A stretch of 64,000 nt of DNA, from contig NZ_FOTQ01000006.1 in NCBI RefSeq assembly GCF_900114635.1, positions 124,001 through 188,000 on the forward strand, read 5' to 3'. Below are positions 1 to 64,000 of this stretch, one piece after another. This stretch comes from Shimia aestuarii. Lineage in GTDB: Bacteria > Pseudomonadota > Alphaproteobacteria > Rhodobacterales > Rhodobacteraceae. The notes beneath the pieces were generated by a model, which was not told the origin of the DNA, made no database searches, and saw nothing but the letters and a program-made list of their open reading frames with translations. The position numbers and the translations under genes are program-made. Numbering within the stretch: position 1 is the stretch's first letter; each line of letters begins with the position of its first letter.

Positions 1-1
1 T

Positions 2-964
2 GTGGTGGCGCAGGCGCGGCAGTTTGCCAGTTTCGATGTGCCGGTGCTGATCACCGGGGAACCGGGCACGGGGAAGGCGGCGTTGGCGCGGGCGATGCAT
101 TATAGCTCGCTGCGTTCGGACAAGCCTTTTTACGAGATCAACTGCACCAGCGTAGATGATGACATTCTAGAAATGGAGTTGTTCGGAGCCAAACGGGGGG
201 CGGTGGCCGGGCAGCAGACGCAGAAGCTTGGCCTGTTGCGCAAGGCGGATCAGGGGACGGTGTTCCTCAATGGGATATCTGAGCTTTCGCCGCGTATGCA
301 GTTGGTCTTGTCCCGGTTTGCCGAAGAGGGCGCGTTTCGCCCGCTCGGTAGCCACGAGATGATCCGTTCGGATGTGCGCTTGTTGGTGGGCAGTGATCGC
401 GAGTTGCGTCAGGACGTGGCCGAGGGGCGGTTCCGGTCGGACCTTTATTTCGCGTTGGCCAAGGCGACGCTGTCGGTGCCGCCGCTGAATGCACGCCCCG
501 AAGACCTGCCAATCCTTGCGCAGAACTTGTTGTTCGAAGCCTCAAAAGCGCATGGCAAGCCGGTGCATGGATTGTCCGATGACGCGGTGCAGTTTCTGCA
601 AGGCTACAGCTGGCCCGGAAACCTGCGCGAGTTGGAAAACGAGTTGGTGCGGATGCTGATCTTTTCGCAGGACCCGCTTCTGGGGCCCGAACTGATCTCG
701 CGCCATATTCTTCAGGCCAGCCCTCTGCCGGACAAGACCGACCAAAGCGTCGATATGGTTCTGGTGGGCGAAGGCACGCTCAAAGACCGGGTTGAGCTGA
801 TCGAGATGCGCATTTTGCGCGAAACGTTGACCCGGCTGAAATGGAACAAGAGCCGTGCGGCAAACGAGCTTGGGCTCAGTCGCGTGGGGCTGCGCGCAAA
901 AATCGAGAGATATGGCATCGCGGAACCGGACAAGACCGGCGCCGGCGGTAACGAGGAGGAATAG
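2..964 (+). CDS. hupR: HupR-type hydrogenase response regulator, 5'-truncated by window edge
   Basis: NtrC-family activator of uptake hydrogenase genes. Only the AAA+ and DNA-binding parts are visible; the receiver domain would lie left of the window. Walker A (GEPGTGK) is at visible residues 19-25, the arginine-finger region (FRSDLYFAL) near 143, the GNLREL motif near 209, and a Fis-type helix-turn-helix closes the protein near 280-305. Two core motifs are degenerate: the sigma-54 contact loop reads GAVAGQ instead of GAFTGA, and Walker B reads FLNGI instead of FLDEI. R. capsulatus HupR is known to act with sigma-70 polymerase, so these changes fit that family. The gene ends 2 nt before hypC, and the hupR-hypCDE order matches Rhodobacter. 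HoxA, the sigma-54-type homologue, is the alternative but should keep GAFTGA. Confidence 0.85.
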   Translation: MVAQARQFASFDVPVLITGEPGTGKAALARAMHYSSLRSDKPFYEINCTSVDDDILEMELFGAKRGAVAGQQTQKLGLLRKADQGTVFLNGISELSPRMQLVLSRFAEEGAFRPLGSHEMIRSDVRLLVGSDRELRQDVAEGRFRSDLYFALAKATLSVPPLNARPEDLPILAQNLLFEASKAHGKPVHGLSDDAVQFLQGYSWPGNLRELENELVRMLIFSQDPLLGPELISRHILQASPLPDKTDQSVDMVLVGEGTLKDRVELIEMRILRETLTRLKWNKSRAANELGLSRVGLRAKIERYGIAEPDKTGAGGNEEE

Positions 965-966
965 CC

Positions 967-1257
967 ATGTGTTTGGGAATACCCGGCCAGATCGTCGAGG
1001 TAACCGACGGTGAACGCCAGATGGCCATGGCCGATGTGTCAGGCGTGAAACGAGAAGTGAGCGTGGCCTGTGTCGCGCAAGGTGATCTGGAGGACCTGGT
1101 TGGCAAGTGGGTGCTGATCCATGTCGGCTTTGCCATGAGCATCATCGACGAGGAAGAGGCCGCCGAAACGCTCGAGGCGCTGCGCGGCCTTGGCGAGGCG
1201 CAGGAAACACTGGAAGCAATGGCGCATGGCGTGTCGGCGTTGGAGGGCACACAATGA
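967..1257 (+). CDS. hypC: HypC hydrogenase assembly chaperone
   Basis: Small cytoplasmic chaperone that binds HypD and the hydrogenase large-subunit precursor while the Fe(CN)2CO group is built and delivered. The 96-residue product begins MCLGIPGQI, the HypC signature, with the essential Cys at position 2 once Met is removed. The length fits the family. A strong ribosome site (GAGGAGGAA) lies just upstream across the hupR stop. The stop overlaps the hypD start in an ATGA arrangement, implying translational coupling. HupF is a close paralogue, but the position before hypD and hypE favours HypC. Confidence 0.95.
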   Translation: MCLGIPGQIVEVTDGERQMAMADVSGVKREVSVACVAQGDLEDLVGKWVLIHVGFAMSIIDEEEAAETLEALRGLGEAQETLEAMAHGVSALEGTQ

Positions 1258-2396
1258 GGTTTACCGAGGAATTTCGCGATCCCAAGGCGGCCAAAGCGCT
1301 GTTGAAGGAAATCAACAAGGTGGTCGATGAGATCGGCGCTACCAAGGAGAAACCGGTGCATATCATGGAGATTTGCGGTGGGCATACCCACGCGATTTTC
1401 CGCTATGGGCTGGACAAGCTGACGCCAGCGGGGATCGAGTTCATTCATGGCCCGGGTTGTCCGGTTTGTGTTCTACCGATGAGCCGCGTGGATGAATGTA
1501 TAGAACTGGCCGAGAAGCCCGAAGTTATTTTTACCACCTTTGGCGACGCGATGCGGGTGCCGGGCACGAAAAAGTCGCTGATGCAGGCCAAGGCGGAGGG
1601 GGCGGATATACGCATGGTCTATTCACCGCTTGATGCTTTGGAACTGGCACGTCGGCATCCCGAGCGCGAGGTGGTTTTCTTTGGCCTTGGGTTCGAGACC
1701 ACGACGCCGTCGACGGCGCTTTCGATTCAGCAGGCGGCGCGTGAAGGGCTGACCAATTTCTCGGTGTTCTGCAACCACATCACCGTGCCGCCCCCGATCA
1801 AGGCGCTTCTGGACGATCCGCATATGGTGCTGGATGGCTTTGTCGGTCCGGGTCACGTGAGCATGGTGATCGGCACGCATGAATATGATTTCATTGCAGA
1901 AGATTACGGCAAGCCGATCGTTGTGGCGGGTTTTGAGCCGATCGACCTGTTGCAATCGGTGCTGATGGTGCTGGAGCAGATCCGTGACGGGCGCGCCGAG
2001 GTGGAAAACCAGTATGGCCGCGTCGTGCCGGAACACGGCAACGCGGTGAGCAAGGCCGCGGTGGCGGATGTGTACGAGAAACGCCCGACTTTCGAGTGGC
2101 GCGGTCTCGGTGAAATCGACGAGAGCGGCTTGCGGGTGCGCGATGTTTACAAGGCATTTGATGCCGAGGCCAAGTTCGGTATCGGCTACAGCGCCGAGAG
2201 CCGTCACGTGGAAGAACCCGAAGGGTGTGCGTGTGGTGCGGTGATGACCGGGCGGATGAAGCCGATGCATTGCCCGCAATTCGGTACGGGCTGCACGCCG
2301 GAGATGCCTCTTGGCGCATTGATGGTGAGTTCCGAGGGGGCGTGCGCGGCCTATTATCAATATGGCGGAGCGCGCGCCATCGAGGCGGCGGAGTGA
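1254..2396 (+). CDS. hypD: HypD hydrogenase Fe-cofactor assembly protein
   Basis: Iron-sulfur scaffold on which the Fe(CN)2CO unit of [NiFe]-hydrogenase is assembled with HypC and HypE. The 380-residue product shows the family motifs EICGGHTHA (about 39-47) and GPGCPVCVLP (about 65-74), plus a C-terminal cysteine cluster with EGCACG, MHCPQFGTGC and SSEGACAAYY. A longer in-frame reading back to 1107 exists, but the ATG at 1254 overlaps the hypC stop and gives the normal N-terminus (MRFTEEFRD). It lies between hypC and hypE in one operon. Confidence 0.95.
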   Translation: MRFTEEFRDPKAAKALLKEINKVVDEIGATKEKPVHIMEICGGHTHAIFRYGLDKLTPAGIEFIHGPGCPVCVLPMSRVDECIELAEKPEVIFTTFGDAMRVPGTKKSLMQAKAEGADIRMVYSPLDALELARRHPEREVVFFGLGFETTTPSTALSIQQAAREGLTNFSVFCNHITVPPPIKALLDDPHMVLDGFVGPGHVSMVIGTHEYDFIAEDYGKPIVVAGFEPIDLLQSVLMVLEQIRDGRAEVENQYGRVVPEHGNAVSKAAVADVYEKRPTFEWRGLGEIDESGLRVRDVYKAFDAEAKFGIGYSAESRHVEEPEGCACGAVMTGRMKPMHCPQFGTGCTPEMPLGALMVSSEGACAAYYQYGGARAIEAAE

Positions 2397-2400
2397 GGCC

Positions 2401-3438
2401 ATGAACATGATGACGGGAAAAATGCGCGATGAGCGGGTGACGCTGGCCCATGGGGGTGGCGGCAAGGCGATGCGCGATCTGATCGAGGGGGTGTTCACCT
2501 CGGCCTTTGTGCCGGATGCGATGGAAGATCAGGCGCGGCTGATGGATGCTGCCCTGCAAGAGCCGGGCGCGCGGCTGGCCTTTACCACCGACAGTTTCGT
2601 GGTCGATCCGGTCGAGTTTCCGGGCGGGGATATTGGCAAGATTGCGGTTTGCGGTACGGTCAATGACCTTGCGGTCGGGGGCGCGCGTCCCCTGTGGTTG
2701 TCGGCGGCGTTCATCATCGAGGAAGGCACCGAGGTGGCTTTGCTAAAGCGGATCGTGATGTCGATGAAGCAGGAGGCGGACAAGGCAGGCGTTCGGATCG
2801 TGACCGGGGATACCAAGGTTGTTGGACGGGGCATGGCGGACAAAGTGTTTGTCACAACGTCGGGGGTCGGTGTGATTGCGCCGGGATGCGATCTGTCGGC
2901 GGGCCGTGTTCGGGTGGGGGATGTGGCCATTGTGAACGGCGTTCTCGGGGATCATGGCGCCGCCATTCTGGCCGCGCGGGGAGACATGGCTCTCTCGGCC
3001 GAAATACAGTCGGATTGCCAGGGGCTTGGGCATCTCATGCAGGCCGTGATGCACGCCGCACCCGGCGTTCGGGCCGCACGAGATGCCACGCGCGGCGGGG
3101 TGGCCTCGGTTTTGAATGAAGTCGCCGAGACAGCCGGTGTTTCGATTGAAATTGAAGAGACAGCGTTGCCATTGCGCAGCGAGGTGAAGGGGATGTGCGA
3201 GATTCTTGGCCTTGATCCCCTGTACCTTGCCAATGAAGGCACGCTGGTCGTGTTTGTTCCCGAAGATGAGGCTGATGCCGCCCTTGCGGCGATGCGCGCC
3301 ATGCCCGAAGGCCGCGAGGCCACGGTCATCGGGCGCGTTGTAGATGGAATGGCAGGCAGGGTCACGATGCGGACGCTGTTTGGCGGGGCGAGGATCGTTG
3401 ACATGCTGGTGGGGGAGCAACTTCCGAGGATTTGCTGA
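2401..3438 (+). CDS. hypE: HypE carbamoyl dehydratase
   Basis: ATP-dependent dehydratase that converts the carbamoyl group on its own C-terminal cysteine, supplied by HypF, to thiocyanate and passes cyanide to the HypCD complex. The 345-residue product has the PurM/AIRS-like fold, an N-terminal glycine-rich segment (LAHGGGGKAM), a DSFVVDP motif and the diagnostic C-terminus LPRIC, whose final Cys is the carbamoylation site. It starts 4 nt after the hypD stop; an upstream in-frame ATG at 2362 would sit inside hypD and is rejected. It is the last gene of the hydrogenase operon here, meeting the LysR gene tail to tail. Confidence 0.95.
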   Translation: MNMMTGKMRDERVTLAHGGGGKAMRDLIEGVFTSAFVPDAMEDQARLMDAALQEPGARLAFTTDSFVVDPVEFPGGDIGKIAVCGTVNDLAVGGARPLWLSAAFIIEEGTEVALLKRIVMSMKQEADKAGVRIVTGDTKVVGRGMADKVFVTTSGVGVIAPGCDLSAGRVRVGDVAIVNGVLGDHGAAILAARGDMALSAEIQSDCQGLGHLMQAVMHAAPGVRAARDATRGGVASVLNEVAETAGVSIEIEETALPLRSEVKGMCEILGLDPLYLANEGTLVVFVPEDEADAALAAMRAMPEGREATVIGRVVDGMAGRVTMRTLFGGARIVDMLVGEQLPRIC

Positions 3439-3501
3439 AGACGCCTTGTTTTCAGCGCTTGAGGGGCACCTGACTGAGGGCTTGTGCCAGCTCTTTGGTC
3501 G

Positions 3502-4437
3502 CTAGTTCAATTCGTCGGAGATATCGGCCTGCATCTGTTGAACAGCGGCTTGTAGCTCGGCGATAAAGGCCTGACCCACCATGGATTGGGTAGCGTAGCC
3601 GGGTGTCAGGATAGAGACGCTGTTGGAAATCAGCGGCCGAAAACGCCGGATCGACAGGCGTTCGTTTTCAGGGGTCTGCATCAGGTGGCTGTAGGCGGTG
3701 ATCATATCGCAGACCATCACGCAGACACCGGCCGCGACGAATTGCAATCCTGGCAGGAACGTGCGCAGTTCCAGCCGTTTGTTGAAACGGCATCCGGCGT
3801 TGCGAAAGGCAGCTTCGGTCTGCACGGCCGTCCCGTGTTCGTCGAACAAAACGGCCATGGGGCGCCCGTCAAGGTCGTTTGGCGTCACAACATCCGCCTC
3901 GCTCAGCGGATCATTTGAGGACAGGACGCAGACGCATTCAAGATCATAGTCCGTTTGTCGGATCGAAGTGCGCGGCTGCGGTGTCTCGGCGAACCCAAGA
4001 TCGTATTGTTGCGATGCGATGAGGTCTTCGATCACGTCCGAGGACCTCATGATGAGAGATACATCGAGATCGCCCCGGTCCTTGAGAAACCTTGTCAGAA
4101 GCCGGGGCAGAAACACGCTTGAAGCCGCTGGGTGACAAGCGATCTTGAGCTTGCCCGACTGCAACGAGCTGATCCGCTCCATCGTGCGCTCGGTGCGCTC
4201 GACCCGCCCGAGGATATCCTCGCATTCTTCAAGGAAAAACTGGGCTTCGGGCGTGGGGGTCAGCTTGCCATGTGAGCGCAGGAAAAGGGCAAAGCCAAGC
4301 TGGTCTTCGAGGGTGCGGACCATGGTCGAAACCGCAGGTTGCGTGCGACCCACCGAACGCGCGGCCTGGCTTATGGAACCTGAGCGCATAACTTCCCGAA
4401 AAGTCGAGAGTTGTCTGAGGGATAGGTGTATCGGCAT
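3502..4437 (-). CDS. LysR-family transcriptional regulator
   Basis: Probable regulator of the divergent TRAP/oxidase operon. The 311-residue product has an N-terminal winged helix-turn-helix (residues about 8-65, including SISQAARSVGRTQPAVST) and a C-terminal periplasmic-binding-like effector domain. Length is typical for LysR proteins. The gene is transcribed away from the TRAP small permease, with a 108-bp AT-rich intergenic region holding a palindrome. LysR regulators usually act on the divergent neighbour in response to its substrate; the effector cannot be read from the sequence. Confidence 0.85.
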   Translation of the reverse strand: MPIHLSLRQLSTFREVMRSGSISQAARSVGRTQPAVSTMVRTLEDQLGFALFLRSHGKLTPTPEAQFFLEECEDILGRVERTERTMERISSLQSGKLKIACHPAASSVFLPRLLTRFLKDRGDLDVSLIMRSSDVIEDLIASQQYDLGFAETPQPRTSIRQTDYDLECVCVLSSNDPLSEADVVTPNDLDGRPMAVLFDEHGTAVQTEAAFRNAGCRFNKRLELRTFLPGLQFVAAGVCVMVCDMITAYSHLMQTPENERLSIRRFRPLISNSVSILTPGYATQSMVGQAFIAELQAAVQQMQADISDELN

Positions 4438-4465
4438 AAAATCAGTTTATGAGGTTAGAAAAAAT

Positions 4466-4481
4466 ATTAAATTGATTTAAT
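4466..4481. promoter_or_regulatory. AT-rich palindrome, candidate LysR operator
   Basis: A perfect 7-bp inverted repeat, ATTAAAT-TG-ATTTAAT, lies in the divergent region between the LysR gene and the TRAP operon. It contains a T-N11-A arrangement typical of LysR boxes and sits about 65 bp before the TRAP small-permease start. Its use as an operator is inferred from position and symmetry. Confidence 0.5.
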
Positions 4482-4545
4482 GGCGTTTGTCCAGTGTTGT
4501 AGCTGCGAAACCCACGCGCAGAAGCTGAAGGGGTTCGGGGGAGAC

Positions 4546-5016
4546 ATGGATAAATTCGCCAAATACCTGTTGACGGCTCTGATCATATCTGTGGCCCTGG
4601 GCCAGTTTGTTCAGGTCATCACGCGCTACGTGTTGCAGGTTCCGGTCATGGGGCTTGAAGAGACGATGGCCTACCCGACGGTATGGCTCTACATCCTCGG
4701 ATCGGTCAACGCCTCGCGCGAGAACACACATATCCGCGCAAACGTTCTTGAGATCTTCATCAAGACGGATCGCGGCCACACCATTCTCGCCATCATCGGA
4801 GAGGTCATCAGCCTGATCGTTGGTCTGTGGCTGCTCTCTTGGGCGTGGAATTACACGCAATATGCCTGGCGCGTCTGGCGTGAGAGCCCGACGCTCTACA
4901 TCCCGACGTTTTATTCCGATGTCGCGCTGGTCGTCGGCCTGACGCTGATGATGATCTACACCGCATCGCATCTGGTGCGCCATATCCGCGATCTGCGGAC
5001 CGGAGAAATCGCATGA
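4546..5016 (+). CDS. TRAP transporter small permease (DctQ-type)
   Basis: Small membrane subunit of a tripartite ATP-independent periplasmic importer. The 156-residue product has four hydrophobic segments and the conserved GLEETMAYPTVWLYILGS region of DctQ proteins. The ATG at 4546 is chosen because a GGGGGAG ribosome site lies just upstream; an earlier ATG at 4480 overlaps the proposed operator. The stop overlaps the large-permease start by 4 nt. The substrate is unknown but is probably the one oxidised by the downstream enzymes. Confidence 0.88.
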   Translation: MDKFAKYLLTALIISVALGQFVQVITRYVLQVPVMGLEETMAYPTVWLYILGSVNASRENTHIRANVLEIFIKTDRGHTILAIIGEVISLIVGLWLLSWAWNYTQYAWRVWRESPTLYIPTFYSDVALVVGLTLMMIYTASHLVRHIRDLRTGEIA

Positions 5017-6323
5017 TCGAGATTGCCCTTCTTGCCATTGCCTTGCTGGTGATTACCCTGACTTTGGGTGTGCCGCTGCCCTACTGCTTTGGATCGGCCC
5101 TGATGGTCATGTACTTCCTTGGTGACGTGACGATGAAAGGCATGATGCTCTGGGGCGTCCAGCAACTTGGCAATCCGGTGCTTCTGGCCATTCCGTTGTT
5201 TGTCCTTGCTGGCACAGTCATGTCGGAAAGTGGGATCGCCGCGTCACTCCTGCGCTTTGTGAACGCCTTTATCGGCCATGTGCGCGGTGGTCTGGGCGTT
5301 GTCGCTGCGGTGTCTTGCGCCGTGATCGGTGCGATCTCGGGGTCTGGTCTGACCGGTATCGCCGCCATCGGTCCGCTTTTGATCCCCGAGATGGAAAAGC
5401 GCGGCTACCCGCGTGAATACGCCACGGCCCTGATCGCCAACTCGTCGATCCTCGGCCTACTGATCCCGCCGTCCGTCACGATGATCGTTTATGGCTGGGT
5501 CACGGACACGTCGATCCTGGCATGCTTTCTGGCTACGTTGGGGCCGGGGCTGCTGATCATGACCGCCTTTTCCGTGATCAACCTGTTCATGGTGCGCAAG
5601 TTCGATCTGGTTCTGGATGACAAGCCCTCCTTCTCGGAGCTGTCCGGAGAGATCGCGCGCCGCGGGTTTCATGCTTTTCCCGCGCTGTTGATGCCCGTGA
5701 TCATTCTGGGTGGCATCTACGGTGGCGTCATGACCCCGACCGAGGCAGCGGCTGTTGCAGTGATCTATGCCGTGCCTGTTGGTTTCCTGGTCTACAAAGG
5801 GCTGAAATGGGAAAACTTCTTCCTCGCGGGCAAGGAGGCTGCCACGGCCGTGGGTGCGATCATGATGATGATCCTCTTTTCCATGATCCTCAGCCAGATG
5901 TTCGTCTATGAAAGCATCCCCCAACAGCTGGTTCAGGGCATCTTCTCGATCACGGAGAACAAGGTTCTGCTGCTGATCATGATCAATATCATGTTGTTCC
6001 TGGTCGGCATGGTCGTCAACGACGTGACCGCGATCATCCTGATCGCCCCGCTGCTCCTGCCGCTGATGAACGCGATTGGTGTCAGCCCCGTGCAGTTTGC
6101 CGCGATCATGGGCGTGAACACGGCGATGGGCGGCGTGACCCCGCCCTATGCCTCGATTCTCTATCTGGGCGCACGGATCGGCAACGTGAAAGTGACCAAG
6201 GTCATCCCGCCCGCGATGAAACTGATCCTGTTCGGCTATGTGCCTGTGGTCTTCCTGACCTCGCTTTGGCCCGACCTGTCGCTCTTCCTGCCGCGTTTCT
6301 TCGGATACGCCGTGGGCCCCTAA
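5013..6323 (+). CDS. TRAP transporter large permease (DctM-type)
   Basis: Transport-channel subunit of the TRAP importer, driven by a sodium or proton gradient. The 436-residue product is strongly hydrophobic with about a dozen membrane segments and typical DctM stretches such as GSGLTGIAAIGPLLIPEM, PPSVTMIVYGW, GVMTPTEAAAVAV and NTAMGGVTPPYAS. It overlaps the small permease by 4 nt (ATGA), and the solute receptor gene follows after 36 nt. Family and length agree well. Confidence 0.93.
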   Translation: MIEIALLAIALLVITLTLGVPLPYCFGSALMVMYFLGDVTMKGMMLWGVQQLGNPVLLAIPLFVLAGTVMSESGIAASLLRFVNAFIGHVRGGLGVVAAVSCAVIGAISGSGLTGIAAIGPLLIPEMEKRGYPREYATALIANSSILGLLIPPSVTMIVYGWVTDTSILACFLATLGPGLLIMTAFSVINLFMVRKFDLVLDDKPSFSELSGEIARRGFHAFPALLMPVIILGGIYGGVMTPTEAAAVAVIYAVPVGFLVYKGLKWENFFLAGKEAATAVGAIMMMILFSMILSQMFVYESIPQQLVQGIFSITENKVLLLIMINIMLFLVGMVVNDVTAIILIAPLLLPLMNAIGVSPVQFAAIMGVNTAMGGVTPPYASILYLGARIGNVKVTKVIPPAMKLILFGYVPVVFLTSLWPDLSLFLPRFFGYAVGP

Positions 6324-6359
6324 TTCACGAATACGCAAATCAACACGGAGAAAACCAAA

Positions 6360-7358
6360 ATGAAACACGCATTCCTGACCACTGCCGTTGCCGCCCTGAT
6401 GGCGCTTGGCAGCTACGCTGAAGCAAAAAGCCTCAAGATGAGCCACGTGCGACCGCAGGACGCCACGATCGACGTCGAGCTGCGCGCCTTTTCCGCGGCC
6501 GTCGATGAAGCCACCGGCGGCGACGTGAAGATCAACCTGTTCCCGGCCTCTGCGCTTGGCGATTACACGACCGTACAGGAGCGGATCAGCGTTGGCGCAA
6601 TCGATATGGCAACGCAGCCCGCCGCCGCTGCCGCGGATCGCCGCATGCAGATTAGCTCGTTCCCTTACCTTGCGGGTAACTGGGAACAGGCACGTGCGGT
6701 CTATGGCCCCGGCGGCGTTGTGCGCGACGTGATGGCAGGGCTTTATGCCGAGCAGGACATCACCATGCTGGCGGCCTATCCGGTCTATTTCGGCGGCATT
6801 TCGTTGAATGTCGCAAATGACAATGCGGGCTCGGTAGAGCCAAACGGCATCAAGGTGCGCGTTCCGGGCATCAAAAGCTTCCAGCTGACAGGCGAGGCTC
6901 TGGGCTACATCCCGGCTCCGATCCCGTTTTCCGAAGCGTTCACTGCAGTTCAGACCGGTGTGGTTGACGGTGTGATCGGATCGGGCGCCGAAGGTTATTA
7001 CGCTTCGTTCCGCGACGTGACCAAGACGTATATCCCAGCCAACACGCATTTCGAAGTCTGGTACATGATCATTTCGAACGAAAGCCTTGCGGAGTTGTCC
7101 GATGAAGACCAGGCCGCGCTGCGTGAGCAGGCCGCCGCGTTCGAAGCGACCCGTTGGAGCGTAGCCGAGAGCGATCAAGCCAAGAACGAGCAGCGTCTTG
7201 TGGACGAACTGGGCGCAACCGTTGCCAAGCTGAGCGCTGATGATCTGGCGGGCATGGCTGCCAAGGTGCGTGCTGATGTCTGGCCGCAGGTTCTCGAAGA
7301 TGTGGGCGTCGAGTGGGGGCAGGCGATCCTCGACAAGGTTGCCGCTGCAGGCAACTGA
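6360..7358 (+). CDS. TRAP transporter solute-binding protein (DctP-type)
   Basis: Periplasmic receptor that delivers substrate to the TRAP permeases. The 332-residue product has a cleavable signal peptide (MKHAFLTTAVAALMALGSYAEA) and the DctP fold, with the substrate-carboxylate arginine region at about 160-166 (GIKVRVPG) and a TGVVDGVIG motif near 199. A hairpin follows its stop, before the oxidase genes; this often makes the receptor mRNA more abundant than downstream messages. Carboxylate-bearing substrates are usual for this family, which fits an amino-acid derivative or opine. Confidence 0.92.
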   Translation: MKHAFLTTAVAALMALGSYAEAKSLKMSHVRPQDATIDVELRAFSAAVDEATGGDVKINLFPASALGDYTTVQERISVGAIDMATQPAAAAADRRMQISSFPYLAGNWEQARAVYGPGGVVRDVMAGLYAEQDITMLAAYPVYFGGISLNVANDNAGSVEPNGIKVRVPGIKSFQLTGEALGYIPAPIPFSEAFTAVQTGVVDGVIGSGAEGYYASFRDVTKTYIPANTHFEVWYMIISNESLAELSDEDQAALREQAAAFEATRWSVAESDQAKNEQRLVDELGATVAKLSADDLAGMAAKVRADVWPQVLEDVGVEWGQAILDKVAAAGN

Positions 7359-7367
7359 GCCAAATCC

Positions 7368-7393
7368 GTCAGGGCGGCCTGCGTCGCCCTGAC
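7368..7393 (+). terminator. Intra-operon hairpin after TRAP receptor gene
   Basis: Perfect 9-bp inverted repeat GTCAGGGCG / CGCCCTGAC with an 8-nt loop, between the receptor stop and the oxidase start. There is no T run, so it is more likely an attenuator or 3'-end stabiliser than a full terminator. Confidence 0.6.
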
Positions 7394-7421
7394 ACCATCA
7401 CTCAACATCGGAACGAAACAG

Positions 7422-8522
7422 ATGGAAACCGATTACGCGATTATCGGAGGGGGGATTGTTGGCCTCTCGGTCGCCTGGGGTCTGCTCCGGCGCGGGCGCA
7501 CGGTGACCGTTCTGGACGGTGACGACGGATCGTTCCGAGCAAGCCGCGGCAATTTCGGGCTGGTCTGGGTTCAGTCGAAGGGCATGAACCAACCGCGCTA
7601 TGCCAGTTGGTCCCAACAATCCGCCGCAATCTGGGCCGACTTCGCCAACGAGGTCGCAGGCAACACCGGACAGCCCATCCCGCTTGAGCAAAACGGCGGC
7701 TACGATCTTCATTTCTCTGAAGAAACCTTGGAAGCGACTGTCGCAAAATACGAAAAACTGAAGGCGCAGCTTGGCGGCAATTACCCCTACGAGGTGCTTG
7801 GTCATAATGCGTTACGCAAGGAAGAGCCGCATATCGGCCCCAAGGTGGTTGGGGCGATCCTGCATCACCAGGATGGTCATGCGAACCCGCTGAAACTGCT
7901 GAAAGCGCTGGCCGCTGATGTGCGCCGCATGGGCGGGCATGTGCTGGTGGGCAAGACCGTGACAGATGTGTCAAAGCCGGACGGTTTTCACATCACATGC
8001 GCGGACGGCACGATCGTCACCTCTGGCAAGGTTGTCTTGTCTGCGGGTCTGGGGGCGGCGCAGCTTGGCCCGAAGATGGGGTTCAAAGCGCCCGTCCGTC
8101 CGCAGCGCGGTCAGGTTCTGATCACCGAAAAACTGCCCAAGATGATCAACCGTCCTTCGCTGATTGCCCGGCAGGTGGATGAAGGCGGCATCCAGATCGG
8201 TGCCACGAACGAAGAAGTTGGCCTTGACGACAAGGTCACTCAGACGGGCTTGTCGGGCCTCGCCGCCGAAGCGATTGCCGCCTATCCGGCTCTGGCCCGG
8301 GCGCAGCTGGTACGCAGTTGGGGCGCGTTGCGCGTGCTCTCTCCCGATGGTCTTCCGATTTATCAACAAAGCACCGAGATGCCGGGTGCCTTTCTTGTCA
8401 CCTGTCACAGTGGCATCACCCTTGCCGCTGCGCATGCGCGCCTTTTGCCCGAGTGGCTGGAAGGCACCGATGCAGCGCCAGACCTGGAGGTGTTCAGTGA
8501 AGACCGCTTCTCCGTTTCTTGA
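7422..8522 (+). CDS. FAD-dependent amine oxidoreductase, HcnC / opine oxidase beta-type subunit
   Basis: Catalytic flavoprotein of the DAO family, expected to oxidise the C-N bond of an imported amino acid, sarcosine-like compound or opine to an imine. The 366-residue product starts with a dinucleotide-binding motif (AIIGGGIVGLS) and ends with the typical RSWGALRVLSPDGLPIY and TCHSGITLA stretches of the FAD pocket. It is followed by an HcnA-like [2Fe-2S] protein (26-nt overlap) and an HcnB-like subunit, the arrangement of hydrogen cyanide synthase, octopine/nopaline oxidase and D-hydroxyproline dehydrogenase complexes. Glycine-to-cyanide activity cannot be excluded, but the TRAP and RidA neighbours favour catabolism. 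Confidence 0.82.
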   Translation: METDYAIIGGGIVGLSVAWGLLRRGRTVTVLDGDDGSFRASRGNFGLVWVQSKGMNQPRYASWSQQSAAIWADFANEVAGNTGQPIPLEQNGGYDLHFSEETLEATVAKYEKLKAQLGGNYPYEVLGHNALRKEEPHIGPKVVGAILHHQDGHANPLKLLKALAADVRRMGGHVLVGKTVTDVSKPDGFHITCADGTIVTSGKVVLSAGLGAAQLGPKMGFKAPVRPQRGQVLITEKLPKMINRPSLIARQVDEGGIQIGATNEEVGLDDKVTQTGLSGLAAEAIAAYPALARAQLVRSWGALRVLSPDGLPIYQQSTEMPGAFLVTCHSGITLAAAHARLLPEWLEGTDAAPDLEVFSEDRFSVS

Positions 8523-8796
8523 GCTTGACAATGAGCCACGTGTAAACGTGGTGTTCGATGGCAACGCGCTCAGCTTGCCAGAAGGGGCCAATCTTGCCGC
8601 GGCCCTCATGGCGGCGGGCGTCAATGTGTTTCGCCACACGCCTGTGTCGGGCGCGCCACGCGGCCCGTTTTGTATGATGGGCGCATGTTTTGATTGCCTG
8701 GTCGAGATCGACGGTACCACGAAACAGGCCTGCATGACCGTGGTCACGGATGGCCTCGAGATCACGCGCGCCCACCGCGATGGGGCATTGACATGA
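8497..8796 (+). CDS. [2Fe-2S]-binding small subunit, HcnA-type
   Basis: Small electron-transfer subunit of the amine oxidase complex. The 99-residue product is a ferredoxin-like domain with the cluster cysteines in FCMMGACFDC and QACM, a HcnA-type spacing. The GTG at 8497 is chosen because GGAGG lies 6 nt upstream and it gives a normal HcnA N-terminus; the reading frame is open further upstream, but that would only extend into the flavoprotein gene. The stop overlaps the next start (ATGA). Confidence 0.82.
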   Translation: MKTASPFLELDNEPRVNVVFDGNALSLPEGANLAAALMAAGVNVFRHTPVSGAPRGPFCMMGACFDCLVEIDGTTKQACMTVVTDGLEITRAHRDGALT

Positions 8797-10205
8797 CACG
8801 TTCAGATCTTGTCGTCGTTGGAGCGGGTCCAGCCGGCATGGCCGCCGCCGCGCAGGCTGCCGAGCTCGGCCTCAGCGTCACGGTACTCGATGAGCAAGCC
8901 TGTGCAGGCGGGCAAATCTACCGCGATGTGGACCGTGTTGTACCTTTGCGTGGTGACATACTGGGCGCGGACTATGTGCATGGCACCACGCTGACGGCTG
9001 CTTTGCGGCGTGCTGCGATTTCCCATGTCACCGGTGCAGTGGTCTGGGCCATCGAAGACGCGTTTCGTATCTCTTACACGCGGGAAGGGCGCGGCGTGCA
9101 GATCGAGGCCGATCGCATTCTCCTGGCCACCGGCGCGCTCGAACGCTCGATGCCTTTGCCCGGCTGGACGCTGCCGGGGGTGATGACCGCCGGGGCGGGC
9201 CAGATCCTTCTCAAGCAATCAGGCGTTCTGGCGCGAAATGCCGTTCTGGTCGGTTCCGGCCCGCTGCTTTATCTGATCGCGGCGCAGATGCTGCGGGCAG
9301 GAACCCCGCCCAAGGCGATGATCGAGACCCAATCCCGGGGCGACCTCATCGGCGCAACACGGCATATTGGCGGTGCTTTGCGAGGGGCGAGCTATCTCGT
9401 CAAAGGCTTGCGGATGCTGGCCAGCATTATCCGCGCAGGCGTGCCACGTCATACCGGCGTCACGGATATTGCCGTCGAGGGGACGGACAAAGCAGAGGCT
9501 GTGACCTTTCAGAGCGGAAGGCGGTCCCACCGGATCACCTGTGACACGGTCTTTTTGCACCATGGCGTCGTTCCCAATACCCAGGCGGCGCGATCACTTG
9601 GCGTCACGCACTCATGGAATACGGCGCAGCAATGTTTTGTTCCCCAGCTTGATGACTGGGGCCAGAGTGACAGGGCAGGCGTGTTTATTGCGGGTGATGG
9701 TGCTGGCATTGGCGGGGCGAAGGCGGCGGAACATGCTGGAACTCTTGCCGCGCTTCAGATTGCCTGCGAGGCAGGTCGCCTTTCGCGTGAGGAACGCGAT
9801 CGCCGTGCGGCTGCACCGCGTGCAGGACTCGCGCATGAACTGGCGGCGCGGCCGTTCCTTGATGCGGCTTATCCGCCCTATGCCCCAGCCCTGCTGCCTG
9901 ATGACAGCACGCCGATTTGTCGTTGCGAGGAGGTCACTGCAGGCGATATCCGCAGCTATGCCAAACTGGGCTGTATTGGCCCTAACCAGACCAAGGCATT
10001 TGGCCGCGCTGGCATGGGCCCCTGCCAGGGACGCTATTGCGGACTCAGCGTCACGGCACTATTGGCCGATGCTACCGGCAGAACTCCCGATGAAACCGGG
10101 TATTACCGTATTCGCCCGCCACTCAAACCCGTCACCTTGGGCGAGCTGGCCGGCATGAACATCACTGCGCCCGACACGGCGGAGAAGGAAAAAGCACATG
10201 ATTGA
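8793..10205 (+). CDS. FAD/NAD(P)-binding oxidase subunit with BFD-like iron-sulfur domain, HcnB-type
   Basis: Second flavoprotein of the oxidase complex. The 470-residue product has an N-terminal FAD motif ([14 protein letters not shown]), a second nucleotide-binding segment ([16 protein letters not shown]) and a C-terminal BFD-type [2Fe-2S] domain with cysteines in PICRCEEV and [11 protein letters not shown]. This is the composition of HcnB, OoxA/NoxA and LhpE-type subunits. It overlaps the small subunit by 4 nt and the RidA gene by 8 nt, so the set is co-translated. Electrons probably pass to the membrane quinone pool, as in the known complexes. Confidence 0.85.
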
Positions 10206-10536
10206 ACGCATCGACACCGGCACCCGAATGAGCAAGATCGTCAAGCACAACGGCGTGGCCTACCTGTGTGGCCAGGTTGGCGATGGTGCCACCGTGGCGG
10301 ACCAAACCCGTGATTGCCTCAAGCGCGTGGATGCGCTGCTTGAAAAAGCAGGATCGTCGCGCGAACAGATGCTGCAGGTCATTGTATGGCTTGCCGACAT
10401 GGCGGATTTTACCGAGATGAATGCCGTCTGGGACGCATGGGTTCCCGAAGGCTTCGCGCCCGCCCGCGCTTGCGGCGAGGCCAAGCTCGCCCGCGAAGAA
10501 TTGAAGGTCGAAATCATCGTGACTGCAGCATGTTGA
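10198..10536 (+). CDS. RidA-family enamine/imine deaminase
   Basis: Cytoplasmic hydrolase that releases ammonia from reactive enamine or imine intermediates. The 112-residue product has the YjgF/RidA fold with the conserved GQVGDGA segment, [16 protein letters not shown] and a family C-terminus ending VEIIVTAAC. The conserved arginine that binds the carboxylate is probably within [10 protein letters not shown]. Its place directly after an amine oxidase fits removal of the imine product. It overlaps the preceding gene by 8 nt and ends the operon; IS3 debris follows. Confidence 0.9.
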
Positions 10537-10581
10537 AGCTGTGTTGTCGAAGAAAGCGAACTTGAAAAAGGGGGGGCGCGC

Positions 10582-10665
10582 TTGCACACGAACAACGGCA
10601 TGTTGTCGCCCGTTGACTTCGAATTGAGGCAGCAGAAACTGAACCAGGCAGGTTTCCGGGAAGCT
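10582..10665 (+). mobile_element. IS3-family transposase relic, C-terminal end of OrfB
   Basis: The stretch encodes HTNNGMLSPVDFELRQQKLN and then breaks up. This is the characteristic C-terminus of IS3-family OrfB transposases. A close copy of the same segment occurs at about 25140-25210, so both come from the same or sister elements. Nothing else of OrfB precedes it here. Confidence 0.75.
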
Positions 10666-11168
10666 ACGGGCACCTCAATCCCGGTGTATTGTCCCCATCG
10701 CAGTGTGGGCATGCTGGTGAACCCGGTGCCATTGTCAGACACGATCGTTCCCGGCATTCAGTGCTCGGCGATAGCCCGGTTCAGTTCCCGCGTGACCCGC
10801 AGTCTGGACAGGAACGTGTCGGCCGTCAGGCCCAGGTTCTCGCGATAGATGCGCCTGAGCTTCTTGTGGTTCACCTCGAAGCCCTCGCGCCGAACCATAA
10901 AGTGGCTGCGGTGGCAACCAAACCGGCGCGCCCCTTCGAGACGCGCTTGATGGCATCCCGCAGATCGCCATCGTCCGACCGGCACGACCGATATCGCACC
11001 GTTGAGCAATCCGGGTTCAAGTCAGCGCCCGCCCGCCGTCTTCTCTCCAGCTTCCCGCTCCTTGGCCATTTGAATGATCTGTTCTTCGGTGAATCCCGTC
11101 TTCATTTGACCATCCTTCAGTTGGGCGGACTCTGCACAAATCTGGAGGGGACTCAGGGGATCAGGTCA
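10666..11168 (-). mobile_element. IS3-family relic, OrfA start and internal OrfB pieces, inverted
   Basis: On the minus strand an OrfA start at 11105 encodes MKTGFTEEQIIQMAKEREAG and stops early. Further along are OrfB pieces with RREGFEVNHKKLRRIYREN and, after a stop, the catalytic-core segment IVSDNGTGFTS. The middle is deleted. The element end TCAGGGGATCAGGTCA (11153-11168) recurs, inverted, at 24743-24758 of the second relic. The two relics at 10.6-11.2 kb face each other across a fusion point near 10665. Confidence 0.75.
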
Positions 11169-11317
11169 GGTTCAGTCGAAGACACAGCGGTATACCGGGG
11201 GCGGAACAAAGGCCGCTGGCGTGAATGTGGGTTTGAACAAACGTGACTTGGTGATAGATCATAGGCAGGTCATGTTCTTCGCAATGTCGCTTCTTTGTTT
11301 CAGTTGGAGATTCTTTT

Positions 11318-12925
11318 ATGACGGTCATTACAGATCAAGATTATCCGAAGGGAGCCTCGGGGGGATGGTTGACTTGGGGTCTTGCATGGCTGGTTGTATT
11401 AACAATTTCTTCAGGGTTGTTTTTTCGTGACGGTTTCGACGTATTACTCGATGCATGGAGCAAACCAGAATACAGCCACGGCCCGCTGATCCCTGTGCTC
11501 TCGGCGCTTATGTTCCTGCGGGAACTGAAGCTGTATCCTCCCCAGCCCGGACCAAAGGATGGCCGCTGGCAAGGTCTTCTCGTCGTTGTCCTCTCAATTG
11601 TCATTGCAAGTATGGGGAGGATTTTCAATGCTGACTCTCTTACAGCCTATGCAATCATCGTTTGGGTTGGCGGTGTCCTTCTGATCAGTTTCGGCTGGCG
11701 GACAGGTAAGCATTTTTGGCCGCCTGTGCTTCATCTCGTGTTCATGCTGCCTTTGCCGGGTATGCTCTACTACGAGGTGTCCGCTTTTCTGCAGCTTGTT
11801 TCTTCCGAGTTGGGGGTCTGGTTTCTCAGGCTCGCCAACGTTCCGGTCTATCTCGACGGGAATATCATTGATCTTGGTGTCATCAAGTTGCACGTCGCGG
11901 AGGCTTGTTCTGGTCTTCGATACCTTTTCCCAATCCTCAGCTTTTCGTATGTTTTTGCATTCCTTTACCAAGGTCCGAGATGGCATAAAGCCTTGTTGCT
12001 AATTGCCGCCGCACCTATCGCCGTACTCATGAATTCCTTGCGGATCGCAATGGCTGGGATCTTGATGCAGCGTTTTGGGGCCGAGTGGCTCGAAGGCTTC
12101 ACTCATTTCTTCGAGGGGTGGGTCATCTTCATGTGCAGCGTGTTGCTCCTTTTTGGAATTGCTTGGGTTTTGCTGAAACTCAATCCGCGGAAGATGAAAC
12201 TGACCGAGGCGCTCGATCTCGATACGCAAGGGTGGTTGCCGCAAGTTGCTCGTCTCAAGCTTGTGCAACCTTCCCCCGCGCTGATTGCAGCGGCGTTACT
12301 GATGATCATATCAGTAGGTTCTTGGCCATTGGTGCCGGATCGTGAACCTGTCGCTCCTGAACGATATGACTTTGCTTTGTTCCCTTCGCAAATTGGCGAT
12401 TGGCGTCAATTTGGAGATGAACGTAAGTTCTCCCCCGCTGTAGAAAAAACCTTGGCTGCAGACGACTATTTGGCTGTGCAGTTCAGCCAGTCGCCAAGTG
12501 CACCGAAACTAGATTTCTTTTCTGCATGGTACAGGGATTTGTCAGCGGATGGCGTGCAACATACGCCCGAAATCTGCCTGCCTGGCGCGGGCTGGGAAAT
12601 TGCCAAAGTGGAACGAGTCGATATTTCTGGCGAACTGGGATTGCAAACCCCGTTTGCGATCAATCAGGTCATTATCCAGAAAAACGAAGAACGGATGTTG
12701 GTGTATTACTGGTTTACTCACATGGGCCGGGCGATGCCCCGGAACTCATCCGCTAAACTTAGTGTTCTGACGCGAGGTGTATTAGCGGGTCGGTTGGATG
12801 GGGCCATTGTCAGACTGATAAGCCCGATCAATAAAGATCAGCCGGTATCCGAAGTGAAAGTTCAGATGAATGATCTGCTGAATGAGATCCTAGTTGAATT
12901 GCCGCGGTTCGTTCCGGGCAAATAA
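11318..12925 (+). CDS. xrtD: Exosortase with fused EpsI domain, XrtD (VPLPA-CTERM) type
   Basis: Polytopic inner-membrane transpeptidase-like enzyme that recognises a C-terminal sorting tail on secreted proteins. The 535-residue product has about eight membrane segments in the first 290 residues, with the predicted catalytic residues Cys197 (AEACSGLR), Arg242 (MNSLRIA) and His263 (FTHFFEGW). Residues about 345-535 form an EpsI/DUF3485 domain (SAWYRDLSADGVQHTPEICL, YYWFTHMGR). Fusion of these two domains is what I know for the XrtD class of Rhodobacterales. No protein with a VPLPA-type tail was found in this window, so targets must lie elsewhere. A GGAGA ribosome site precedes the ATG. Confidence 0.85.
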   Translation: MTVITDQDYPKGASGGWLTWGLAWLVVLTISSGLFFRDGFDVLLDAWSKPEYSHGPLIPVLSALMFLRELKLYPPQPGPKDGRWQGLLVVVLSIVIASMGRIFNADSLTAYAIIVWVGGVLLISFGWRTGKHFWPPVLHLVFMLPLPGMLYYEVSAFLQLVSSELGVWFLRLANVPVYLDGNIIDLGVIKLHVAEACSGLRYLFPILSFSYVFAFLYQGPRWHKALLLIAAAPIAVLMNSLRIAMAGILMQRFGAEWLEGFTHFFEGWVIFMCSVLLLFGIAWVLLKLNPRKMKLTEALDLDTQGWLPQVARLKLVQPSPALIAAALLMIISVGSWPLVPDREPVAPERYDFALFPSQIGDWRQFGDERKFSPAVEKTLAADDYLAVQFSQSPSAPKLDFFSAWYRDLSADGVQHTPEICLPGAGWEIAKVERVDISGELGLQTPFAINQVIIQKNEERMLVYYWFTHMGRAMPRNSSAKLSVLTRGVLAGRLDGAIVRLISPINKDQPVSEVKVQMNDLLNEILVELPRFVPGK

Positions 12926-12943
12926 CTGCCTCAGGGCTTCTGG

Positions 12944-12964
12944 AAGTTTGACCGCGCCAAACTT
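12944..12964 (+). terminator. Weak hairpin after exosortase gene
   Basis: Inverted repeat AAGTTTG / CAAACTT with a 7-nt loop, 19 nt after the exosortase stop. No T run follows, so terminator function is uncertain. The rest of the gap to 13202 shows nothing recognisable. Confidence 0.35.
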
Positions 12965-13202
12965 TGGGGCTGGACTGCGCTAACAGGATTGCTCTGAGGT
13001 CCAACTTTCTGCCGCTCCGGGCTAAAGCTTTCTGCCTTCTCTCAGCGTGGCGGGTTGGTTTCGCCAAGCGAGTTTGCCAGTATGTCTGTAGGACATTCCC
13101 GGTGGCGCTGTGAGTTCTCTCTTGCAGAGCGTCGACCCAGGCATTCTACAATACGAGATGAGGGCAGACAATTATGAGGCCACATCGAATGGGTGACAGC
13201 TT

Positions 13203-13841
13203 TTGCGACTGATTTCATACACAATCGTTCTTGCCTATAGACTACTTTCTATTGTCGGAGCCGCCGCGTTGTTTTTGGCCTTTCTTCTTTTTACCTTCAT
13301 GTATCGGACCAACGAGTATGAAACGCGGGTAGCGCTTCCACCGACAGCAATTGTTTTCACAGGGGACTTTGACCGCATCCATCTGGGGCTGGAGCTTCTT
13401 GTTTCAGAGCAGGTGGAGCGGGTGTTCATTACCGGAGTGAATGGAGATGCGGGCCTGAAAACCGATCGCTTTGCTAAGCAGTTTGGGTTGAATCCAGACC
13501 AGGCAAGTTGGATCACAAGCGGGAAGATCGTACTTGCCCCAGATGCTCATACGACTTTCGAAAACGCTCTCGAAGCCGCATGTTGGTTGGATAATCAACG
13601 TCAACCCGACGCCGTTACGCTTATCACTTCGCCCGAGCACATGGCGCGCGCGTCGATCGCGTTGCAGCGGGGGATTGCCCCTGTGAATGTGTTCCGTTTG
13701 GCTGCAGGGGACCCCAAAAACCATGACCGATTCAAAATTGATCTAGTCGAATTCAGCAAATTCACCGCTACATGGGTCGTCACTCTGCTTCCTCGTGCAC
13801 TATGGCCTGGAAATAAACCAAGGATCTGCGAAAATCGTTGA
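13203..13841 (+). CDS. YdcF/DUF218-like membrane protein of the exosortase block
   Basis: Predicted envelope protein of 212 residues with one N-terminal membrane segment (about 8-33) and a DUF218-like domain: TAIVFTGDFDRIHLGLEL, VFITGVNGD, then TTFENALEAACWL and LITSPEHMARASIAL. DUF218 proteins (ElyC, SanA, YdcF) are linked to envelope polysaccharide metabolism but have no settled reaction. The start used is TTG at 13203, as no ATG lies before the membrane segment; this start is uncertain. A second DUF218 protein is encoded at 30029-30811. Co-occurrence with exosortase genes is common. Confidence 0.7.
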   Translation: MRLISYTIVLAYRLLSIVGAAALFLAFLLFTFMYRTNEYETRVALPPTAIVFTGDFDRIHLGLELLVSEQVERVFITGVNGDAGLKTDRFAKQFGLNPDQASWITSGKIVLAPDAHTTFENALEAACWLDNQRQPDAVTLITSPEHMARASIALQRGIAPVNVFRLAAGDPKNHDRFKIDLVEFSKFTATWVVTLLPRALWPGNKPRICENR

Positions 13842-14355
13842 AGCGGTGCGCTTCAAACAGACATTCATCCCAAGCTGTGGCGACAAGTGGTTCATTCACA
13901 GGGCGGCAGACGTGTCTGCGGCATTTTTGTGCACTTTCGCCGTGTTGCGCGGGTTTTTGCTTCCCCGTCAAGGCCCGCCTTGCCACGCACGCAGTTTGAA
14001 GATACTTCCCAATGCAACACGGGGACAGATCGACACAGGCAAGACAAAATGGTGCAAAAAGACACCTTGTTAGGACGGAGCGCGCACGTGAGCACTGCGT
14101 ACCTGGCAAATCCGCAGCTAAATTTTCCAGTTCAGACAGAGGCGCGTGCCGGTGCGGTTGTACCGATAGAGTCTTAGCACGCAATGTTGGCACGGTTTGT
14201 ATCCCAGAAGATGCAAAACTCGCGCATTTTCCGCGACGCCGCTGTCAAAAAATGAATACAAAATAACTCACGTTTTCCGTCACATTTTTGCCCAACTACC
14301 AATAAACACTGGGCATCAAGGTTATTTATGCAACCAGATGAGATCGGAGGGCAGG
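13842..14355 (+). other. 514-bp non-coding gap before the aminotransferase fusion
   Basis: No supportable gene. Short readings exist on both strands but lack family features. The last about 120 bp before 14356 are AT-rich and probably hold the promoter; a clear ribosome site CGGAGGGCAGG lies directly before the ATG at 14356. Confidence 0.5.
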
Positions 14356-17004
14356 ATGTCAAGTCTCAACCCAACACGCGCGAACCTACTTGAAACTTTC
14401 GGCTTGGATCTTGAGCTGGTACGCGGCGATGGCTGTCGGCTATATGACGCTGATGGTCGTGAGTTTTTGGATTTTCTTGCACAGTACGGTGCATTGCCAT
14501 TTGGACACAACCCTCCGGAAGTCTGGGAGGCCCTGAACGGCCAGGGGGCTCAAATGGCTCCGGTCATGGTGCAACCGCTGCGCGCCCTTGAAGCAGAGCG
14601 CCTGGCCGACAGGTTGGCAGACATTACCCCTCATGATCTCAGCGTCGTGTCATTGGCGAACTCGGGTGCTGAAGCGGTCGAGGCGGCAATCAAGCTTGCC
14701 CGCGCGCGCACTGGACGAGACACCATTCTCTCGACCCGCAATGGGTTTCACGGCAAAACAATGGGCGCCCTTTCTGCGACTGGCAAACCCATGTACCAGA
14801 ATGACTTCGGCGGACCAGCCCGCGGCTTTGAGTACATCGCATTTGGCGCGCTCGAAGCGCTTGAGACCAAGCTCGCCGCCGACGCAGACAGCATCGCGGC
14901 ATTCATTGTCGAACCAATCCAGGGCGAAGGCGGCGTAGTCTGCCCGTCCGATGAGGCTTATCTCGATGGTGTCATCGCACTCTGCCGCAAGTATGGCGTG
15001 CTAAGCATTGTTGACGAAATCCAAACAGGCCTTGGTCGAACAGGCAAACTCTTCGCGTGTGAAGACTGCGCAGAAGCGCCAGATATGCTGCTTCTCGGCA
15101 AGGCATTGGGCGGTGGTTTGATGCCAATTTCTGCTGTTGTTGTCCGGCCGGAAGTCTGGGACGACCGCTTCGGCTTCCTGCACAGCTCGACCTTTGCGAA
15201 CAACAACCTTGCATGCGCCGCGGCAAATGCCACGCTCGATCTTCTCCTGAAGGACGACCGCGCGTTGATCAAGGACATCGAACTCAAGGGCCGCTATTTT
15301 GAAAACTGCCTTGAATCACTCAAAAAGCGTTATCCCGGAGTTCTGGCAGACGTGCGCGGGCGCGGCTTCATGCGCGGTATTGAATTTCGCAAACCATACG
15401 AACGGGGCGATTCCGCATCCATGGCATTTTGCGGACTGAACGGAGGATTCATCGGGCTTCTCAGTTCCTACCTCCTGAATGTTGAAGGTGTCTTGACGGC
15501 TCCGGTTTTCAATGATGCCAACGTGATGCGCCTGCAGCCGCCGCTTGTCGCTGGTTGGGCAGACATCGACAAGTGTGTCAAAGCGCTGAATATCGTCTGT
15601 GACTTGCTTGATCGAGGCGACTACCGCGCGCTGATGTTGCACCTCGTGACGCCAGAGCGTCGCGAAATACTGGCCGCTTCCGCGCCGTTGTTGCCCCAGC
15701 AGGGGCCAGCGAGGAATGTGCCAGAGGCCGAACCCGGGCGTTTCTGCTTCCTTATCCACTACACTCAGGAAGAAGATATCCTGCGGTCCGACCCTTCTTT
15801 CGCCCGCTTCACCTCGGAAGAACGCGCCACTTGGCTCGAGTGGGTCAAGCGGGTTGGTCCGGGCTTCGCTTGGCCGGTCGCCGGAGGAACCTCTCGTGCA
15901 GGAACAAAAGCGGAAGGCATGATCATGTCTGTACCGCTTTTGCCGACGGACATGATGGGCAAAGGCCGCAAAAATGCGCGCAACATGATTCAGACAGCAG
16001 CCGATATGGCGGCTGGCTTCGGAGCAAGTCGTCTTGGTCTCGGCGCCTTCACGTCTATCGTGACCAATGGTGGCGCCGCGGTTGCAGGCCGCGGTGTGCC
16101 CGTTACCAGCGGCAACACTCTTACCACGGTATCCGGCGTGACTGCTCTTGAACGTGTCGCACGGCGCGTTGGAATTGACCCAGCTAGCGCGCATGTCGTC
16201 GTGATCGGCGCCACCGGCGCGATCGGCCGGTTGGCAAGTCTGATGCTTGCGCGTCGAGCAGACCGTTTGACTCTGGTAGGCAATGCCAACAACAGACAGG
16301 CCCATCACTTCCTGGACCGGGTCGCTGACGAAGTTGTATTTACTCTGTCCAAGGAGAGCCCGCCCCTGAGAGCCGGTGGACTGAGCTCCAGTGTACGTGA
16401 CTTGCTTCCTCCGCAAGGCACGGCAATGGAAAAAGGCGTTGCAAAAGCATTCGCACAAGCCTGCGCTGAAAATGGTCGGGCAGTCCCAATTGCCGCGACT
16501 ACCGATCTGGAAGGCGCGCTTGAAACGGCGGACTTGGTGCTGGTCGCGACCAGTGCAGACGTCGCAGTACTTGATCCGACGAAACTTCGCCCGGGGACAA
16601 TCGTATGTGACGTGGCGCGGCCCGCCAATGTTGAATACGCAGATCTGTCAGACAAAGGCGTGCTCGTGTTCGATGGTGGCCTTGTCAAACCCCCGTTTTC
16701 CGTAAACCTCGGCCCCTTCCAGAACCTTCCGGATGATCTCTGCTGGGGTTGCCTTGGCGAAACGATGCTTCTGGCTCTTGAGGGTGAGACGAACGATTAC
16801 AGCCTCGGACGGGATCTGGACCTCAGCGATGCGGACCGAATTTCCGAGATGGCGCGTCGACACGGTTTCGAGCCGGCCGAACCGCAATGGTACGGAGAGT
16901 ATCTGGAGGAAGCGGACTATGAACGTGTGGCAATAGCAGCGATGCAGCGTCAGACCCCCGACAACTCTCAAATGGTTTATGCAAGTTTGAAGGCTGCCGA
17001 GTAA
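14356..17004 (+). CDS. Class III aminotransferase fused to acyl-ACP-reductase (AAR)-like domain
   Basis: Predicted bifunctional 882-residue enzyme. Residues about 1-440 form a PLP-dependent class III aminotransferase with the NSGAEAVEAAIKLARA motif, EPIQGEGG, the DEIQTGLGRTG segment and a likely PLP lysine at 249 (LLGKALGGG). Residues about 515-860 resemble cyanobacterial long-chain acyl-ACP reductase: the TSGNTLTTVSGV segment, a Rossmann motif GATGAIG at 618-624, CDVARPANV, and GCLGETM with Cys799 aligning with the AAR catalytic cysteine. An acyl thioester could be reduced to an aldehyde and transaminated to an amine in one protein. The ATG at 14356 is supported by GGAGG. It stands alone between the YdcF-like gene and a convergent secreted protein. 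Reaction and substrate are inferred; the two domain assignments are firm. Confidence 0.8.
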   Translation: MSSLNPTRANLLETFGLDLELVRGDGCRLYDADGREFLDFLAQYGALPFGHNPPEVWEALNGQGAQMAPVMVQPLRALEAERLADRLADITPHDLSVVSLANSGAEAVEAAIKLARARTGRDTILSTRNGFHGKTMGALSATGKPMYQNDFGGPARGFEYIAFGALEALETKLAADADSIAAFIVEPIQGEGGVVCPSDEAYLDGVIALCRKYGVLSIVDEIQTGLGRTGKLFACEDCAEAPDMLLLGKALGGGLMPISAVVVRPEVWDDRFGFLHSSTFANNNLACAAANATLDLLLKDDRALIKDIELKGRYFENCLESLKKRYPGVLADVRGRGFMRGIEFRKPYERGDSASMAFCGLNGGFIGLLSSYLLNVEGVLTAPVFNDANVMRLQPPLVAGWADIDKCVKALNIVCDLLDRGDYRALMLHLVTPERREILAASAPLLPQQGPARNVPEAEPGRFCFLIHYTQEEDILRSDPSFARFTSEERATWLEWVKRVGPGFAWPVAGGTSRAGTKAEGMIMSVPLLPTDMMGKGRKNARNMIQTAADMAAGFGASRLGLGAFTSIVTNGGAAVAGRGVPVTSGNTLTTVSGVTALERVARRVGIDPASAHVVVIGATGAIGRLASLMLARRADRLTLVGNANNRQAHHFLDRVADEVVFTLSKESPPLRAGGLSSSVRDLLPPQGTAMEKGVAKAFAQACAENGRAVPIAATTDLEGALETADLVLVATSADVAVLDPTKLRPGTIVCDVARPANVEYADLSDKGVLVFDGGLVKPPFSVNLGPFQNLPDDLCWGCLGETMLLALEGETNDYSLGRDLDLSDADRISEMARRHGFEPAEPQWYGEYLEEADYERVAIAAMQRQTPDNSQMVYASLKAAE

Positions 17005-17015
17005 GTCAACCTCTT

Positions 17016-17045
17016 CGAAATGCCTGCTCTCAAAGCGGCATTTCG
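17016..17045. terminator. Hairpin between convergent genes
   Basis: Perfect 9-bp inverted repeat CGAAATGCC / GGCATTTCG with a 12-nt loop, 12 nt after the aminotransferase-fusion stop. The gene on the other strand ends at 17227, so the hairpin could serve the plus-strand transcript. No T run is present. Confidence 0.6.
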
Positions 17046-17226
17046 GAAGCCTTCCTCAAGCGAACCAACATGCGCTTGGTGATTTCTTGCAAGACTGAAG
17101 GTCTCGAAAGGCGGCAGAGGTGCGAAAACTGGGCAGCTCTCTCTGTCGCCGCAACCAATCAAGGGACATTGATGGGCTTTTGGCCCCGGCAAAATCACGC
17201 TCCGCCTAACGACGCCTCGTTGAATT

Positions 17227-18798
17227 TCATGGCTTCTCCTTGCGACGAAGAGTCGGCATTCGCGCGTCGCCACGATTGATCTCGTAGAAGCGAGATTGGT
17301 TTTCCTCGTCATGAGGAACAAAGCTAGCGCTTGTATCCCCTGTGTTCTGACGCTCCCACCCCAACAGCTTGCCATCTGCGGCGTAACGCGCTGTGTCTGT
17401 CCAATCAGCCGACCAAAAGAGTAGCGGGTCCAAGTATGCACCTCGCACTTTTGCATCGTAATCGATGGAGACAAGCCGCTTCTCAGCCTGATCGACGGCT
17501 TCATATCTCCGAACTTGATGTTCGGGGAAATCAATAGAGATAATTGCTGGGGCGCTATCGAGTTTGCCGTTATTCGCGAAAACTCCGATATCCACCCGCG
17601 AAAACTGGCGCAGTTTCTGTTTCTTTTTCTTGCCGGGAACAGGTTCGGTCCAGGGATCGTGCCACGCAACTCGAATTTTGGCTGTGGCTCCATTCCCTCC
17701 TTGAGGTTCAATCCAGACGCGCTGCGGATCGCCTCGCAACAACCGCCACTCAAAGGTTAGAGGCCGATCATTTGGTTCGGATGTATCTTCTGCGGTAACG
17801 AGCAACTCTCGCTCCCAGGCAAAACTCCGCCAAATTCGCCCGATTGCGGAGGGCGTGTTTACAAGGCGCTCCTCCAGTCCGGCCAGCCCCCCGGCTTCAG
17901 AAAATTCCTCGTCGACGACCCGCAACCGAACCAGTGGCGGAATGTCGTCAGGTTGCAAACTCGCAGCCTGAGCCACCATTCTGCCCGTTTGAACAAGTCG
18001 ACCTTCGAACACAGTCGGATGTGCCTTGCCTGAAAGGTAATCTTCTCGGGTCGCAACATTCTGCAAATTGCGGCGCAAGATCATCTGAACAGTGGGGGCA
18101 ACAAGACGTTCTTTTCGCAGGAATTCAAAAGTGTCGCTTGGCAGAGCCGCCAACGTCATCGCTACGGCGTGAAGAAACCGCTTGTCCGAGCCAGATGACC
18201 CCTGACTGATAATCATGTATGGCCAGTTTACAGGATAGCGGTCCTCAGCATCGTGATCGCGGTGCTCAGGATAGACATAGATACAATTGTTTTCATACAG
18301 AGTCGGCGTGACTGCGCGCCAAAAAGCACTGGTCATTGCCAGACGGGGCAGGCTACGCGGCGCAGCCCCCGTCCTGACCGCAGTAGATGAATTCCCCAAA
18401 ACCACCGCCGGGAGAAAAATGCGACCGGCGAGGCCAACGTCGAGTCCGGCATCAGAAAATTCGGAACTGTACTTCAGAAAGGTTAGTCTGGGGTAAAGGT
18501 TCGGATCCAGAGAAGAGTGACCACGATCGCGGTTGTCATATAGCACCCCCGCAAGTCCACTTATTTCACTTCGACTCGCAATAATTCTCAACAACCGTGC
18601 ACCTTCATCGGTGTGGTCGTCTGCTACGATTGGCAGTTTCGCGCCAGAAGCCGGGAGCTCCAGTCCTGATGCCAGCCAAACCCCAGGGCGAAACTGAACG
18701 ACTTCTCTCTCTGTCAAAACTACTTCAGCGGCCTGAGCTACCAGGGGCAAAAAGAAACTGAAAAAGATAAGCTGCAGCGCTTTGAGCAGAGAAATCAT
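17227..18798 (-). CDS. Secreted protein of unknown function in exosortase block
   Basis: I do not recognise this 523-residue protein. It has a signal peptide (hydrophobic residues about 5-22, then VAQAAEV), so it is probably periplasmic or exported. The first half contains a nucleoside-hydrolase/DUF1593-like flavour (VADDHTDEGARLL, GLAGVLYDNRDR), and the second half has an Ig-like-looking stretch (RPLTFEWRLLRGD, AKIRVAWHDPW). It is the only gene of the block on the minus strand, convergent with the aminotransferase fusion and divergent from the Wza-like gene. It has no VPLPA-type tail, so it is unlikely to be the exosortase target. Polysaccharide processing is possible but not shown. Confidence 0.65.
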   Translation of the reverse strand: MISLLKALQLIFFSFFLPLVAQAAEVVLTEREVVQFRPGVWLASGLELPASGAKLPIVADDHTDEGARLLRIIASRSEISGLAGVLYDNRDRGHSSLDPNLYPRLTFLKYSSEFSDAGLDVGLAGRIFLPAVVLGNSSTAVRTGAAPRSLPRLAMTSAFWRAVTPTLYENNCIYVYPEHRDHDAEDRYPVNWPYMIISQGSSGSDKRFLHAVAMTLAALPSDTFEFLRKERLVAPTVQMILRRNLQNVATREDYLSGKAHPTVFEGRLVQTGRMVAQAASLQPDDIPPLVRLRVVDEEFSEAGGLAGLEERLVNTPSAIGRIWRSFAWERELLVTAEDTSEPNDRPLTFEWRLLRGDPQRVWIEPQGGNGATAKIRVAWHDPWTEPVPGKKKKQKLRQFSRVDIGVFANNGKLDSAPAIISIDFPEHQVRRYEAVDQAEKRLVSIDYDAKVRGAYLDPLLFWSADWTDTARYAADGKLLGWERQNTGDTSASFVPHDEENQSRFYEINRGDARMPTLRRKEKP

Positions 18799-19369
18799 AC
18801 CTTAAGCTTGGCAAAATCCCCAGCTTGTGTCCATTGGCCTGTGTCCATCGTGAGGCCGCATTTGAGGCTGCGTTCCAAAAACCTTGGCTTACGTGTTTCA
18901 ATTCTTCCACCGCACCGAACGCCCAGGTCGCAAAAGGCGGCAAGCGGCATTGCTTGACTGGGTGCAATCATTCGCGACGTGCAAGGCGTTAAACACTTCC
19001 AGCTAAACCCGACCTCCGCGCGTCGGACCTTCCCATCGTTGCACATTCCGTGTCCAAGGAGCGTGCCATCCACGATGAGCCACTGGTGCGGCACAGGCAA
19101 GACTTCAGATCGTCGACGGGCTTGTTCCAGAGCCGATGGTTGCCGAATGAATGTGCCTCGCATTGCTTTCAGAACCTCTAAATTTGGTCGCCAATTGATT
19201 CCTATGTGCAACACATCCAAAAATCCGACTGCGCGGCAATTGCCAAAATGGCGCCAAATTGCTCACAACTATGTTTAACTTGAGACTCGCGGCGCAGCGG
19301 GCGAATTCTTGACGAAACGCGCCGGATGCGTAAACCAGAATGATCGGATGTCATAAAATGGAAGTGCAT
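18799..19369. other. 571-bp divergent intergenic region
   Basis: It separates the minus-strand secreted protein from the plus-strand export lipoprotein and probably holds both promoters. Readings on both strands (up to 141 codons on minus) are cysteine-rich, low in family likeness and overlap one another, so I do not call a gene. No repeat of note. Confidence 0.45.
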
Positions 19370-20500
19370 ATGAAACGCATGCCCCGCATTTCGAAGCACC
19401 TGATTATTGCTACGATGGTAGCAACACTCGGCGCTTGCGGCATCCCGCGGCCCGGCCCCAACAATCAAGAAATTCTTAGCCTCCAGGAAAACCCAACTAC
19501 GGATACACACGTCGTTTTTGTGGACAGGCGTATTACCAAAGCGGTCGCAGTTACTCCTGTAAGCGGATTTCCCTCAAGCTTGACCCGGGCCCAAAACCAT
19601 TCAGCTGATCGAATTCGTCCCGGCGACACGCTATCAGTCAGCATTTTTGAAAATGTCGATGACGGCGTACTCAGCCGAGGGGGCGCGGGGGTTTCGTCTC
19701 TTGAGTCCCTGCAGGTGGACGAAGATGGTTTCATTTTCATACCTTATGCTGGCCGCATCCGAGCCATTGACAATTCACCTGAGCGGCTGCGTACGCTGAT
19801 CACCTCCAAGCTGAGCACCCTGACACCAGAGCCGCAGGTTTTGGTTCGGCGCGCAGCTGGCGACGATGCGACAGTCTCTGTGCTCGGAGACGGCATTGCC
19901 TCGCAAGGGGTCTATCCGCTTCAGCGCTCCAACCGCAGGTTGATGGAGATGCTCGCAAACGCTGGTGGTATTGCCGCAACGCCAGAAACCACGAGAGTTA
20001 TCGTTTTGCGGAACCAAACCAAAGGCGAAATATGGTTTGAGGACATCTACGACAATCCAGCCTATGACATTGCATTGCAGGCTGGCGACCGTGTCGTAGT
20101 GGAACGGGACCCACGCATGTTCACGGTCCTTGGTGCAACATCAAAACAGGCGAACGTGCCTTTCGAAAAACGAGAGCTTTCGGCGCTTGAAGCGGTCGCG
20201 CAGGTGGGTGGCCTGGACGGCAGAACTGCCAATCCGACTGGTTTTTTTGTGATCCGAGAGCAAGGGCCACAAATGACCAACAAAGTGCTCGGTCGACATG
20301 ACCTCGCCGGCAATCAAACTGTTGTCTACGTGATTAACCTCACTGAGCCTGCAGGCCTGCCGCTCGCGCAAGCGTTCGACATTCGAGACGGCGACACTAT
20401 TTACGTAACCGAAGCGCCGTTTACGCAGTGGACCAAGACACTTGACGCGATTACCGGAACGACACGAGTTGCGGCCACGTTCCAAGCTGCTGGTTTCTAA
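19370..20500 (+). CDS. Wza/GfcE-like polysaccharide export lipoprotein
   Basis: Outer-membrane/periplasmic channel component for capsule or EPS export. The 376-residue product starts with a lipoprotein signal ending at a lipobox (VATLGAC), then a polysaccharide-export (Poly_export) domain beginning IRPGDTLSVSIFENVD and SLBB-type repeats (VSVLGDGIASQGVYPL, FTVLGATSKQANVPF). The ATG at 19370 is preferred over upstream ATGs because GGAAG precedes it at 5 nt and the signal peptide starts there. A tyrosine-kinase co-polymerase (Wzc) partner is not present in the window. Confidence 0.88.
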   Translation: MKRMPRISKHLIIATMVATLGACGIPRPGPNNQEILSLQENPTTDTHVVFVDRRITKAVAVTPVSGFPSSLTRAQNHSADRIRPGDTLSVSIFENVDDGVLSRGGAGVSSLESLQVDEDGFIFIPYAGRIRAIDNSPERLRTLITSKLSTLTPEPQVLVRRAAGDDATVSVLGDGIASQGVYPLQRSNRRLMEMLANAGGIAATPETTRVIVLRNQTKGEIWFEDIYDNPAYDIALQAGDRVVVERDPRMFTVLGATSKQANVPFEKRELSALEAVAQVGGLDGRTANPTGFFVIREQGPQMTNKVLGRHDLAGNQTVVYVINLTEPAGLPLAQAFDIRDGDTIYVTEAPFTQWTKTLDAITGTTRVAATFQAAGF

Positions 20501-20504
20501 CCGC

Positions 20505-20545
20505 GCTTCCCGGTTTCCTTTGTTTGATAAGGGGAAGCGGGAAGC
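20505..20545 (+). terminator. Hairpin after Wza-like gene
   Basis: Inverted repeat GCTTCCCG / CGGGAAGC begins 5 nt after the stop, with a further imperfect inner pairing (TTTCCTT with AAGGGGAA). The position suits a terminator, though no T run follows. Confidence 0.45.
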
Positions 20546-20927
20546 AGCTTCATGCTAGAGGCCTAACGTCCGGGCGACAAACGCCGCATCAATCTCAGGT
20601 TGGCTGAATAAAGCCCTACGATCAGACGACATCGGACCAAGTTACTCTAACTTTTTTCAAGAAAAGAGCGAAAACGGCGGTCCAATTGCGACCGCCATTG
20701 GTAAGAGCTGGAGAACGCACCAAATGTTTCAGCTTTTTCCGGACACTGAGAACGACAAAAGATCCCGTCAGATGGCAAAATGGAGCATCGAGCGCGCGCG
20801 GAATCGAGCCAGACAGGAGCGAGCCATGTGCAAGGGCGAAAATTCAGCGTAAGATCGTCTTTTTGTTGCCGTCATGATCAGAAAAAAGAAATATGTTGAA
20901 CTGAACAACTCATACTGAGGTTTTACT
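20546..20927 (+). other. 382-bp leader region before the TPR lipoprotein gene
   Basis: No gene is supported. It holds a 21-bp near-palindrome at 20676-20696 and an AT-rich stretch just before the TPR gene, which begins with GTG after a GAGG ribosome site. A long untranslated leader or a promoter near 20850-20900 is possible. Confidence 0.4.
20676..20696. promoter_or_regulatory. 21-bp near-palindrome, candidate operator
   Basis: Arms GGCGGTC and GACCGCC are perfect and enclose a CAATTGC core, giving a symmetric site about 230 bp upstream of the TPR lipoprotein gene. A regulator-binding site is the simplest reading; a hairpin in RNA is the alternative. Confidence 0.35.
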
Positions 20928-23378
20928 GTGCGCATTCGAAGCCAAATTTCTCCCGCGATCCTTCTGTTAGTATGCACCATCTCACTTTCCGCCTGTAAAT
21001 CAGCGGAGGAAAGAGCAGAGGAACACTTTCAGAGCGCTATTGCATTGATAGAAGAAGGTGACACTGACCGCGCTATCGTTCAATTGCGAAACGTCTTTGA
21101 CCTCAATAGCAGCCACAAAGCTGCGCGCCGCGCCATGGCTCAGCTTCAACTCGAACGAGGGAACCGCAGGGGCGCGTATCGACAGTATCTCTTCCTGGCA
21201 GAGAAGTATCCAGAAGATCTGGAGAGCCGGATTGTACTAGCCGAGTTGGCCTTCCTAGTCAGCAATTGGGATGAATTGGATCGGCACGGAGCTCAGGCTG
21301 AGAAACTGGCGCCAGAGATGCCCCGAGTGAAGGCCATTTCCTTGGTGCGCAAGTATCGCGCAGCCATCGAAAGTAACAAGCCTGCAGAGCGGCGAGAATT
21401 TGGGCGCCAAGCTGATGCAATGCTCGGCGAGCAACCTGAAAATAGTCTGTTGCGCAACGTTCTCATTGATCATGCAATTAGAGAGCAAGATTTCACCCGA
21501 GCGCTGGCCGAAACTGATTGGTTGATCGCTCACGATCCGACAAATAGCCAATATTACCAAGAGCGCTTGCGGCTATTGGCAACGCTTGGCGACATGGCTG
21601 CACTGGAAGCGCAACTCATCGAAATGATGGAAATTTTCCCGGATGAACCAGCGCACAAAGATACACTCATTCGCTTCTATGTTTCACGAAACGACTTGGA
21701 CTCGGCCGAAGCAATTTTGCGGGACTTTTCCAACAATTCCGCGCCAGAAGAAACCGGCCCGACACTTGATCTGATCCGCTTCCTTAGCGAGTTTCGCGAG
21801 CCAGAAGTCGTGCAGGCGGAAATTGAAAAAGCTATCGCTGAACGTTCTGATCCAGTCCCCTTTCATGTCATAAGAGCACAATTCGACTTCACTCAGGGAA
21901 ACCATGCGGAAGCAATCGAGACGCTTCAAACGGTTTTGGCAGAGGCCGAACCCTCAAAACAGACTCATGACATCAAGATCACCCTGGCGAAAATGCTGCT
22001 CGCCACAGGCAACGAGGTTGGCGCCCGCACCCGTGTTGAAGAGGTATTGGCAGAATCCAAGACGCATCCTGAGGCACTCAAGCTAAAGGCATTCTGGCAG
22101 ATCAACGCCGACGACACCGACGCGGCCATTCTTGGCCTTCGAACCGCTTTGGATCAGTCACCGCGAGATGCCGAGGCGATGACCTTGTTGGCCGGTGCTT
22201 TCGCGCGCGCGGGGCAGCCGGAGTTGGCCAAGGACTTCTTGGCCCAAGCAGTAGAAGCATCCGGAAATGCGCCGAAAGAATCCCTTCGCTACGCCCAACT
22301 ATTGATGCAAGAGGAAGCCTACCTCCCTGCAGAAGATATTTTGCTGTCGGCACTGCGTCTCGCGCCTTCCAACGTCGATATTTTGGTCACTTTGGGCGGG
22401 CTATATCTGCAGGTGGAAGATTTCGGCCGCGTTCAAAGTGTCGTGGGCGCCTTGCGGCGCACTGGCGAAGATGCGGCAATCCAAGCCGCCAACACTATTG
22501 AGGCTCGGCGCTTGGCCCGACAGCAGGGTATTGGTGAGGCCATGTCATTCCTCGAGGACTTGGCGAGTAATACCGACGCGACGCTCACCACAAAGATCTA
22601 CTTGGTTCGCGCCAAACTCAGAGCCGGTGATGTTGCTGACGCCCTTGATCTCGCTCTCGGGTTGAAACAGGAAATCCCGGACAACGAGACGTTGGACGTT
22701 GTCCTCGCAGTTGTTCATGTAGCGAATGGAAATCTGTCCGAAGCCGAGGCTCTGTATCGCGAGTTGCTCGACTCTGACCCAGCTCGGCCAGGGATTTGGC
22801 GTGAATTATCCAGGGTGCAGCAGCTAAAGGGAAATCGTGAAGCGGCCAAGGCCATGATTGACGAGGGTCTGGTCCACACTCCCAACAACCCGGACCTTCT
22901 CTGGTCCAAGGCCTCTTTTGCTGAGCAAGATGGTGATATTGATGGGGCTATCGCAATCTACCAAACCCTATACGAGATCAATTCAAACTCAATTGTCGTG
23001 GCCAACAATCTGGCAAGCTTGCTCGCCACTTATCGTGACGACGACGCCAGCTTGGAACAAGCCTGGATTATCGGTCGGCGGCTGCGTGACGCCGACGCCC
23101 CGGCACTGAAGGACACCTACGGCTGGATTCTTCACAGACGCGGCGACAGCGCCGATGCGCTGCCTTACCTTGAAGCCGCCGCGCAAGGGCTTCCTCGTGA
23201 TGCAATTGTTCAATTCCACCTGGGCCAAGTTTTGATGGCTCTGGATCGTCCTAAGGATGCTCTTGAGCAATTTCGCAAGGCAGTCGAGATCGCCGGCCCG
23301 GCCAATACAAGTCCACAGATCGAAGAGGCCAGAACCTTGGTGCAAAGCTTGAAAAACGACGGCTCTTCCGAGAATTGA
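20928..23378 (+). CDS. PrsT-like TPR-repeat lipoprotein of the exosortase/EPS system
   Basis: Large envelope lipoprotein of 816 residues with a signal peptide and lipobox (TISLSAC), followed by tandem tetratricopeptide repeats along nearly its whole length, for example EEGDTDRAIVQLRNVFDLN near 42 and DRPKDALEQFRKAVEIA near 779. This matches the PrsT family (PEP-CTERM system TPR lipoprotein) found beside exosortase genes. It probably acts as a protein-protein scaffold in the periplasm for polysaccharide export or sorting. The start is GTG, supported by GAGG 7 nt upstream. An AlgK-like scaffold is the alternative reading. Confidence 0.8.
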   Translation: MRIRSQISPAILLLVCTISLSACKSAEERAEEHFQSAIALIEEGDTDRAIVQLRNVFDLNSSHKAARRAMAQLQLERGNRRGAYRQYLFLAEKYPEDLESRIVLAELAFLVSNWDELDRHGAQAEKLAPEMPRVKAISLVRKYRAAIESNKPAERREFGRQADAMLGEQPENSLLRNVLIDHAIREQDFTRALAETDWLIAHDPTNSQYYQERLRLLATLGDMAALEAQLIEMMEIFPDEPAHKDTLIRFYVSRNDLDSAEAILRDFSNNSAPEETGPTLDLIRFLSEFREPEVVQAEIEKAIAERSDPVPFHVIRAQFDFTQGNHAEAIETLQTVLAEAEPSKQTHDIKITLAKMLLATGNEVGARTRVEEVLAESKTHPEALKLKAFWQINADDTDAAILGLRTALDQSPRDAEAMTLLAGAFARAGQPELAKDFLAQAVEASGNAPKESLRYAQLLMQEEAYLPAEDILLSALRLAPSNVDILVTLGGLYLQVEDFGRVQSVVGALRRTGEDAAIQAANTIEARRLARQQGIGEAMSFLEDLASNTDATLTTKIYLVRAKLRAGDVADALDLALGLKQEIPDNETLDVVLAVVHVANGNLSEAEALYRELLDSDPARPGIWRELSRVQQLKGNREAAKAMIDEGLVHTPNNPDLLWSKASFAEQDGDIDGAIAIYQTLYEINSNSIVVANNLASLLATYRDDDASLEQAWIIGRRLRDADAPALKDTYGWILHRRGDSADALPYLEAAAQGLPRDAIVQFHLGQVLMALDRPKDALEQFRKAVEIAGPANTSPQIEEARTLVQSLKNDGSSEN

Positions 23379-23555
23379 GACTCAGCTGAACTTAGCGAAG
23401 CGTCAATCCATGTCGGTATGCATCACGTCCACGGGAAGGATCGGTCGGCGAAGCAACGGAAAAATTCGGCCTCGTAAAAGGCTGAGCCTCTGGGCAATCT
23501 GGCCTAACCTCGGATGAAATTTCCAAATTCAACGACGGGAAAAAAGTAGAAAAAG

Positions 23556-24662
23556 ATGTGGCCATACTGGATACTCTTTCTGATACCAGCGATTGCAAGC
23601 TTTGTTTCCAAGCCTGTTCAAAGTGTTAGAGAAGATGGTACGCGCACCATAAAAATCAGCGCGGTTTGGTTTCTGGTCATGATCACACTTGCGTTGATGA
23701 TCGGTCTTCGTGACCGCGTCGGCGGTGATTGGTTCAATTATTTCAGGGATTTGTTTGAAGCCGAATTTCTTACTTTTGCGGAGGCCATTCGCCAACCTGA
23801 CCCGTCTTACAAAATTATTAACATCATCAGCGTAAATATGGGTTTAGGCATAGTTGGCGTAAACCTCTTTTGCGGCTTTGTGTTCTCATTGGGGCTGGTA
23901 ATTTACTCACTCTCGATGCCGAGACCGTGGTTGGCACTCACTGTGGCTATCCCTTACATGACGATTGTCGTTTCTATGGGATATTCCCGCCAAGGTGTGG
24001 CCCTTGGGTTTGCTATGATTGGACTCGTTGCGCTATCCCGAAAACGCCTGCTTTGGTTTGTATTTTGGATATTCCTTGGCGCTACATTTCATCGCAGCGC
24101 CGTCATTCTTGTCTGTATTCCTTTGCTTACTCTGAACTTTCGGGAACTGCGAAATGTCCCCGTAATTCTTGTCGTCGCCTTTCTCATGTTCACGGCACTT
24201 CTGGAAGGGAAAACAGATAATCTTACTGAGCAATATCTGACGCAGAAGATGCAATCAGATGGCGCATTAGTAAGAATACTTATGAACACCATACCCGCCC
24301 TCTTGTTTCTGGCGCTCAGGAAACGAATGAATATCCCAAGGGGGCAGCGCCAGATTTACTCCATAATGTCATTTTTTTCGATTATTTCTCTTGTCGCAGT
24401 TATCTCAAAAATCATTCCCTCGACGGCGCTTGACAGAATGAACCTTTATTTTATCCCATTGCAGGTATTTGTCTTTTCTAGCCTCCCGGATTCATTGGCC
24501 CGCATGCAAATTCATAAGCAAACAATAATTTTTTTGATTATCTTATTTTATACCGCTGCACTATTTGTCTGGCTTAACTTTGCAAATTTCTCTCATTGGT
24601 GGCTACCTTATCGCATGTTCCCGCCGCTCGACATTCAGGAGGCGTATGACATGCAAAGGTGA
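23556..24662 (+). CDS. EpsG/Wzy-like polysaccharide polymerase
   Basis: Polytopic inner-membrane protein of 368 residues with about ten hydrophobic segments. The N-terminal third carries the EpsG-family pattern GLRDRVGGDWFNYFRDLFE, followed by SYKIINIISVNMGLG, YSRQGVALGFAMIG and ATFHRSAVIL. EpsG and Wzy proteins link repeat units into EPS. The gene is visibly AT-richer than its neighbours, which is normal for polymerases acquired by transfer. It ends about 80 nt before an IS3 relic, so it may mark the end of a transferred block. Confidence 0.78.
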   Translation: MWPYWILFLIPAIASFVSKPVQSVREDGTRTIKISAVWFLVMITLALMIGLRDRVGGDWFNYFRDLFEAEFLTFAEAIRQPDPSYKIINIISVNMGLGIVGVNLFCGFVFSLGLVIYSLSMPRPWLALTVAIPYMTIVVSMGYSRQGVALGFAMIGLVALSRKRLLWFVFWIFLGATFHRSAVILVCIPLLTLNFRELRNVPVILVVAFLMFTALLEGKTDNLTEQYLTQKMQSDGALVRILMNTIPALLFLALRKRMNIPRGQRQIYSIMSFFSIISLVAVISKIIPSTALDRMNLYFIPLQVFVFSSLPDSLARMQIHKQTIIFLIILFYTAALFVWLNFANFSHWWLPYRMFPPLDIQEAYDMQR

Positions 24663-24742
24663 CGTGTCCGTCGTCATAAAAAGAAGGCGGGCACTGTCAA
24701 AGAAACTTGCATTGAGCCGCGTAAGGCGGATCGCTGGCGTCT

Positions 24743-25225
24743 TGACCTGATCCCCTGAATCTCCTCCTGATTTTTTTTTGAGTGGGCCCAACTGAAGGAC
24801 GGTCAAATGAAGGCGGGATTCGCCGATGAACAGATCATTCGGATGATCAAGGAACAGGAAGCTGTCGAGTAGGGGCGGACGTGTGGGGGTGCGATGCATT
24901 GCCCGTCAGGGTATTGCGAGAGGATCAGCCATGGCACTTTCTACAAATGCAGATCGAAGTATGGACGCATTGAGCCGTCGGATGCCAAGAAGCTGCCTGC
25001 TCTGGAAGCCGAGAACGCGAAGCAGAAGAAACTGCTGGCCGAACCAGAGTTCGACAACGCGATGCTTATCCGACCAGAGAAGCTGCAAGGGAAGACGTGT
25101 TTGAATACATCGAGTTGTTCGACAACGCGAAACGCAAGCACACAAGCAACGGCATGCTGTCGCCCGTTGACTTCGAATTGAGACAGCAGAAGCTGAACCA
25201 GGCAGGCGTCCAGGAAACTTGGAGA
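24743..25225 (+). mobile_element. IS3-family relic with internal deletion
   Basis: The element end TGACCTGATCCCCTGA (24743-24758) is followed by an OrfA start at 24807 encoding MKAGFADEQIIRMIKEQEA, a stop, and frameshifted remains of the OrfA C-terminus (KYGRIEPSDAKKL, ENAKQKKLLAE). This is joined directly to the OrfB C-terminus (EYIELFDNAKRKH, SPVDFELRQQKLNQAG). The catalytic core is deleted. It is the same family as the relics at 10.6-11.2 kb. Confidence 0.8.
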
Positions 25226-25230
25226 AGCTC

Positions 25231-25561
25231 AGCCAAAACTGATGTGAAATTGGGAATATTTGCTTCCTGAGTGCATTTACGGTTGATAACAGTTCGAAAT
25301 TGAAGAAAGTCTTCGTGTTTTGAAGCTTTTCTACCGGTTCGCTATCGTGAGGTTCGGTGCGGTAGCCATGGGGCGGATGGGTGAGCCATCCTTTCGAGCG
25401 CGGTGTCGATTTTATTGTCTGCCGTGACTTGAAAAAACAAACTCTCCATTTGACAGTGGCGAGATAGCGTCGACGTCTTGCGGGCAATCGCAGTCAAGCA
25501 TTGCCTTGGCAAGCAGACTGCCGGCTCGAAAAGATGCAACGAGTGACATGACAAAGGAATA
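25231..25561. other. 331-bp gap between IS3 relic and epimerase
   Basis: No gene recognised. The last bases hold the ribosome site AAAGGA for the epimerase gene. The promoter of block B may lie here. Confidence 0.4.
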
Positions 25562-26581
25562 ATGTTTATGACGCGTGTTTTGATCACGGGTACTGCCGGC
25601 TTCATTGGGTTTCACTTGGCGAAGCTATTGCTGGCGGAAGGCTTCCGGGTTCACGGGTATGACGGGATGACGGATTACTATGACGTGAAGCTCAAGCAAA
25701 AGCGTCACGCGATGCTTTTGCAGAATGAAAGGTTTTCGACAACCGAAGGCATGCTTGAGGATGAAGCTCTGTTTTGGTCTGTCGCGGAGGAGTTCAAACC
25801 TGATGTGATTGTGCATCTCGCGGCGCAAGCTGGAGTAAGGTACTCCCTTGAAAATCCGCGTGCTTATTTAGACAGCAACGTCATCGGAACCTTCAATGTT
25901 ATGGAGGCAGCTCGCAAGCTTAAGGTCCAGCACCTATTGATGGCATCGACTTCTTCGGTTTATGGCGCCAACGAGGAGATGCCGTTTCGAGAAACAGACA
26001 AAGCAGATACGCAACTCACGATCTATGCGGCCACGAAAAAGGCGAATGAGAGCATGGCGCATTCATACGCGCATCTATGGGCATTGCCTACGACGATGTT
26101 CCGCTTTTTTACCGTCTATGGGCCATGGGGCCGCCCGGATTTGGCTCTTTTCAAGTTTGTGGATGCTATCCTTGATCGCCGGCCTATTGATATCTACAAC
26201 CACGGCGACATGTACCGGGACTTTACATACGTTGATGATCTTGTTCACGGAATCAGGTTGTTGATTGACACTCCTCCGAAGCGGCCCATTGAAGGGGAGG
26301 ATGTAAATGAAGGCGATAGTCTGTCGCCTGTGGCTCCGTTCCGTATTGTTAACATCGGCAACTCGGAAAAAGTCCGGCTATTGGATTTCGTGGATGCAAT
26401 CGAGAGGGAACTCGGCGTCAAGGCGATCCGAAACTATATGGATATCCAACCGGGTGATGTACCCGCGACATGGGCCAATGCTGAGCTTCTACAGCGTTTG
26501 ACCGGCTACTGCCCAGAGACCGATATCAGGGATGGTATTGCGACCTTTGTGAAATGGTTCAGAGAATATTATGACAAATGA
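25562..26581 (+). CDS. NAD-dependent epimerase, probable UDP-glucuronate 4-epimerase
   Basis: Cytoplasmic short-chain dehydrogenase/reductase of 339 residues that likely interconverts UDP-glucuronate and UDP-galacturonate for EPS. The NAD motif is GTAGFIG (10-16), the substrate segment SSVYGAN is near 131-137, and the catalytic Tyr155 and Lys159 lie in [20 protein letters not shown] and [10 protein letters not shown] are typical of the UDP-GlcA epimerase (CapI/LspL) group. The ATG at 25562 has AAGGA at good spacing; an internal ATG at 25568 is possible. It overlaps the next gene by 11 nt. Confidence 0.85.
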
Positions 26582-27860
26582 TATGAAACTATCCGAGAAT
26601 CCAAAACTCGCTGTAATCGGCCTCGGATACGTTGGGCTGCCCCTCGCCGTGGAATTCGGAAAGAAGTTCGAAACGGTGGGCTTTGACATTAACCCGGCTC
26701 GTGTCACGGAAATCAACAATGGGCAGGATAGAACCAAGGAAGTTTCGGAAGGCGAACTTCGCGATGCGATCTACTTGACGGCATCCGGTGAAGCAGAGCA
26801 TCTCAAGGACTGCACAATATTCATTGTGACCGTGCCTACACCTATCGACAGTTCGAATAGGCCTGATCTGACACCGTTGCACCGAGCATCGCAGACAGTT
26901 GGTAGCATGTTGAAGCCGGGTGACACGGTCATCTACGAGTCGACGGTATATCCTGGTGCGACCGAAGAGGTCTGTGTGCCGATCTTGGAAGCCGCATCCG
27001 GTCTTCGCTTTAATGAGGACTTTGTCGTGGGTTACTCACCGGAACGAATTAACCCCGGAGACACCGAGCGGCGGCTGCCAAATATTGTAAAGGTGACATC
27101 TGGATCGACTTTAGAGGCGGCTGAAAGAATAGATGCGCTGTACGCTTCGATCATTCCCGCGGGTACTCACAAGGCAGAGAGCATTCGGGTGGCTGAAGCG
27201 GCGAAAGTAATCGAGAACACGCAGCGCGATCTAAACATCGGTTTGATGAATGAACTGGCGATCATCTTCAACAAATTGAACATTGATACCGAAGCGGTTT
27301 TGGAGGCGGCCGGAACCAAATGGAATTTTCTACCATTCCGCCCGGGGCTTGTCGGCGGTCACTGCATCGGAGTCGACCCCTATTACCTCACTCACAAGGC
27401 TGAGGAGATTGGGTATTACCCGCAGATTATCTTGGCCGGCCGCCGCCTGAATGACGGGATGGGCGCCTATGTCGCCAACCAAATGGTCAAGGCGCTGATC
27501 CACCGACAAGTTCAGATCCGGGGGGCTAGGGTTTTAGTCCTCGGTTTGACATTCAAAGAAAACTGCCCGGATTTGAGAAATACGCGCGTGATCGATGCTA
27601 TCAAGGAACTCGAAGAGTTTGGCGTGGAAATCGATGTGCATGATCCTTGGGTTGATCCGAAAGAAGCACTGGACGAGTTCAACATCAAGATGGTTTCTCG
27701 CCCCGAACTGTCTTCTTACGACGGTATTCTACTGGCAGTGGCCCACAAGCAATTTCGGGACGCCGGGGCAGACGGCCTTCGCAAATTCGGCCGACCGGGC
27801 TGTGTGCTTTATGATTTGAAACATGTCCTGCCAGCCGCTGACAGCGATCTTCGGCTTTGA
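26571..27860 (+). CDS. Nucleotide-sugar 6-dehydrogenase, TviB/WbpA type
   Basis: NAD-dependent enzyme that oxidises C6 of a UDP-sugar, most likely UDP-GlcNAc, UDP-GalNAc or a related sugar, to the uronic acid. The 429-residue product has the NAD motif GLGYVGLP (17-24), the [12 protein letters not shown] region near 123, and the catalytic Cys265 in [11 protein letters not shown]. The [12 protein letters not shown] and [13 protein letters not shown] stretches place it with TviB/WbpA rather than Ugd. Together with the epimerase it supplies acidic precursors for the polysaccharide. It overlaps the epimerase gene by 11 nt. Confidence 0.88.
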
Positions 27861-28010
27861 CGTCAGAGAGGTCCAGGCCAACAGCGACAACGCTTCCGCG
27901 ATACCGGCCTCCTCTTATCTGGAGGAACCGTAGTCAGCACTTTTCATGTTAAACAAGTTGTAATCGCGTCGTCATTACGTCCGCCTTTTGTTCTCTGGAG
28001 GAGATCAAAT

Positions 28011-28043
28011 ATGCGGTCTTTTTTGGTGGCTCGAGTGTTGTGA
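28011..28043 (+). CDS. Possible 10-residue leader peptide
   Basis: A short frame MRFSL-like in length (reading MRSFLVARVL, then TGA) begins 7-10 nt after a strong ribosome site CTGGAGGAGA. It has no homologue that I recognise. I list it because such a good ribosome site is otherwise unexplained here and a hairpin follows 190 nt later. Confidence 0.2.
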   Translation: MRSFLVARVL

Positions 28044-28234
28044 AAGCTTTGCGATTGGAGACAGTGTTACTTGTATGTGCCGTACTCTGGCAGGCGAAAC
28101 AGACTGTTTTGTCTCAGTAGTCAGAAATGAGCATAATTTACTGGAATTCCTAAATGAATTGTGATCATCGTTCAGTTATGAACTTAGGCATTCAAAATCG
28201 TCTGAGTGTCACCGTATTGATATCTCGAGTTGGT

Positions 28235-28264
28235 GCTATCGCCAGTCTCGCTGCGGTAGCTTTT
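28235..28264 (+). terminator. Hairpin with short T run upstream of MarR gene
   Basis: GCTATCGCCAG and CTGCGGTAGC pair over about 10 bp (one wobble, one bulge) with a 5-nt loop, followed by TTTT. It ends 21 nt before the MarR start, so it may be an attenuator or the terminator of a transcript from the left. Confidence 0.4.
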
Positions 28265-28285
28265 ACCTGATACGACCGTCACTTC

Positions 28286-28678
28286 ATGTCCTCACAAAGA
28301 GAGCAACTGCAAAAAGATGTGCGTTTTCGCATTATGCGATTGCTTGCTAGTAATCCTAATACGAGCCAGCGCGCGCTGGCTCACGAGTTGGGCGTCAGTC
28401 TGGGTGCCGTAAACTACTGTCTCAAAGCTCTTATGGACAAAGGGCAACTAAAGGTTCGAAACTTTCGGGATTCAAATAAGAAGCTTCGCTACGCCTATGT
28501 CTTGACGCCAAAAGGCGTCGCGGAAAAAACGATCCTTACAAGCCGGTTTCTTCAGCGCAAACTGAAAGAATACGATGCGTTGAAAGCCGAAATCGAGAGC
28601 CTGCAAAATGAGTTGGAATTGGGGGCCGACATGGCTCCGGCTTCTGCAGCGCGAAGTGGGCTTGGGTCTCGCAAGTGA
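28286..28678 (+). CDS. MarR-family EPS-associated transcriptional regulator
   Basis: DNA-binding protein of 130 residues with a winged helix (about 14-75: RFRIMRLLASNPNTSQRAL, SLGAVNYCLKALMDKGQ) and a C-terminal coiled coil (about 85-112) for dimer formation. This matches the family described as MarR-type, EPS-associated, found in many EPS loci of Proteobacteria. It overlaps the next glycosyltransferase start (TGATG), so regulator and EPS gene are co-translated. The target promoter is unknown; it may regulate its own operon. Confidence 0.85.
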   Translation: MSSQREQLQKDVRFRIMRLLASNPNTSQRALAHELGVSLGAVNYCLKALMDKGQLKVRNFRDSNKKLRYAYVLTPKGVAEKTILTSRFLQRKLKEYDALKAEIESLQNELELGADMAPASAARSGLGSRK

Positions 28679-29820
28679 TGGCTGCACGTATGAACATCCT
28701 TTTTTCCGTTAATGCCGCCTGGAATATTTGGAACTTCCGGAGGCCGCTGGTGGAGGCGTTGATCGCTGACGGGCACAAAGTGACAATCCTTGCGCCGAGG
28801 GACGACTCTGCGCCGAGGCTTGAAGCTCTGGGTTGTGCCGTCCGCCATCTTGAGATGGATGTTAAGGGGCTTAATCCCCTTCAAGATTTCAAGCTTTTGA
28901 TGCGCTTGCGCCAGCATTTTCGAGAGCTTCGGCCCGACGCGGTACTGAGTTTCACAATTAAGAACAACATTTTCGGTGCGATTGCTGCCAAATCCGAAAA
29001 AATCGCCTTTATTCCCAATGTGACTGGGCTGGGTACGGCTTTTCTTTCGCGGGGAATCCTCGAAATGGTGGCGGTCACGCTGTACAAACGAGCGTTCCGG
29101 AATCTCCCGGTCATCTTCTTTCAGAATGAGGATGATCGGAGCCTGTTTGTTGAGCGCGGCCTCGTGGCGGTAGATCAAGCGAGGTGCCTGCCAGGTTCGG
29201 GTATCGACCTCGACCGGTTCGCGGCGGCCCCATACCCATTGGAGCACGGCGCGCCGGTCTTCCTGATGATTGCTCGGCTGCTTCGCGACAAGGGGGTTCT
29301 GGAATACGTCGACGCAGCGCGCCGGTTGAAATCGGTTCATAGCCAGGCGCGCTTCCAAATCCTTGGCGCGACGGACGCCGAGAACCGGACCGCAATAGAT
29401 AGGGCAACCGTTGAGGGCTGGGAGCGAGAAGGTGTGATCGAGTACCTCGGAACGGTGGAGGATGTCCGGCCAATGATTGAGAAGGCGCATTGCGTTGTGC
29501 TGCCTTCCTATCGAGAGGGGGCTCCGCGGACACTTATCGAGGCAGCCGCCATGGCCCGCCCACTCATCTCGACCGATGTTCCGGGGTGTCGTGCGGTGGT
29601 GGACGATGGAATCACTGGCTTTCTTTGCGAGGTACGAAGTGCCGAGAGTCTGGCAGCTGCCTGTGAGTCGTTTATCGCTCTTTCGCATGAGGCGCGCGTG
29701 GCATTGGGGTGCGCCGGGCGTCAGAAAATGGAGAACGAGTTTGCCCAGAGCATTGTCGTCGATGCCTATCGCCGCGCGCTCCAAGATCTGGCACGCAAGA
29801 CAACCGATGTGGCAGCGTGA
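28678..29820 (+). CDS. GT4-family glycosyltransferase
   Basis: Retaining sugar transferase of 380 residues with the GT-B fold. The N-terminal half begins MNILFSVNAAWNIWNFR, and the C-terminal half has the nucleotide-sugar binding pattern PSYREGAPRTLIEAAAMARP, with the family EX7E pair, near 275-295. Other starts are GTG at 28675 and ATG at 28690; the ATG at 28678 overlaps the MarR stop. It probably adds one sugar of the EPS repeat unit in the cytoplasm. Donor and acceptor are not known. Confidence 0.85.
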   Translation: MAARMNILFSVNAAWNIWNFRRPLVEALIADGHKVTILAPRDDSAPRLEALGCAVRHLEMDVKGLNPLQDFKLLMRLRQHFRELRPDAVLSFTIKNNIFGAIAAKSEKIAFIPNVTGLGTAFLSRGILEMVAVTLYKRAFRNLPVIFFQNEDDRSLFVERGLVAVDQARCLPGSGIDLDRFAAAPYPLEHGAPVFLMIARLLRDKGVLEYVDAARRLKSVHSQARFQILGATDAENRTAIDRATVEGWEREGVIEYLGTVEDVRPMIEKAHCVVLPSYREGAPRTLIEAAAMARPLISTDVPGCRAVVDDGITGFLCEVRSAESLAAACESFIALSHEARVALGCAGRQKMENEFAQSIVVDAYRRALQDLARKTTDVAA

Positions 29821-30028
29821 TAGGGCAGTCAAGAAGAAAGAAACAAATCAGAATGCAGTGCTCCGGCGGTGCAAGGCGCGACGGTTTGTTGTTGCGTGGG
29901 AAAGGTCAACTTTCGCGACTAACAGCGCACTGCGTGTGCACCTCTCGGCAAATTCAGGACGGGGCGCGGCCATTTTCCTTCGATAAGATAAAGTTGTTAT
30001 CGCCGACTCCTTAATTCGGCTTCTGACC

Positions 30029-30811
30029 ATGGATACGGCCTTTTTTGTTGTCTCAAAATTGCTTGGAATGGTTCTTCAGCTGGAGACATGGTTTCTAGGC
30101 CTAGCCGTGTTGGCTTTCTGGGCGAGTCTGCGCGGCCGGTTACGGATTGCGCAGTTCGCGTCGGCCTTATTGGCTTTGTTGATCCTCGGGATTGGACTTC
30201 TTCCAATCGGAGATGTCCTTTTACATCCGCTCGAGACAAGATTTCCCGTCAGAGAGGACTTGAGCAGGGTGAATGGGATCGTAGTACTCGGCGGAGGAGA
30301 GGACGTACCGGCCAGTCGGCGATCGGGGCAGCCGCAACTCGGGGAGGGCGGAGATCGCTATGTTGCTGCCATAGCGCTCGCAAAAAGCTACCCTGAAGCG
30401 CGCCTGCTTTTTGCAGGTGGGAGTGGTCGGCTGAGAGACATGGTCGATAACGATGTTTCGGAAGCGGACATCGCAACAGAGGTATTCCGGACACATGGAA
30501 TTGCGAAGCAACGCATTCTTTTTGAGAACCAGTCTCGGAACACCGCTGAGAATGCTCGTCTGAGCCATGCTCTGGTGAAGCCGAAGAAGGGTGACAGATG
30601 GGTTCTGATAACAAGCGCTTTTCACATGCCGCGCGCCGTAGCCAGTTTCAAAGCGGCTGGCTGGCATGAGATCGCTCCGTTCCCCGTAGATTTCCGGACA
30701 CGGCGCTGGCGTGATGGGCTCGGTTGGAATTTCAGTCGGAATTTGGGTGTGACGAATTTGGCTCTGAGAGAATGGGCCGGACGAGCTGCCTATTCCTTGG
30801 CTGGGCGATGA
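30029..30811 (+). CDS. YdcF/ElyC-type DUF218 envelope protein
   Basis: Inner-membrane protein of 260 residues with two N-terminal membrane segments (about 10-60) and a periplasmic DUF218 domain: IVVLGGGEDV, FAGGSGRL, NTAENARLSH and LITSAFHMPRAVASF. It is longer and closer to E. coli ElyC/YdcF than the protein at 13203-13841. ElyC is implicated in peptidoglycan and lipid-carrier metabolism, so a role in undecaprenyl-linked EPS precursors is plausible but unproven. It stands between a GT4 gene and the ABC exporter with gaps of about 200 and 160 nt. Confidence 0.85.
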   Translation: MDTAFFVVSKLLGMVLQLETWFLGLAVLAFWASLRGRLRIAQFASALLALLILGIGLLPIGDVLLHPLETRFPVREDLSRVNGIVVLGGGEDVPASRRSGQPQLGEGGDRYVAAIALAKSYPEARLLFAGGSGRLRDMVDNDVSEADIATEVFRTHGIAKQRILFENQSRNTAENARLSHALVKPKKGDRWVLITSAFHMPRAVASFKAAGWHEIAPFPVDFRTRRWRDGLGWNFSRNLGVTNLALREWAGRAAYSLAGR

Positions 30812-30971
30812 AGGCGTGCAACGTCCATGCAACGTGCAACGATAGATATGCGCGCGGGAAGTCGCTTCTTCCTGCATTAGAAGTTGGTTGCTGAGGCGTG
30901 TGGATGTTGGGGGCAAGGCAATTGAGCAATCTGCTGAGGCGAATGGAAATTTCAAGATCAAGGGATCTCAC

Positions 30972-32828
30972 ATGAGCGGGCCATCGAATAGGTTTTCAGG
31001 TCGCGGTTTCGATTTCTCGCTTTGGCGACGCGGCATCTCGCTGCTGGATTCACGGGAGCGTCGCGCGGCTTGGCTTGTATTAGGGGTTGTCATCCTTTCC
31101 GCGATTAGCGCTGCCGTGATGGTCGGGTCGATCCTGCCATTTCTCACAGTTTTGTCGGATCCTTCGCGCATTGTGAGTAATTCGCAGTTGGCTTGGGCAT
31201 ATGAGAGGTTCAGCTTCTCTTCGCAGTATCAGTTTATTATTGCGCTTGGTGTAGCCAGCATTGCGATGATCGTGTTGGCCAACGCAATGCAGATGCTGCG
31301 CGTCTATGTGGTGTCTAGATACACAATGATGCGAAACCATAGCATCAGCCACCGTCTGCTGGCGCATTATTTGCATCAGCCCTACGAGTTCTTTTTAGCC
31401 TCCAATTCAAGCGACTTGAGCTCTCGGATCCTGCAGGAAAGTACACAGGTTGTGCAGTTTTTCCTGCGCCCGGCTACAGAAGTCATCTCTGCCGTGTTCA
31501 CGTTGGTGATGGTTCTCTCGGTTGTCATCTGGGTTGATCCTATCATTGCGTTTCTTGCGATAGCGATTTTAGGCTCTGCGTTTGTCCTGGCGCTTCTTTT
31601 GAGCAGTCGACGTCTGAGCAAACTGGGAAATGACCGAAATGCTGCCAACAAAGAACGGTTCAAAGTAGCTGGAGAGGCACTAACCGGGATCAAGGACATC
31701 AAACTTCTGGATAGTGAACATGTGTTCCTATCACGCTTTGACAGGCATTCATTGAGGATGGCCCATTCCAATGTCGATAAGAATGTACTGACCCAACTTC
31801 CACCCTATTTGATTCAGACAATAATGTTCTCAGGGGTAATTCTGATGTGCATGCTGATGCTGGATCCCGACGCAGCCGATCCTGCCGGAGAAATCAAAAA
31901 TCTAGTGCCGACTCTGGGCGTCCTTGGCCTTGCTGCGCAACGATTAATGCCCGAACTTAGCCGTCTGTTTTCAAATGTCGGCCTGTTGCGGTATGGACGC
32001 GCCGCAGTTGACGCCGTGTATGAAGGGATGCGTGTTGGTTCGGATGACCCAAGCGGTGAAGAGGACGGGGGAGAATTGCTGCCTTTCCGCAGCGAATTAG
32101 TGTTGGACAAGATAGGCTATCGGTATCCCAATGCTGAGCACGCGGGGTTGGAAGGAGTGTCTCTGAAGGTTCGCGCCGGCGAGCGGATCGGGGTTGTGGG
32201 GACCAGCGGTGCGGGAAAAACCACGTTGGCAGACGTATTGCTGGGTCTCCTAAGGCCGGAGACTGGCGAACTTCGAGTCGACGGTAGACCTGTTACCGAA
32301 GGCCGCCTGCCTGCCTGGCGCCGCACAGTGGGCTATGTTCCGCAGGACATATACCTGCTTGATGCCAGCGTGGCAGAGAATATTGCCTTCGGTCTCCCGC
32401 CCAGAAAGATTGATCGCTCTCGGGTCGAGGCGGCAGCTCGGCTTGCGCAACTAGATGCATTCGTAAAAAGCGACTTGCCGCAGGGCTATGACACACTGAT
32501 TGGTGAGCGTGGGTTGCGATTATCGGGTGGGCAGCGTCAGCGGATTGGGATCGCGCGCGCGCTCTATCGCGATGCCGATTTGATTGTATTCGACGAAGCG
32601 ACCTCTGCGCTCGACAATGTGACAGAAAAAGAAGTGATGGCGGCCACAGATGGGTTGCCTGGTGAAAAGACCGTAATGCTGATCGCACACCGTCTCAGCA
32701 CGGTGCGCGGCTGTGATCGGATTCTTGTACTGGATGATGGTCGTGTCGCAGGTTTCGATACTTGGGAGTGTTTGGAGGCTGATAACGCAATATTCCGAAA
32801 GCTGATTCATGCCGAGGGACATTCCTAA
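30972..32828 (+). CDS. ABC exporter, fused membrane and ATPase domains (MsbA/PglK-like)
   Basis: Half-transporter of 618 residues, expected to work as a dimer that flips a lipid-linked saccharide or lipid across the inner membrane. Six membrane helices lie in about 25-320. The ATPase half has Walker A GTSGAGKTTL near 415, signature LSGGQRQRIGIARALYR near 519, and Walker B ADLIVFDEATSALD near 539. The ATG at 30972 is used; an earlier in-frame ATG at 30888 would add 28 unlikely residues. No Wzx flippase is present in the window, so this protein may be the translocator for the EPS unit. An unrelated lipid exporter is the alternative. Confidence 0.88.
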   Translation: MSGPSNRFSGRGFDFSLWRRGISLLDSRERRAAWLVLGVVILSAISAAVMVGSILPFLTVLSDPSRIVSNSQLAWAYERFSFSSQYQFIIALGVASIAMIVLANAMQMLRVYVVSRYTMMRNHSISHRLLAHYLHQPYEFFLASNSSDLSSRILQESTQVVQFFLRPATEVISAVFTLVMVLSVVIWVDPIIAFLAIAILGSAFVLALLLSSRRLSKLGNDRNAANKERFKVAGEALTGIKDIKLLDSEHVFLSRFDRHSLRMAHSNVDKNVLTQLPPYLIQTIMFSGVILMCMLMLDPDAADPAGEIKNLVPTLGVLGLAAQRLMPELSRLFSNVGLLRYGRAAVDAVYEGMRVGSDDPSGEEDGGELLPFRSELVLDKIGYRYPNAEHAGLEGVSLKVRAGERIGVVGTSGAGKTTLADVLLGLLRPETGELRVDGRPVTEGRLPAWRRTVGYVPQDIYLLDASVAENIAFGLPPRKIDRSRVEAAARLAQLDAFVKSDLPQGYDTLIGERGLRLSGGQRQRIGIARALYRDADLIVFDEATSALDNVTEKEVMAATDGLPGEKTVMLIAHRLSTVRGCDRILVLDDGRVAGFDTWECLEADNAIFRKLIHAEGHS

Positions 32829-32940
32829 GTGGCATCGCGGTGATCGGTTATGTGCAAATGAGTGGGCCGTCAGGTCCTATTAGGCTATTCTCAATGCGAG
32901 CGATGGAAAACTTCGTTGAGCTCATTGGAAACACACTTAT

Positions 32941-33858
32941 TTGGAGACTGCATTGACGAACGTGGCATTGACAGACAGATTCAGAGACCGCTTGATCCGG
33001 TATCAAGAGGAACACAGGCGCCGCAACATTCCGCAGCCGAGCTTCTACGTAAAGTTGGCAGAGCGGAAACGACTGGCTGATCGAGTGCGTCGATTGCGAG
33101 GCATCGGCGATGAACCCATTCGCGAAATGGCTACGAAAATTGGTCAAAAAGCAGTTGCCCAAAAGGCTGGCGTTTACACTGCTGAAATATACCAAGGTCC
33201 ATTTACCAGTCTTTCAGAATTTGAACTCAATGCTTTGCCCAACAGATTTGTTATCAAACCAATTGTTGGTTCGGGTTCAAACGGGGTGTTTTTACTGGAG
33301 AAGAGAGATGGGTTGCTATTTGATATCGTCTCAAAAAAAAGTTATCCGCCTGACTTGAACAGCTTGCATTCAGCAGGGCTTTCGAGGTTCGAAGGCTGTC
33401 CTCTAATTGCAGAAGAGCTTATCGGAATAGATGGCCTTCCATCCGTGGATTGGAAAGTTTTTGCCTTCTTTGGGGAAATTGGCTTTATCCGGCAAATGGA
33501 CTTAAGGAACCCCCAAAAATGCTACAAAATGTGGTCATCAAAAGGCCAGGATTTAGGAAAAATAGACAAGTACAGTTTGGAGTACAATTCGGCTTTGCCT
33601 CCTCCCAACGACTTTGAGGCACTTGTTAACGCAGCCAGGGCGGTTTCGCTGAGTATTAATACGCCCTTTGTAAGGGTGGACCTTTATGAGTCAAAGAGAG
33701 GTCCAAGCCTTGGAGAGGTAACATTTGCACCAGGAAGTCTATGGAAACACACATATCTTCAGATATTCACTCCAGAATGGGACAGAAAACTAGGAGAGAT
33801 GTGGGAGGAGGCGCAGGCGCGGCTCATCGAGCGGGTGGGAGATAATTACATTCCGTAA
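32941..33858 (+). CDS. TupA-like ATP-grasp protein
   Basis: Cytoplasmic ligase-type protein of 305 residues. It resembles the ATP-grasp group typified by TupA of teichuronopeptide synthesis, with the ATP-binding segment FVIKPIVGSGSNGVFLL (about 100-116), VDWKVFAFFGEIGFI, and a C-terminal metal-site stretch VRVDLYESKRG and GEVTFAPGS. TupA-like proteins are thought to join amino acids to uronic-acid polymers. Base composition is AT-richer than the surrounding genes, as is the next gene. It fits modification of the acidic sugars made by the epimerase and dehydrogenase. A generic ATP-grasp role is also possible. Confidence 0.7.
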   Translation: METALTNVALTDRFRDRLIRYQEEHRRRNIPQPSFYVKLAERKRLADRVRRLRGIGDEPIREMATKIGQKAVAQKAGVYTAEIYQGPFTSLSEFELNALPNRFVIKPIVGSGSNGVFLLEKRDGLLFDIVSKKSYPPDLNSLHSAGLSRFEGCPLIAEELIGIDGLPSVDWKVFAFFGEIGFIRQMDLRNPQKCYKMWSSKGQDLGKIDKYSLEYNSALPPPNDFEALVNAARAVSLSINTPFVRVDLYESKRGPSLGEVTFAPGSLWKHTYLQIFTPEWDRKLGEMWEEAQARLIERVGDNYIP

Positions 33859-34118
33859 GGATTACAGGTCTTGTTTCGGAGCGCCGCGCCACCCTTTTTT
33901 GATCCGGTGTGTTCATTTCGAAAATTTCCGTCCTTGGGATTGACGAGTCCAGTGCCACCGTGAACGCAGGACCCTTTTCGGTGTGGCATCACGATAATTG
34001 GTGCTGTGGCCGCCAGTGGATATATCATTTAGACAAAACGGACTGAGATCTGCGCGTTCAATTTGGATCTTTGTCCTGAATAGCCGCTGCGTCGCGGTCT
34101 TAACGCAGGGAGAAGAGA

Positions 34119-35021
34119 ATGAGCACTCGGGAACTTCTAAAGCGGATAATCCCGCTTTCGGTTAGAAATCTTAGGCGATTGAATCGCCGAGATATCAAGG
34201 ATATCCCCCTAAATTGGAGATACCGGTGGATATATTTTCGCACGCGGAAAACTGGGACTTTGTATTTCTACCCCTACCTACCCCAATCTGTTCGTGCTGC
34301 CATTTTCAAGATATGTTGCGTAAGAGGTTGGCGAATGAAGGAATCCGAAGGGCAAAATCGGCCAGTATTTTTCTGGCCTGATCGTGCATCTCCTTACGAA
34401 AACCCAATTCCGGAGGCAATTAACGGGCGATGCTTGAATATAGATAAGGATTTCATATCAGCCGCCTTTGAAAATGTATTTGGGTATCGGATTCTCGTGA
34501 ATCCAAAGGCGACCGAAACTCCCTATGTTAGGAAGTCATTAAGGAACGCCGCGCACGACGGTATTGTCATTGAGAAACCAACAAAAGTTGAAGAAGGCTA
34601 CGTGTATCAACGCCTGATCGACAACAGGATCAACGATGAGGAAATTGAAGATCTCAGGTTGATTTTTATCGGAGAGATATTGCCTCAATTTTACAGGAGA
34701 ACCCGGCTTACTGACAAGCGGTTTAAGAACGTCGATACTGGCGTATATCTGGAGCGCACCCTTTCATACTTTGCACAAGCTGAAATTGACTTAGTTGGAG
34801 AGCTTTGTAGAAAGGTGGGCTTGGATTACGGTGAGGTGGACGTCCTTCGCGACCGCGTCGATGGTAAGATCTATGTTGTGGATGTGAATAGGACACCCTT
34901 TGGGCCACCTAGGAAAATTTCACGTGCTGATGAAGTAGCTGCTGTGAAAATGATGGGCGAGTTTTTTTCACAGACATTCAATATAGAAAAGTATTCACGG
35001 TATAGATCTGAGAGCGATTAG
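34119..35021 (+). CDS. ATP-grasp-like protein, unknown substrate
   Basis: I do not recognise a named family for this 300-residue protein. The C-terminal half reads as an ATP-grasp fold: HDGIVIEKPTKVEEGYVYQR near 147, a DLRLIFIGEILP strand, and a metal-binding end GEVDVLRD with VVDVNRTPFGPP near 250. The N-terminal part is basic. It follows the TupA-like gene after 260 nt, is similarly AT-rich, and precedes sulfotransferases. Ligation of an amino acid or small acid to the polysaccharide is an inference. Confidence 0.55.
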   Translation: MSTRELLKRIIPLSVRNLRRLNRRDIKDIPLNWRYRWIYFRTRKTGTLYFYPYLPQSVRAAIFKICCVRGWRMKESEGQNRPVFFWPDRASPYENPIPEAINGRCLNIDKDFISAAFENVFGYRILVNPKATETPYVRKSLRNAAHDGIVIEKPTKVEEGYVYQRLIDNRINDEEIEDLRLIFIGEILPQFYRRTRLTDKRFKNVDTGVYLERTLSYFAQAEIDLVGELCRKVGLDYGEVDVLRDRVDGKIYVVDVNRTPFGPPRKISRADEVAAVKMMGEFFSQTFNIEKYSRYRSESD

Positions 35022-35079
35022 ATGAGGATCAGAAGAACCTTTGTCATTGCGCTTTTTCGGGCTTTTCTAAGGTCATAAA

Positions 35080-35883
35080 ATGAGATCTGTTTTCGCCACC
35101 AATTTTGCCTCCCGACCCGTCGTGGTCCTGGGCATGCATAAGTCCGGAACCACGCTGATCGCCGAAACCCTTCATCGCAGCGGCATTCCGATGATTGGAA
35201 CTGAGCTCGACGCAGGCTATGATGATGGGAATAAGATGGAGCGCGACGAAACCCGCGCGCTCAACATGGAGCTACTGGGGGACAACGGCAGACAAAGCCT
35301 GCGGGTTATTCAACCCCTTGCGCCAGGGAACGTGACTTCTGCGCAAAGGGATCAGGCCAGGGCAGTCATTGACGCAGTTGGGCTTGACGTTTGGGGATTC
35401 AAAGATCCGCGTACTCTCCTCACGTTTGGTTTTTGGCAGGATGTTCTGGAGGATCCTATCCTAGTAGGCATCTTCCGAAATCCTGTAGAAGTGTTCGGCC
35501 ACTATTTGCGCCGAGCTGGTCGGCGTTGGATCAGTCGCGACCCGACTTTCCTTCCAGATGCTCTTCGGGCTTGGTGTGTATACAACAACCATTTGCTGGA
35601 CTTGAAGCGCAAGCATCCGCAAATGTTGCTACTGGAATACGCCGAATTCATGACCTCCGAATTGGGCTTGCAACGCATGGCCATACATCTAGGGCGCCCT
35701 TTGGCGGATTGTAGACAACCCGCTATGCGCCGAGCGGTGGCGATACCGACAACCGATTATCGTTTGGCAAAGCTAGTCGTTCGCTTGCGCGACAGGCTGA
35801 ATCCGGATCAGATTTATAATCAATTGAAGGATGCAAGTGCTGATCCTTTCGACGCTCGGACGGCGACCAGGAGTGTTTCATAG
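35080..35883 (+). CDS. Sulfotransferase-family protein
   Basis: Predicted PAPS-dependent sulfotransferase of 267 residues. The 5'-phosphosulfate loop is LGMHKSGTTL (about 18-27) and the 3'-phosphate site is GIFRNPVEVFGHYLRR (about 128-143). Sulfotransferases of this type occur in marine bacterial EPS loci and sulfate sugar hydroxyls or amines. It is the first of three in the locus (others at 36094 and 43649). There is a 58-nt gap after the ATP-grasp gene. Confidence 0.8.
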   Translation: MRSVFATNFASRPVVVLGMHKSGTTLIAETLHRSGIPMIGTELDAGYDDGNKMERDETRALNMELLGDNGRQSLRVIQPLAPGNVTSAQRDQARAVIDAVGLDVWGFKDPRTLLTFGFWQDVLEDPILVGIFRNPVEVFGHYLRRAGRRWISRDPTFLPDALRAWCVYNNHLLDLKRKHPQMLLLEYAEFMTSELGLQRMAIHLGRPLADCRQPAMRRAVAIPTTDYRLAKLVVRLRDRLNPDQIYNQLKDASADPFDARTATRSVS

Positions 35884-36093
35884 TTTGAAGCAGGCAAAAA
35901 AAGCCGTCGAGAATCTACTCTTGGTGAAACCTATCAGATGAGTACCAAAAGCGCATACGTAGGCAGACAGTTCGGAAGGCCATTCGACATTCGGAGCGAA
36001 GGTTTCGGGCGCCGCCAGGCTGATTATTATTTTTTGATCAGGATTTTCGCCGCACGGTTCGCAATGCTGTGCTAATCCCTAGGAGACCAAACT

Positions 36094-36948
36094 ATGGTTG
36101 CACCGTACATATTCATTTTGGGAACTGGGCACTCCGGTGGAACCCTGTTGAATCTACTGTTGGGTGCCAGCCCAAGAACGTTTGCTGCAGGAGAGAGGCT
36201 GCATTTATGGAACCTAAGAAATCTCCACCGTCAAGATGAACGCACGCGTCTATTCTGGCAGCAGGCAGTGTCGCGACTGGAGGCCAACGGGTGGCCTGCA
36301 TCGCGATTGACACCGGAGGCGGTCCTCGGGGCGGGCACGGATTTGTGGCGCAGCTGGATCAATATTGTTGCGGATATCTCTCCCCAACCAGTTGTTGTCG
36401 ATAAGTCTAACCACCTTCAAACTGTTCGTTTGCTCTGCGATGCGGGGCTGGTTGATCCATTTTTTGTACATTTGGTTCGAGATCCAAGAGCGGTAGCACA
36501 CAGCTACTCACGCATGAACAAACTCAGTCTGGCCAAACAGCGTTCGTGGCAGATCAGTAGCACGGCCATCTCCTCGTTTCTTGATGGACACGAAAATTCG
36601 ATGATCCTTCGATACGAGGATCTCGCGGCGGATCCTTGGCACCATACCTTGCGGATTTTGAAAAAAGCCGGAGAACGCGTAGGGTTGAATCTGTGCAGTG
36701 GAATCCCGGAAGATGTGAGAGAGCGTGGTCTTGATGACCCGATTTTCGATAACGTGATTTACGGGGGGAACGTGATGCGTCATCCAGCCAAACGCAAAGG
36801 TCGGATGATTGAACTTGACGTCGGCTACCTTAGAAATATGTCAACATTCGATTGGGCAACCTCGACACTCTCGTGCTTATCCGGTTTACGTCAATTTGGT
36901 TACCCGATTGGCAGAACATCTATGAAAAAAATGCTGCTGCAATCGTGA
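36094..36948 (+). CDS. Sulfotransferase-family protein
   Basis: Predicted sulfotransferase of 284 residues. The phosphosulfate loop is ILGTGHSGGTLLNLLLG (about 7-23), and the 3'-phosphate motif is HLVRDPRAVAHSYSRM (about 127-142), with ILRYEDLAADPW near 170 typical of the fold. It shares the loop pattern with the protein at 35080 but differs elsewhere, so the two probably act on different positions. Its stop overlaps a GTG start of the next gene (GTGA), which begins a run of coupled genes to 48.6 kb. Confidence 0.85.
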   Translation: MVAPYIFILGTGHSGGTLLNLLLGASPRTFAAGERLHLWNLRNLHRQDERTRLFWQQAVSRLEANGWPASRLTPEAVLGAGTDLWRSWINIVADISPQPVVVDKSNHLQTVRLLCDAGLVDPFFVHLVRDPRAVAHSYSRMNKLSLAKQRSWQISSTAISSFLDGHENSMILRYEDLAADPWHHTLRILKKAGERVGLNLCSGIPEDVRERGLDDPIFDNVIYGGNVMRHPAKRKGRMIELDVGYLRNMSTFDWATSTLSCLSGLRQFGYPIGRTSMKKMLLQS

Positions 36949-37715
36949 CTTCAGACTCTTCTCTCAAGCCCCAGCCGCTATGTGGTGTCGTTTTCGTCGC
37001 TACAGGTGCAAGGTACATCGCATGCGCCGAAGCCGCCGCACGTTCCGTTCGTCGTTTTATGCCTGACGTACCCATCGCTCTTTTTACGGATGCCTCACAG
37101 CTTGGTTTTGCCTTGAGTGAAGTGTTTGATCCAGTGATTGATCTGGAGACAGTCCACCATCGTTCAAAAGTGGATTGCTTGATGAATTCACCTTTTGAAA
37201 GAACACTGTTTCTGGATGCAGACATTCGAGTTCGAGAGGATGTGAGCGAACTTTTCGAGTTGCTGGAGCGTTTTGACATAGCCATGGCTCATGCACATGC
37301 CCGCAATCGCGCCGCTACTCGTGCGGTCTGGAAGCACGAGTTGCCAGACGCGTTTCCGCAATTCAATACTGGGGTCATCGCGGTGCGCCGTAACCCGCGA
37401 ACGCAAGCCCTCTTGCAGGCTTGGTCAGACAGCTACAAGATCGCCGGCTTTCGAAAGGATCAGGTAACGCTGCGTGAACTCCTTTGGGCTTCTGATCTGC
37501 GGCTGTCGACGTTGCCCCCGGAGTTCAATATTCGCTATCCCAAAAACCTTTGGCTGTGGAGTCGCCGTGAAGCTAGACCGCGAATTTGCCACTTTCGGCG
37601 CTACTCCTTTGTGAACAAAAGAGACTGGCTTTTCGATTTGGCGAAACGCGTCGTCCGATGGCCTCGCCGGATGGCATCGCGCGTGCTTTGGTCCAAGCGA
37701 AATGGTGGCGCTTGA
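36945..37715 (+). CDS. GT-A-type glycosyltransferase
   Basis: Predicted sugar transferase of 256 residues with a GT-A fold and the metal/donor motif FLDADIRVRED (about 88-98). Similar proteins fall in the glycogenin/GT8-like or nucleotide-diphospho-sugar transferase groups. The GTG at 36945 is chosen because it overlaps the sulfotransferase stop by 4 nt; an ATG at 36852 would lie deep inside that gene. FNTGVIAVRRNPRTQALLQ supports the fold. Its end overlaps the next ATG by one base. Confidence 0.75.
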   Translation: MTSDSSLKPQPLCGVVFVATGARYIACAEAAARSVRRFMPDVPIALFTDASQLGFALSEVFDPVIDLETVHHRSKVDCLMNSPFERTLFLDADIRVREDVSELFELLERFDIAMAHAHARNRAATRAVWKHELPDAFPQFNTGVIAVRRNPRTQALLQAWSDSYKIAGFRKDQVTLRELLWASDLRLSTLPPEFNIRYPKNLWLWSRREARPRICHFRRYSFVNKRDWLFDLAKRVVRWPRRMASRVLWSKRNGGA

Positions 37716-38875
37716 TGAGTTCGTCTCGCAAGTGTGTGTGTCTGTTCATCGGTACACTCAAAGCCGGTGGCGCGGAGCGTGTGACGGTCTGGCTGGCAAG
37801 TGAGCTAAACAAGCGTGGCCACGACGTTGTGGTTCTGACGCATTCTGAGCCGGGAACTGACTTTTTCAATTTGCCGGATGGTGTCAAGCGCGAGACCGTT
37901 GGGTTGGACGAGGGAAGAAACAGCCTGCCGGGAAAATTGATTATCAATATTCGACGTTGCTTGCAGGTTCGTAGGGTTCTTAGACGTCACCGGGCGACTG
38001 CTATTCTGGCGATGATGCCGCACGAATCTGTGATGGCTGTCGTCTCTGCCTTTGGCATGCCACTGCGCGTGGTTGTTTCGGAACGCAATGCTCCCTGGCA
38101 TCGTCAGCAGGACAAGATATGGTCGGCCCTGCGCCGGATTGTATATCGGTTTTCCGATGTTCAGGTAGCCCAGACCCAGCCCATCGCAGATTGGTTGCGC
38201 CGGGAAACAGGAAGTCGGAGCGTCTCGATCATTCCCAACGCAGTACAACCGAATTTGCCCTCAGCGCCACCGATAGTTTGTCCCGCACAGATCTTGCCCC
38301 CGGAGCGCAAACTATTGTTGGCCGTCGGAACCAAACCCTATCAGAAGGGGTTCGATTTGCTGGTTGCGGCCTTTGCTCGGATTGCCGACAACCACCCGGA
38401 ATGGGATCTGGCGATACCCGGCCTTTTACCAAGTCGACTGGAAGAGGGGATATCGGGCCAGGACATTCTTGATGAGGCGGCTCGGTCAGGGCTTGCCGAA
38501 AGGGTGATTTTACCGGGGCACTTGGGTAACATGCCTGACTGGTATGCTGCGGCCGACTTATTTGTGCTTAGTTCACGGTTCGAGGGCTTTCCGAACGTAT
38601 TGGTCGAGGCGATGGGCGCTGGGCGGGCATGTGTGGCGTTTGACTGTGATACCGGGCCGGCTGAGATCATCCAGAACGAACTTGACGGAATTCTTGTCCG
38701 AGATCTTACAGTCGAAGGGCTTGCTGCGGCTATGACTCGAGTAATGAATGATGAAGAGTTGCGGTTGCGCCTGGCCGCTGCGGCGCCGCAAGTTTCGAAG
38801 CGTTATGCTCCGGGCAATGTGCTGGATGCGTGGTGCAGGGTTCTGGGTCTTCCAGAGGGGGAGCTGCTAGAGTGA
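37715..38875 (+). CDS. GT4-family glycosyltransferase
   Basis: Retaining GT-B transferase of 386 residues. It begins MSSSRKCVCLFIGTLKAGGAERV, a common GT4 N-terminus, and has the donor-binding pattern LSSRFEGFPNVLVEAMGAG near 285-303. The ATG at 37715 follows directly on the previous stop (TGATG), which is better supported than an upstream ATG at 37586 inside the GT-A gene. It overlaps the next gene by 4 nt. Acceptor sugar unknown. Confidence 0.88.
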   Translation: MSSSRKCVCLFIGTLKAGGAERVTVWLASELNKRGHDVVVLTHSEPGTDFFNLPDGVKRETVGLDEGRNSLPGKLIINIRRCLQVRRVLRRHRATAILAMMPHESVMAVVSAFGMPLRVVVSERNAPWHRQQDKIWSALRRIVYRFSDVQVAQTQPIADWLRRETGSRSVSIIPNAVQPNLPSAPPIVCPAQILPPERKLLLAVGTKPYQKGFDLLVAAFARIADNHPEWDLAIPGLLPSRLEEGISGQDILDEAARSGLAERVILPGHLGNMPDWYAAADLFVLSSRFEGFPNVLVEAMGAGRACVAFDCDTGPAEIIQNELDGILVRDLTVEGLAAAMTRVMNDEELRLRLAAAAPQVSKRYAPGNVLDAWCRVLGLPEGELLE

Positions 38876-39828
38876 GCGGCGGCGAACTTGTTCTTTCACT
38901 CGATTTCGAGTTGCTTTGGGGGGTTCGCGATCACGCAACCCGCGAAACTTACGGGAAGAACATATTGGGAGGTCGCGCGGCCATTCCCCGCATGCTGGAA
39001 AGTTTTGATCGGCACGGTATCCAAGCGACCTGGGCCACGGTTGGAGCGGTGTTTTGTGCTTCTCGCGAGGAACTGCTGGACGCGTTGCCACCTGAAGAAC
39101 TGCGACCGCGCTATACTCATCCAGCGCTGTCGAACTATCGCTACCTGGACGAGATCGGTTTGGATGAGGCCCATGACCCCTATTACTTCGGAGCAACACT
39201 AGTCACGCAGATAGCTTCCTGTCCGGGGCAGGAAATCGCGACGCATACAATGTCGCATTTCTATTGTCTTGAGGCCGGAGCCAGCATTGAGACCTTTGCG
39301 GCTGATATTGACGCTGCCTGCCAATTGGCCGCGAACCGCGGCATCAAATTGCGATCAATAGTATTCCCGCGAAATCAGTATGCTGCTCCGCATTTGGCTG
39401 TCGTCCGCGAACGAGGCATCAAACGATATCGGGGAAACCAGAGCGCTTGGCCTTATCGCCCATCGGCAGGCGCCAATCAAACTTTACCGCGTCGGATGTT
39501 GCGGTTGATCGATGCGCATACTGGCATGCTCGGATCTCATCTCTATTTCCCCGGAACCGAGAATGTGCCAGCCAGCCATTTTCTTCGCCCCTGCTCAGGG
39601 CGTCTCGCTGCGTATCATTCCAGACATCTTTCGGTGATCGAGAGTGCGATGACCCGTGCAGCCCAAACAGGTGCAGGTTTTCATTTGTGGTGGCATCCGC
39701 ATAACTTCGGGGTCGATATGGAGGCTAACTTGAGGGGGTTGGAGCGTATAATTACGCACTATGGCCAGTTGAGGGACCAGTATGGAATGAAATCGCTAAC
39801 CATGGCGGGTAGCGGGGGGAGCAAATGA
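38872..39828 (+). CDS. Polysaccharide deacetylase (NodB-type)
   Basis: Predicted carbohydrate esterase family 4 enzyme of 318 residues that removes N- or O-acetyl groups from sugars. Visible motifs are LSLDFELLWG (about 8-17, catalytic/metal Asp) and EIATHTMSHFYCLE (about 121-134, metal histidines). There is no signal peptide, so it would act on cytoplasmic lipid-linked intermediates. The start is GTG at 38872, overlapping the GT4 stop and preceded by GGGGGAG. With the downstream formyltransferase it could expose an amino group and then modify it. Confidence 0.8.
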   Translation: MSGGELVLSLDFELLWGVRDHATRETYGKNILGGRAAIPRMLESFDRHGIQATWATVGAVFCASREELLDALPPEELRPRYTHPALSNYRYLDEIGLDEAHDPYYFGATLVTQIASCPGQEIATHTMSHFYCLEAGASIETFAADIDAACQLAANRGIKLRSIVFPRNQYAAPHLAVVRERGIKRYRGNQSAWPYRPSAGANQTLPRRMLRLIDAHTGMLGSHLYFPGTENVPASHFLRPCSGRLAAYHSRHLSVIESAMTRAAQTGAGFHLWWHPHNFGVDMEANLRGLERIITHYGQLRDQYGMKSLTMAGSGGSK

Positions 39829-40592
39829 ACGTCGTGGTTCTCGCCACCAGCGGTTTACACACCGACATAATGGTGAACTTCTTGGACGATGTCGGAATTC
39901 AACCTACCGCAGTGCTGATCGAACCCTCACAATCACGCCGCTCATTGCTCTATGGGCGGGCGCGTCGTCTAGGATGGCGCGCGGTTGTTGGGCAAGTCCT
40001 GTTCATTGTCATTGTTCTACCTCTCATCCGGCGAGGGGTGGAACCGCGTTTGAAAGCAATACGCCAAGACTATGATTTGCGGGCTGACCCTTTGAAAGAG
40101 AGCCGCGTTACGACAATAACCTCGGTTAATGCTCCGGCCACCCGAGAACTCTTGCGTCGCCTCGACCCGGACGCTGTCGTGCTCAGCGGAACGCGAATAG
40201 TGAAGGCCGAAACACTTGATGCCATTGCAGCACCAGTGCTGAATATTCATGCCGGGATCACGCCGGAGTATCGTGGTGTGCATGGGGGGTACTGGGCTTT
40301 GTGGATGGGGCGGCCAGAGGAGTTCGGTGCAACGTTACATCTAGTCGACGCTGGCGTAGATTCAGGCGCAGTGCTGTCGCATGTGCGACCAGTCCCTACG
40401 GCAAAAGACAACTTTGCTACCTATCCTTTGTTGCAACTTGGTGCAGCGCTGCCCGCGCTGGTCAAAACTCTAATTGGGCTAGACCAGAGTAAGACGCTCC
40501 CTGACCCCGTGCCGACAACCGGCGCTGGGCGGCAATGGTTTCATCCTACGCTTTGGCAATACCTGATCGGGTTACGGCGCGGGGTGCGGTAA
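39825..40592 (+). CDS. Formyltransferase-family protein
   Basis: Predicted N10-formyltetrahydrofolate-dependent transferase of 255 residues. The catalytic Asn and His lie in LNIHAGITPEYRGVHG (about 138-153), and the catalytic Asp in VDAGVDSGAVLS (about 173-184), as in methionyl-tRNA and sugar N-formyltransferases. A cleaved tRNA enzyme is unlikely in this context. It probably formylates an amino sugar of the EPS, possibly one freed by the deacetylase encoded just upstream (4-nt overlap). A putative membrane-associated stretch lies near 63-74. Confidence 0.78.
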   Translation: MNVVVLATSGLHTDIMVNFLDDVGIQPTAVLIEPSQSRRSLLYGRARRLGWRAVVGQVLFIVIVLPLIRRGVEPRLKAIRQDYDLRADPLKESRVTTITSVNAPATRELLRRLDPDAVVLSGTRIVKAETLDAIAAPVLNIHAGITPEYRGVHGGYWALWMGRPEEFGATLHLVDAGVDSGAVLSHVRPVPTAKDNFATYPLLQLGAALPALVKTLIGLDQSKTLPDPVPTTGAGRQWFHPTLWQYLIGLRRGVR

Positions 40593-41170
40593 TGGAACAC
40601 AACAACATTATTCGTTCGAAGAGTGATTATCGGAATTGGCTGATTGCTGATCTTGATGGGGCTGGATTGAGCTGTTGGCGGTTTTGGATGGGGCTTCGCT
40701 ATCCGACCCTTCATTTCCTGAGAGTGCTTCGGCGGGTCGAATACTTGAAGAATTGTCGAAACGGATTGATTGGCAGAGCTGAGCGGTTGCTTGTGTCTGT
40801 CTATTTCCGCCTATTGTCGATTTATTTGGGCTTCACGATCCCCCCCAATACATGCGGTCCCGGATTGCGGCTGAACCATTGGGGAACAATTGTGATCAGT
40901 CCTGATGCGCGGATTGGCGCGCGGGCGCGTGTGAATATTTGTGTGAATATCGGGTTGAAAGACGGGAAGGCCCCACATCTTGGCGATGATGTCTATATTG
41001 GGCCTGGAGCAAAACTGTTTGGAGGGATCCATTTGGGCAATGGCGTTCGGATCGGCGCGAATGCTGTGGTAAACCGAAGTTTTCCTGACGGCGCAATCCT
41101 GGCCGGTGTACCAGCGCGCTTGATTGGGAACAAAGCTGATGAGGAAACACCGGCCAATGAGGCCGTCTGA
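40592..41170 (+). CDS. Serine-acetyltransferase-like hexapeptide acyltransferase
   Basis: Left-handed beta-helix acyltransferase of 192 residues, likely a trimer using an acyl-CoA. The C-terminal half has hexapeptide turns including NHWGTIVISPDARIGARA, LGDDVYIGPGAKLFGG and NGVRIGANAVVN. It resembles CysE and EPS O-acetyltransferases; the context favours sugar O-acetylation rather than cysteine synthesis. It starts with an ATG overlapping the preceding stop (TAATG) and ends overlapping the next ATG (TGATG). A C7 run occurs within it near 40840. Confidence 0.8.
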   Translation: MEHNNIIRSKSDYRNWLIADLDGAGLSCWRFWMGLRYPTLHFLRVLRRVEYLKNCRNGLIGRAERLLVSVYFRLLSIYLGFTIPPNTCGPGLRLNHWGTIVISPDARIGARARVNICVNIGLKDGKAPHLGDDVYIGPGAKLFGGIHLGNGVRIGANAVVNRSFPDGAILAGVPARLIGNKADEETPANEAV

Positions 41171-42861
41171 TGTCTGAAAATTTACTATCCGGCAGGCGAA
41201 TTCTGCTACTGGGAAGCAACGAGCGTGCCGCATTGTCGGCGTGCCGATCTTTGGGAAGAAAAGGGGCGATCGTTGAGATCGCGACATTCGACCCTATTCG
41301 TCAGCCAGCAGAATTGTCGCGGTACTGCCGCAAGCGCTTTTTTCTTGGATCGCCGGTGACTGACATGGCCGACGTTCGCAAACGCTTGGCCGCACATTTG
41401 GACAAATATCAATACGATGCGGTTTTTCCGATAACCGACATGGCATGCGAACTGGTATATGCCGACTATGCGGCATTGGCGTCGCGTGCCGTGATTGTGG
41501 GACCCGAGCTTGACGCCTACCTCCGAGCTGTCGACAAGGCTCAGGCATTGAAACTGGCAAAGAAAGCAGGGTTGAATGCCCCGAACGGCATTCTTTTGTA
41601 TCCCGGCGATGATCCCACGCCCGCTTTTGATATTTTGGCTGAGGGTCCGGTTTATGCCAAACCGGTTCGAAGCTGCCTGGTGACCGATGACTTCGTTAAC
41701 TCTTTCGAGGTGAAAAAGTGCAGGACACGATCACAGCTCGAACGGAAGCTTTCCGAAGATCTGCCAAGGTTGCCGGTTCTGGTCCAGCGACCTGTGGAAG
41801 GTCACGGTGTTGGGCTGAACATTTTGGCGGATCGTGGACGCTTGGTGGCGGCAAGTATGAATCGGCGGCTGCATGAACCCCCGGAAGGCGGCGGCAGCAG
41901 TTTTCGGTGCAATGTTCCAATGGCGGAGGAGGATATTCAAATCGCCCGCGACATTGCTAGGCGGCTGGACTGGTCTGGTCTGATGATGGTCGAACTGAAA
42001 GGCAATGACGGACACCTGACAATAATGGAGATGAATTGCCGCCCATGGGGATCGATAGAAACGGCCATTCGCGCGGGGATCGACTTTCCGGCGCTTGCGG
42101 TTGCTCAGGCGCTTGGCCTGTCCTTGCCTGAAAGCCTGGTCGCCAGCGACCGTCCGGTTCGAGTGAGAAATCTGAAAAACGATTTGCGATGGGTGTTTGG
42201 TCAACGTCGGCGTTGGTTGTCGCGATCCTCGCCGCTGGTTGATTGGCTAGGGGCCTTGCCGCGCGCCGCGCTTGGGTGGGAATATCTCGATATCGAGCGG
42301 GGCAATGATCCGTTGCCAGCAATTGGCCAGTTCAATCCAGTATTCGCACGGGTTTGGCGCCGTGGGCAGTTGGGGATGAAAATGGCGGCTGCGCGCCTTG
42401 GGTATCGCCATCACTTTCAGAAGCTCGATAAGAGAGACCCGATTCTGTTTCTGTGTCAGGGTAATATTAATCGGAGTGCCGTAGCGGAAATCCTCTTCAG
42501 GCAGGCCGGTTTCGAACACGTTTTGTCCGGCGGGGTACTGCCGTTTCATGGACGCGGTATCAGTCCCGCGGCGGCCCGCTTTTTGGAGATGCAGGGAATG
42601 GATGGAACCAAGCATAGGTCACGCAATTTCCATAGTTGCAAGGCGTTTGTTTCCGAAGGAGCGCGGATAATCGTGTTCGATTTTCGCACCATGGCAGATG
42701 TCTGGGTGATGTTCCCGGAGTTTCGCCCGCAAGTCATGCTCTTTGACGATCTCGCCCGCCTAAAAGCTGGAGAGCTACCTGATCCCCACGGCGAGTCGGA
42801 GGCTGAATACGTTGAGTGTTTCGAGCGTATTTCCGTTACCCTGCAAGACCAAATCGGCTAA
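41170..42861 (+). CDS. ATP-grasp ligase fused to low-molecular-weight protein tyrosine phosphatase
   Basis: Two-domain protein of 563 residues. Residues about 10-400 are an ATP-grasp carboxylate-amine ligase (VYAKPVRSCLV, MMVELKGNDGHLTIMEMNCRPWGS with the metal Glu and Asn). Residues about 423-560 form an LMW-PTP with active-site Cys429 and Arg435 in LFLCQGNINRSAV and the general acid Asp538 in LPDPHGES. The canonical second cysteine of the loop is Asn434. All residues needed for phosphatase chemistry are present. Wzb-like phosphatases usually pair with a tyrosine-kinase co-polymerase, but none is visible here. The ligase may attach an amino acid to the EPS; how the two activities are linked is unknown. 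Confidence 0.85.
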   Translation: MSENLLSGRRILLLGSNERAALSACRSLGRKGAIVEIATFDPIRQPAELSRYCRKRFFLGSPVTDMADVRKRLAAHLDKYQYDAVFPITDMACELVYADYAALASRAVIVGPELDAYLRAVDKAQALKLAKKAGLNAPNGILLYPGDDPTPAFDILAEGPVYAKPVRSCLVTDDFVNSFEVKKCRTRSQLERKLSEDLPRLPVLVQRPVEGHGVGLNILADRGRLVAASMNRRLHEPPEGGGSSFRCNVPMAEEDIQIARDIARRLDWSGLMMVELKGNDGHLTIMEMNCRPWGSIETAIRAGIDFPALAVAQALGLSLPESLVASDRPVRVRNLKNDLRWVFGQRRRWLSRSSPLVDWLGALPRAALGWEYLDIERGNDPLPAIGQFNPVFARVWRRGQLGMKMAAARLGYRHHFQKLDKRDPILFLCQGNINRSAVAEILFRQAGFEHVLSGGVLPFHGRGISPAAARFLEMQGMDGTKHRSRNFHSCKAFVSEGARIIVFDFRTMADVWVMFPEFRPQVMLFDDLARLKAGELPDPHGESEAEYVECFERISVTLQDQIG

Positions 42862-42874
42862 GAGGACAAGTCCA

Positions 42875-43600
42875 ATGGCGCGCTTCGTGATCCGGTTAGA
42901 TGACATATGCCCCACAATGGATCATGAGAAATTTGCGCGCGCTCGGGCGCATTTTGAAGCTGCTGGCGTGCGGCCGCTCATGGGAATTGTTCCGGACAAT
43001 ATGGATCCCGACCTGATCGTCCACGGCCCTGACCCAAGTTTTTGGCAAATGATGCGAGAGCTTGCTGCAAGTGGGTGGGGTATTTCGCAACACGGCTACA
43101 GACACCGGATTCACACAAACGATCGCGGACTGCTTGGTATTACCGCGCGCAGCGAATTTTCGGGCCGTGGTCTGGAAGTCCAACGTGAAGATTTGGCACA
43201 AGGGCAAGCAATACTTGTAAGTGAAGGTCTCGGAACTGATAATTTTATGGCGCCCTTTCACAGCTATGACAGGAAAACGTTGGTGGCATTGAAATCTTTG
43301 GGGTTCACTACATTGACTGATGGATATGGGTTGTTTCCCTGGCGCGCGGGGGGGCTCAGATTTGTGCCTCAATTATTTGAACGTCCCGCAAACTTTGGAA
43401 TCGGCATTTACACGATGTGTCTTCATCTCAATAACATGACAATGGATGAGATTGACGAACTCGGCCACTTCGTGACTGCCAATTCATCTCGCTTCATAGA
43501 TTTCGATGAAGCGAAAAGGAGCGAGTGGCCCGCTGCACTGGTCTGGCCCTTGGGAATGTCGCTAAAACTTGCATTGACGGTCAAGCGAAGGCTTCAATAA
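42875..43600 (+). CDS. DUF2334-type polysaccharide deacetylase
   Basis: Predicted sugar deacetylase of 241 residues of the DUF2334 branch. It begins MARFVIRLDDICPTMD with the two metal-binding aspartates (9-10), has GWGISQHGYRHRIH (about 69-82) with the metal histidines, and GTDNFMAPFHSYD near 123. There is no signal peptide. The ATG at 42875 lies 13 nt after the previous stop; the upstream ATG at 42812 lies inside the phosphatase gene. It is the second deacetylase of the locus and of a different subfamily from the one at 38872. Confidence 0.8.
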   Translation: MARFVIRLDDICPTMDHEKFARARAHFEAAGVRPLMGIVPDNMDPDLIVHGPDPSFWQMMRELAASGWGISQHGYRHRIHTNDRGLLGITARSEFSGRGLEVQREDLAQGQAILVSEGLGTDNFMAPFHSYDRKTLVALKSLGFTTLTDGYGLFPWRAGGLRFVPQLFERPANFGIGIYTMCLHLNNMTMDEIDELGHFVTANSSRFIDFDEAKRSEWPAALVWPLGMSLKLALTVKRRLQ

Positions 43601-43648
43601 GTCGATGTTCTTTTCTGTAATAAAATCAAAAGCCTATCGAAAAGTTCT

Positions 43649-44237
43649 ATGTCTATTAGTATAATCTCGGTAGCCAAGGTGCCACTCCGTCCACTCCGGC
43701 ATGGGGCAGTTGCGATTGGGCGCCAGGTCATGTTGGAGCGGCTTTTCTTCAGCCGCGAGATTCCGCCAAACTTGGTGATTTCGACGGGGGGGGGCAGGCA
43801 CAACTTTTCTCATGAAGCATTTGGCGCAATTTGTGCACATCAACGACTATTTCGACAGGGATCATCTCAAGCATCTGCCTAGACTTCCGGTTGGATGGCT
43901 CAATGATCGGCGGGTTCTTTTCTTATTTGATGAACCCGAAGCCGTATTTCGGTCAGTAAGGCGGAGGCAGTTTTTACACAAACATGCCGGCGAATTAGGT
44001 TCCGTTGCATGTCAGTTTACGTGGGGTGGTTTACAACAAAAACTGTTCGAGAGGGCCGTTAAGCAGCAAGTCGAATCGTTTCATTCCCACAACTCAGAAA
44101 ATCTCATGTTGTTGTCCTTCGATGATATTTGGGCGCGTGCAGAGGACATAGCCGAATTCTTTGCGATAGAAGACGATCGGTTTTTGAATGAGTTTCCACC
44201 TCGCCGCCCGCGAAAGTCGGAACAATTTCAGGTGTGA
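43649..44237 (+). pseudogene. Sulfotransferase-like gene frameshifted at a G9 tract (possibly phase-variable)
   Basis: Reading from the ATG at 43649 gives a normal start and PPNLVISTGGG, then loses the family pattern at a run of nine G (43786-43794). If the run had eight G the frame would continue as VISTGGAGTTFLMKHLAQF, a good phosphosulfate loop, and run on through NDRRVLFLFDEPEAVFRSVR to 44237, giving about 195 residues. Thus the gene is off by one G in this sequence. Possible readings are slipped-strand phase variation, a fixed pseudogene, or a sequencing error. It would be the third sulfotransferase of the EPS locus, though small. No conventional strong ribosome site is seen before 43649. 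Confidence 0.7.
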
Positions 44238-44273
44238 TGCATGTCGGCCGCTTCTGTTACCTTTTGGGTTTAG

Positions 44274-44474
44274 GCTGCGAGCCCATCGGGTGCCAAAAAG
44301 GCACCGGATCGGTGGCGCGCCTATTTGGTTGATCTGCTGGAAGAAAAAAATGCAATCGGCACAAGACCACTTCTCGATGCAATGGGCAAATCCTGGCAAT
44401 CTCCAATCTTTTGGGTGCTTATGCCATGGACGGCGCGGCTCACGACAACTCAACGGAGTTCCATGAAGATATGA
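44274..44474 (+). pseudogene. Coding-like 67-codon frame without start codon
   Basis: After the sulfotransferase frame ends (TGA at 44235, TAG at 44271), the same frame stays open for 66 codons and reads like protein (APDRWRAYLVDLLEEKN, GKSWQSPIFWVLMPW). Its stop overlaps the ATG of the next glycosyltransferase (ATGA), as for most gene pairs of this operon. There is no ATG near its beginning. It may be the 3' end of a decayed gene, perhaps the C-terminus of the sulfotransferase. I do not recognise a family. A hairpin ATCGGGTGCC / GGCACCGGAT (44285-44309) lies inside it. Confidence 0.35.
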
Positions 44475-45604
44475 AGAAAAGCGTAAAACGCGTAGTCCAC
44501 GTCCTGTTTTCGGGGCTTGGCGGGCATGGTGCCGTCATGTTTGGGATGTTGGATGCCGGTTTTTACTCCGATGCCGAACATCTGGTCTTGTTGACCGGCG
44601 TTGAGCCCCCTCTTCAAGACTATGTCGACCGTCTTGAGCAGCGCAATATTGAGTGGCGCTATGTTCGCAAACAGCCCGGACGTGCCTATGTGTCGTTCTA
44701 CAAGACTTTGCGTAGGGCCATTTTCGAATCCGATCCAGACTTGGTTTTTGTCCATGGTCTGGCCACAATCCCCTCGGTTGTGTGGAATCGTACGCGTGCC
44801 GTGGTATTGGTTCGTGAAACTGAACCTCAATCGACAAAGTCAAAAAAGGACTGGGGAGCGTTGGCCGTTGCCCACGCCAATGTGGATGCCATAGTTCATC
44901 TTACTGAAGATGCTGCTAAGACGGCGTCGGCCAAACTGCGTGCCCTGCACCGACCGGGCAAAGTCCACATAATAGCGAATGGCCTCGACATCGATTTCTT
45001 TAGCCCTGCGCGGCAAGGTAGCCATGCGATCCTTGAGGGAGATATTGTGCGGTTGGGTATGGTGGCACGACTTCAGCCCAGCAAGGATCATCTGACTCTG
45101 ATTGATGCTTTTGATCGACTTTGTTCGGATCGTCCTTCGCTCGACGCACGACTGGAGATCGCGGGAGATGGCGCAACACTTCCCGCAATCGAAGCCGAGA
45201 TTGAAAGCCGTGGACTACAAAGCCGCGTTACCTTGCATGGCACTTTGGGCGCCGAAGGCGTTCGCGATTTGTTGCGCAGCCTTGATATTTACGTTCACGC
45301 CAGCCTTGGGGAGACAATGAGCAACTCGATCATGCAAGCCATGGCGGTTGGGTTGCCAGTAATTGCTGGCGCCGTTTCAGGCGTCACCAATATGGTCACC
45401 CCGGATGTGGGTATTCTATATACTTCTCGCGACGTACATGCCCTAAAATCAGCAATTGCAGGGTTGTTGGACAATCCGGAGCAAGCACGAAGTTTGGGAG
45501 CGGCATCGCGGGCGCAGGCCGTGCGCCTATATGATGCACGAACGACCGCGCGGGCCTATGAAGACTTGGCGGAACAACTCTTCAGGGCAAAGGCTGGCAT
45601 GTGA
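44471..45604 (+). CDS. GT4-family glycosyltransferase
   Basis: Retaining GT-B transferase of 377 residues. The N-terminus is MKKSVKRVVHVLFSGLGGHG, and the C-terminal half has LGMVARLQPSKDHLTLIDAF near 200 and the donor pattern HASLGETMSNSIMQAMAVG near 278. The ATG at 44471 is preferred over 44411 because the family N-terminus begins there and GGAG precedes it. Its stop overlaps the next start (TGATG). Donor sugar unknown. Confidence 0.87.
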   Translation: MKKSVKRVVHVLFSGLGGHGAVMFGMLDAGFYSDAEHLVLLTGVEPPLQDYVDRLEQRNIEWRYVRKQPGRAYVSFYKTLRRAIFESDPDLVFVHGLATIPSVVWNRTRAVVLVRETEPQSTKSKKDWGALAVAHANVDAIVHLTEDAAKTASAKLRALHRPGKVHIIANGLDIDFFSPARQGSHAILEGDIVRLGMVARLQPSKDHLTLIDAFDRLCSDRPSLDARLEIAGDGATLPAIEAEIESRGLQSRVTLHGTLGAEGVRDLLRSLDIYVHASLGETMSNSIMQAMAVGLPVIAGAVSGVTNMVTPDVGILYTSRDVHALKSAIAGLLDNPEQARSLGAASRAQAVRLYDARTTARAYEDLAEQLFRAKAGM

Positions 45605-46692
45605 TGCCTACGGTATTGCATCTTATCCCTTACGACACGGTTGGAGGAGTGGAAACGGCTGCTCGGTCTGTTCCGGCGACTTGGGACGGGGCGGCAGGTC
45701 CGGTTCGCTATCGCCGTGGCTACCTGGTGACACATTCACCGGTCGATGTGTTCCCGGACGATTGGCATGGGGCGGCAGTATCGGTCAATCGTCCTGATGC
45801 GCACTGGAAACTATTGCGGTTTGCCTTGGAGAGCCGCCCAGATTTGGTTGTTGCATCGCTTTGGCGAAGTTGTCCGACGCTGATTGCGTTAAAATTTCTT
45901 CGCCCGCGAACGAAATATGTTTTGTTTCTGCATTCTGCAGTTGATGTCCATGTATTCGACAAGGTGTTGAACCGAGTGGCCATGTTCATCGCGGACGAGA
46001 TCTGGGCGGACTCTGAAACGACACTGGCTGCGCGGGTTCCCTCGAAGGTACGCGAGCGAGCGAAGGTACTATCGTTTTTGACACAAAGGCCCCCATACCT
46101 TCCAAATGCCCGGGAAAAAGATCCGGAAAGACCAATTGCACCAAATTTTGTCTATTGGGGGCGTTTGCAATCTGAAAAGAACCTTGGTCTGGCGCTCGAA
46201 GTGTTTGCGGCTGTTCATCAATTGTTGCCCGACTCCAAGTTCGACATTTTTGGCCCGGATCGCGGTTCGCTTGATGAGTTGCAAGAGCAAGTGGCCGAGT
46301 TGAAACTTGGCGACGCTGTGCGATTTCTCGGTGCTGTGCCCCAGGAGGACTTGTTGACGAATGCTTGCGGATACAGTTTCTACCTGCAGACCAGCCTTTT
46401 CGAAGGGATGGCCATGTCAGTTATCGAAGCGATGGCGATGGGGTTGGTACCAGTGGTAACACCTGTGGGCGAGATACCCTCTTATTGTCACGATGGGCAT
46501 ACCGGAATTCACGTCACCACATCGGGAGAAACCGCGCAACGGATCGTCGAGTTGATCTCCCAGCCAGGCTCTTGGCGTGAGATGTCGTCACGTGCGGCAG
46601 ACAGATGGGCTGAGGCGAGGTTGTTTCAGGATGACTACCGCGATGCCTGTGACAATCTTCTTTCGAGAAATCAGGCAGGGGGGGGCACGTAA
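45604..46692 (+). CDS. GT4-family glycosyltransferase
   Basis: Predicted GT-B transferase of 362 residues, beginning MPTVLHLIPYDTVGGVE. The donor-binding region is YLQTSLFEGMAMSVIEAMAMG (about 258 onward, with the EX7E pair), and FVYWGRLQSEKNLGLALEVF marks the linker. A GTG at 45601 directly before the ATG is an alternative start. The last codons include a run of eight G (46678-46685) that also serves as the ribosome site of the asparagine-synthetase-like gene, whose ATG overlaps this stop (TAATG). Confidence 0.87.
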   Translation: MPTVLHLIPYDTVGGVETAARSVPATWDGAAGPVRYRRGYLVTHSPVDVFPDDWHGAAVSVNRPDAHWKLLRFALESRPDLVVASLWRSCPTLIALKFLRPRTKYVLFLHSAVDVHVFDKVLNRVAMFIADEIWADSETTLAARVPSKVRERAKVLSFLTQRPPYLPNAREKDPERPIAPNFVYWGRLQSEKNLGLALEVFAAVHQLLPDSKFDIFGPDRGSLDELQEQVAELKLGDAVRFLGAVPQEDLLTNACGYSFYLQTSLFEGMAMSVIEAMAMGLVPVVTPVGEIPSYCHDGHTGIHVTTSGETAQRIVELISQPGSWREMSSRAADRWAEARLFQDDYRDACDNLLSRNQAGGGT

Positions 46693-48647
46693 TGTGTGGA
46701 TTGGCTGGTTTTGCTTTGTTCCGCCCTTTCGACGAAGCCGCTCAGGCGCGCGATACGTTGCAGAGTATGACCCGGTCAATACAACATCGAGGCCCCGATG
46801 CTGAAGGCCACTGGCTAGATGAAGAACATGGCGTCGCGCTCGGTCACAGGCGACTGTCGATCCTAGACTTGAGTCCAACCGGCGCACAGCCCATGGAGTC
46901 GCCTTGTGATCGTTACGTTATCGTTTTTAATGGTGAAATATACAACCATAGATCTATGCGCCAAAAATTGGAGCAAGGTGCGCCGGGTATTGCGTGGAGT
47001 GGCCATTCAGATACAGAAACACTTCTTGTTGCCGTTGCCGAGTGGGGGGTGGAACGCGCTCTCAAAGAATCCTTCGGAATGTTCGCGGTCGCACTTTGGG
47101 ACAGACAGAAACACGTTCTTACGCTTGCGCGGGATAGGATGGGGGAAAAACCTCTCTATTATTCGAACCAAGACGGGAAGTGGATTTTCGGTTCTGAGTT
47201 GCGTGCATTGCGGGCGGGGGGAATCAAGACGCAGGTCGACCAAGCCGCACTCGCTTCGTATCTAAGGATTGGCTACGTGCCGGATCACCTTTGTATCCTC
47301 GAGGGTGTTCACAAGGTAATGCCTGGCAGTATCGTGCAATTGCGTGCTGGCTCGAAACCAGTCCAGATGCGCTATTCTGCGGTCGAAACGCAATTTGGCC
47401 AGCCTGCCACCATAACCGATACCGATGAGGCCGTTGCGCAACTGGAGAGCGCCCTTGATGAGGTGGTGAGCGAACAGATGCTCAGCGATGTACCGTTGGG
47501 GTGCTTTCTGTCTGGCGGCGTTGATTCCTCTTTGGTTGCCAGTTTGATGCAGGCCGGCTCTGACAAGCAGATTCGAACATTTTCTATTGGCTTTGACGAT
47601 GCTCGGTTCAACGAAGCGCCCCATGCTGCCGCTGTGGCCCGGCACCTAGGCACGAACCACACAGAGTTCATACTCACAGAAGATGATGCTCTGGCCATCA
47701 TCGCGGACCTGCCTCGCATTTATGATGAGCCATTCGCCGATAGTTCGCAGATACCGACCACATTGCTTTGTCGCTCTGCGCGCAAACACGTTACCGTCGC
47801 ATTGACCGGCGATGGTGGAGACGAAGTCTTTGGTGGATACAACCGTCACATCCGCGGACCCAAAATGTGGGAGCAGATTTCTCGGCTTCCTAAAGTCCTA
47901 CGCAACATTGGTGCCGGGGCTGTCGGAAGTGCTGCGCGGTTTGGATTGCGGAACGAACGAGTGTCTCGGAATGTGATCTCAATTCTGGGTCTTCCACTCA
48001 CAACATTGGATAACCTGCCCAAACTCGCTGCGGCACTTCGTGCAACGGGTGACGCAGAAGAGTTCTACCAGATATTTATTGCGGCTGGGCAACTTCGGGA
48101 TTCCGCACTGCGCGAAACTATTCCACCAATAGCCTCTGACTCGCGGGCACTGAATCCGTCGGGATTAGACTTGGCAGAATGGATGATGGCACGTGACATG
48201 ACCGGCTATTTGCCCGGCGACATTTTGGTCAAGGTGGATAGAGCGGCCATGAGCGTTGGTTTGGAAACGCGTGCGCCGTTTCTGGATGCGCGGGTAGCAA
48301 ATCTGGCACGACAAATCCCTATTGGGTTTCATGTAGATGGTCGCACCGGCAAGAAGTTGCTCCGAGAGCTGCTTTACCGCCATGTTCCGCAAGCATTGAT
48401 CGAACGTCCAAAGCAAGGCTTCGCAATGCCCTTGGATGATTGGCTGAGAGGGGCCTTGTACGAATGGGGTTCGCAGTTGATTGCGGACACGGAAACGATT
48501 TCAAATTTGGGTCTGGATGCAGGTTTCATTGAAACTCTGTGGGAGCGACATCAAAAACGGCGGGTAAACGCGGGAAAAGAGGTGTGGGCACTTCTGATGT
48601 TGCTATTGTGGGCAAGAGATGTCGGTATCGGAAGGCCGGTTTGCTAA
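46692..48647 (+). CDS. asnB: Asparagine synthetase-like glutamine amidotransferase
   Basis: Two-domain amidotransferase of 651 residues. The N-terminus MCGLAGFALF exposes the glutaminase nucleophile Cys2; RGPDAEG and the glutamine pocket follow. The C-terminal synthetase domain has the ATP pyrophosphatase loop LSGGVDSSLVASLM near 270 and TGDGGDEVFGGYNRH near 377. In EPS and exosortase loci such proteins are thought to amidate uronic acids of the polysaccharide rather than make free asparagine; this fits the uronic-acid genes at 25.5-27.9 kb. It is the last gene of the coupled chain. Confidence 0.88.
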   Translation: MCGLAGFALFRPFDEAAQARDTLQSMTRSIQHRGPDAEGHWLDEEHGVALGHRRLSILDLSPTGAQPMESPCDRYVIVFNGEIYNHRSMRQKLEQGAPGIAWSGHSDTETLLVAVAEWGVERALKESFGMFAVALWDRQKHVLTLARDRMGEKPLYYSNQDGKWIFGSELRALRAGGIKTQVDQAALASYLRIGYVPDHLCILEGVHKVMPGSIVQLRAGSKPVQMRYSAVETQFGQPATITDTDEAVAQLESALDEVVSEQMLSDVPLGCFLSGGVDSSLVASLMQAGSDKQIRTFSIGFDDARFNEAPHAAAVARHLGTNHTEFILTEDDALAIIADLPRIYDEPFADSSQIPTTLLCRSARKHVTVALTGDGGDEVFGGYNRHIRGPKMWEQISRLPKVLRNIGAGAVGSAARFGLRNERVSRNVISILGLPLTTLDNLPKLAAALRATGDAEEFYQIFIAAGQLRDSALRETIPPIASDSRALNPSGLDLAEWMMARDMTGYLPGDILVKVDRAAMSVGLETRAPFLDARVANLARQIPIGFHVDGRTGKKLLRELLYRHVPQALIERPKQGFAMPLDDWLRGALYEWGSQLIADTETISNLGLDAGFIETLWERHQKRRVNAGKEVWALLMLLLWARDVGIGRPVC

Positions 48648-49229
48648 AGCCAACATAGTCGATACCCAGACGCGTCATGAGGATGGTCCTTCGTTTCGGA
48701 CAGCGGGTCGGCTTTTCCAAGGCTCACTGAGATTTGAATGCTCAAACCTGACTGGAAACCTCTTGAGCAGCCACTGGATTGTTCCTTCTCGCTCGCTTAG
48801 GGCGCTGCCCATCTATCGGGCTGGCAATGAAGCGACCCAGCTTCACGGACTATCAGATTTTCGGTATCTCGGCGGAGAATAACGTCGACGCGAAGTGTGG
48901 TGGTCATAACCCGCCCTCCGAAAGGTTCTCGATTTGAGGTTAGCCTGCTCTCCAGCTGAGCAGACGGGCGACGAAGAGAAGCCGTTTCAGCGAGCCTCAG
49001 ATTATTGGTATTCTGAAAGAGCACTAGGCGGGCTTGTAGACCGGTGAGCTGTGCCGCAAGCACGGGATCAGGTCAGTCCTTGCGGGAGCGGTCTCAAGGA
49101 GATTGCTGACATTGTCGGAACCAAGCGAACGCATTCCTTCAAAATGTTCAGATCGGAAGATCTTGTCTCTTGCGCACCGAGATAAGACACGTGCTGCAAA
49201 CCCGAGAGATGGGGGTGGTCGCAAGATGA
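48648..49229. other. 582-bp right boundary of the EPS island
   Basis: No functional gene is supported. It contains a decayed IS3 OrfA fragment (48983-49072) and a hairpin at the end of the next gene (49214-49250). Short readings on both strands lack family features. Confidence 0.5.
48983..49072 (+). mobile_element. Decayed IS3-family OrfA fragment
   Basis: The frame encodes SEPQIIGILKEH, a stop, AGL, another stop, then TGELCRKHGI. This is the helix-turn-helix start of IS3-family OrfA proteins (typically EQIIGILKEHQAG and ELCRKHGIS), interrupted by two stops. It belongs to a different OrfA subtype from the relics at 11.1 and 24.8 kb. Confidence 0.65.
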
Positions 49230-49250
49230 TCAGACATGCTTGCGACCACC
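49214..49250 (-). terminator. Perfect 12-bp hairpin at the end of the catabolic operon
   Basis: GGTGGTCGCAAG and CTTGCGACCACC form a perfect stem with a 13-nt loop. It spans the stop codon of the minus-strand aldehyde dehydrogenase, so one arm is coding. It is the likely terminator of the operon running from 57.7 kb down to 49.2 kb, although no T run is seen. Confidence 0.6.
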
Positions 49251-50735
49251 GGCGTCAAGAAACCAGTCATCCGGATAAGGGTACCACCAGTCCGCCTCCT
49301 TGGCGACCGGGTCCAAGATGACCATCTTGGGCTGGCGGAACGCATCCAGTCCAAGCCGCCCCAGCGCTCGCCCCATGCCCGAATTCTTGATCCCGCCAAA
49401 GGGAAGGGCGTCATTGTCGACCAACGGGTTGTTGACCCAGACCATTCCAGCCTCGAGCCGGTCAATCGCCTCGTGCGCCTCGGTGAGGTCATTCGTAAAG
49501 ATGCAGGCACCCAAACCGAAATCCGAGTCATTGGCCATGGCAATCGCCTCGTCGAAGGATCGGGTCCGCACGATGGACACGACAGGGCCGAAAATCTCTT
49601 CGTTGAGGATACCCATGTCCGGGGTAACATCCGTGACAACCGTCGGTTCCAGGTACCAGCCCGTTTCCAGGCCCTCGGGGATGCCTCCACCCAGAGCAAT
49701 TGTGGCGCCCTTGGCCCGTGCCCGTTCGATCCAGCCCAGTACCTTGTCACGCGCTGCCTGTGACACGAGAGGTCCGATCTCGGCCACGCCGAGACCGTTG
49801 CCGACACGCAATTGACGCGCGCGGGCAACAAAGGCAGCAACGAAGTCATCATGCACTTCTTCATCGACATATATCCGCTCGGTTGATGTGCAGACCTGAC
49901 CGGATTGCAGGTACACGCCGGTCACGGCTCCGGCGGCGGCCACGGCTATGTCGGCATTGCGTGTCACGATCATCGGATCGTTGCCGCCCCCCTCGATGAT
50001 GCAGGGTTTCATCCGGGCGGCGGCTTCTACCGCAACCATGCGCCCGACTTCGGCTGACCCTGTAAAGGCAATGCCGTGGGTCTTGTTGCTGTTGATCAAG
50101 TGTTTGCCTATCTCCGCACCCCCTGCGACGCAGGCGACAAGATCCGCGGGTAGCCCATCGAAAAATCTCATGAAGGCAAGAGTGCAGAGCGACCCGGCCG
50201 GGGCGGCCTTCAGCACGATCCCATTCCCTGCGGCAAGTGAGGCGGCGATGGTCCAGCATCCGAGGATCAGAGGGAAGTTGTAGGGCACGATATGCACCGA
50301 CACGCCAAGGGGCGCATAGGTCTGGAACTGGAATGATCCGGGCTGCATGGTGCCCGCGATCCTGCCTGCGTCGTCTCGGGCCAGTTCTGCGAAATATCGG
50401 AACACCGGTGGGATATTGGCAATCTCGCCAATCGCCTCTGGGTAGGGTTTGCCGATCTCGCGGGTCATGGTGATGGCAATGTCGGTCATGTCTGCCCGTT
50501 CCATGGCGTCTGCGATACCGTGCAGCAGGCCTGCCCGGGTCTTGCAGTCCATCTTAGCCCAGGTTTTCTGCGCAGCATTTACACGGTCGAGGATTTGCTC
50601 CAACTGTGCCCCGGATGGTGTGCCGATCGCGCCGATGTCCGCGAGCGTTGCCGGGTCAACCGCCATTTGTTGTGGGCCTTCCGTCGCAACGTATTCTGGG
50701 GAAAGGTAATAGCAGGGCGAAAGAACGTCAGGCAT
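49230..50735 (-). CDS. Aldehyde dehydrogenase
   Basis: NAD(P)-dependent oxidoreductase of 501 residues that oxidises an aldehyde to the acid. The catalytic Cys282 lies in SGQVCTSTER and the general base Glu248 in CIIEGGGNDP; IVPYNFPLIL near 149 and FTGSAEVG near 224 bind cofactor. The ATG at 50735 is preceded by AAGGAG; the reading open to 50843 lies in the kinase gene. It overlaps the kinase by 8 nt. As the last gene of the importer/GT1/cupin/kinase operon it probably handles an amino-aldehyde or sugar-derived aldehyde. The exact substrate is not predictable. Confidence 0.88.
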   Translation of the reverse strand: MPDVLSPCYYLSPEYVATEGPQQMAVDPATLADIGAIGTPSGAQLEQILDRVNAAQKTWAKMDCKTRAGLLHGIADAMERADMTDIAITMTREIGKPYPEAIGEIANIPPVFRYFAELARDDAGRIAGTMQPGSFQFQTYAPLGVSVHIVPYNFPLILGCWTIAASLAAGNGIVLKAAPAGSLCTLAFMRFFDGLPADLVACVAGGAEIGKHLINSNKTHGIAFTGSAEVGRMVAVEAAARMKPCIIEGGGNDPMIVTRNADIAVAAAGAVTGVYLQSGQVCTSTERIYVDEEVHDDFVAAFVARARQLRVGNGLGVAEIGPLVSQAARDKVLGWIERARAKGATIALGGGIPEGLETGWYLEPTVVTDVTPDMGILNEEIFGPVVSIVRTRSFDEAIAMANDSDFGLGACIFTNDLTEAHEAIDRLEAGMVWVNNPLVDNDALPFGGIKNSGMGRALGRLGLDAFRQPKMVILDPVAKEADWWYPYPDDWFLDAGGRKHV

Positions 50736-51798
50736 GGGACACTCCTTGGGGGATTGGTAAGTCGCGTCCCAGATCAAGCGCGGCGTCTGCCCATCCGGGC
50801 AGTTCGCTTTCGAGAAACGAAGAGATGTCGGACAACCCGGCATCGGCCAGCGCGGCTTGGAGCTGCTTGACTACGCGGGGGATGAATTTCAGGTAGCGCG
50901 GCTTGGCATCGCGCTGGCACAGGCGGACAAACACGCCGAGAATGCGCGTGTGCCTTTGTGCCCCCAGTAGCGCAAAACGATGGCGGATCTCTTCCGCCGA
51001 GCCCAGTTGTGCGGGGGCATTTGCGAGGTAGTGATCGAGTAGCTGTGTCTCGAGATCCGGGGCGAGATCGCGCCGCGCATCCTGAAGCAACGACACGAGG
51101 TCATACTCACAGGGCCCCAGAATGCCGTCCTGGAAATCCAGCAGGCCACAGCGCTTGATGCCTGCGCGTTGTGAAAGGAACATGAGATTGTCGACGTGGA
51201 AATCTCTGAGCACCAGCGTGTCGAACCGCTGGGCGACCGGCGCCAGCGCATCGCGCCAAAGACCGAGGAAGGTGTCCGCAAAGCCGGTCCTGTCGATGGC
51301 CGGGATTATCGCAGGCGCGAACCAGTCGGCAAAGATCTTCAACTCGGTCAGGTGAACCGCGAGATCGTAGCGAGGCTGATCGACGTCGTTGCCCCTTGGG
51401 TCATGGTGAAGATGCAGTAAGGCGTCCACGGCAAGCTTATAGAGCTCTGCTTCGTCATACCCGTCGTCCAAGCAGACCGCATAGGTGCCTTCGCCGAAAT
51501 CCTCGACCAGGGCTATGCCATGTACGGGATCGGCGCCAAACACCCGTGGTGCCGACAAGCCGAGGTCGTTCAGGTGATGCGACAGGCGCAGATAAGCGGC
51601 AAACCCCGGCGGGTCATGCCTGTCGATCATCAACAACACCCCTTCGCCCTGCACGCGGTAATACCGGCGCGGGGAGGCGTCGGCCTCAAACAGCTCCAAC
51701 CCGAACCGATCCAGCCCATGACGGGCCAGAAAGGCACGTGCCGGGGCCGGAAGCTGAGAAGCCGATGCGGCGGCCTGTGCGTGAAGCGACCGGTTCAT
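50728..51798 (-). CDS. APH-family small-molecule kinase (AmgK-like)
   Basis: ATP-dependent phosphotransferase of 356 residues with an aminoglycoside-phosphotransferase/choline-kinase fold. The catalytic loop is LRDFHVDNLMF (Asp199, Asn204) and the metal site is LLDFQDGILGP (Asp221). The LRDFHVDN and GPCEYDLVSLL pattern is closest to AmgK, the cell-wall sugar anomeric kinase, but the usual MurU partner is absent and the context is a transport/catabolic operon. It likely phosphorylates the imported compound or its glycoside. It overlaps the cupin gene by 4 nt and the aldehyde dehydrogenase gene by 8 nt. Antibiotic resistance is not indicated. Confidence 0.75.
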   Translation of the reverse strand: MNRSLHAQAAASASQLPAPARAFLARHGLDRFGLELFEADASPRRYYRVQGEGVLLMIDRHDPPGFAAYLRLSHHLNDLGLSAPRVFGADPVHGIALVEDFGEGTYAVCLDDGYDEAELYKLAVDALLHLHHDPRGNDVDQPRYDLAVHLTELKIFADWFAPAIIPAIDRTGFADTFLGLWRDALAPVAQRFDTLVLRDFHVDNLMFLSQRAGIKRCGLLDFQDGILGPCEYDLVSLLQDARRDLAPDLETQLLDHYLANAPAQLGSAEEIRHRFALLGAQRHTRILGVFVRLCQRDAKPRYLKFIPRVVKQLQAALADAGLSDISSFLESELPGWADAALDLGRDLPIPQGVSHA

Positions 51799-52139
51799 CG
51801 GATCATGTAGACCTTCTTGACCGTTTCGTGGACGGTGCAGGTGCCTTTCCAGTCCTGAGGGAAAAAGGCGGCCGTATCGGGTGTCACTTCGATGACATCG
51901 CCATTTTCATGGACGTAGGTGCAGCGCCCTTCCAGAAAGTGACAAAACTCGTCCTTGGTGACGTGGCAGTTCCATTTACCCGGGGTGCAGATCCACAATC
52001 CGCATTCACTTTCGCCGTTGGGGCCTTTGTAGAGGACCCGGCCGGAGGTGTGGCTTTCGCCCTCGATCATGGTCGGGATGAGGCCCCAGTCCACCGTGTC
52101 GGTGATTTGCAGCGGGTTTTGCATCACGTGTGCTTTCAT
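51795..52139 (-). CDS. Cupin (DUF861-type), second of a tandem pair
   Basis: Small beta-barrel protein of 114 residues. It has the DUF861 pattern: ICTPGKWNCHVTKDEFCHFLEG (about 50-71) with metal-site residues, and DTAAFFPQDWKGTCTVHETV near 88, ending KKVYMI. Relatives include EutQ-like and ureidoglycine-aminohydrolase-like proteins that bind or process polar small molecules. It is paralogous to the cupin directly upstream (15-nt gap). It overlaps the kinase by 4 nt. Role inferred only from the operon. Confidence 0.8.
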   Translation of the reverse strand: MKAHVMQNPLQITDTVDWGLIPTMIEGESHTSGRVLYKGPNGESECGLWICTPGKWNCHVTKDEFCHFLEGRCTYVHENGDVIEVTPDTAAFFPQDWKGTCTVHETVKKVYMIR

Positions 52140-52154
52140 GGTCTCGGTTCCAGT

Positions 52155-52517
52155 TCAGACAAGCATGTAGATGTTGCGGAGCGTTTCAGTGATCTCGGCA
52201 GTACCTTCCCACCCGGCGGGAAACAGCACACATGTGCCGGTGGTGGCTTCGATCACTTCGTCCGTTCCATCGCGGCGGTAGATCACATGGCCTTCCACGA
52301 AGTGGCAGAATTCATCCCGCGGCACGGAAATGCGCCACGTACCGGGGGTGCAGACCCAAACACCGGTTTCCGGGGAATTGCCCGGCCCCTTGTGCAGGAG
52401 CCTGCCGGTGGAATGCGATTGCCCGTCGAGCATGTCGGGTTGTGGTCCCCAGTCGAGCAGGTCGTCATAGATGGATGCCCCATGGATATGGGGCGCCGAA
52501 GAGGCCAGGTTGGTCAC
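52155..52517 (-). CDS. Cupin (DUF861-type), first of a tandem pair
   Basis: Cupin of 120 residues with VCTPGTWRISVPRDEFCHFVEG near 64-85 and TCVLFPAGWEGTAEIT near 100, ending LRNIYMLV. The GTG at 52517 overlaps the GT1 stop (GTGA) and gives a product the size of its paralogue at 51795-52139; the open frame to 52781 is inside GT1. The two cupins share DEFCH[FV] and W-G-T patterns, so they arose by duplication and may form a heteromer. Function not established. Confidence 0.8.
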   Translation of the reverse strand: MTNLASSAPHIHGASIYDDLLDWGPQPDMLDGQSHSTGRLLHKGPGNSPETGVWVCTPGTWRISVPRDEFCHFVEGHVIYRRDGTDEVIEATTGTCVLFPAGWEGTAEITETLRNIYMLV

Positions 52518-53800
52518 GCGTTCTTCTCCGCCAGTTCGACCAGCAGCTTGGCTGCCTTTTCTTGGCCGTTTTGCGATTGCATATGCGCTGACGTGGCCTT
52601 GAGCTTGGCGGCCATGGCTTCGTCGTTCAGGCAGGCTTCGATCTTTTCGACAAGCTCCTCGTCGCTCCATTCGTAGCGATCGGACCGGAACCCGTGGCCG
52701 GTTTCCTGCACACGCATGGCGTTGTCGTGGCCATCCCAGACATAGGACATGATGATCGCGGGCTTGCCGAAATAGAGGCATTCGGTGAATGAGTTGTTCC
52801 CCCCGTGGTGAATGACAACGTCGACTTGCGGAATAACCGAAGGCTGCGGGAACCAGCCGTCTATGATCACGTTGTCGGGGATGTCGGAATACTCTTCTTT
52901 GTAATCGCCCACGTTCACCAGCGCCCGATATCGACTTTGTCCGATGAGCGTAATCAGCCGCTTGAGCAGATCGGTATCGCCGGCCCCAAGTGAGCCGAAC
53001 GAGACATACAGAAGCGGCCCGTCATTGTTTTTCTGGAAGGTTGGCACCTCGTAGGGCTCGTCCTGACGCACACAGCCTTCGAGATATTGAAACTGTGCCG
53101 GATCAAGTGGCTTGGACCGGGTGTACTTGGCCTGTTCGGGATACAGCAGCAGGTTCATGAACGGCGACGCTTCAAAAAATTGACCCACCGGGTAGGCGTC
53201 TTCGTTGCAGGTGCCCAGGAACGCGTTGAAATCATCGTGGATCGGTTTGATCACCTCGTTGAACCGCGCCCGAAAGGCCGCGTGGCCTTCGGTGTCGTTT
53301 TCGGACATGCCTGACAGGTGCGGCGGGATGGAGTCGTCTTCGATCTCGTTCTCTGAGCAGGAGATGATCCGTACCCAAGGTACGCCGTGCTGCTTGATGG
53401 CAGGGAACAGGATCACGTTGTCGACGGAAATCACGTCCGGCTTGATCTTTGCCAGAATACCTGGCAGATCCTTCTGCGCCCATTTTGCACTGTCCACGAT
53501 GGCTTCCCAGCATTCCTTGACATAGTTGTCGATCTGGTCGATCGGCGCCTTTCGGAAGTTGGGGATGTGGCCGTTGATGAAATCCTCCCAGAACTTCGCC
53601 ATCTGCTCGGGGGGCATCGGTTCCGAAAGGTTGACCGGGTGCGCCTCGAATCCATAGCCCTCATAGACCTCGACGAACCCTGGGTCCGACAGGAATACCG
53701 CCTTGTGACCCATGCGCTCGACCGCCTGTGCAATTCCGACCGAGTTCAGGGCAGGCCCAAACGCCGCCTCGGGAAAGAAGGCAAAGGTTTTCTGTTCCAT
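52514..53800 (-). CDS. GT1-family (UGT/MGT-type) glycosyltransferase
   Basis: GT-B transferase of 428 residues that would move a sugar from a UDP-sugar to a small molecule. It begins with FFPEAAFGPALNSVGIAQ and has FVSDPGF-like acceptor residues (LSDPGF), SVDNVILFPAI, and the donor-binding C-terminal motif VVIHHGGNNSFTECLYFG (about 325-342). The ATG at 53800 follows GGAGA; the frame open to 53914 extends into the ABC ATPase. A paralogue is encoded at 58853-60160 on the opposite side of the regulator. A glycosyltransferase inside an uptake/catabolic operon is unusual and may tag the imported compound or its toxic intermediate. Confidence 0.8.
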   Translation of the reverse strand: MEQKTFAFFPEAAFGPALNSVGIAQAVERMGHKAVFLSDPGFVEVYEGYGFEAHPVNLSEPMPPEQMAKFWEDFINGHIPNFRKAPIDQIDNYVKECWEAIVDSAKWAQKDLPGILAKIKPDVISVDNVILFPAIKQHGVPWVRIISCSENEIEDDSIPPHLSGMSENDTEGHAAFRARFNEVIKPIHDDFNAFLGTCNEDAYPVGQFFEASPFMNLLLYPEQAKYTRSKPLDPAQFQYLEGCVRQDEPYEVPTFQKNNDGPLLYVSFGSLGAGDTDLLKRLITLIGQSRYRALVNVGDYKEEYSDIPDNVIIDGWFPQPSVIPQVDVVIHHGGNNSFTECLYFGKPAIIMSYVWDGHDNAMRVQETGHGFRSDRYEWSDEELVEKIEACLNDEAMAAKLKATSAHMQSQNGQEKAAKLLVELAEKNA

Positions 53801-53822
53801 GAAAGTCTCCTCTGTTGTGTAT

Positions 53823-53839
53823 GCCCGCCTTTGGCGGGC
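53823..53839 (-). terminator. Hairpin between ABC ATPase and GT1 genes
   Basis: Perfect 7-bp stem GCCCGCC / GGCGGGC with a 3-nt loop in the 55-nt gap between the two genes. It may lower expression of the genes downstream relative to the transporter. Confidence 0.5.
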
Positions 53840-53855
53840 GTTATTGTCGGCCGCT

Positions 53856-54920
53856 TCAGGCGGCAAAAACGCGTGTATCCCTTGCCGCCCAGCCGACGGT
53901 GATCTCGTCGCCAATCGAAAGGGGACGGGCTTCGGCGGCGTCTGCTGTCAGGCGCACCATGACCGAGTCCGGTGACAGCGGGGTTTCGAGATGCAGCTGC
54001 AGGTCAAGGCCGTGATAGGCCATGGCACTCACCCGACCGGTGAGGCTGTTTTCCCCTTTTCCGACATCAAGGTGCAGCCGCTCAGGACGTACCGCCGCAA
54101 CGGCGTCGCTGTTGTTGGCGACGGCATCATCGAGATCGGCAAAGACCCTGCCGCCGTCATTCGCCAGGAGGTGATCGCCGGAACGCCGAACCGGAAAGAA
54201 GTTCATCACCCCGATGAAATCGGCGGCAAAACGGCTTTGCGGGTGTTCGTAAATGTCTTGCGGGCTGCCGCATTGCAGCAGCGCCCCATCTTGCAGGATG
54301 GCAATCCGGTCGGCCATGACCAAGGCTTCTTCCTGATCATGGGTCACGATGATGAAGGTGATGCCGAATTCGTGTTGGATGCGCTTGAGTTCGAGCTGCA
54401 TTTCGCCACGCAGTTTCTTGTCAAGCGCCCCAAGCGGCTCATCCAGCAGGAGCAGTCGGGGGCGTTTCACAAGGGCGCGCGCCAAAGCGACGCGTTGGCG
54501 TTGACCGCCCGACAACTGGTCCGGCTTGCGGGTCGCAAGGTGGGACAATTGGATGACTTCGAGTATGTCGGCCACCCGGCTTTTGATTTCGGTCCGGGGC
54601 AGCTTTTCCATCTCCAGCCCGTAGGCAATGTTCTGCGCTACGGTCATGTGCGGAAACAGCGCGTAGGACTGGAACATCAGGTTCACCGGGCGATGATTTG
54701 GCAAGGTGTGGGTGATGTCGCGCCCGTCAAGAGTGATCGAGCCCGCCGTCGGCATCTCGAACCCGGCGAGCATCCGCAACAGCGTCGTCTTGCCGCTGCC
54801 GGAAGCGCCAAGCAGCGCGAAGAACTCGTTTTCAAGGATATCCAGATCGATCCCGGCGACGGCCTGAACCGCGCCAAAGTGTTTTTTGATATTCCGAAGT
54901 GACAGCATGGTCTGGGTCAT
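53856..54920 (-). CDS. ABC importer ATPase (PotA-type)
   Basis: Cytoplasmic motor of a polyamine/opine-type importer, 354 residues. Walker A is GASGSGKTTLLRML (about 34-47), the signature LSGGQRQRVALARALV near 137, Walker B RLLLLDEPLGALD near 155, and a C-terminal TOBE domain from about 270. It overlaps the permease gene by 4 nt. The PotA-type subfamily serves spermidine/putrescine, 2-aminoethylphosphonate, iron and opine importers, so the substrate is not fixed by sequence alone. Confidence 0.9.
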   Translation of the reverse strand: MTQTMLSLRNIKKHFGAVQAVAGIDLDILENEFFALLGASGSGKTTLLRMLAGFEMPTAGSITLDGRDITHTLPNHRPVNLMFQSYALFPHMTVAQNIAYGLEMEKLPRTEIKSRVADILEVIQLSHLATRKPDQLSGGQRQRVALARALVKRPRLLLLDEPLGALDKKLRGEMQLELKRIQHEFGITFIIVTHDQEEALVMADRIAILQDGALLQCGSPQDIYEHPQSRFAADFIGVMNFFPVRRSGDHLLANDGGRVFADLDDAVANNSDAVAAVRPERLHLDVGKGENSLTGRVSAMAYHGLDLQLHLETPLSPDSVMVRLTADAAEARPLSIGDEITVGWAARDTRVFAA

Positions 54921-55708
54921 TGTCCCGGAAGCCCTCCGCGGTTGAGCCGTTGTGACAGGGCCAGCGCGATAACAGACAGCGTCATCACGATAGTGGCCAG
55001 TGCATTGATTTCAGGCGTGACGCCAAAGCGGATCATGGCGAAGATCTGCATGGGCAGAGTGATTGAATCACGCCCCGCACCCGCTGTGAAAAAGGCGATG
55101 ATGAATTCATCTACGGACAGGGTGAATGCCAGTAGCGCACCCGCGATGACCGCAGGGAGCATGACGGGAATGACCACGCGCCAGAGGGTAATCGGTGTGG
55201 ATGCGCCAAGGTCCGCAGAGGCTTCGACGATCGACCAGTCGAAGGTTTTGAGACGGGCACGAACCACCGAGCAGACAAAGGCCAAGTTGAAGACGACGTG
55301 ACTCACGATGACCGTGTGCAATCCCATCGTGACATTGAGCATCGAGAAAAAGCTGAGAAGGGCGATGGCGAGCACGATGTCGGGAATGATCATCGGCGCG
55401 AAAATGATGGTTTCGAGAAAACGACCCTTGCGACGGCGGATCTCGACGCCAATCGCCAGCAACGTGCCAAGCATCGTCGCCAACAGGGTCGATACCACGG
55501 CAACGATCAGTGTGTTCAGGGCCGCCCCGATGATTTCCTTGTTGCGGAAAAGCTCTCCGTACCATTTGACAGAAAAACCGGTCCAGGCCGTCGGCAGACC
55601 GCCTTCGTTGAAAGACAGTGCGAAAAGCACCGAGATCGGGATGTAAAGGAAGGCGAAGACTGCCGACAGGATCATCAGCATGAGGCGGGGATTGGCTTGC
55701 GAGCGCAT
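54917..55708 (-). CDS. ABC importer permease (PotC-type)
   Basis: Inner-membrane permease of 263 residues with six predicted helices and the binding-protein-dependent transport loop around SADLGASTPITLWRVVIPVM (about 165-184) that couples to the ATPase. PISVLFALSFNEGG at the start is typical of PotC proteins. It overlaps the other permease by one base and the ATPase gene by 4 nt. Confidence 0.9.
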   Translation of the reverse strand: MRSQANPRLMLMILSAVFAFLYIPISVLFALSFNEGGLPTAWTGFSVKWYGELFRNKEIIGAALNTLIVAVVSTLLATMLGTLLAIGVEIRRRKGRFLETIIFAPMIIPDIVLAIALLSFFSMLNVTMGLHTVIVSHVVFNLAFVCSVVRARLKTFDWSIVEASADLGASTPITLWRVVIPVMLPAVIAGALLAFTLSVDEFIIAFFTAGAGRDSITLPMQIFAMIRFGVTPEINALATIVMTLSVIALALSQRLNRGGLPGQ

Positions 55709-56562
55709 CAGCTTTCCTCCTTGCGCGCACCTGAGGCGCGCTCGGTGGCAAAGGTCTGAAGCGTCAGCAGTCCCATCATGATTGCGATCAGGAACATCGA
55801 CAGCGCGGCTCCGAATGGCCAGTCATTGGCGGTGAGAAACTGTGCGTAGACAAGGTTGCCAATCATCTGGAACTGACCGCCACCCAAGAGTGCGGGGGTC
55901 ACGAAGTTCCCGATGGAGAGCACGAAGACGAACACGAACCCCGTCGCGATGCCGGGCGCGGTCATCGGCAGCGTCACTCGGCGAAAGGTGGTCCAGCCCG
56001 ATCCGCCAAGGTCGCGCGATGCTTCGATCACCTCTGGGTTCAGGCGCGAAAGGGGGGCATAACAGGCGAGGATCACGAAGGGCAGGTAATTGTACACGAG
56101 GCCGACCACCACCGCGCTTTCGGTGTAAAGCAGGCGCGGCAATTCCCCGTCATAGCCAAGAGAATGAACCACCGATGCAATCAGGCCCTCGCGGTTCAGC
56201 AACACGATCCAGGCATAGGTCCGCACCAGGTAGTTCGACCAGAACGGCAGCACCGCAAAGAACAGGAGCATCGGCTGCCGCCGGGAAGGGGCCGCGGCGA
56301 TGGCATAGGCCGCCGCATAGCCGACGATCACGGCGATCAGCGCCGACGTGCCTGCAATGGTCGCGGATTTCACGAAAATACCGGCGTAGAGCGGATCAAA
56401 AACCAGCCAGATGTTTTCCAATGTAAATGTGTATTCGATCCCCCCGTAAATCCCCCGGCGGAAGAACGCTAAAACCAGGATCAGCAGGCAAGGGATCACC
56501 ATCAGACCCGTCAACCAAGCCAGCGCAGGCGTCATCAGGTAGAGGGATTTGCGGTCGGTCAT
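55708..56562 (-). CDS. ABC importer permease (PotB-type)
   Basis: Inner-membrane permease of 284 residues with about six helices. The coupling loop is ASRDLGGSGWTTFRRVTLPM near 193. The N-terminus MTDRKSLYLMTPALAWL is normal for PotB; an earlier in-frame ATG at 56655 would place coding sequence across a strong hairpin and is rejected. A moderate GAGAG ribosome site precedes the chosen ATG. Confidence 0.88.
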   Translation of the reverse strand: MTDRKSLYLMTPALAWLTGLMVIPCLLILVLAFFRRGIYGGIEYTFTLENIWLVFDPLYAGIFVKSATIAGTSALIAVIVGYAAAYAIAAAPSRRQPMLLFFAVLPFWSNYLVRTYAWIVLLNREGLIASVVHSLGYDGELPRLLYTESAVVVGLVYNYLPFVILACYAPLSRLNPEVIEASRDLGGSGWTTFRRVTLPMTAPGIATGFVFVFVLSIGNFVTPALLGGGQFQMIGNLVYAQFLTANDWPFGAALSMFLIAIMMGLLTLQTFATERASGARKEES

Positions 56563-56623
56563 CGGTTTCTCTCGAGAGGAGCAGGCGGCAGGCGCGACGG
56601 GGGTAATCGACAGTTCGGGCACA

Positions 56624-56655
56624 GTGGCCCGGCACCCATGGGTGCGCCGGGCCAC
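56624..56655 (-). terminator. Strong hairpin after solute-binding protein gene
   Basis: A 32-nt almost perfect palindrome (GTGGCCCGGC, ACCC/GGGT centre, GCCGGGCCAC, with a 2-nt bulge) lies between the binding-protein stop and the first permease. Such hairpins after binding-protein genes commonly raise the ratio of receptor to permease mRNA. Confidence 0.65.
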
Positions 56656-56681
56656 AATGTGTTGTGCGTGGATTGGTCGCC

Positions 56682-57731
56682 TTAGTCGGCGGCCTTGATC
56701 TCGGACACCGCGCGGGCGTAGGCGCGCGTGGCCTCTCCGACGTCGCGCAGCTGCTCATAGCCGATCAGCACGTCCGGGGTGATGCCCATGTTGGGGAAGG
56801 TTGCGAACATGTCTGCCGACAAGGCGGACATGGCCGGCTCGTTCGGTACCTTGTAGAGAATGTTCTCCGCTGCCCAGCCATGGTTCTTTGCGTCCAGAAT
56901 GAAGTTCACGAAACTGTAGGCCGCATCCTTGTTTTCTGAATTCTTCAGGATCACCATCGTGTCGACCCAAAGGTCGGACCCTTCGGACGGGATAACGTAT
57001 TTAATGTCCGCGTTTTCGGCGATGCCGTAGTTGCACCATCCGTCCCAAGCGTGTACCAGTTCCGCTTCGCCCGAGACCAGCTTGGCGTAGAACGTCGCGT
57101 CGTCATAGGCCAGCAAGGTGTCCTTGGCTTCGATCAGCAAGTCACGCACCTCGCCCAGCTTGTCGGCATCGGTTTCGTTGACCGAATAGCCCTTGGCCAG
57201 GAACCCCGCGCCCAGCAGCCAGCGGTCAGTGGCCAACATCGTGGTCTTGCCGCGTACGGCGTCAGCAGGTGCCAAAAGATCCATCCAGCTGTCTGGGGCA
57301 TCCGCCACGAGGTCGGAACGATAGCAAAGCCCGGTCGTCCCCCATGCGTAGGGCACCGAGAATGCGTTGCCGGGATCATGCTCAAGCTTGGTCGCCTGCT
57401 CATACAGGTTGGCGATGTTGGGGATCTTTGCATGATCCAGCTCTTCGGCAAGGCCGAGATTGTGCAGAACTTCGGCGAACGGTGAGGAGACGAAGACAAC
57501 ATCATAGCCTTTGCCCTTGGACGCGATCAACTTGCCCATGATTTCTTCGTTGGTGCCGTGCAGGACCAGTTCTGCACTGTTTCCGCTGGCCGTGTTGAAT
57601 GCGTCAATGGCGTCTGGCGCCATATAGCCGTCCCAGTTTGAAACCACTAAACCCTCTGCTGACAATGCCGTTGCACTGCAGATCATGCCGAACCCGATGG
57701 CCGTAAGTGTCTTGGGGAAATGTCGAAGCAT
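56682..57731 (-). CDS. Extracellular solute-binding protein (PotD-type)
   Basis: Periplasmic receptor of 349 residues with a signal peptide (about 1-25, ending ATALSAEG). LVVSNWDGYMAPDAIDAF near 29 is the typical PotD N-lobe start, and SSPFAEVLHNLGLAEELDH near 81 and PYAWGTTGLCY near 124 fit the family. Polyamines, opines or other cationic amines are usual ligands. It heads the minus-strand operon and is divergent from the GntR-type regulator. Ligand identity would name the pathway. Confidence 0.9.
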   Translation of the reverse strand: MLRHFPKTLTAIGFGMICSATALSAEGLVVSNWDGYMAPDAIDAFNTASGNSAELVLHGTNEEIMGKLIASKGKGYDVVFVSSPFAEVLHNLGLAEELDHAKIPNIANLYEQATKLEHDPGNAFSVPYAWGTTGLCYRSDLVADAPDSWMDLLAPADAVRGKTTMLATDRWLLGAGFLAKGYSVNETDADKLGEVRDLLIEAKDTLLAYDDATFYAKLVSGEAELVHAWDGWCNYGIAENADIKYVIPSEGSDLWVDTMVILKNSENKDAAYSFVNFILDAKNHGWAAENILYKVPNEPAMSALSADMFATFPNMGITPDVLIGYEQLRDVGEATRAYARAVSEIKAAD

Positions 57732-57790
57732 TCCAATCCTCCTTGTTGTCCTTGTTCCGCCGCCTTTTTTTGTTCGGGCGATCCTTGGTT

Positions 57791-57814
57791 CTGTTGTTCG
57801 CGGCTGTTGTTCGC
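57791..57814. promoter_or_regulatory. 11-bp direct repeat in divergent promoter region
   Basis: CTGTTGTTCGC occurs at 57791-57801 and again at 57804-57814, in the 102-bp space between the binding-protein gene and the GntR-type regulator. Tandem sites of this kind suggest regulator binding. No experimental support. Confidence 0.35.
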
Positions 57815-57833
57815 CGATCTGTTTTGAGTATTA

Positions 57834-58856
57834 ATGAAAGAAAAAGTACGTCAAACTGTATTCGATGTTCTTTTTGGGATCGCGCGTTCGGTCGGCGCTG
57901 AAGTCAAGGTGAGGATGGGGAAAATGCCGGAAACTCGACGTAATACTAGGCAGAGCCACATATCGCTCGCCAAGCAGATACTGAATGTCGCATTGGAGCG
58001 CGGAATGAAGCCCGGAGATCACCTCCCTGAGCAGGCCTTTTCGGAGGTGTGCGGTGTGTCCAGGACGCCAATACGGTCGGCGTTTAAGCTTATGGAAGAA
58101 AAGAGTATTCTGCACTGGAGGCAGGAGGAGGGGTACTTCCTTTCGGTGGCTGCGGGTGGTCAGGCTGCCAAGGCCCTGCGGGATCTGGAGGAGGCCGAGG
58201 ATTCTCTTGCGCATCGCATACTGTCAGACAGGGCTGAGCGCCGTATTGATGAGGTGCAGTCGGTGAGTGCGCTTGCTCGAAGATATGGCGCTTCAAGGAA
58301 TGCGGTATTACTTGCGCTAAAAATACTGTCTCAGGATGGAATTGTGGCACAATTGCCGGGCCGCGCATGGGCGTTTCAACCCATGATCGATTCGCCCAAG
58401 TCAATCGACGAGAGCTTTGATTTCCGCCTCACAATGGAGCCACAGGCCATACTCGCACCGGGTTTTTCGCTCGACATCAAGCGTGCTGGCCTGTTGCGAA
58501 CGCAGGCTGAAGAGTTTCTGAATGCAGACGAGGAGCGCATTACACACGGCGGGTTCCGCCGGATCGACAACGAGTTTCACGTTCTTATCGCTCAATGCTC
58601 GGCCAATCGCTTCGTTCGCGGCGGCTTGCTGGTTCATCATCGATTGCGAAAGGCGTCACGACGGGGTAGCTCGACGCCAAATTTCCGGTTGAGGCAAGCC
58701 ATGGCTGAGCATCTTGAAATTCTGGACAGCCTTGAGCGTAACCAATTCGATCTGGCCGCCGACCAGATGGTCGTTCATCTGAGACGATCGCGGATTCGCC
58801 GCCCTGAGGCCGCCAACCGAGGTATTCCGCCCCTCTTGAGAGGGCCGCGCGCATGA
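57834..58856 (+). CDS. GntR/FadR-type regulator with two predicted winged helices
   Basis: Likely regulator of the divergent importer operon and the coupled GT1 gene. The 340-residue reading has a first GntR winged helix at about 42-105 (MKPGDHLPEQAFSEVCGVSR, TPIRSAFKLME), a second wHTH-like segment at about 140-185 (VSALARRYGASRNAVLLALK), and an FCD-like helical effector domain after 195. Usual FadR-type proteins have one winged helix and about 230-250 residues. No good ribosome site precedes 57834; ATGs at 57915 (after AAGG) and 57924 are likely true starts. Its stop overlaps the GT1 ATG by 4 nt. Confidence 0.75.
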   Translation: MKEKVRQTVFDVLFGIARSVGAEVKVRMGKMPETRRNTRQSHISLAKQILNVALERGMKPGDHLPEQAFSEVCGVSRTPIRSAFKLMEEKSILHWRQEEGYFLSVAAGGQAAKALRDLEEAEDSLAHRILSDRAERRIDEVQSVSALARRYGASRNAVLLALKILSQDGIVAQLPGRAWAFQPMIDSPKSIDESFDFRLTMEPQAILAPGFSLDIKRAGLLRTQAEEFLNADEERITHGGFRRIDNEFHVLIAQCSANRFVRGGLLVHHRLRKASRRGSSTPNFRLRQAMAEHLEILDSLERNQFDLAADQMVVHLRRSRIRRPEAANRGIPPLLRGPRA

Positions 58857-60160
58857 CAAGGAAACCGACAATCGCCCTGTTTCCTGAAGCCGGGTTTGGC
58901 GCTGGGCTGAACTGCGTCGGCATTGCCCAGAAGCTGCGGGAACAAGGAGCCAACCCGGTATTCATCTGCCATCCCGGTTTTACCGGTGTTTTCGCGGAAT
59001 ACGGATTCAAGGAATACCACCTACCGCAATCGCTCAGGGCCAGCGACGAAGCGACGGAAGACTACTGGCAGAGTTTCATCACAACCCACTTGCCCCATTT
59101 CAAGCTCAACCCAATCGAACAATTGGAGACTTACGTTGCGCCCACTTGGGAGGCCATCGTAGACACAGCAATCTCGGTTGAAGATGATCTTGAAGCTCTT
59201 TTGGATCGGATCAAACCAGACGCGATTCTTCTGGACAACGTGATCATGTTTCCCGCCGTTGCAAAGGCAGGTTGCCCCTGGGTTCGTATCGTTTCTTGCG
59301 CGGAAACCGAGCTTCCCGATCCTAAGGTTCCCCCCTACCTTTCCGGGCTTGCGCCGGAAGCCGCGAAAAAATGTGCCACATTCAAAAAGGCGTATGAAAA
59401 GGCCACTCGGGCCGCACACAAACGATACAACGAGTTTCGCAAGAAGCGGGGGTTGCCCCAGCTCGCGTCCGGGATTTTCCTGGAACCCTCTCCTAACTTG
59501 AATCTGCTACTTGCTCCGAGCGCCATCCGATATGATCGCGAACAGCAACTTGCCGACGACAGTTTCGTCTTCCTTGAAGGATGTGTTCGACAGGAAACCC
59601 ATTTTGAGATGCCGGACTTTCCGGCCACCAATGGCCCATTAATTTACACCAGCTTCGGGTCGCTGGGGGCCATTGACACGGATCTGATCCGAAGAATGAT
59701 CGACGTTTTCGCAACCATTCCCGCCCGTTTTATTGTCAATGCAGGTGGTTTCGAAGAATCCTATGAACACATCCCCGACAATGTTCACCTGGGCAGTTGG
59801 TTTCCGCAGCCGTCCGTCGTGGCAGACACGGCACTGTTCATTCACCATGGAGGGAACAACAGCTTTTGCGAGGCTCTGTTTTTTGGGGTTCCTTCGTTGG
59901 TCATGCCCTATTGCTGGGATGGACACGACAACGCTCAGCGCGCCGAGGCTAAGGGCGTTGGGCGCCGCGTGGACCGCGCCGGTTGGTCAGCCAAAACATT
60001 GAGGGCGGAAATCGTCGCTCTGTTGGAAGACGGCGAAATGCGAACACGTTTGAAAGAAACATCTAAGATGATGCAGGCTAACTCGGGCACCGATAGAGCA
60101 GCCCGGGAAGTTTTAAGGGCGTTGTCTGAGGCTAGATGCGGCGAGACGGGCACGGGCTGA
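58853..60160 (+). CDS. GT1-family glycosyltransferase, paralogue
   Basis: GT-B transferase of 435 residues, clearly paralogous to the protein at 52514-53800. Shared landmarks are LFPEAGFGAGLNCVGIAQ, ICHPGF, LLDNVIMFPAV, PWVRIVSCAE, FLEGCVRQ, SWFPQPSVV and FIHHGGNNSFCEALFFG (about 323-339). It is coupled to the regulator gene (ATGA overlap), not to the importer operon. The pair may act on different acceptors or use different sugars. Annotation as a macrolide-type or UDP-glucuronosyltransferase-like enzyme is reasonable; the acceptor is unknown. Confidence 0.8.
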   Translation: MTRKPTIALFPEAGFGAGLNCVGIAQKLREQGANPVFICHPGFTGVFAEYGFKEYHLPQSLRASDEATEDYWQSFITTHLPHFKLNPIEQLETYVAPTWEAIVDTAISVEDDLEALLDRIKPDAILLDNVIMFPAVAKAGCPWVRIVSCAETELPDPKVPPYLSGLAPEAAKKCATFKKAYEKATRAAHKRYNEFRKKRGLPQLASGIFLEPSPNLNLLLAPSAIRYDREQQLADDSFVFLEGCVRQETHFEMPDFPATNGPLIYTSFGSLGAIDTDLIRRMIDVFATIPARFIVNAGGFEESYEHIPDNVHLGSWFPQPSVVADTALFIHHGGNNSFCEALFFGVPSLVMPYCWDGHDNAQRAEAKGVGRRVDRAGWSAKTLRAEIVALLEDGEMRTRLKETSKMMQANSGTDRAAREVLRALSEARCGETGTG

Positions 60161-60312
60161 ACTGGCGTTCTGTCACGTCGCCGAAGTGGTGATGCGTATG
60201 ACGGGCGCACCCGTTTTCCGGCGACTCCCCATGTTGCGCCTCAGGGGAAACGGCGATGCGGAGCCAAAATGCGGCGCTTGTTTGAATTGGCACCCCTCAG
60301 CGCTATTACCAG

Positions 60313-60924
60313 TCAAAGAGATTGTTCTAACAGGGCGCGGAAGGTGCGAAGCAGTTCGTCCCTTGTTCTTGGGGACTCTCCGATCTGACCCTGCATGAGG
60401 TACCGGAAAACACCATCCAGAAGGGCGTAGGATAGTTCGACATTCTCAACAGTCTCGTGTCCTGCCTTTTCAAAGGCGGTGCCGACGATGTCCATCAATT
60501 TTTGCTCGATCTCCGCGACGACAGGTTGGAAGGTTGCGTCGAACATCGCCTGCGTACGGATGTCGTACCAGAGGCGGTGGGTCATTTCGTCGTCGATGAT
60601 CGAGGCAACCAGCGCATTGGAGAAGGCGTCAATGACTTCCGCGCGTCCATTCGCCTTTTCCAGCGCCTCGGTAATGTTACGAACGAACTCTTCCTTGTAG
60701 ATCGACACGCAATAGATGATCAGGTCTGTGCGATCTTCGAAGTAGTAGTGCAACATGCCTAGGGACATTTCGCTTTTTTCAGCGATGTCGCGAAGGCTCG
60801 TGTTGGCATAGCCCAGCTCCTTCAGGGCAAGGATCGCGCTTTCGGCGATCTGGCGCTTTTTCAGGTCGCGTTTCGCGTTCTTGCGTGCCGCGCGGGCCTT
60901 TAGTTTGGCGGGCATTTCATTCAT
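60313..60924 (-). CDS. TetR-family transcriptional regulator
   Basis: Repressor-type protein of 203 residues with an N-terminal helix-turn-helix (about 24-70: AILALKELGYANTSLRDIAE, SMLHYYF-like SLGMLHYYFEDR) and an all-helical ligand domain. GMLHYYFEDRTDLI is typical of BetI-like TetR proteins. It lies upstream of and in the same direction as the long aldehyde dehydrogenase and acyl-CoA synthetase genes, on the promoter-distal side, separated by a strong hairpin. It probably responds to an aldehyde, acid or acyl-CoA of that pathway. Confidence 0.85.
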   Translation of the reverse strand: MNEMPAKLKARAARKNAKRDLKKRQIAESAILALKELGYANTSLRDIAEKSEMSLGMLHYYFEDRTDLIIYCVSIYKEEFVRNITEALEKANGRAEVIDAFSNALVASIIDDEMTHRLWYDIRTQAMFDATFQPVVAEIEQKLMDIVGTAFEKAGHETVENVELSYALLDGVFRYLMQGQIGESPRTRDELLRTFRALLEQSL

Positions 60925-60943
60925 GGTGCCTACTTGGTACGGA

Positions 60944-60974
60944 GCCGGGCAGAATGCAAGCTATTCTGCCCGGC
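60944..60974 (-). terminator. Perfect 12-bp hairpin after the long aldehyde dehydrogenase
   Basis: GCCGGGCAGAAT and ATTCTGCCCGGC form a perfect stem with a 7-nt loop, between the dehydrogenase stop and the TetR start. It is a convincing transcription-end or mRNA-stability structure, although it lacks a T run. Confidence 0.7.
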
Positions 60975-60982
60975 AACCACGC

Positions 60983-62725
60983 TTATCCCAGCAGAGCGTG
61001 GTAGAAAATCTTTGGGAGTTTGCGCCAGACGGGTTTGTGCTGGAATCGCGTCAAGGCCTCGCCGATTTTGTGCTGTTGTTTGTTCGTGATGAAGAAAGGA
61101 GGCCGGGGCAGAAGGGTGAACTGCAACGACAAAAGGCCGCGCGGAAAGGGGCGCCAAGGGGCCCTGACCACGGTGCGTTCGGTATCCTCGAGCATGAAGC
61201 TGTTGTGCACAGTGCCGATTCCCGAGCCGACATCTTCAAGGGTATGACCCGGGAAGCCCCCCCACGGACAGGCGGTGATCAGAAAGCCGAGCCCGCACCA
61301 GCCGTTGATTCCGATTGTGCCATAACGCAGCTTAGATACGATCTCTTCGAACCGTTTCTTGCCGATTTTGCGGATGGTGCGGGGGTGAATGAGGATCTGA
61401 CACCCCAAGGTGCCCGAGAGTTCGTCGTTGGCATAGGCAATCGCGTTTTCCAGGTAAGTTGCCGGATCGGGCGCCTCCAATTCGATCATGCCCATCGCGG
61501 GCCCGAACACTTCGACGGAGCAATTGGCGGGCTGTTCTTCAAGGTCAGAGATCACGAGAGGCGGTGCAGCCTTGCCACGGTCTACCGTTTGGATATTGCG
61601 GCCACTGCCCTTGTGAGTCTCAAGGCGTTGCTCGGCACCGGGATACCATGTCGGGCGGGTCGACTTTGCGGCGACGGATTTGACGACCTCCATCAGGCGC
61701 GCGCCCTTGTTCCAGCCCTTGGGCATCACGAGCGCTTGGCAGGCGACGCAATTGTGGCCCGAGTTATGCAGTTTCATCGTGGCGATGTTTTCCGCCTGAA
61801 ACCGGATATCGGCCGCCGACCACGGGCCGGGCACCACTATGGTGGGGCTGACCGAGCCCAACTCGGACGTGAAGCGCTTGGTGTTTTTTGGTGTTCCCGC
61901 TTTGCGGTTGGCCTCGGCCTCTTCACCAACGCCCCAGACAATGGCGTCATGGGTGGATCCCGCGCCGGTAATGTGCAGTTCCTCGATAACCGGGTGTTCG
62001 CACAGGTAAGCGCCGCCCTTGGCATCGCCCTTGACGATGCGTAAATAACCTTCGTCGATGAAGGGTTTCATGGCGATGCGATAGTAATCGGTCAGGTAGT
62101 CATTGACCGGGTTCATCTTGAGGATCACGACCTGATTTTCGAGGATCAGCTTTTGTAGCACGTCCAGAGGCGTGATCGCCGCGACATTGCCGGCACCAAG
62201 CACCAGTGCGACCTTGCCGAAACGATCCTTTTCCGGAGTGTCATAAGCAGTGGCTACGTGTTGTTTAAGATTGGAGGCGGTCACGCCGTCCTGCATCCAG
62301 ACTTCCGCGGAAACACCTGATAGAAGCAGTCGATCCCACAGCGAATGGGGCAGGACCCGTACCGCCAATTGGCCGGTGGCAAGCTGCCGCGTGTGCAAGT
62401 GGTCGACGAAGGATTTGCCCTGCATTTGCGACAGGGTGCTGATCAATCCATTGCATCCGGCCATGCAGGCATAAGGGCCGGCAATCCATTCTTCACCGGC
62501 GACGGGGGTGCCCGGTTTCAAACCCTTCTTGCGGGCGGATTCCTCGGCCCAACCCTGGGACACGGACATGACTCCATCCTTCATTGCTGATAGAAGCCGG
62601 ATGCGTTCGGGGATTGGGAGCCGTGCCCATTTGTCCTTGTTCGTATCGAGAATCGCCAGTGCGTCTTCGTATTCGTCGTAGAGAGCGTCCTGTCCCTCAA
62701 GTGTTAGTTGGGCAGCATCAAGCAT
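60983..62725 (-). CDS. Long aldehyde dehydrogenase-family protein
   Basis: ALDH-fold enzyme of 580 residues, about 80 longer than classical members. The cofactor region is LVLGAGNVAAITPLDVLQKL near 176, the general base Glu288 is in FTSELGSVSP, and the catalytic Cys326 or Cys329 in NSGHNCVACQ. These long forms are seen next to acyl-CoA synthetases, and acyl-CoA reductase or fatty-aldehyde oxidation are both possible. It starts just downstream of the synthetase gene (1-nt gap), so they form one operon. Confidence 0.82.
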   Translation of the reverse strand: MLDAAQLTLEGQDALYDEYEDALAILDTNKDKWARLPIPERIRLLSAMKDGVMSVSQGWAEESARKKGLKPGTPVAGEEWIAGPYACMAGCNGLISTLSQMQGKSFVDHLHTRQLATGQLAVRVLPHSLWDRLLLSGVSAEVWMQDGVTASNLKQHVATAYDTPEKDRFGKVALVLGAGNVAAITPLDVLQKLILENQVVILKMNPVNDYLTDYYRIAMKPFIDEGYLRIVKGDAKGGAYLCEHPVIEELHITGAGSTHDAIVWGVGEEAEANRKAGTPKNTKRFTSELGSVSPTIVVPGPWSAADIRFQAENIATMKLHNSGHNCVACQALVMPKGWNKGARLMEVVKSVAAKSTRPTWYPGAEQRLETHKGSGRNIQTVDRGKAAPPLVISDLEEQPANCSVEVFGPAMGMIELEAPDPATYLENAIAYANDELSGTLGCQILIHPRTIRKIGKKRFEEIVSKLRYGTIGINGWCGLGFLITACPWGGFPGHTLEDVGSGIGTVHNSFMLEDTERTVVRAPWRPFPRGLLSLQFTLLPRPPFFITNKQQHKIGEALTRFQHKPVWRKLPKIFYHALLG

Positions 62726-62726
62726 G

Positions 62727-64000
62727 TCAGATACCTCTCTCGATCAGGATATTCGCGAATTTGTCGCGAAGTTTGTTCTTCAGCATCTTGCCTGTGGCAT
62801 TGAGGGGGATTTCGTCAGTAAAGACGACGGCGTCGGGAACCTGCCAAGAGGCGACCTTGCCGTCATAAAGCGCGATGATGTCCGCCTCGGATGGGGCGGC
62901 GCCTTCGGCTGGGACTGCGATTATGATCGGGCGTTCGTCCCACTTGGGATGCGCGGCGCCGATGGCAGCGGCCATGGCGATGCCCGGATGGGCCACGGCG
63001 ATGCCTTCGAGATCAACCGAGGAAATCCATTCGCCGCCCGACTTGATAATGTCCTTCGTGCGGTCGCGGATCACCATGAACCCGTCTGCGTCGATGGTCG
63101 ACACGTCGCCCGTGTCGAACCAGCCGTCTTCGGTCATTGTGCTTGTCTCCTGACCGAAATAGGTGTCGACCACCCAATGACCACGACATTGCAAAGCGCC
63201 TTCGGCCTTGCCGTCATGGGGCAGCGGGCTGCCCGCGTCATCCACGATTCGCAAATCGATGCCAAAGGGTGGACGCCCTTGGCCCAAGCGCAGAAGCCCC
63301 ATCGCATCGGCGTCTAGATCCGCATGTTTTCCCTTGGGCCGATTGGCGGTGCCAAGCGGCGAGGTCTCGGTCATGCCCCAGGCATGGATCGTGTCGCAGT
63401 CGTACTTGTCACGGAAGGTCGCGATCATCGACGGTGCCGCCGCCGACCCGCCAATCACGTTGCGGCGCAGAGTCTGCATCTTCGAGCCGCACTTTTCTGC
63501 CGCTGCCAGGAGCATCATCCAGATTGTTGGAACTCCCAGCGCCAGAGTCACCTTCTGGTCGTCGATCAACCCCAACAGGCTGTCCCCGTCAAGCATCGAC
63601 CCCGGCATCACCAGCTTGGCCCCGGTCATAGCTGCTGCATATGGGATGCCCCAAGCATTTGCATGGAACATTGGCACCACGGGGAGTATGACTTCTGCGC
63701 TCGACAGACTGAGGGCGTCGGGCAGCGAGATCGCGAAGGTGTGGATCATGGTCGAACGGTTGGAATAAAGCACACCTTTTGGGTTGCCGGTGGTGCCCGA
63801 CGTATAGCAGAGCGAGCAGGGGCTCTCTTCGTTGAACTGCGGCCACGTATAGTCGACATCACCTTTTTCGATCAGCTCGTCGAAAAAAATTACATCCGGG
63901 ATCGCCGCTACGACTTCTTCATCGCGCGGTCCCATGAAGACAAAGTGCTTGATCGTCTTGAGGTGGTCGCGCGTGCCGGTGATCAGCGGCATGAAGGTTT
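62727..64000 (-). CDS. AMP-forming acyl-CoA synthetase, truncated by window end
   Basis: Acyl-activating enzyme of which about 424 C-terminal residues are visible; the N-terminus lies beyond 64000. The ATP motif is [11 protein letters not shown] near visible residue 63, GMTETSP near 206, and the GDV and [15 protein letters not shown] motifs near 301-325, ending with the catalytic-lysine region NATGKMLK. The pattern is that of medium/long-chain fatty-acid:CoA ligases. It probably activates the acid formed by, or feeds the aldehyde enzyme with, an acyl-CoA. Frame is open to the window end. Confidence 0.88.

Follow-up and report, generated by a model that had tools for sequence, protein, structure and literature searches.

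A predicted fatty-amine synthase gene linked to the XrtD exosortase system and to one VPLPA-CTERM protein family in Rhodobacteraceae

The window analyzed here, a stretch of 64,000 nucleotides from the 4.23 Mb genome of Shimia aestuarii (contig C9:124001-188000), carries an exosortase gene, a gene for an aminotransferase-reductase fusion protein and an exopolysaccharide (EPS) cluster (Table 1). A sequence-only reading of the same DNA had described an XrtD-type exosortase with an intact Cys/Arg/His triad and, 1.4 kb downstream, an 882-residue fusion with recognizable catalytic motifs, and both descriptions hold. The exosortase, whose C-terminal part is an EpsI/DUF3485-type domain (matches to PF09721 and PF11984), has its triad at Cys197, Arg242 and His263. 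The fusion combines an aminotransferase domain (Aminotran_3, PF00202, 315.9 bits; PLP lysine at Lys249) with a reductase domain that has GATGAIG at residues 618-624, CDVARP at 751 and GCLGETM at 798, the last of these including Cys799. The earlier listing of these two genes was correct, but it had left out the DUF218 gene that lies in the 1.43 kb gap between them. The fusion is read from the ATG at 14356, which follows GGAGGG; its open frame begins earlier, with a TTG at 14197.

Table 1. Features of the window discussed in the text (positions within the 64,000-nucleotide stretch)
Feature	Position	Strand	Remarks
XrtD exosortase (VPLPA-CTERM-specific)	11318..12925	+	535 aa; TIGR04152 593 bits, above the cut-off of 400
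DUF218 protein	13203..13841	+	PF02698 35 bits
Transaminase-acyl-ACP reductase fusion, TamH/PigE kind	14356..17004	+	882 aa; predicted fatty-amine synthase
Protein without known family, secreted-looking by eye	17227..18798	-	523 aa
Wza-type polysaccharide export protein, XrtD-linked EPS cluster	19340..20500	+	PF02563, SLBB
PrsT-like TPR protein, XrtD-linked EPS cluster	20928..23378	+	TIGR02917 192.5 bits, below the cut-off of 312.2
Asparagine-synthase-like amidotransferase, resembles XrtA/PEP-CTERM amidotransferase	46692..48647	+	TIGR03108 508.8 bits, below the cut-off of 816.9; PF00733

The EPS cluster downstream of the fusion comprises the Wza-type and PrsT-like genes, EpsG, an epimerase, TviB, glycosyltransferases and sulfotransferases, and the XrtA-system-like amidotransferase of this cluster recurs in L011 and, by similarity to the L011 gene, in L009. 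The 523-residue protein encoded on the opposite strand gave zero NCBIfam or Pfam matches at E 0.001. At the other end of the window, an apparent sigma-54-type regulator is followed by hydrogenase maturation genes (positions 1-3438, by eye). The LysR/TRAP/FAD-oxidoreductase block directly upstream of XrtD (3502-10205) has a counterpart of 68-89% identity on a Leisingera plasmid (L025, 19902-26529), where this counterpart is near a distant (31%) transaminase-reductase fusion; the shared block may be mobile or may reflect chance.

Judged by its sequence, the fusion belongs to an already known kind of enzyme, the TamH/PigE type that converts acyl-ACP to amines. Its best solved relative is PigE of prodigiosin synthesis (E 1.7e-111), which has both domains in the reverse order, and the best curated match is also PigE (NCBIfam NF053554), at 557.6 bits in four pieces against a cut-off of 850. 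The reductase part further matches the cyanobacterial acyl-ACP reductase (AAR) chain 6jzq (E 1.4e-17), with a cysteine aligned at the active-site motif. The nearest named relatives of the window fusion come from Roseovarius, Marivita and an unclassified Rhodobacteraceae isolate. In an alignment of fusions (the window's and 11 homologues, with identities from 80% down to 31%), 12 of 12 retain the PLP lysine, the reductase cysteine and the GxxGxxG motif, and the homologues thus show no loss of the catalytic residues. TamH, from the tambjamine cluster of Pseudoalteromonas tunicata, is reported to make a C12 amine from C12-ACP with NADH and glutamate and to have a catalytic cysteine in its reductase (PMC9594044), and further transaminase-AAR fusions of the PpKT type have been described (PMC10829540). 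For PigE, one account argues for reductase and transaminase chemistry, with activity in lysate and none with the purified enzyme (PMC8341465). The window fusion shares with TamH and the PpKT-type enzymes an N-terminal class III transaminase followed by a C-terminal AAR-like thioester reductase; however, it differs from TamH in having no visible TamA-like adenylation-ACP partner and in being located among exosortase and cargo genes, not in a pyrrole or alkaloid cluster. No ACP was seen in Pfam scans of the window, scanning the 10 fusion loci with about 54% identity or more for an ACP motif returned only a thioesterase and an RTX-like frame and no ACP partner, and the window scans and two annotated plasmids showed no PKS or adenylation gene. 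The earlier suggestion that the fusion could make a fatty amine is supported by the enzyme kind, which has been shown to turn acyl-ACP into amines, and the fusion probably does so. A structure model of the fusion (mean pLDDT 41.2) was too poor to use.

The fusion occurred in 2, and XrtD in 53, of 248 Rhodobacteraceae genomes (both at E 1e-100), and both fusion genomes were among these 53. A draw of 394 genomes contained four with the fusion (E 1e-75); XrtD, which was sought in the 248-genome draw and in these four, was present in all four, for which the chance at the background rate, assuming independence, is about 0.002 (0.01 without the window's genome). Within the window's genus, 1 of 25 genomes had the fusion (E 1e-60) and 2 of 25 had XrtD. 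Co-occurrence of the fusion with exosortases, proposed earlier as a check, is thus observed (4/4 fusion genomes vs. 53/248 overall), and the association of the fusion with the exosortase system exceeds what chance would give. Because a class-wide draw yielded the fusion in only 1 of 337 genomes, the window's own (E 1e-75), the linkage of more distant fusions was judged from plasmids only. Nine plasmid records carried a fusion and five were looked at: that of a Paraburkholderia plasmid (39%) was accompanied by neither XrtD nor a VPLPA tag, and a Leisingera relative (31%, one of five such Leisingera records) was found in a different setting, near an adenylate-forming enzyme, pabB and an AHL synthase.

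The ten fusion loci (about 54% identity or more) were compared for the genes around the fusion. XrtD lies within 8 kb of it in six, namely the window, L009, L010, L011, G159 and L022, and Wza, PrsT and DUF218 genes accompany the two in several of these six, in shuffled order. The DUF218 gene (53-64% identity) is kept near the fusion in L010, L011 and G159, the Wza-type gene is common to the same three, the PrsT-like gene to these and L022, and the gene for the 523-residue protein (59-64%) lies close to the fusion in L010 and G159 and at a distance of about 7 kb in L011. No XrtD was found within about 13-18 kb on each side of the fusion in L021, L023, G320 and G378. XrtD is encoded elsewhere in the genomes of G320 and G378; L021 and L023 are plasmids, for which the XrtD search covered the plasmid stretch. 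In an XrtD tree of 32 rows, the six linked enzymes, that of G378 and four from fusion-less genomes formed one fully supported clade. The G320 enzyme fell outside this clade, so that the fusion is accompanied by XrtD enzymes of more than one lineage. It should be kept in mind that our shared-gene table undercounts, its overlap filter having missed the L021 cargo and several G159 and L022 genes, which were instead counted from separate comparisons. Two further observations concern individual loci: the Rhodovulum plasmid L022 carries both an XrtE and an XrtD (1091-2665 and 22147-23751), separated by about 20 kb in which the fusion and cargo are located, and in Haematobacter L021 the fusion is followed by a selenoprotein-B-like reductase gene (17810-18736) that, in the shared-gene table, is shared only with G320.

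While the exosortase link proposed from the sequence is real, the closest genetic partner of the fusion is one family of VPLPA-CTERM proteins, not XrtD itself. This family, referred to here as the cargo, was found with a C-terminal tag scan followed by BLAST among the tagged proteins, and the tagged proteins beside the fusion all belong to it. The cargo gene is near the fusion in eight of the ten loci: in seven within 95-752 bp, either in tandem (L010, L011), divergent (L021, G320) or convergent (L022, L023, G378), and in G159 at 8.4 kb. The eight loci represent seven lineages, because L021 and G320 have most of their neighborhood in common. Gene order is shuffled between loci and the fusion-cargo pair mostly persists, including in L021, L023, G320 and G378, which have no XrtD or EPS-cluster genes nearby; searches of these four stretches found none of XrtD, Wza, PrsT, EpsG and DUF218, and own-genome queries found none of the rhomboid, ATPase, chain-length protein, kinase and sugar transferase. 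By eye, the pair of L023 and that of G378 are surrounded by housekeeping genes. In L009, the contig ends 684 bp before the fusion, so that half of the flank is missing, and the other flank (10 kb) contained no cargo, only a different VPLPA-tagged protein. In the window's genome the cargo (G000:C18:666190, 44% identical to that of L010) is located on another contig, in a second XrtD-type block with a rhomboid, two more VPLPA-tagged proteins, a PEP-CTERM-type ATPase, a chain-length protein, a kinase and a sugar transferase; therefore, the system appears to be split in two in this genome.

The tripartite tag is plain in nine of nine cargo proteins, and those of L021 and L022 carry the annotation VPLPA-CTERM protein, although scores with the tag model TIGR03370 (19.5 bits for the window genome's cargo and 21 for that of L010) are below its cut-off of 25.35. 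The window's genome has one VPLPA-CTERM protein above the tag-model cut-off, on C15, and three more recognized by eye on C18. VPLPA is followed by Ser or Thr in 9/9 cargo proteins and in 4/5 weak relatives, and by Gly or Ala in 10/10 other VPLPA-tagged proteins of the loci scanned; this difference may reflect family descent only or may be a recognition mark. Comparisons of the cargo domain with Pfam (best E 0.0065) and with solved chains (best E 0.92) revealed no known family and no relative, respectively, and a known fold was rejected on these values; the structure model (mean pLDDT 35.6) was too poor to use. Beside the cargo gene of the window's genome (L076 7326-9137, G000:C18) there are tandem near-copies (86%) of another VPLPA-tagged protein, on both of which the curated tag model is silent. 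Rhomboid genes were also encountered in these neighborhoods: a rhomboid protease adjoins XrtD in 9 of 20 fusion-less loci (L028, L035-L038, L040-L043), a rhomboid is beside the cargo in four fusion genomes (the window genome's own, L076 10963-11631; L010 7752-8444; L011 7663-8298; G159 5370-6020), and that of L022 (5360-6052) is about 12 kb from the cargo. The four rhomboids scanned scored 26-35 bits with the rhombosortase model, whose cut-off is 84.

The specificity of the fusion-cargo link was assessed with two cargo alignments. The first, searched against the 394 genomes, contains rows of the fusion genomes themselves; it matched four genomes strongly (E < 1e-60), all with the fusion, and gave weaker matches in G192, G067, G007 and G032 and to a second copy in G320. 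The second was built from L010, L011, L022 and L023 only; the 55 genomes searched with it were the 53 with XrtD in the 248-genome draw, together with G320 and G378. With this leave-out profile, the four fusion genomes were matched at 1e-35 to 1e-41, and none of the other 51 XrtD genomes strongly: three had matches at 1e-13 to 1e-16 and 48 had none at 0.001, a split for which 1/C(55,4) = 3e-6. The cargo was found in one of the 25 genomes of the window's genus, the window's own, which is also the one with the fusion. In the reverse direction, the L022 cargo was searched against 72,556 plasmid records and matched four, of which three (one being the query's own) are the three plasmids with a 54-57% fusion; the fourth, from Palleronia (36%), has no annotated fusion within 15 kb. 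The weak relatives in G192, G067, G007 and G032 have VPLPA tags in genomes without the fusion, and G032 is also without XrtD. The profile and plasmid controls thus associate the core of the cargo family, and not its distant relatives, with the fusion. In a Mantel test, the distances among fusions and among cargo proteins correlated with r 0.52 only (58 of 5000 permutations as high), which lends weak support.

With these data in hand, we lean, at somewhat less than even confidence, toward the hypothesis that the fusion synthesizes a fatty amine on behalf of one dedicated exosortase cargo, perhaps by supplying the XrtD acceptor so that the cargo would end in a C-terminal alkylamide. Under this hypothesis, the C-terminal domain would load an acyl chain from a carrier protein onto Cys799 and convert it to the aldehyde by NAD(P)H-dependent reduction; the source would probably be acyl-ACP of fatty acid synthase, because no dedicated ACP was seen nearby. 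The PLP domain (Lys249) would then aminate the aldehyde, and the resulting long-chain amine could pass through the inner membrane without help. On the basis of gene linkage, this amine may be used together with the XrtD pathway on one secreted VPLPA-CTERM family. In the last and least certain step, by analogy, XrtD would cleave the cargo tag via a thioester on Cys197 that the amine resolves, leaving a C-terminal N-alkylamide as a lipid anchor. We regard this specific proposal, that is, a long-chain alkylamine as exosortase acceptor and one VPLPA-CTERM cargo ending in an N-alkylamide, as rather unlikely; it would amount to a new lipidation and the first identified acceptor.

Several findings speak against a dedicated-cargo role. 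In the 248-genome draw, 51 of the 53 XrtD genomes have no fusion, and hence XrtD works without it; a universal acceptor role for the amine is unlikely and was ruled out on this count, and with it the earlier idea that the amine is the general acceptor for exosortase-processed proteins. Further, the window's genome has at least three other VPLPA-tagged proteins, which leaves cargo-specificity of the amine unexplained, and its cargo is on another contig than the fusion. The amidotransferase of the window cluster would suit an amino-sugar acceptor, and an amino-acid-modified sugar has been suggested as the acceptor in PEP-CTERM systems (PMC7468200). Finally, the weak cargo relatives, including that of Palleronia, occur without the fusion.

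Known systems offer partial parallels to the dedicated-cargo hypothesis. Archaeosortase A with PssA/PssD (Haloferax, Methanosarcina) is likewise an exosortase-like enzyme linked by gene neighborhood to amine-lipid synthesis; it is reported to have been tied to archaetidylethanolamine synthesis by neighborhood first and then by deletions, and its authors call the model of archaetidylethanolamine as acceptor speculative (PMC7157517). However, the lipid there is archaetidylethanolamine as opposed to the simple alkylamine predicted here, and the closest link here is to one cargo, not to the sorting enzyme. Similarly, VesB of Vibrio cholerae, which is processed by rhombosortase, is reported to carry glycerophosphoethanolamine (PMC6219818); C-terminal tag processing and an ethanolamine-containing moiety on the cargo resemble the proposal, although rhombosortase is an unrelated serine protease and the amine there is of phospholipid type. 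The window's genome resembles the usual XrtD/VPLPA-CTERM system in its XrtD, which scores above the cut-off, in its EPS genes and VPLPA-tagged proteins, and in a rhomboid gene similar to that adjoining XrtD in 9 of 20 fusion-less loci; the predicted fatty-amine synthase and the paired cargo are additions to it.

Alternatively, the amine or a derivative might be a surface or matrix compound, with the VPLPA-CTERM protein as its carrier, receptor or binding protein and XrtD sorting with another acceptor. This would account for the fusion being linked with a single cargo family and not with XrtD generally, and it fits with the need of fusion-less exosortase systems for another acceptor and with the XrtA-like amidotransferase in the window cluster. 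However, the cargo domain belongs to no binding or enzyme family detectable at the Pfam and solved-chain values given above, and no exporter or tailoring gene stood out among the families common to the loci (in a table that undercounts); we consider this alternative doubtful. Still less probable is a role in the synthesis of a small natural product, with the fusion producing another amine, e.g., one that cyclizes as in the pathways to prodigiosin MAP or koreenceine. PigE, the best curated match, yields a cyclic pyrrole precursor, a Pseudomonas relative is reported from an alkaloid cluster (PMC10829540), and the Leisingera setting described above could be read in the same way, but the ACP scan near the cargo-linked fusions and the search for PKS or adenylation genes in the window and the two plasmids, as reported above, yielded no natural-product partner. 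Lastly, although the fusion lies inside the XrtD/EPS cluster in the window, L010, L011, G159 and L022 and beside XrtD in L009, it is very improbable that the fusion simply travels with an EPS island and has nothing to do with protein sorting, and as the sole explanation this was rejected, since the four loci without the searched XrtD/EPS-cluster genes keep the fusion-cargo pair and the pair mostly stays together where gene order is shuffled. The same four loci also weaken the earlier suggestion that the amine is a lipid anchor for the EPS, as neither XrtD nor EPS-cluster genes were found in the stretches examined.

The 2006 proposal of the exosortase system calls the exosortase nucleophile unknown (PMC1569441), and a 2020 study refers to the exosortase product as an unidentified compound (PMC7468200). 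The sequence-only reading knew of no description of the fusion-exosortase link, and in the literature searched (titles and the starts of abstracts, with most subscription journals outside the search) we likewise found none of a link to an exosortase or its cargo; the enzyme kind, on the other hand, had already been described, as TamH and PigE. The pairing of an amine-making enzyme with one exosortase cargo is therefore new, as far as this literature goes. Accordingly, a small and rare gene pair offers a concrete acceptor candidate and one protein to examine for it. Should the acceptor hypothesis be true, the lipidation of the cargo would be of a new kind; should it be wrong, the pair remains an example of a TamH-type enzyme that works outside the pigment and alkaloid pathways.
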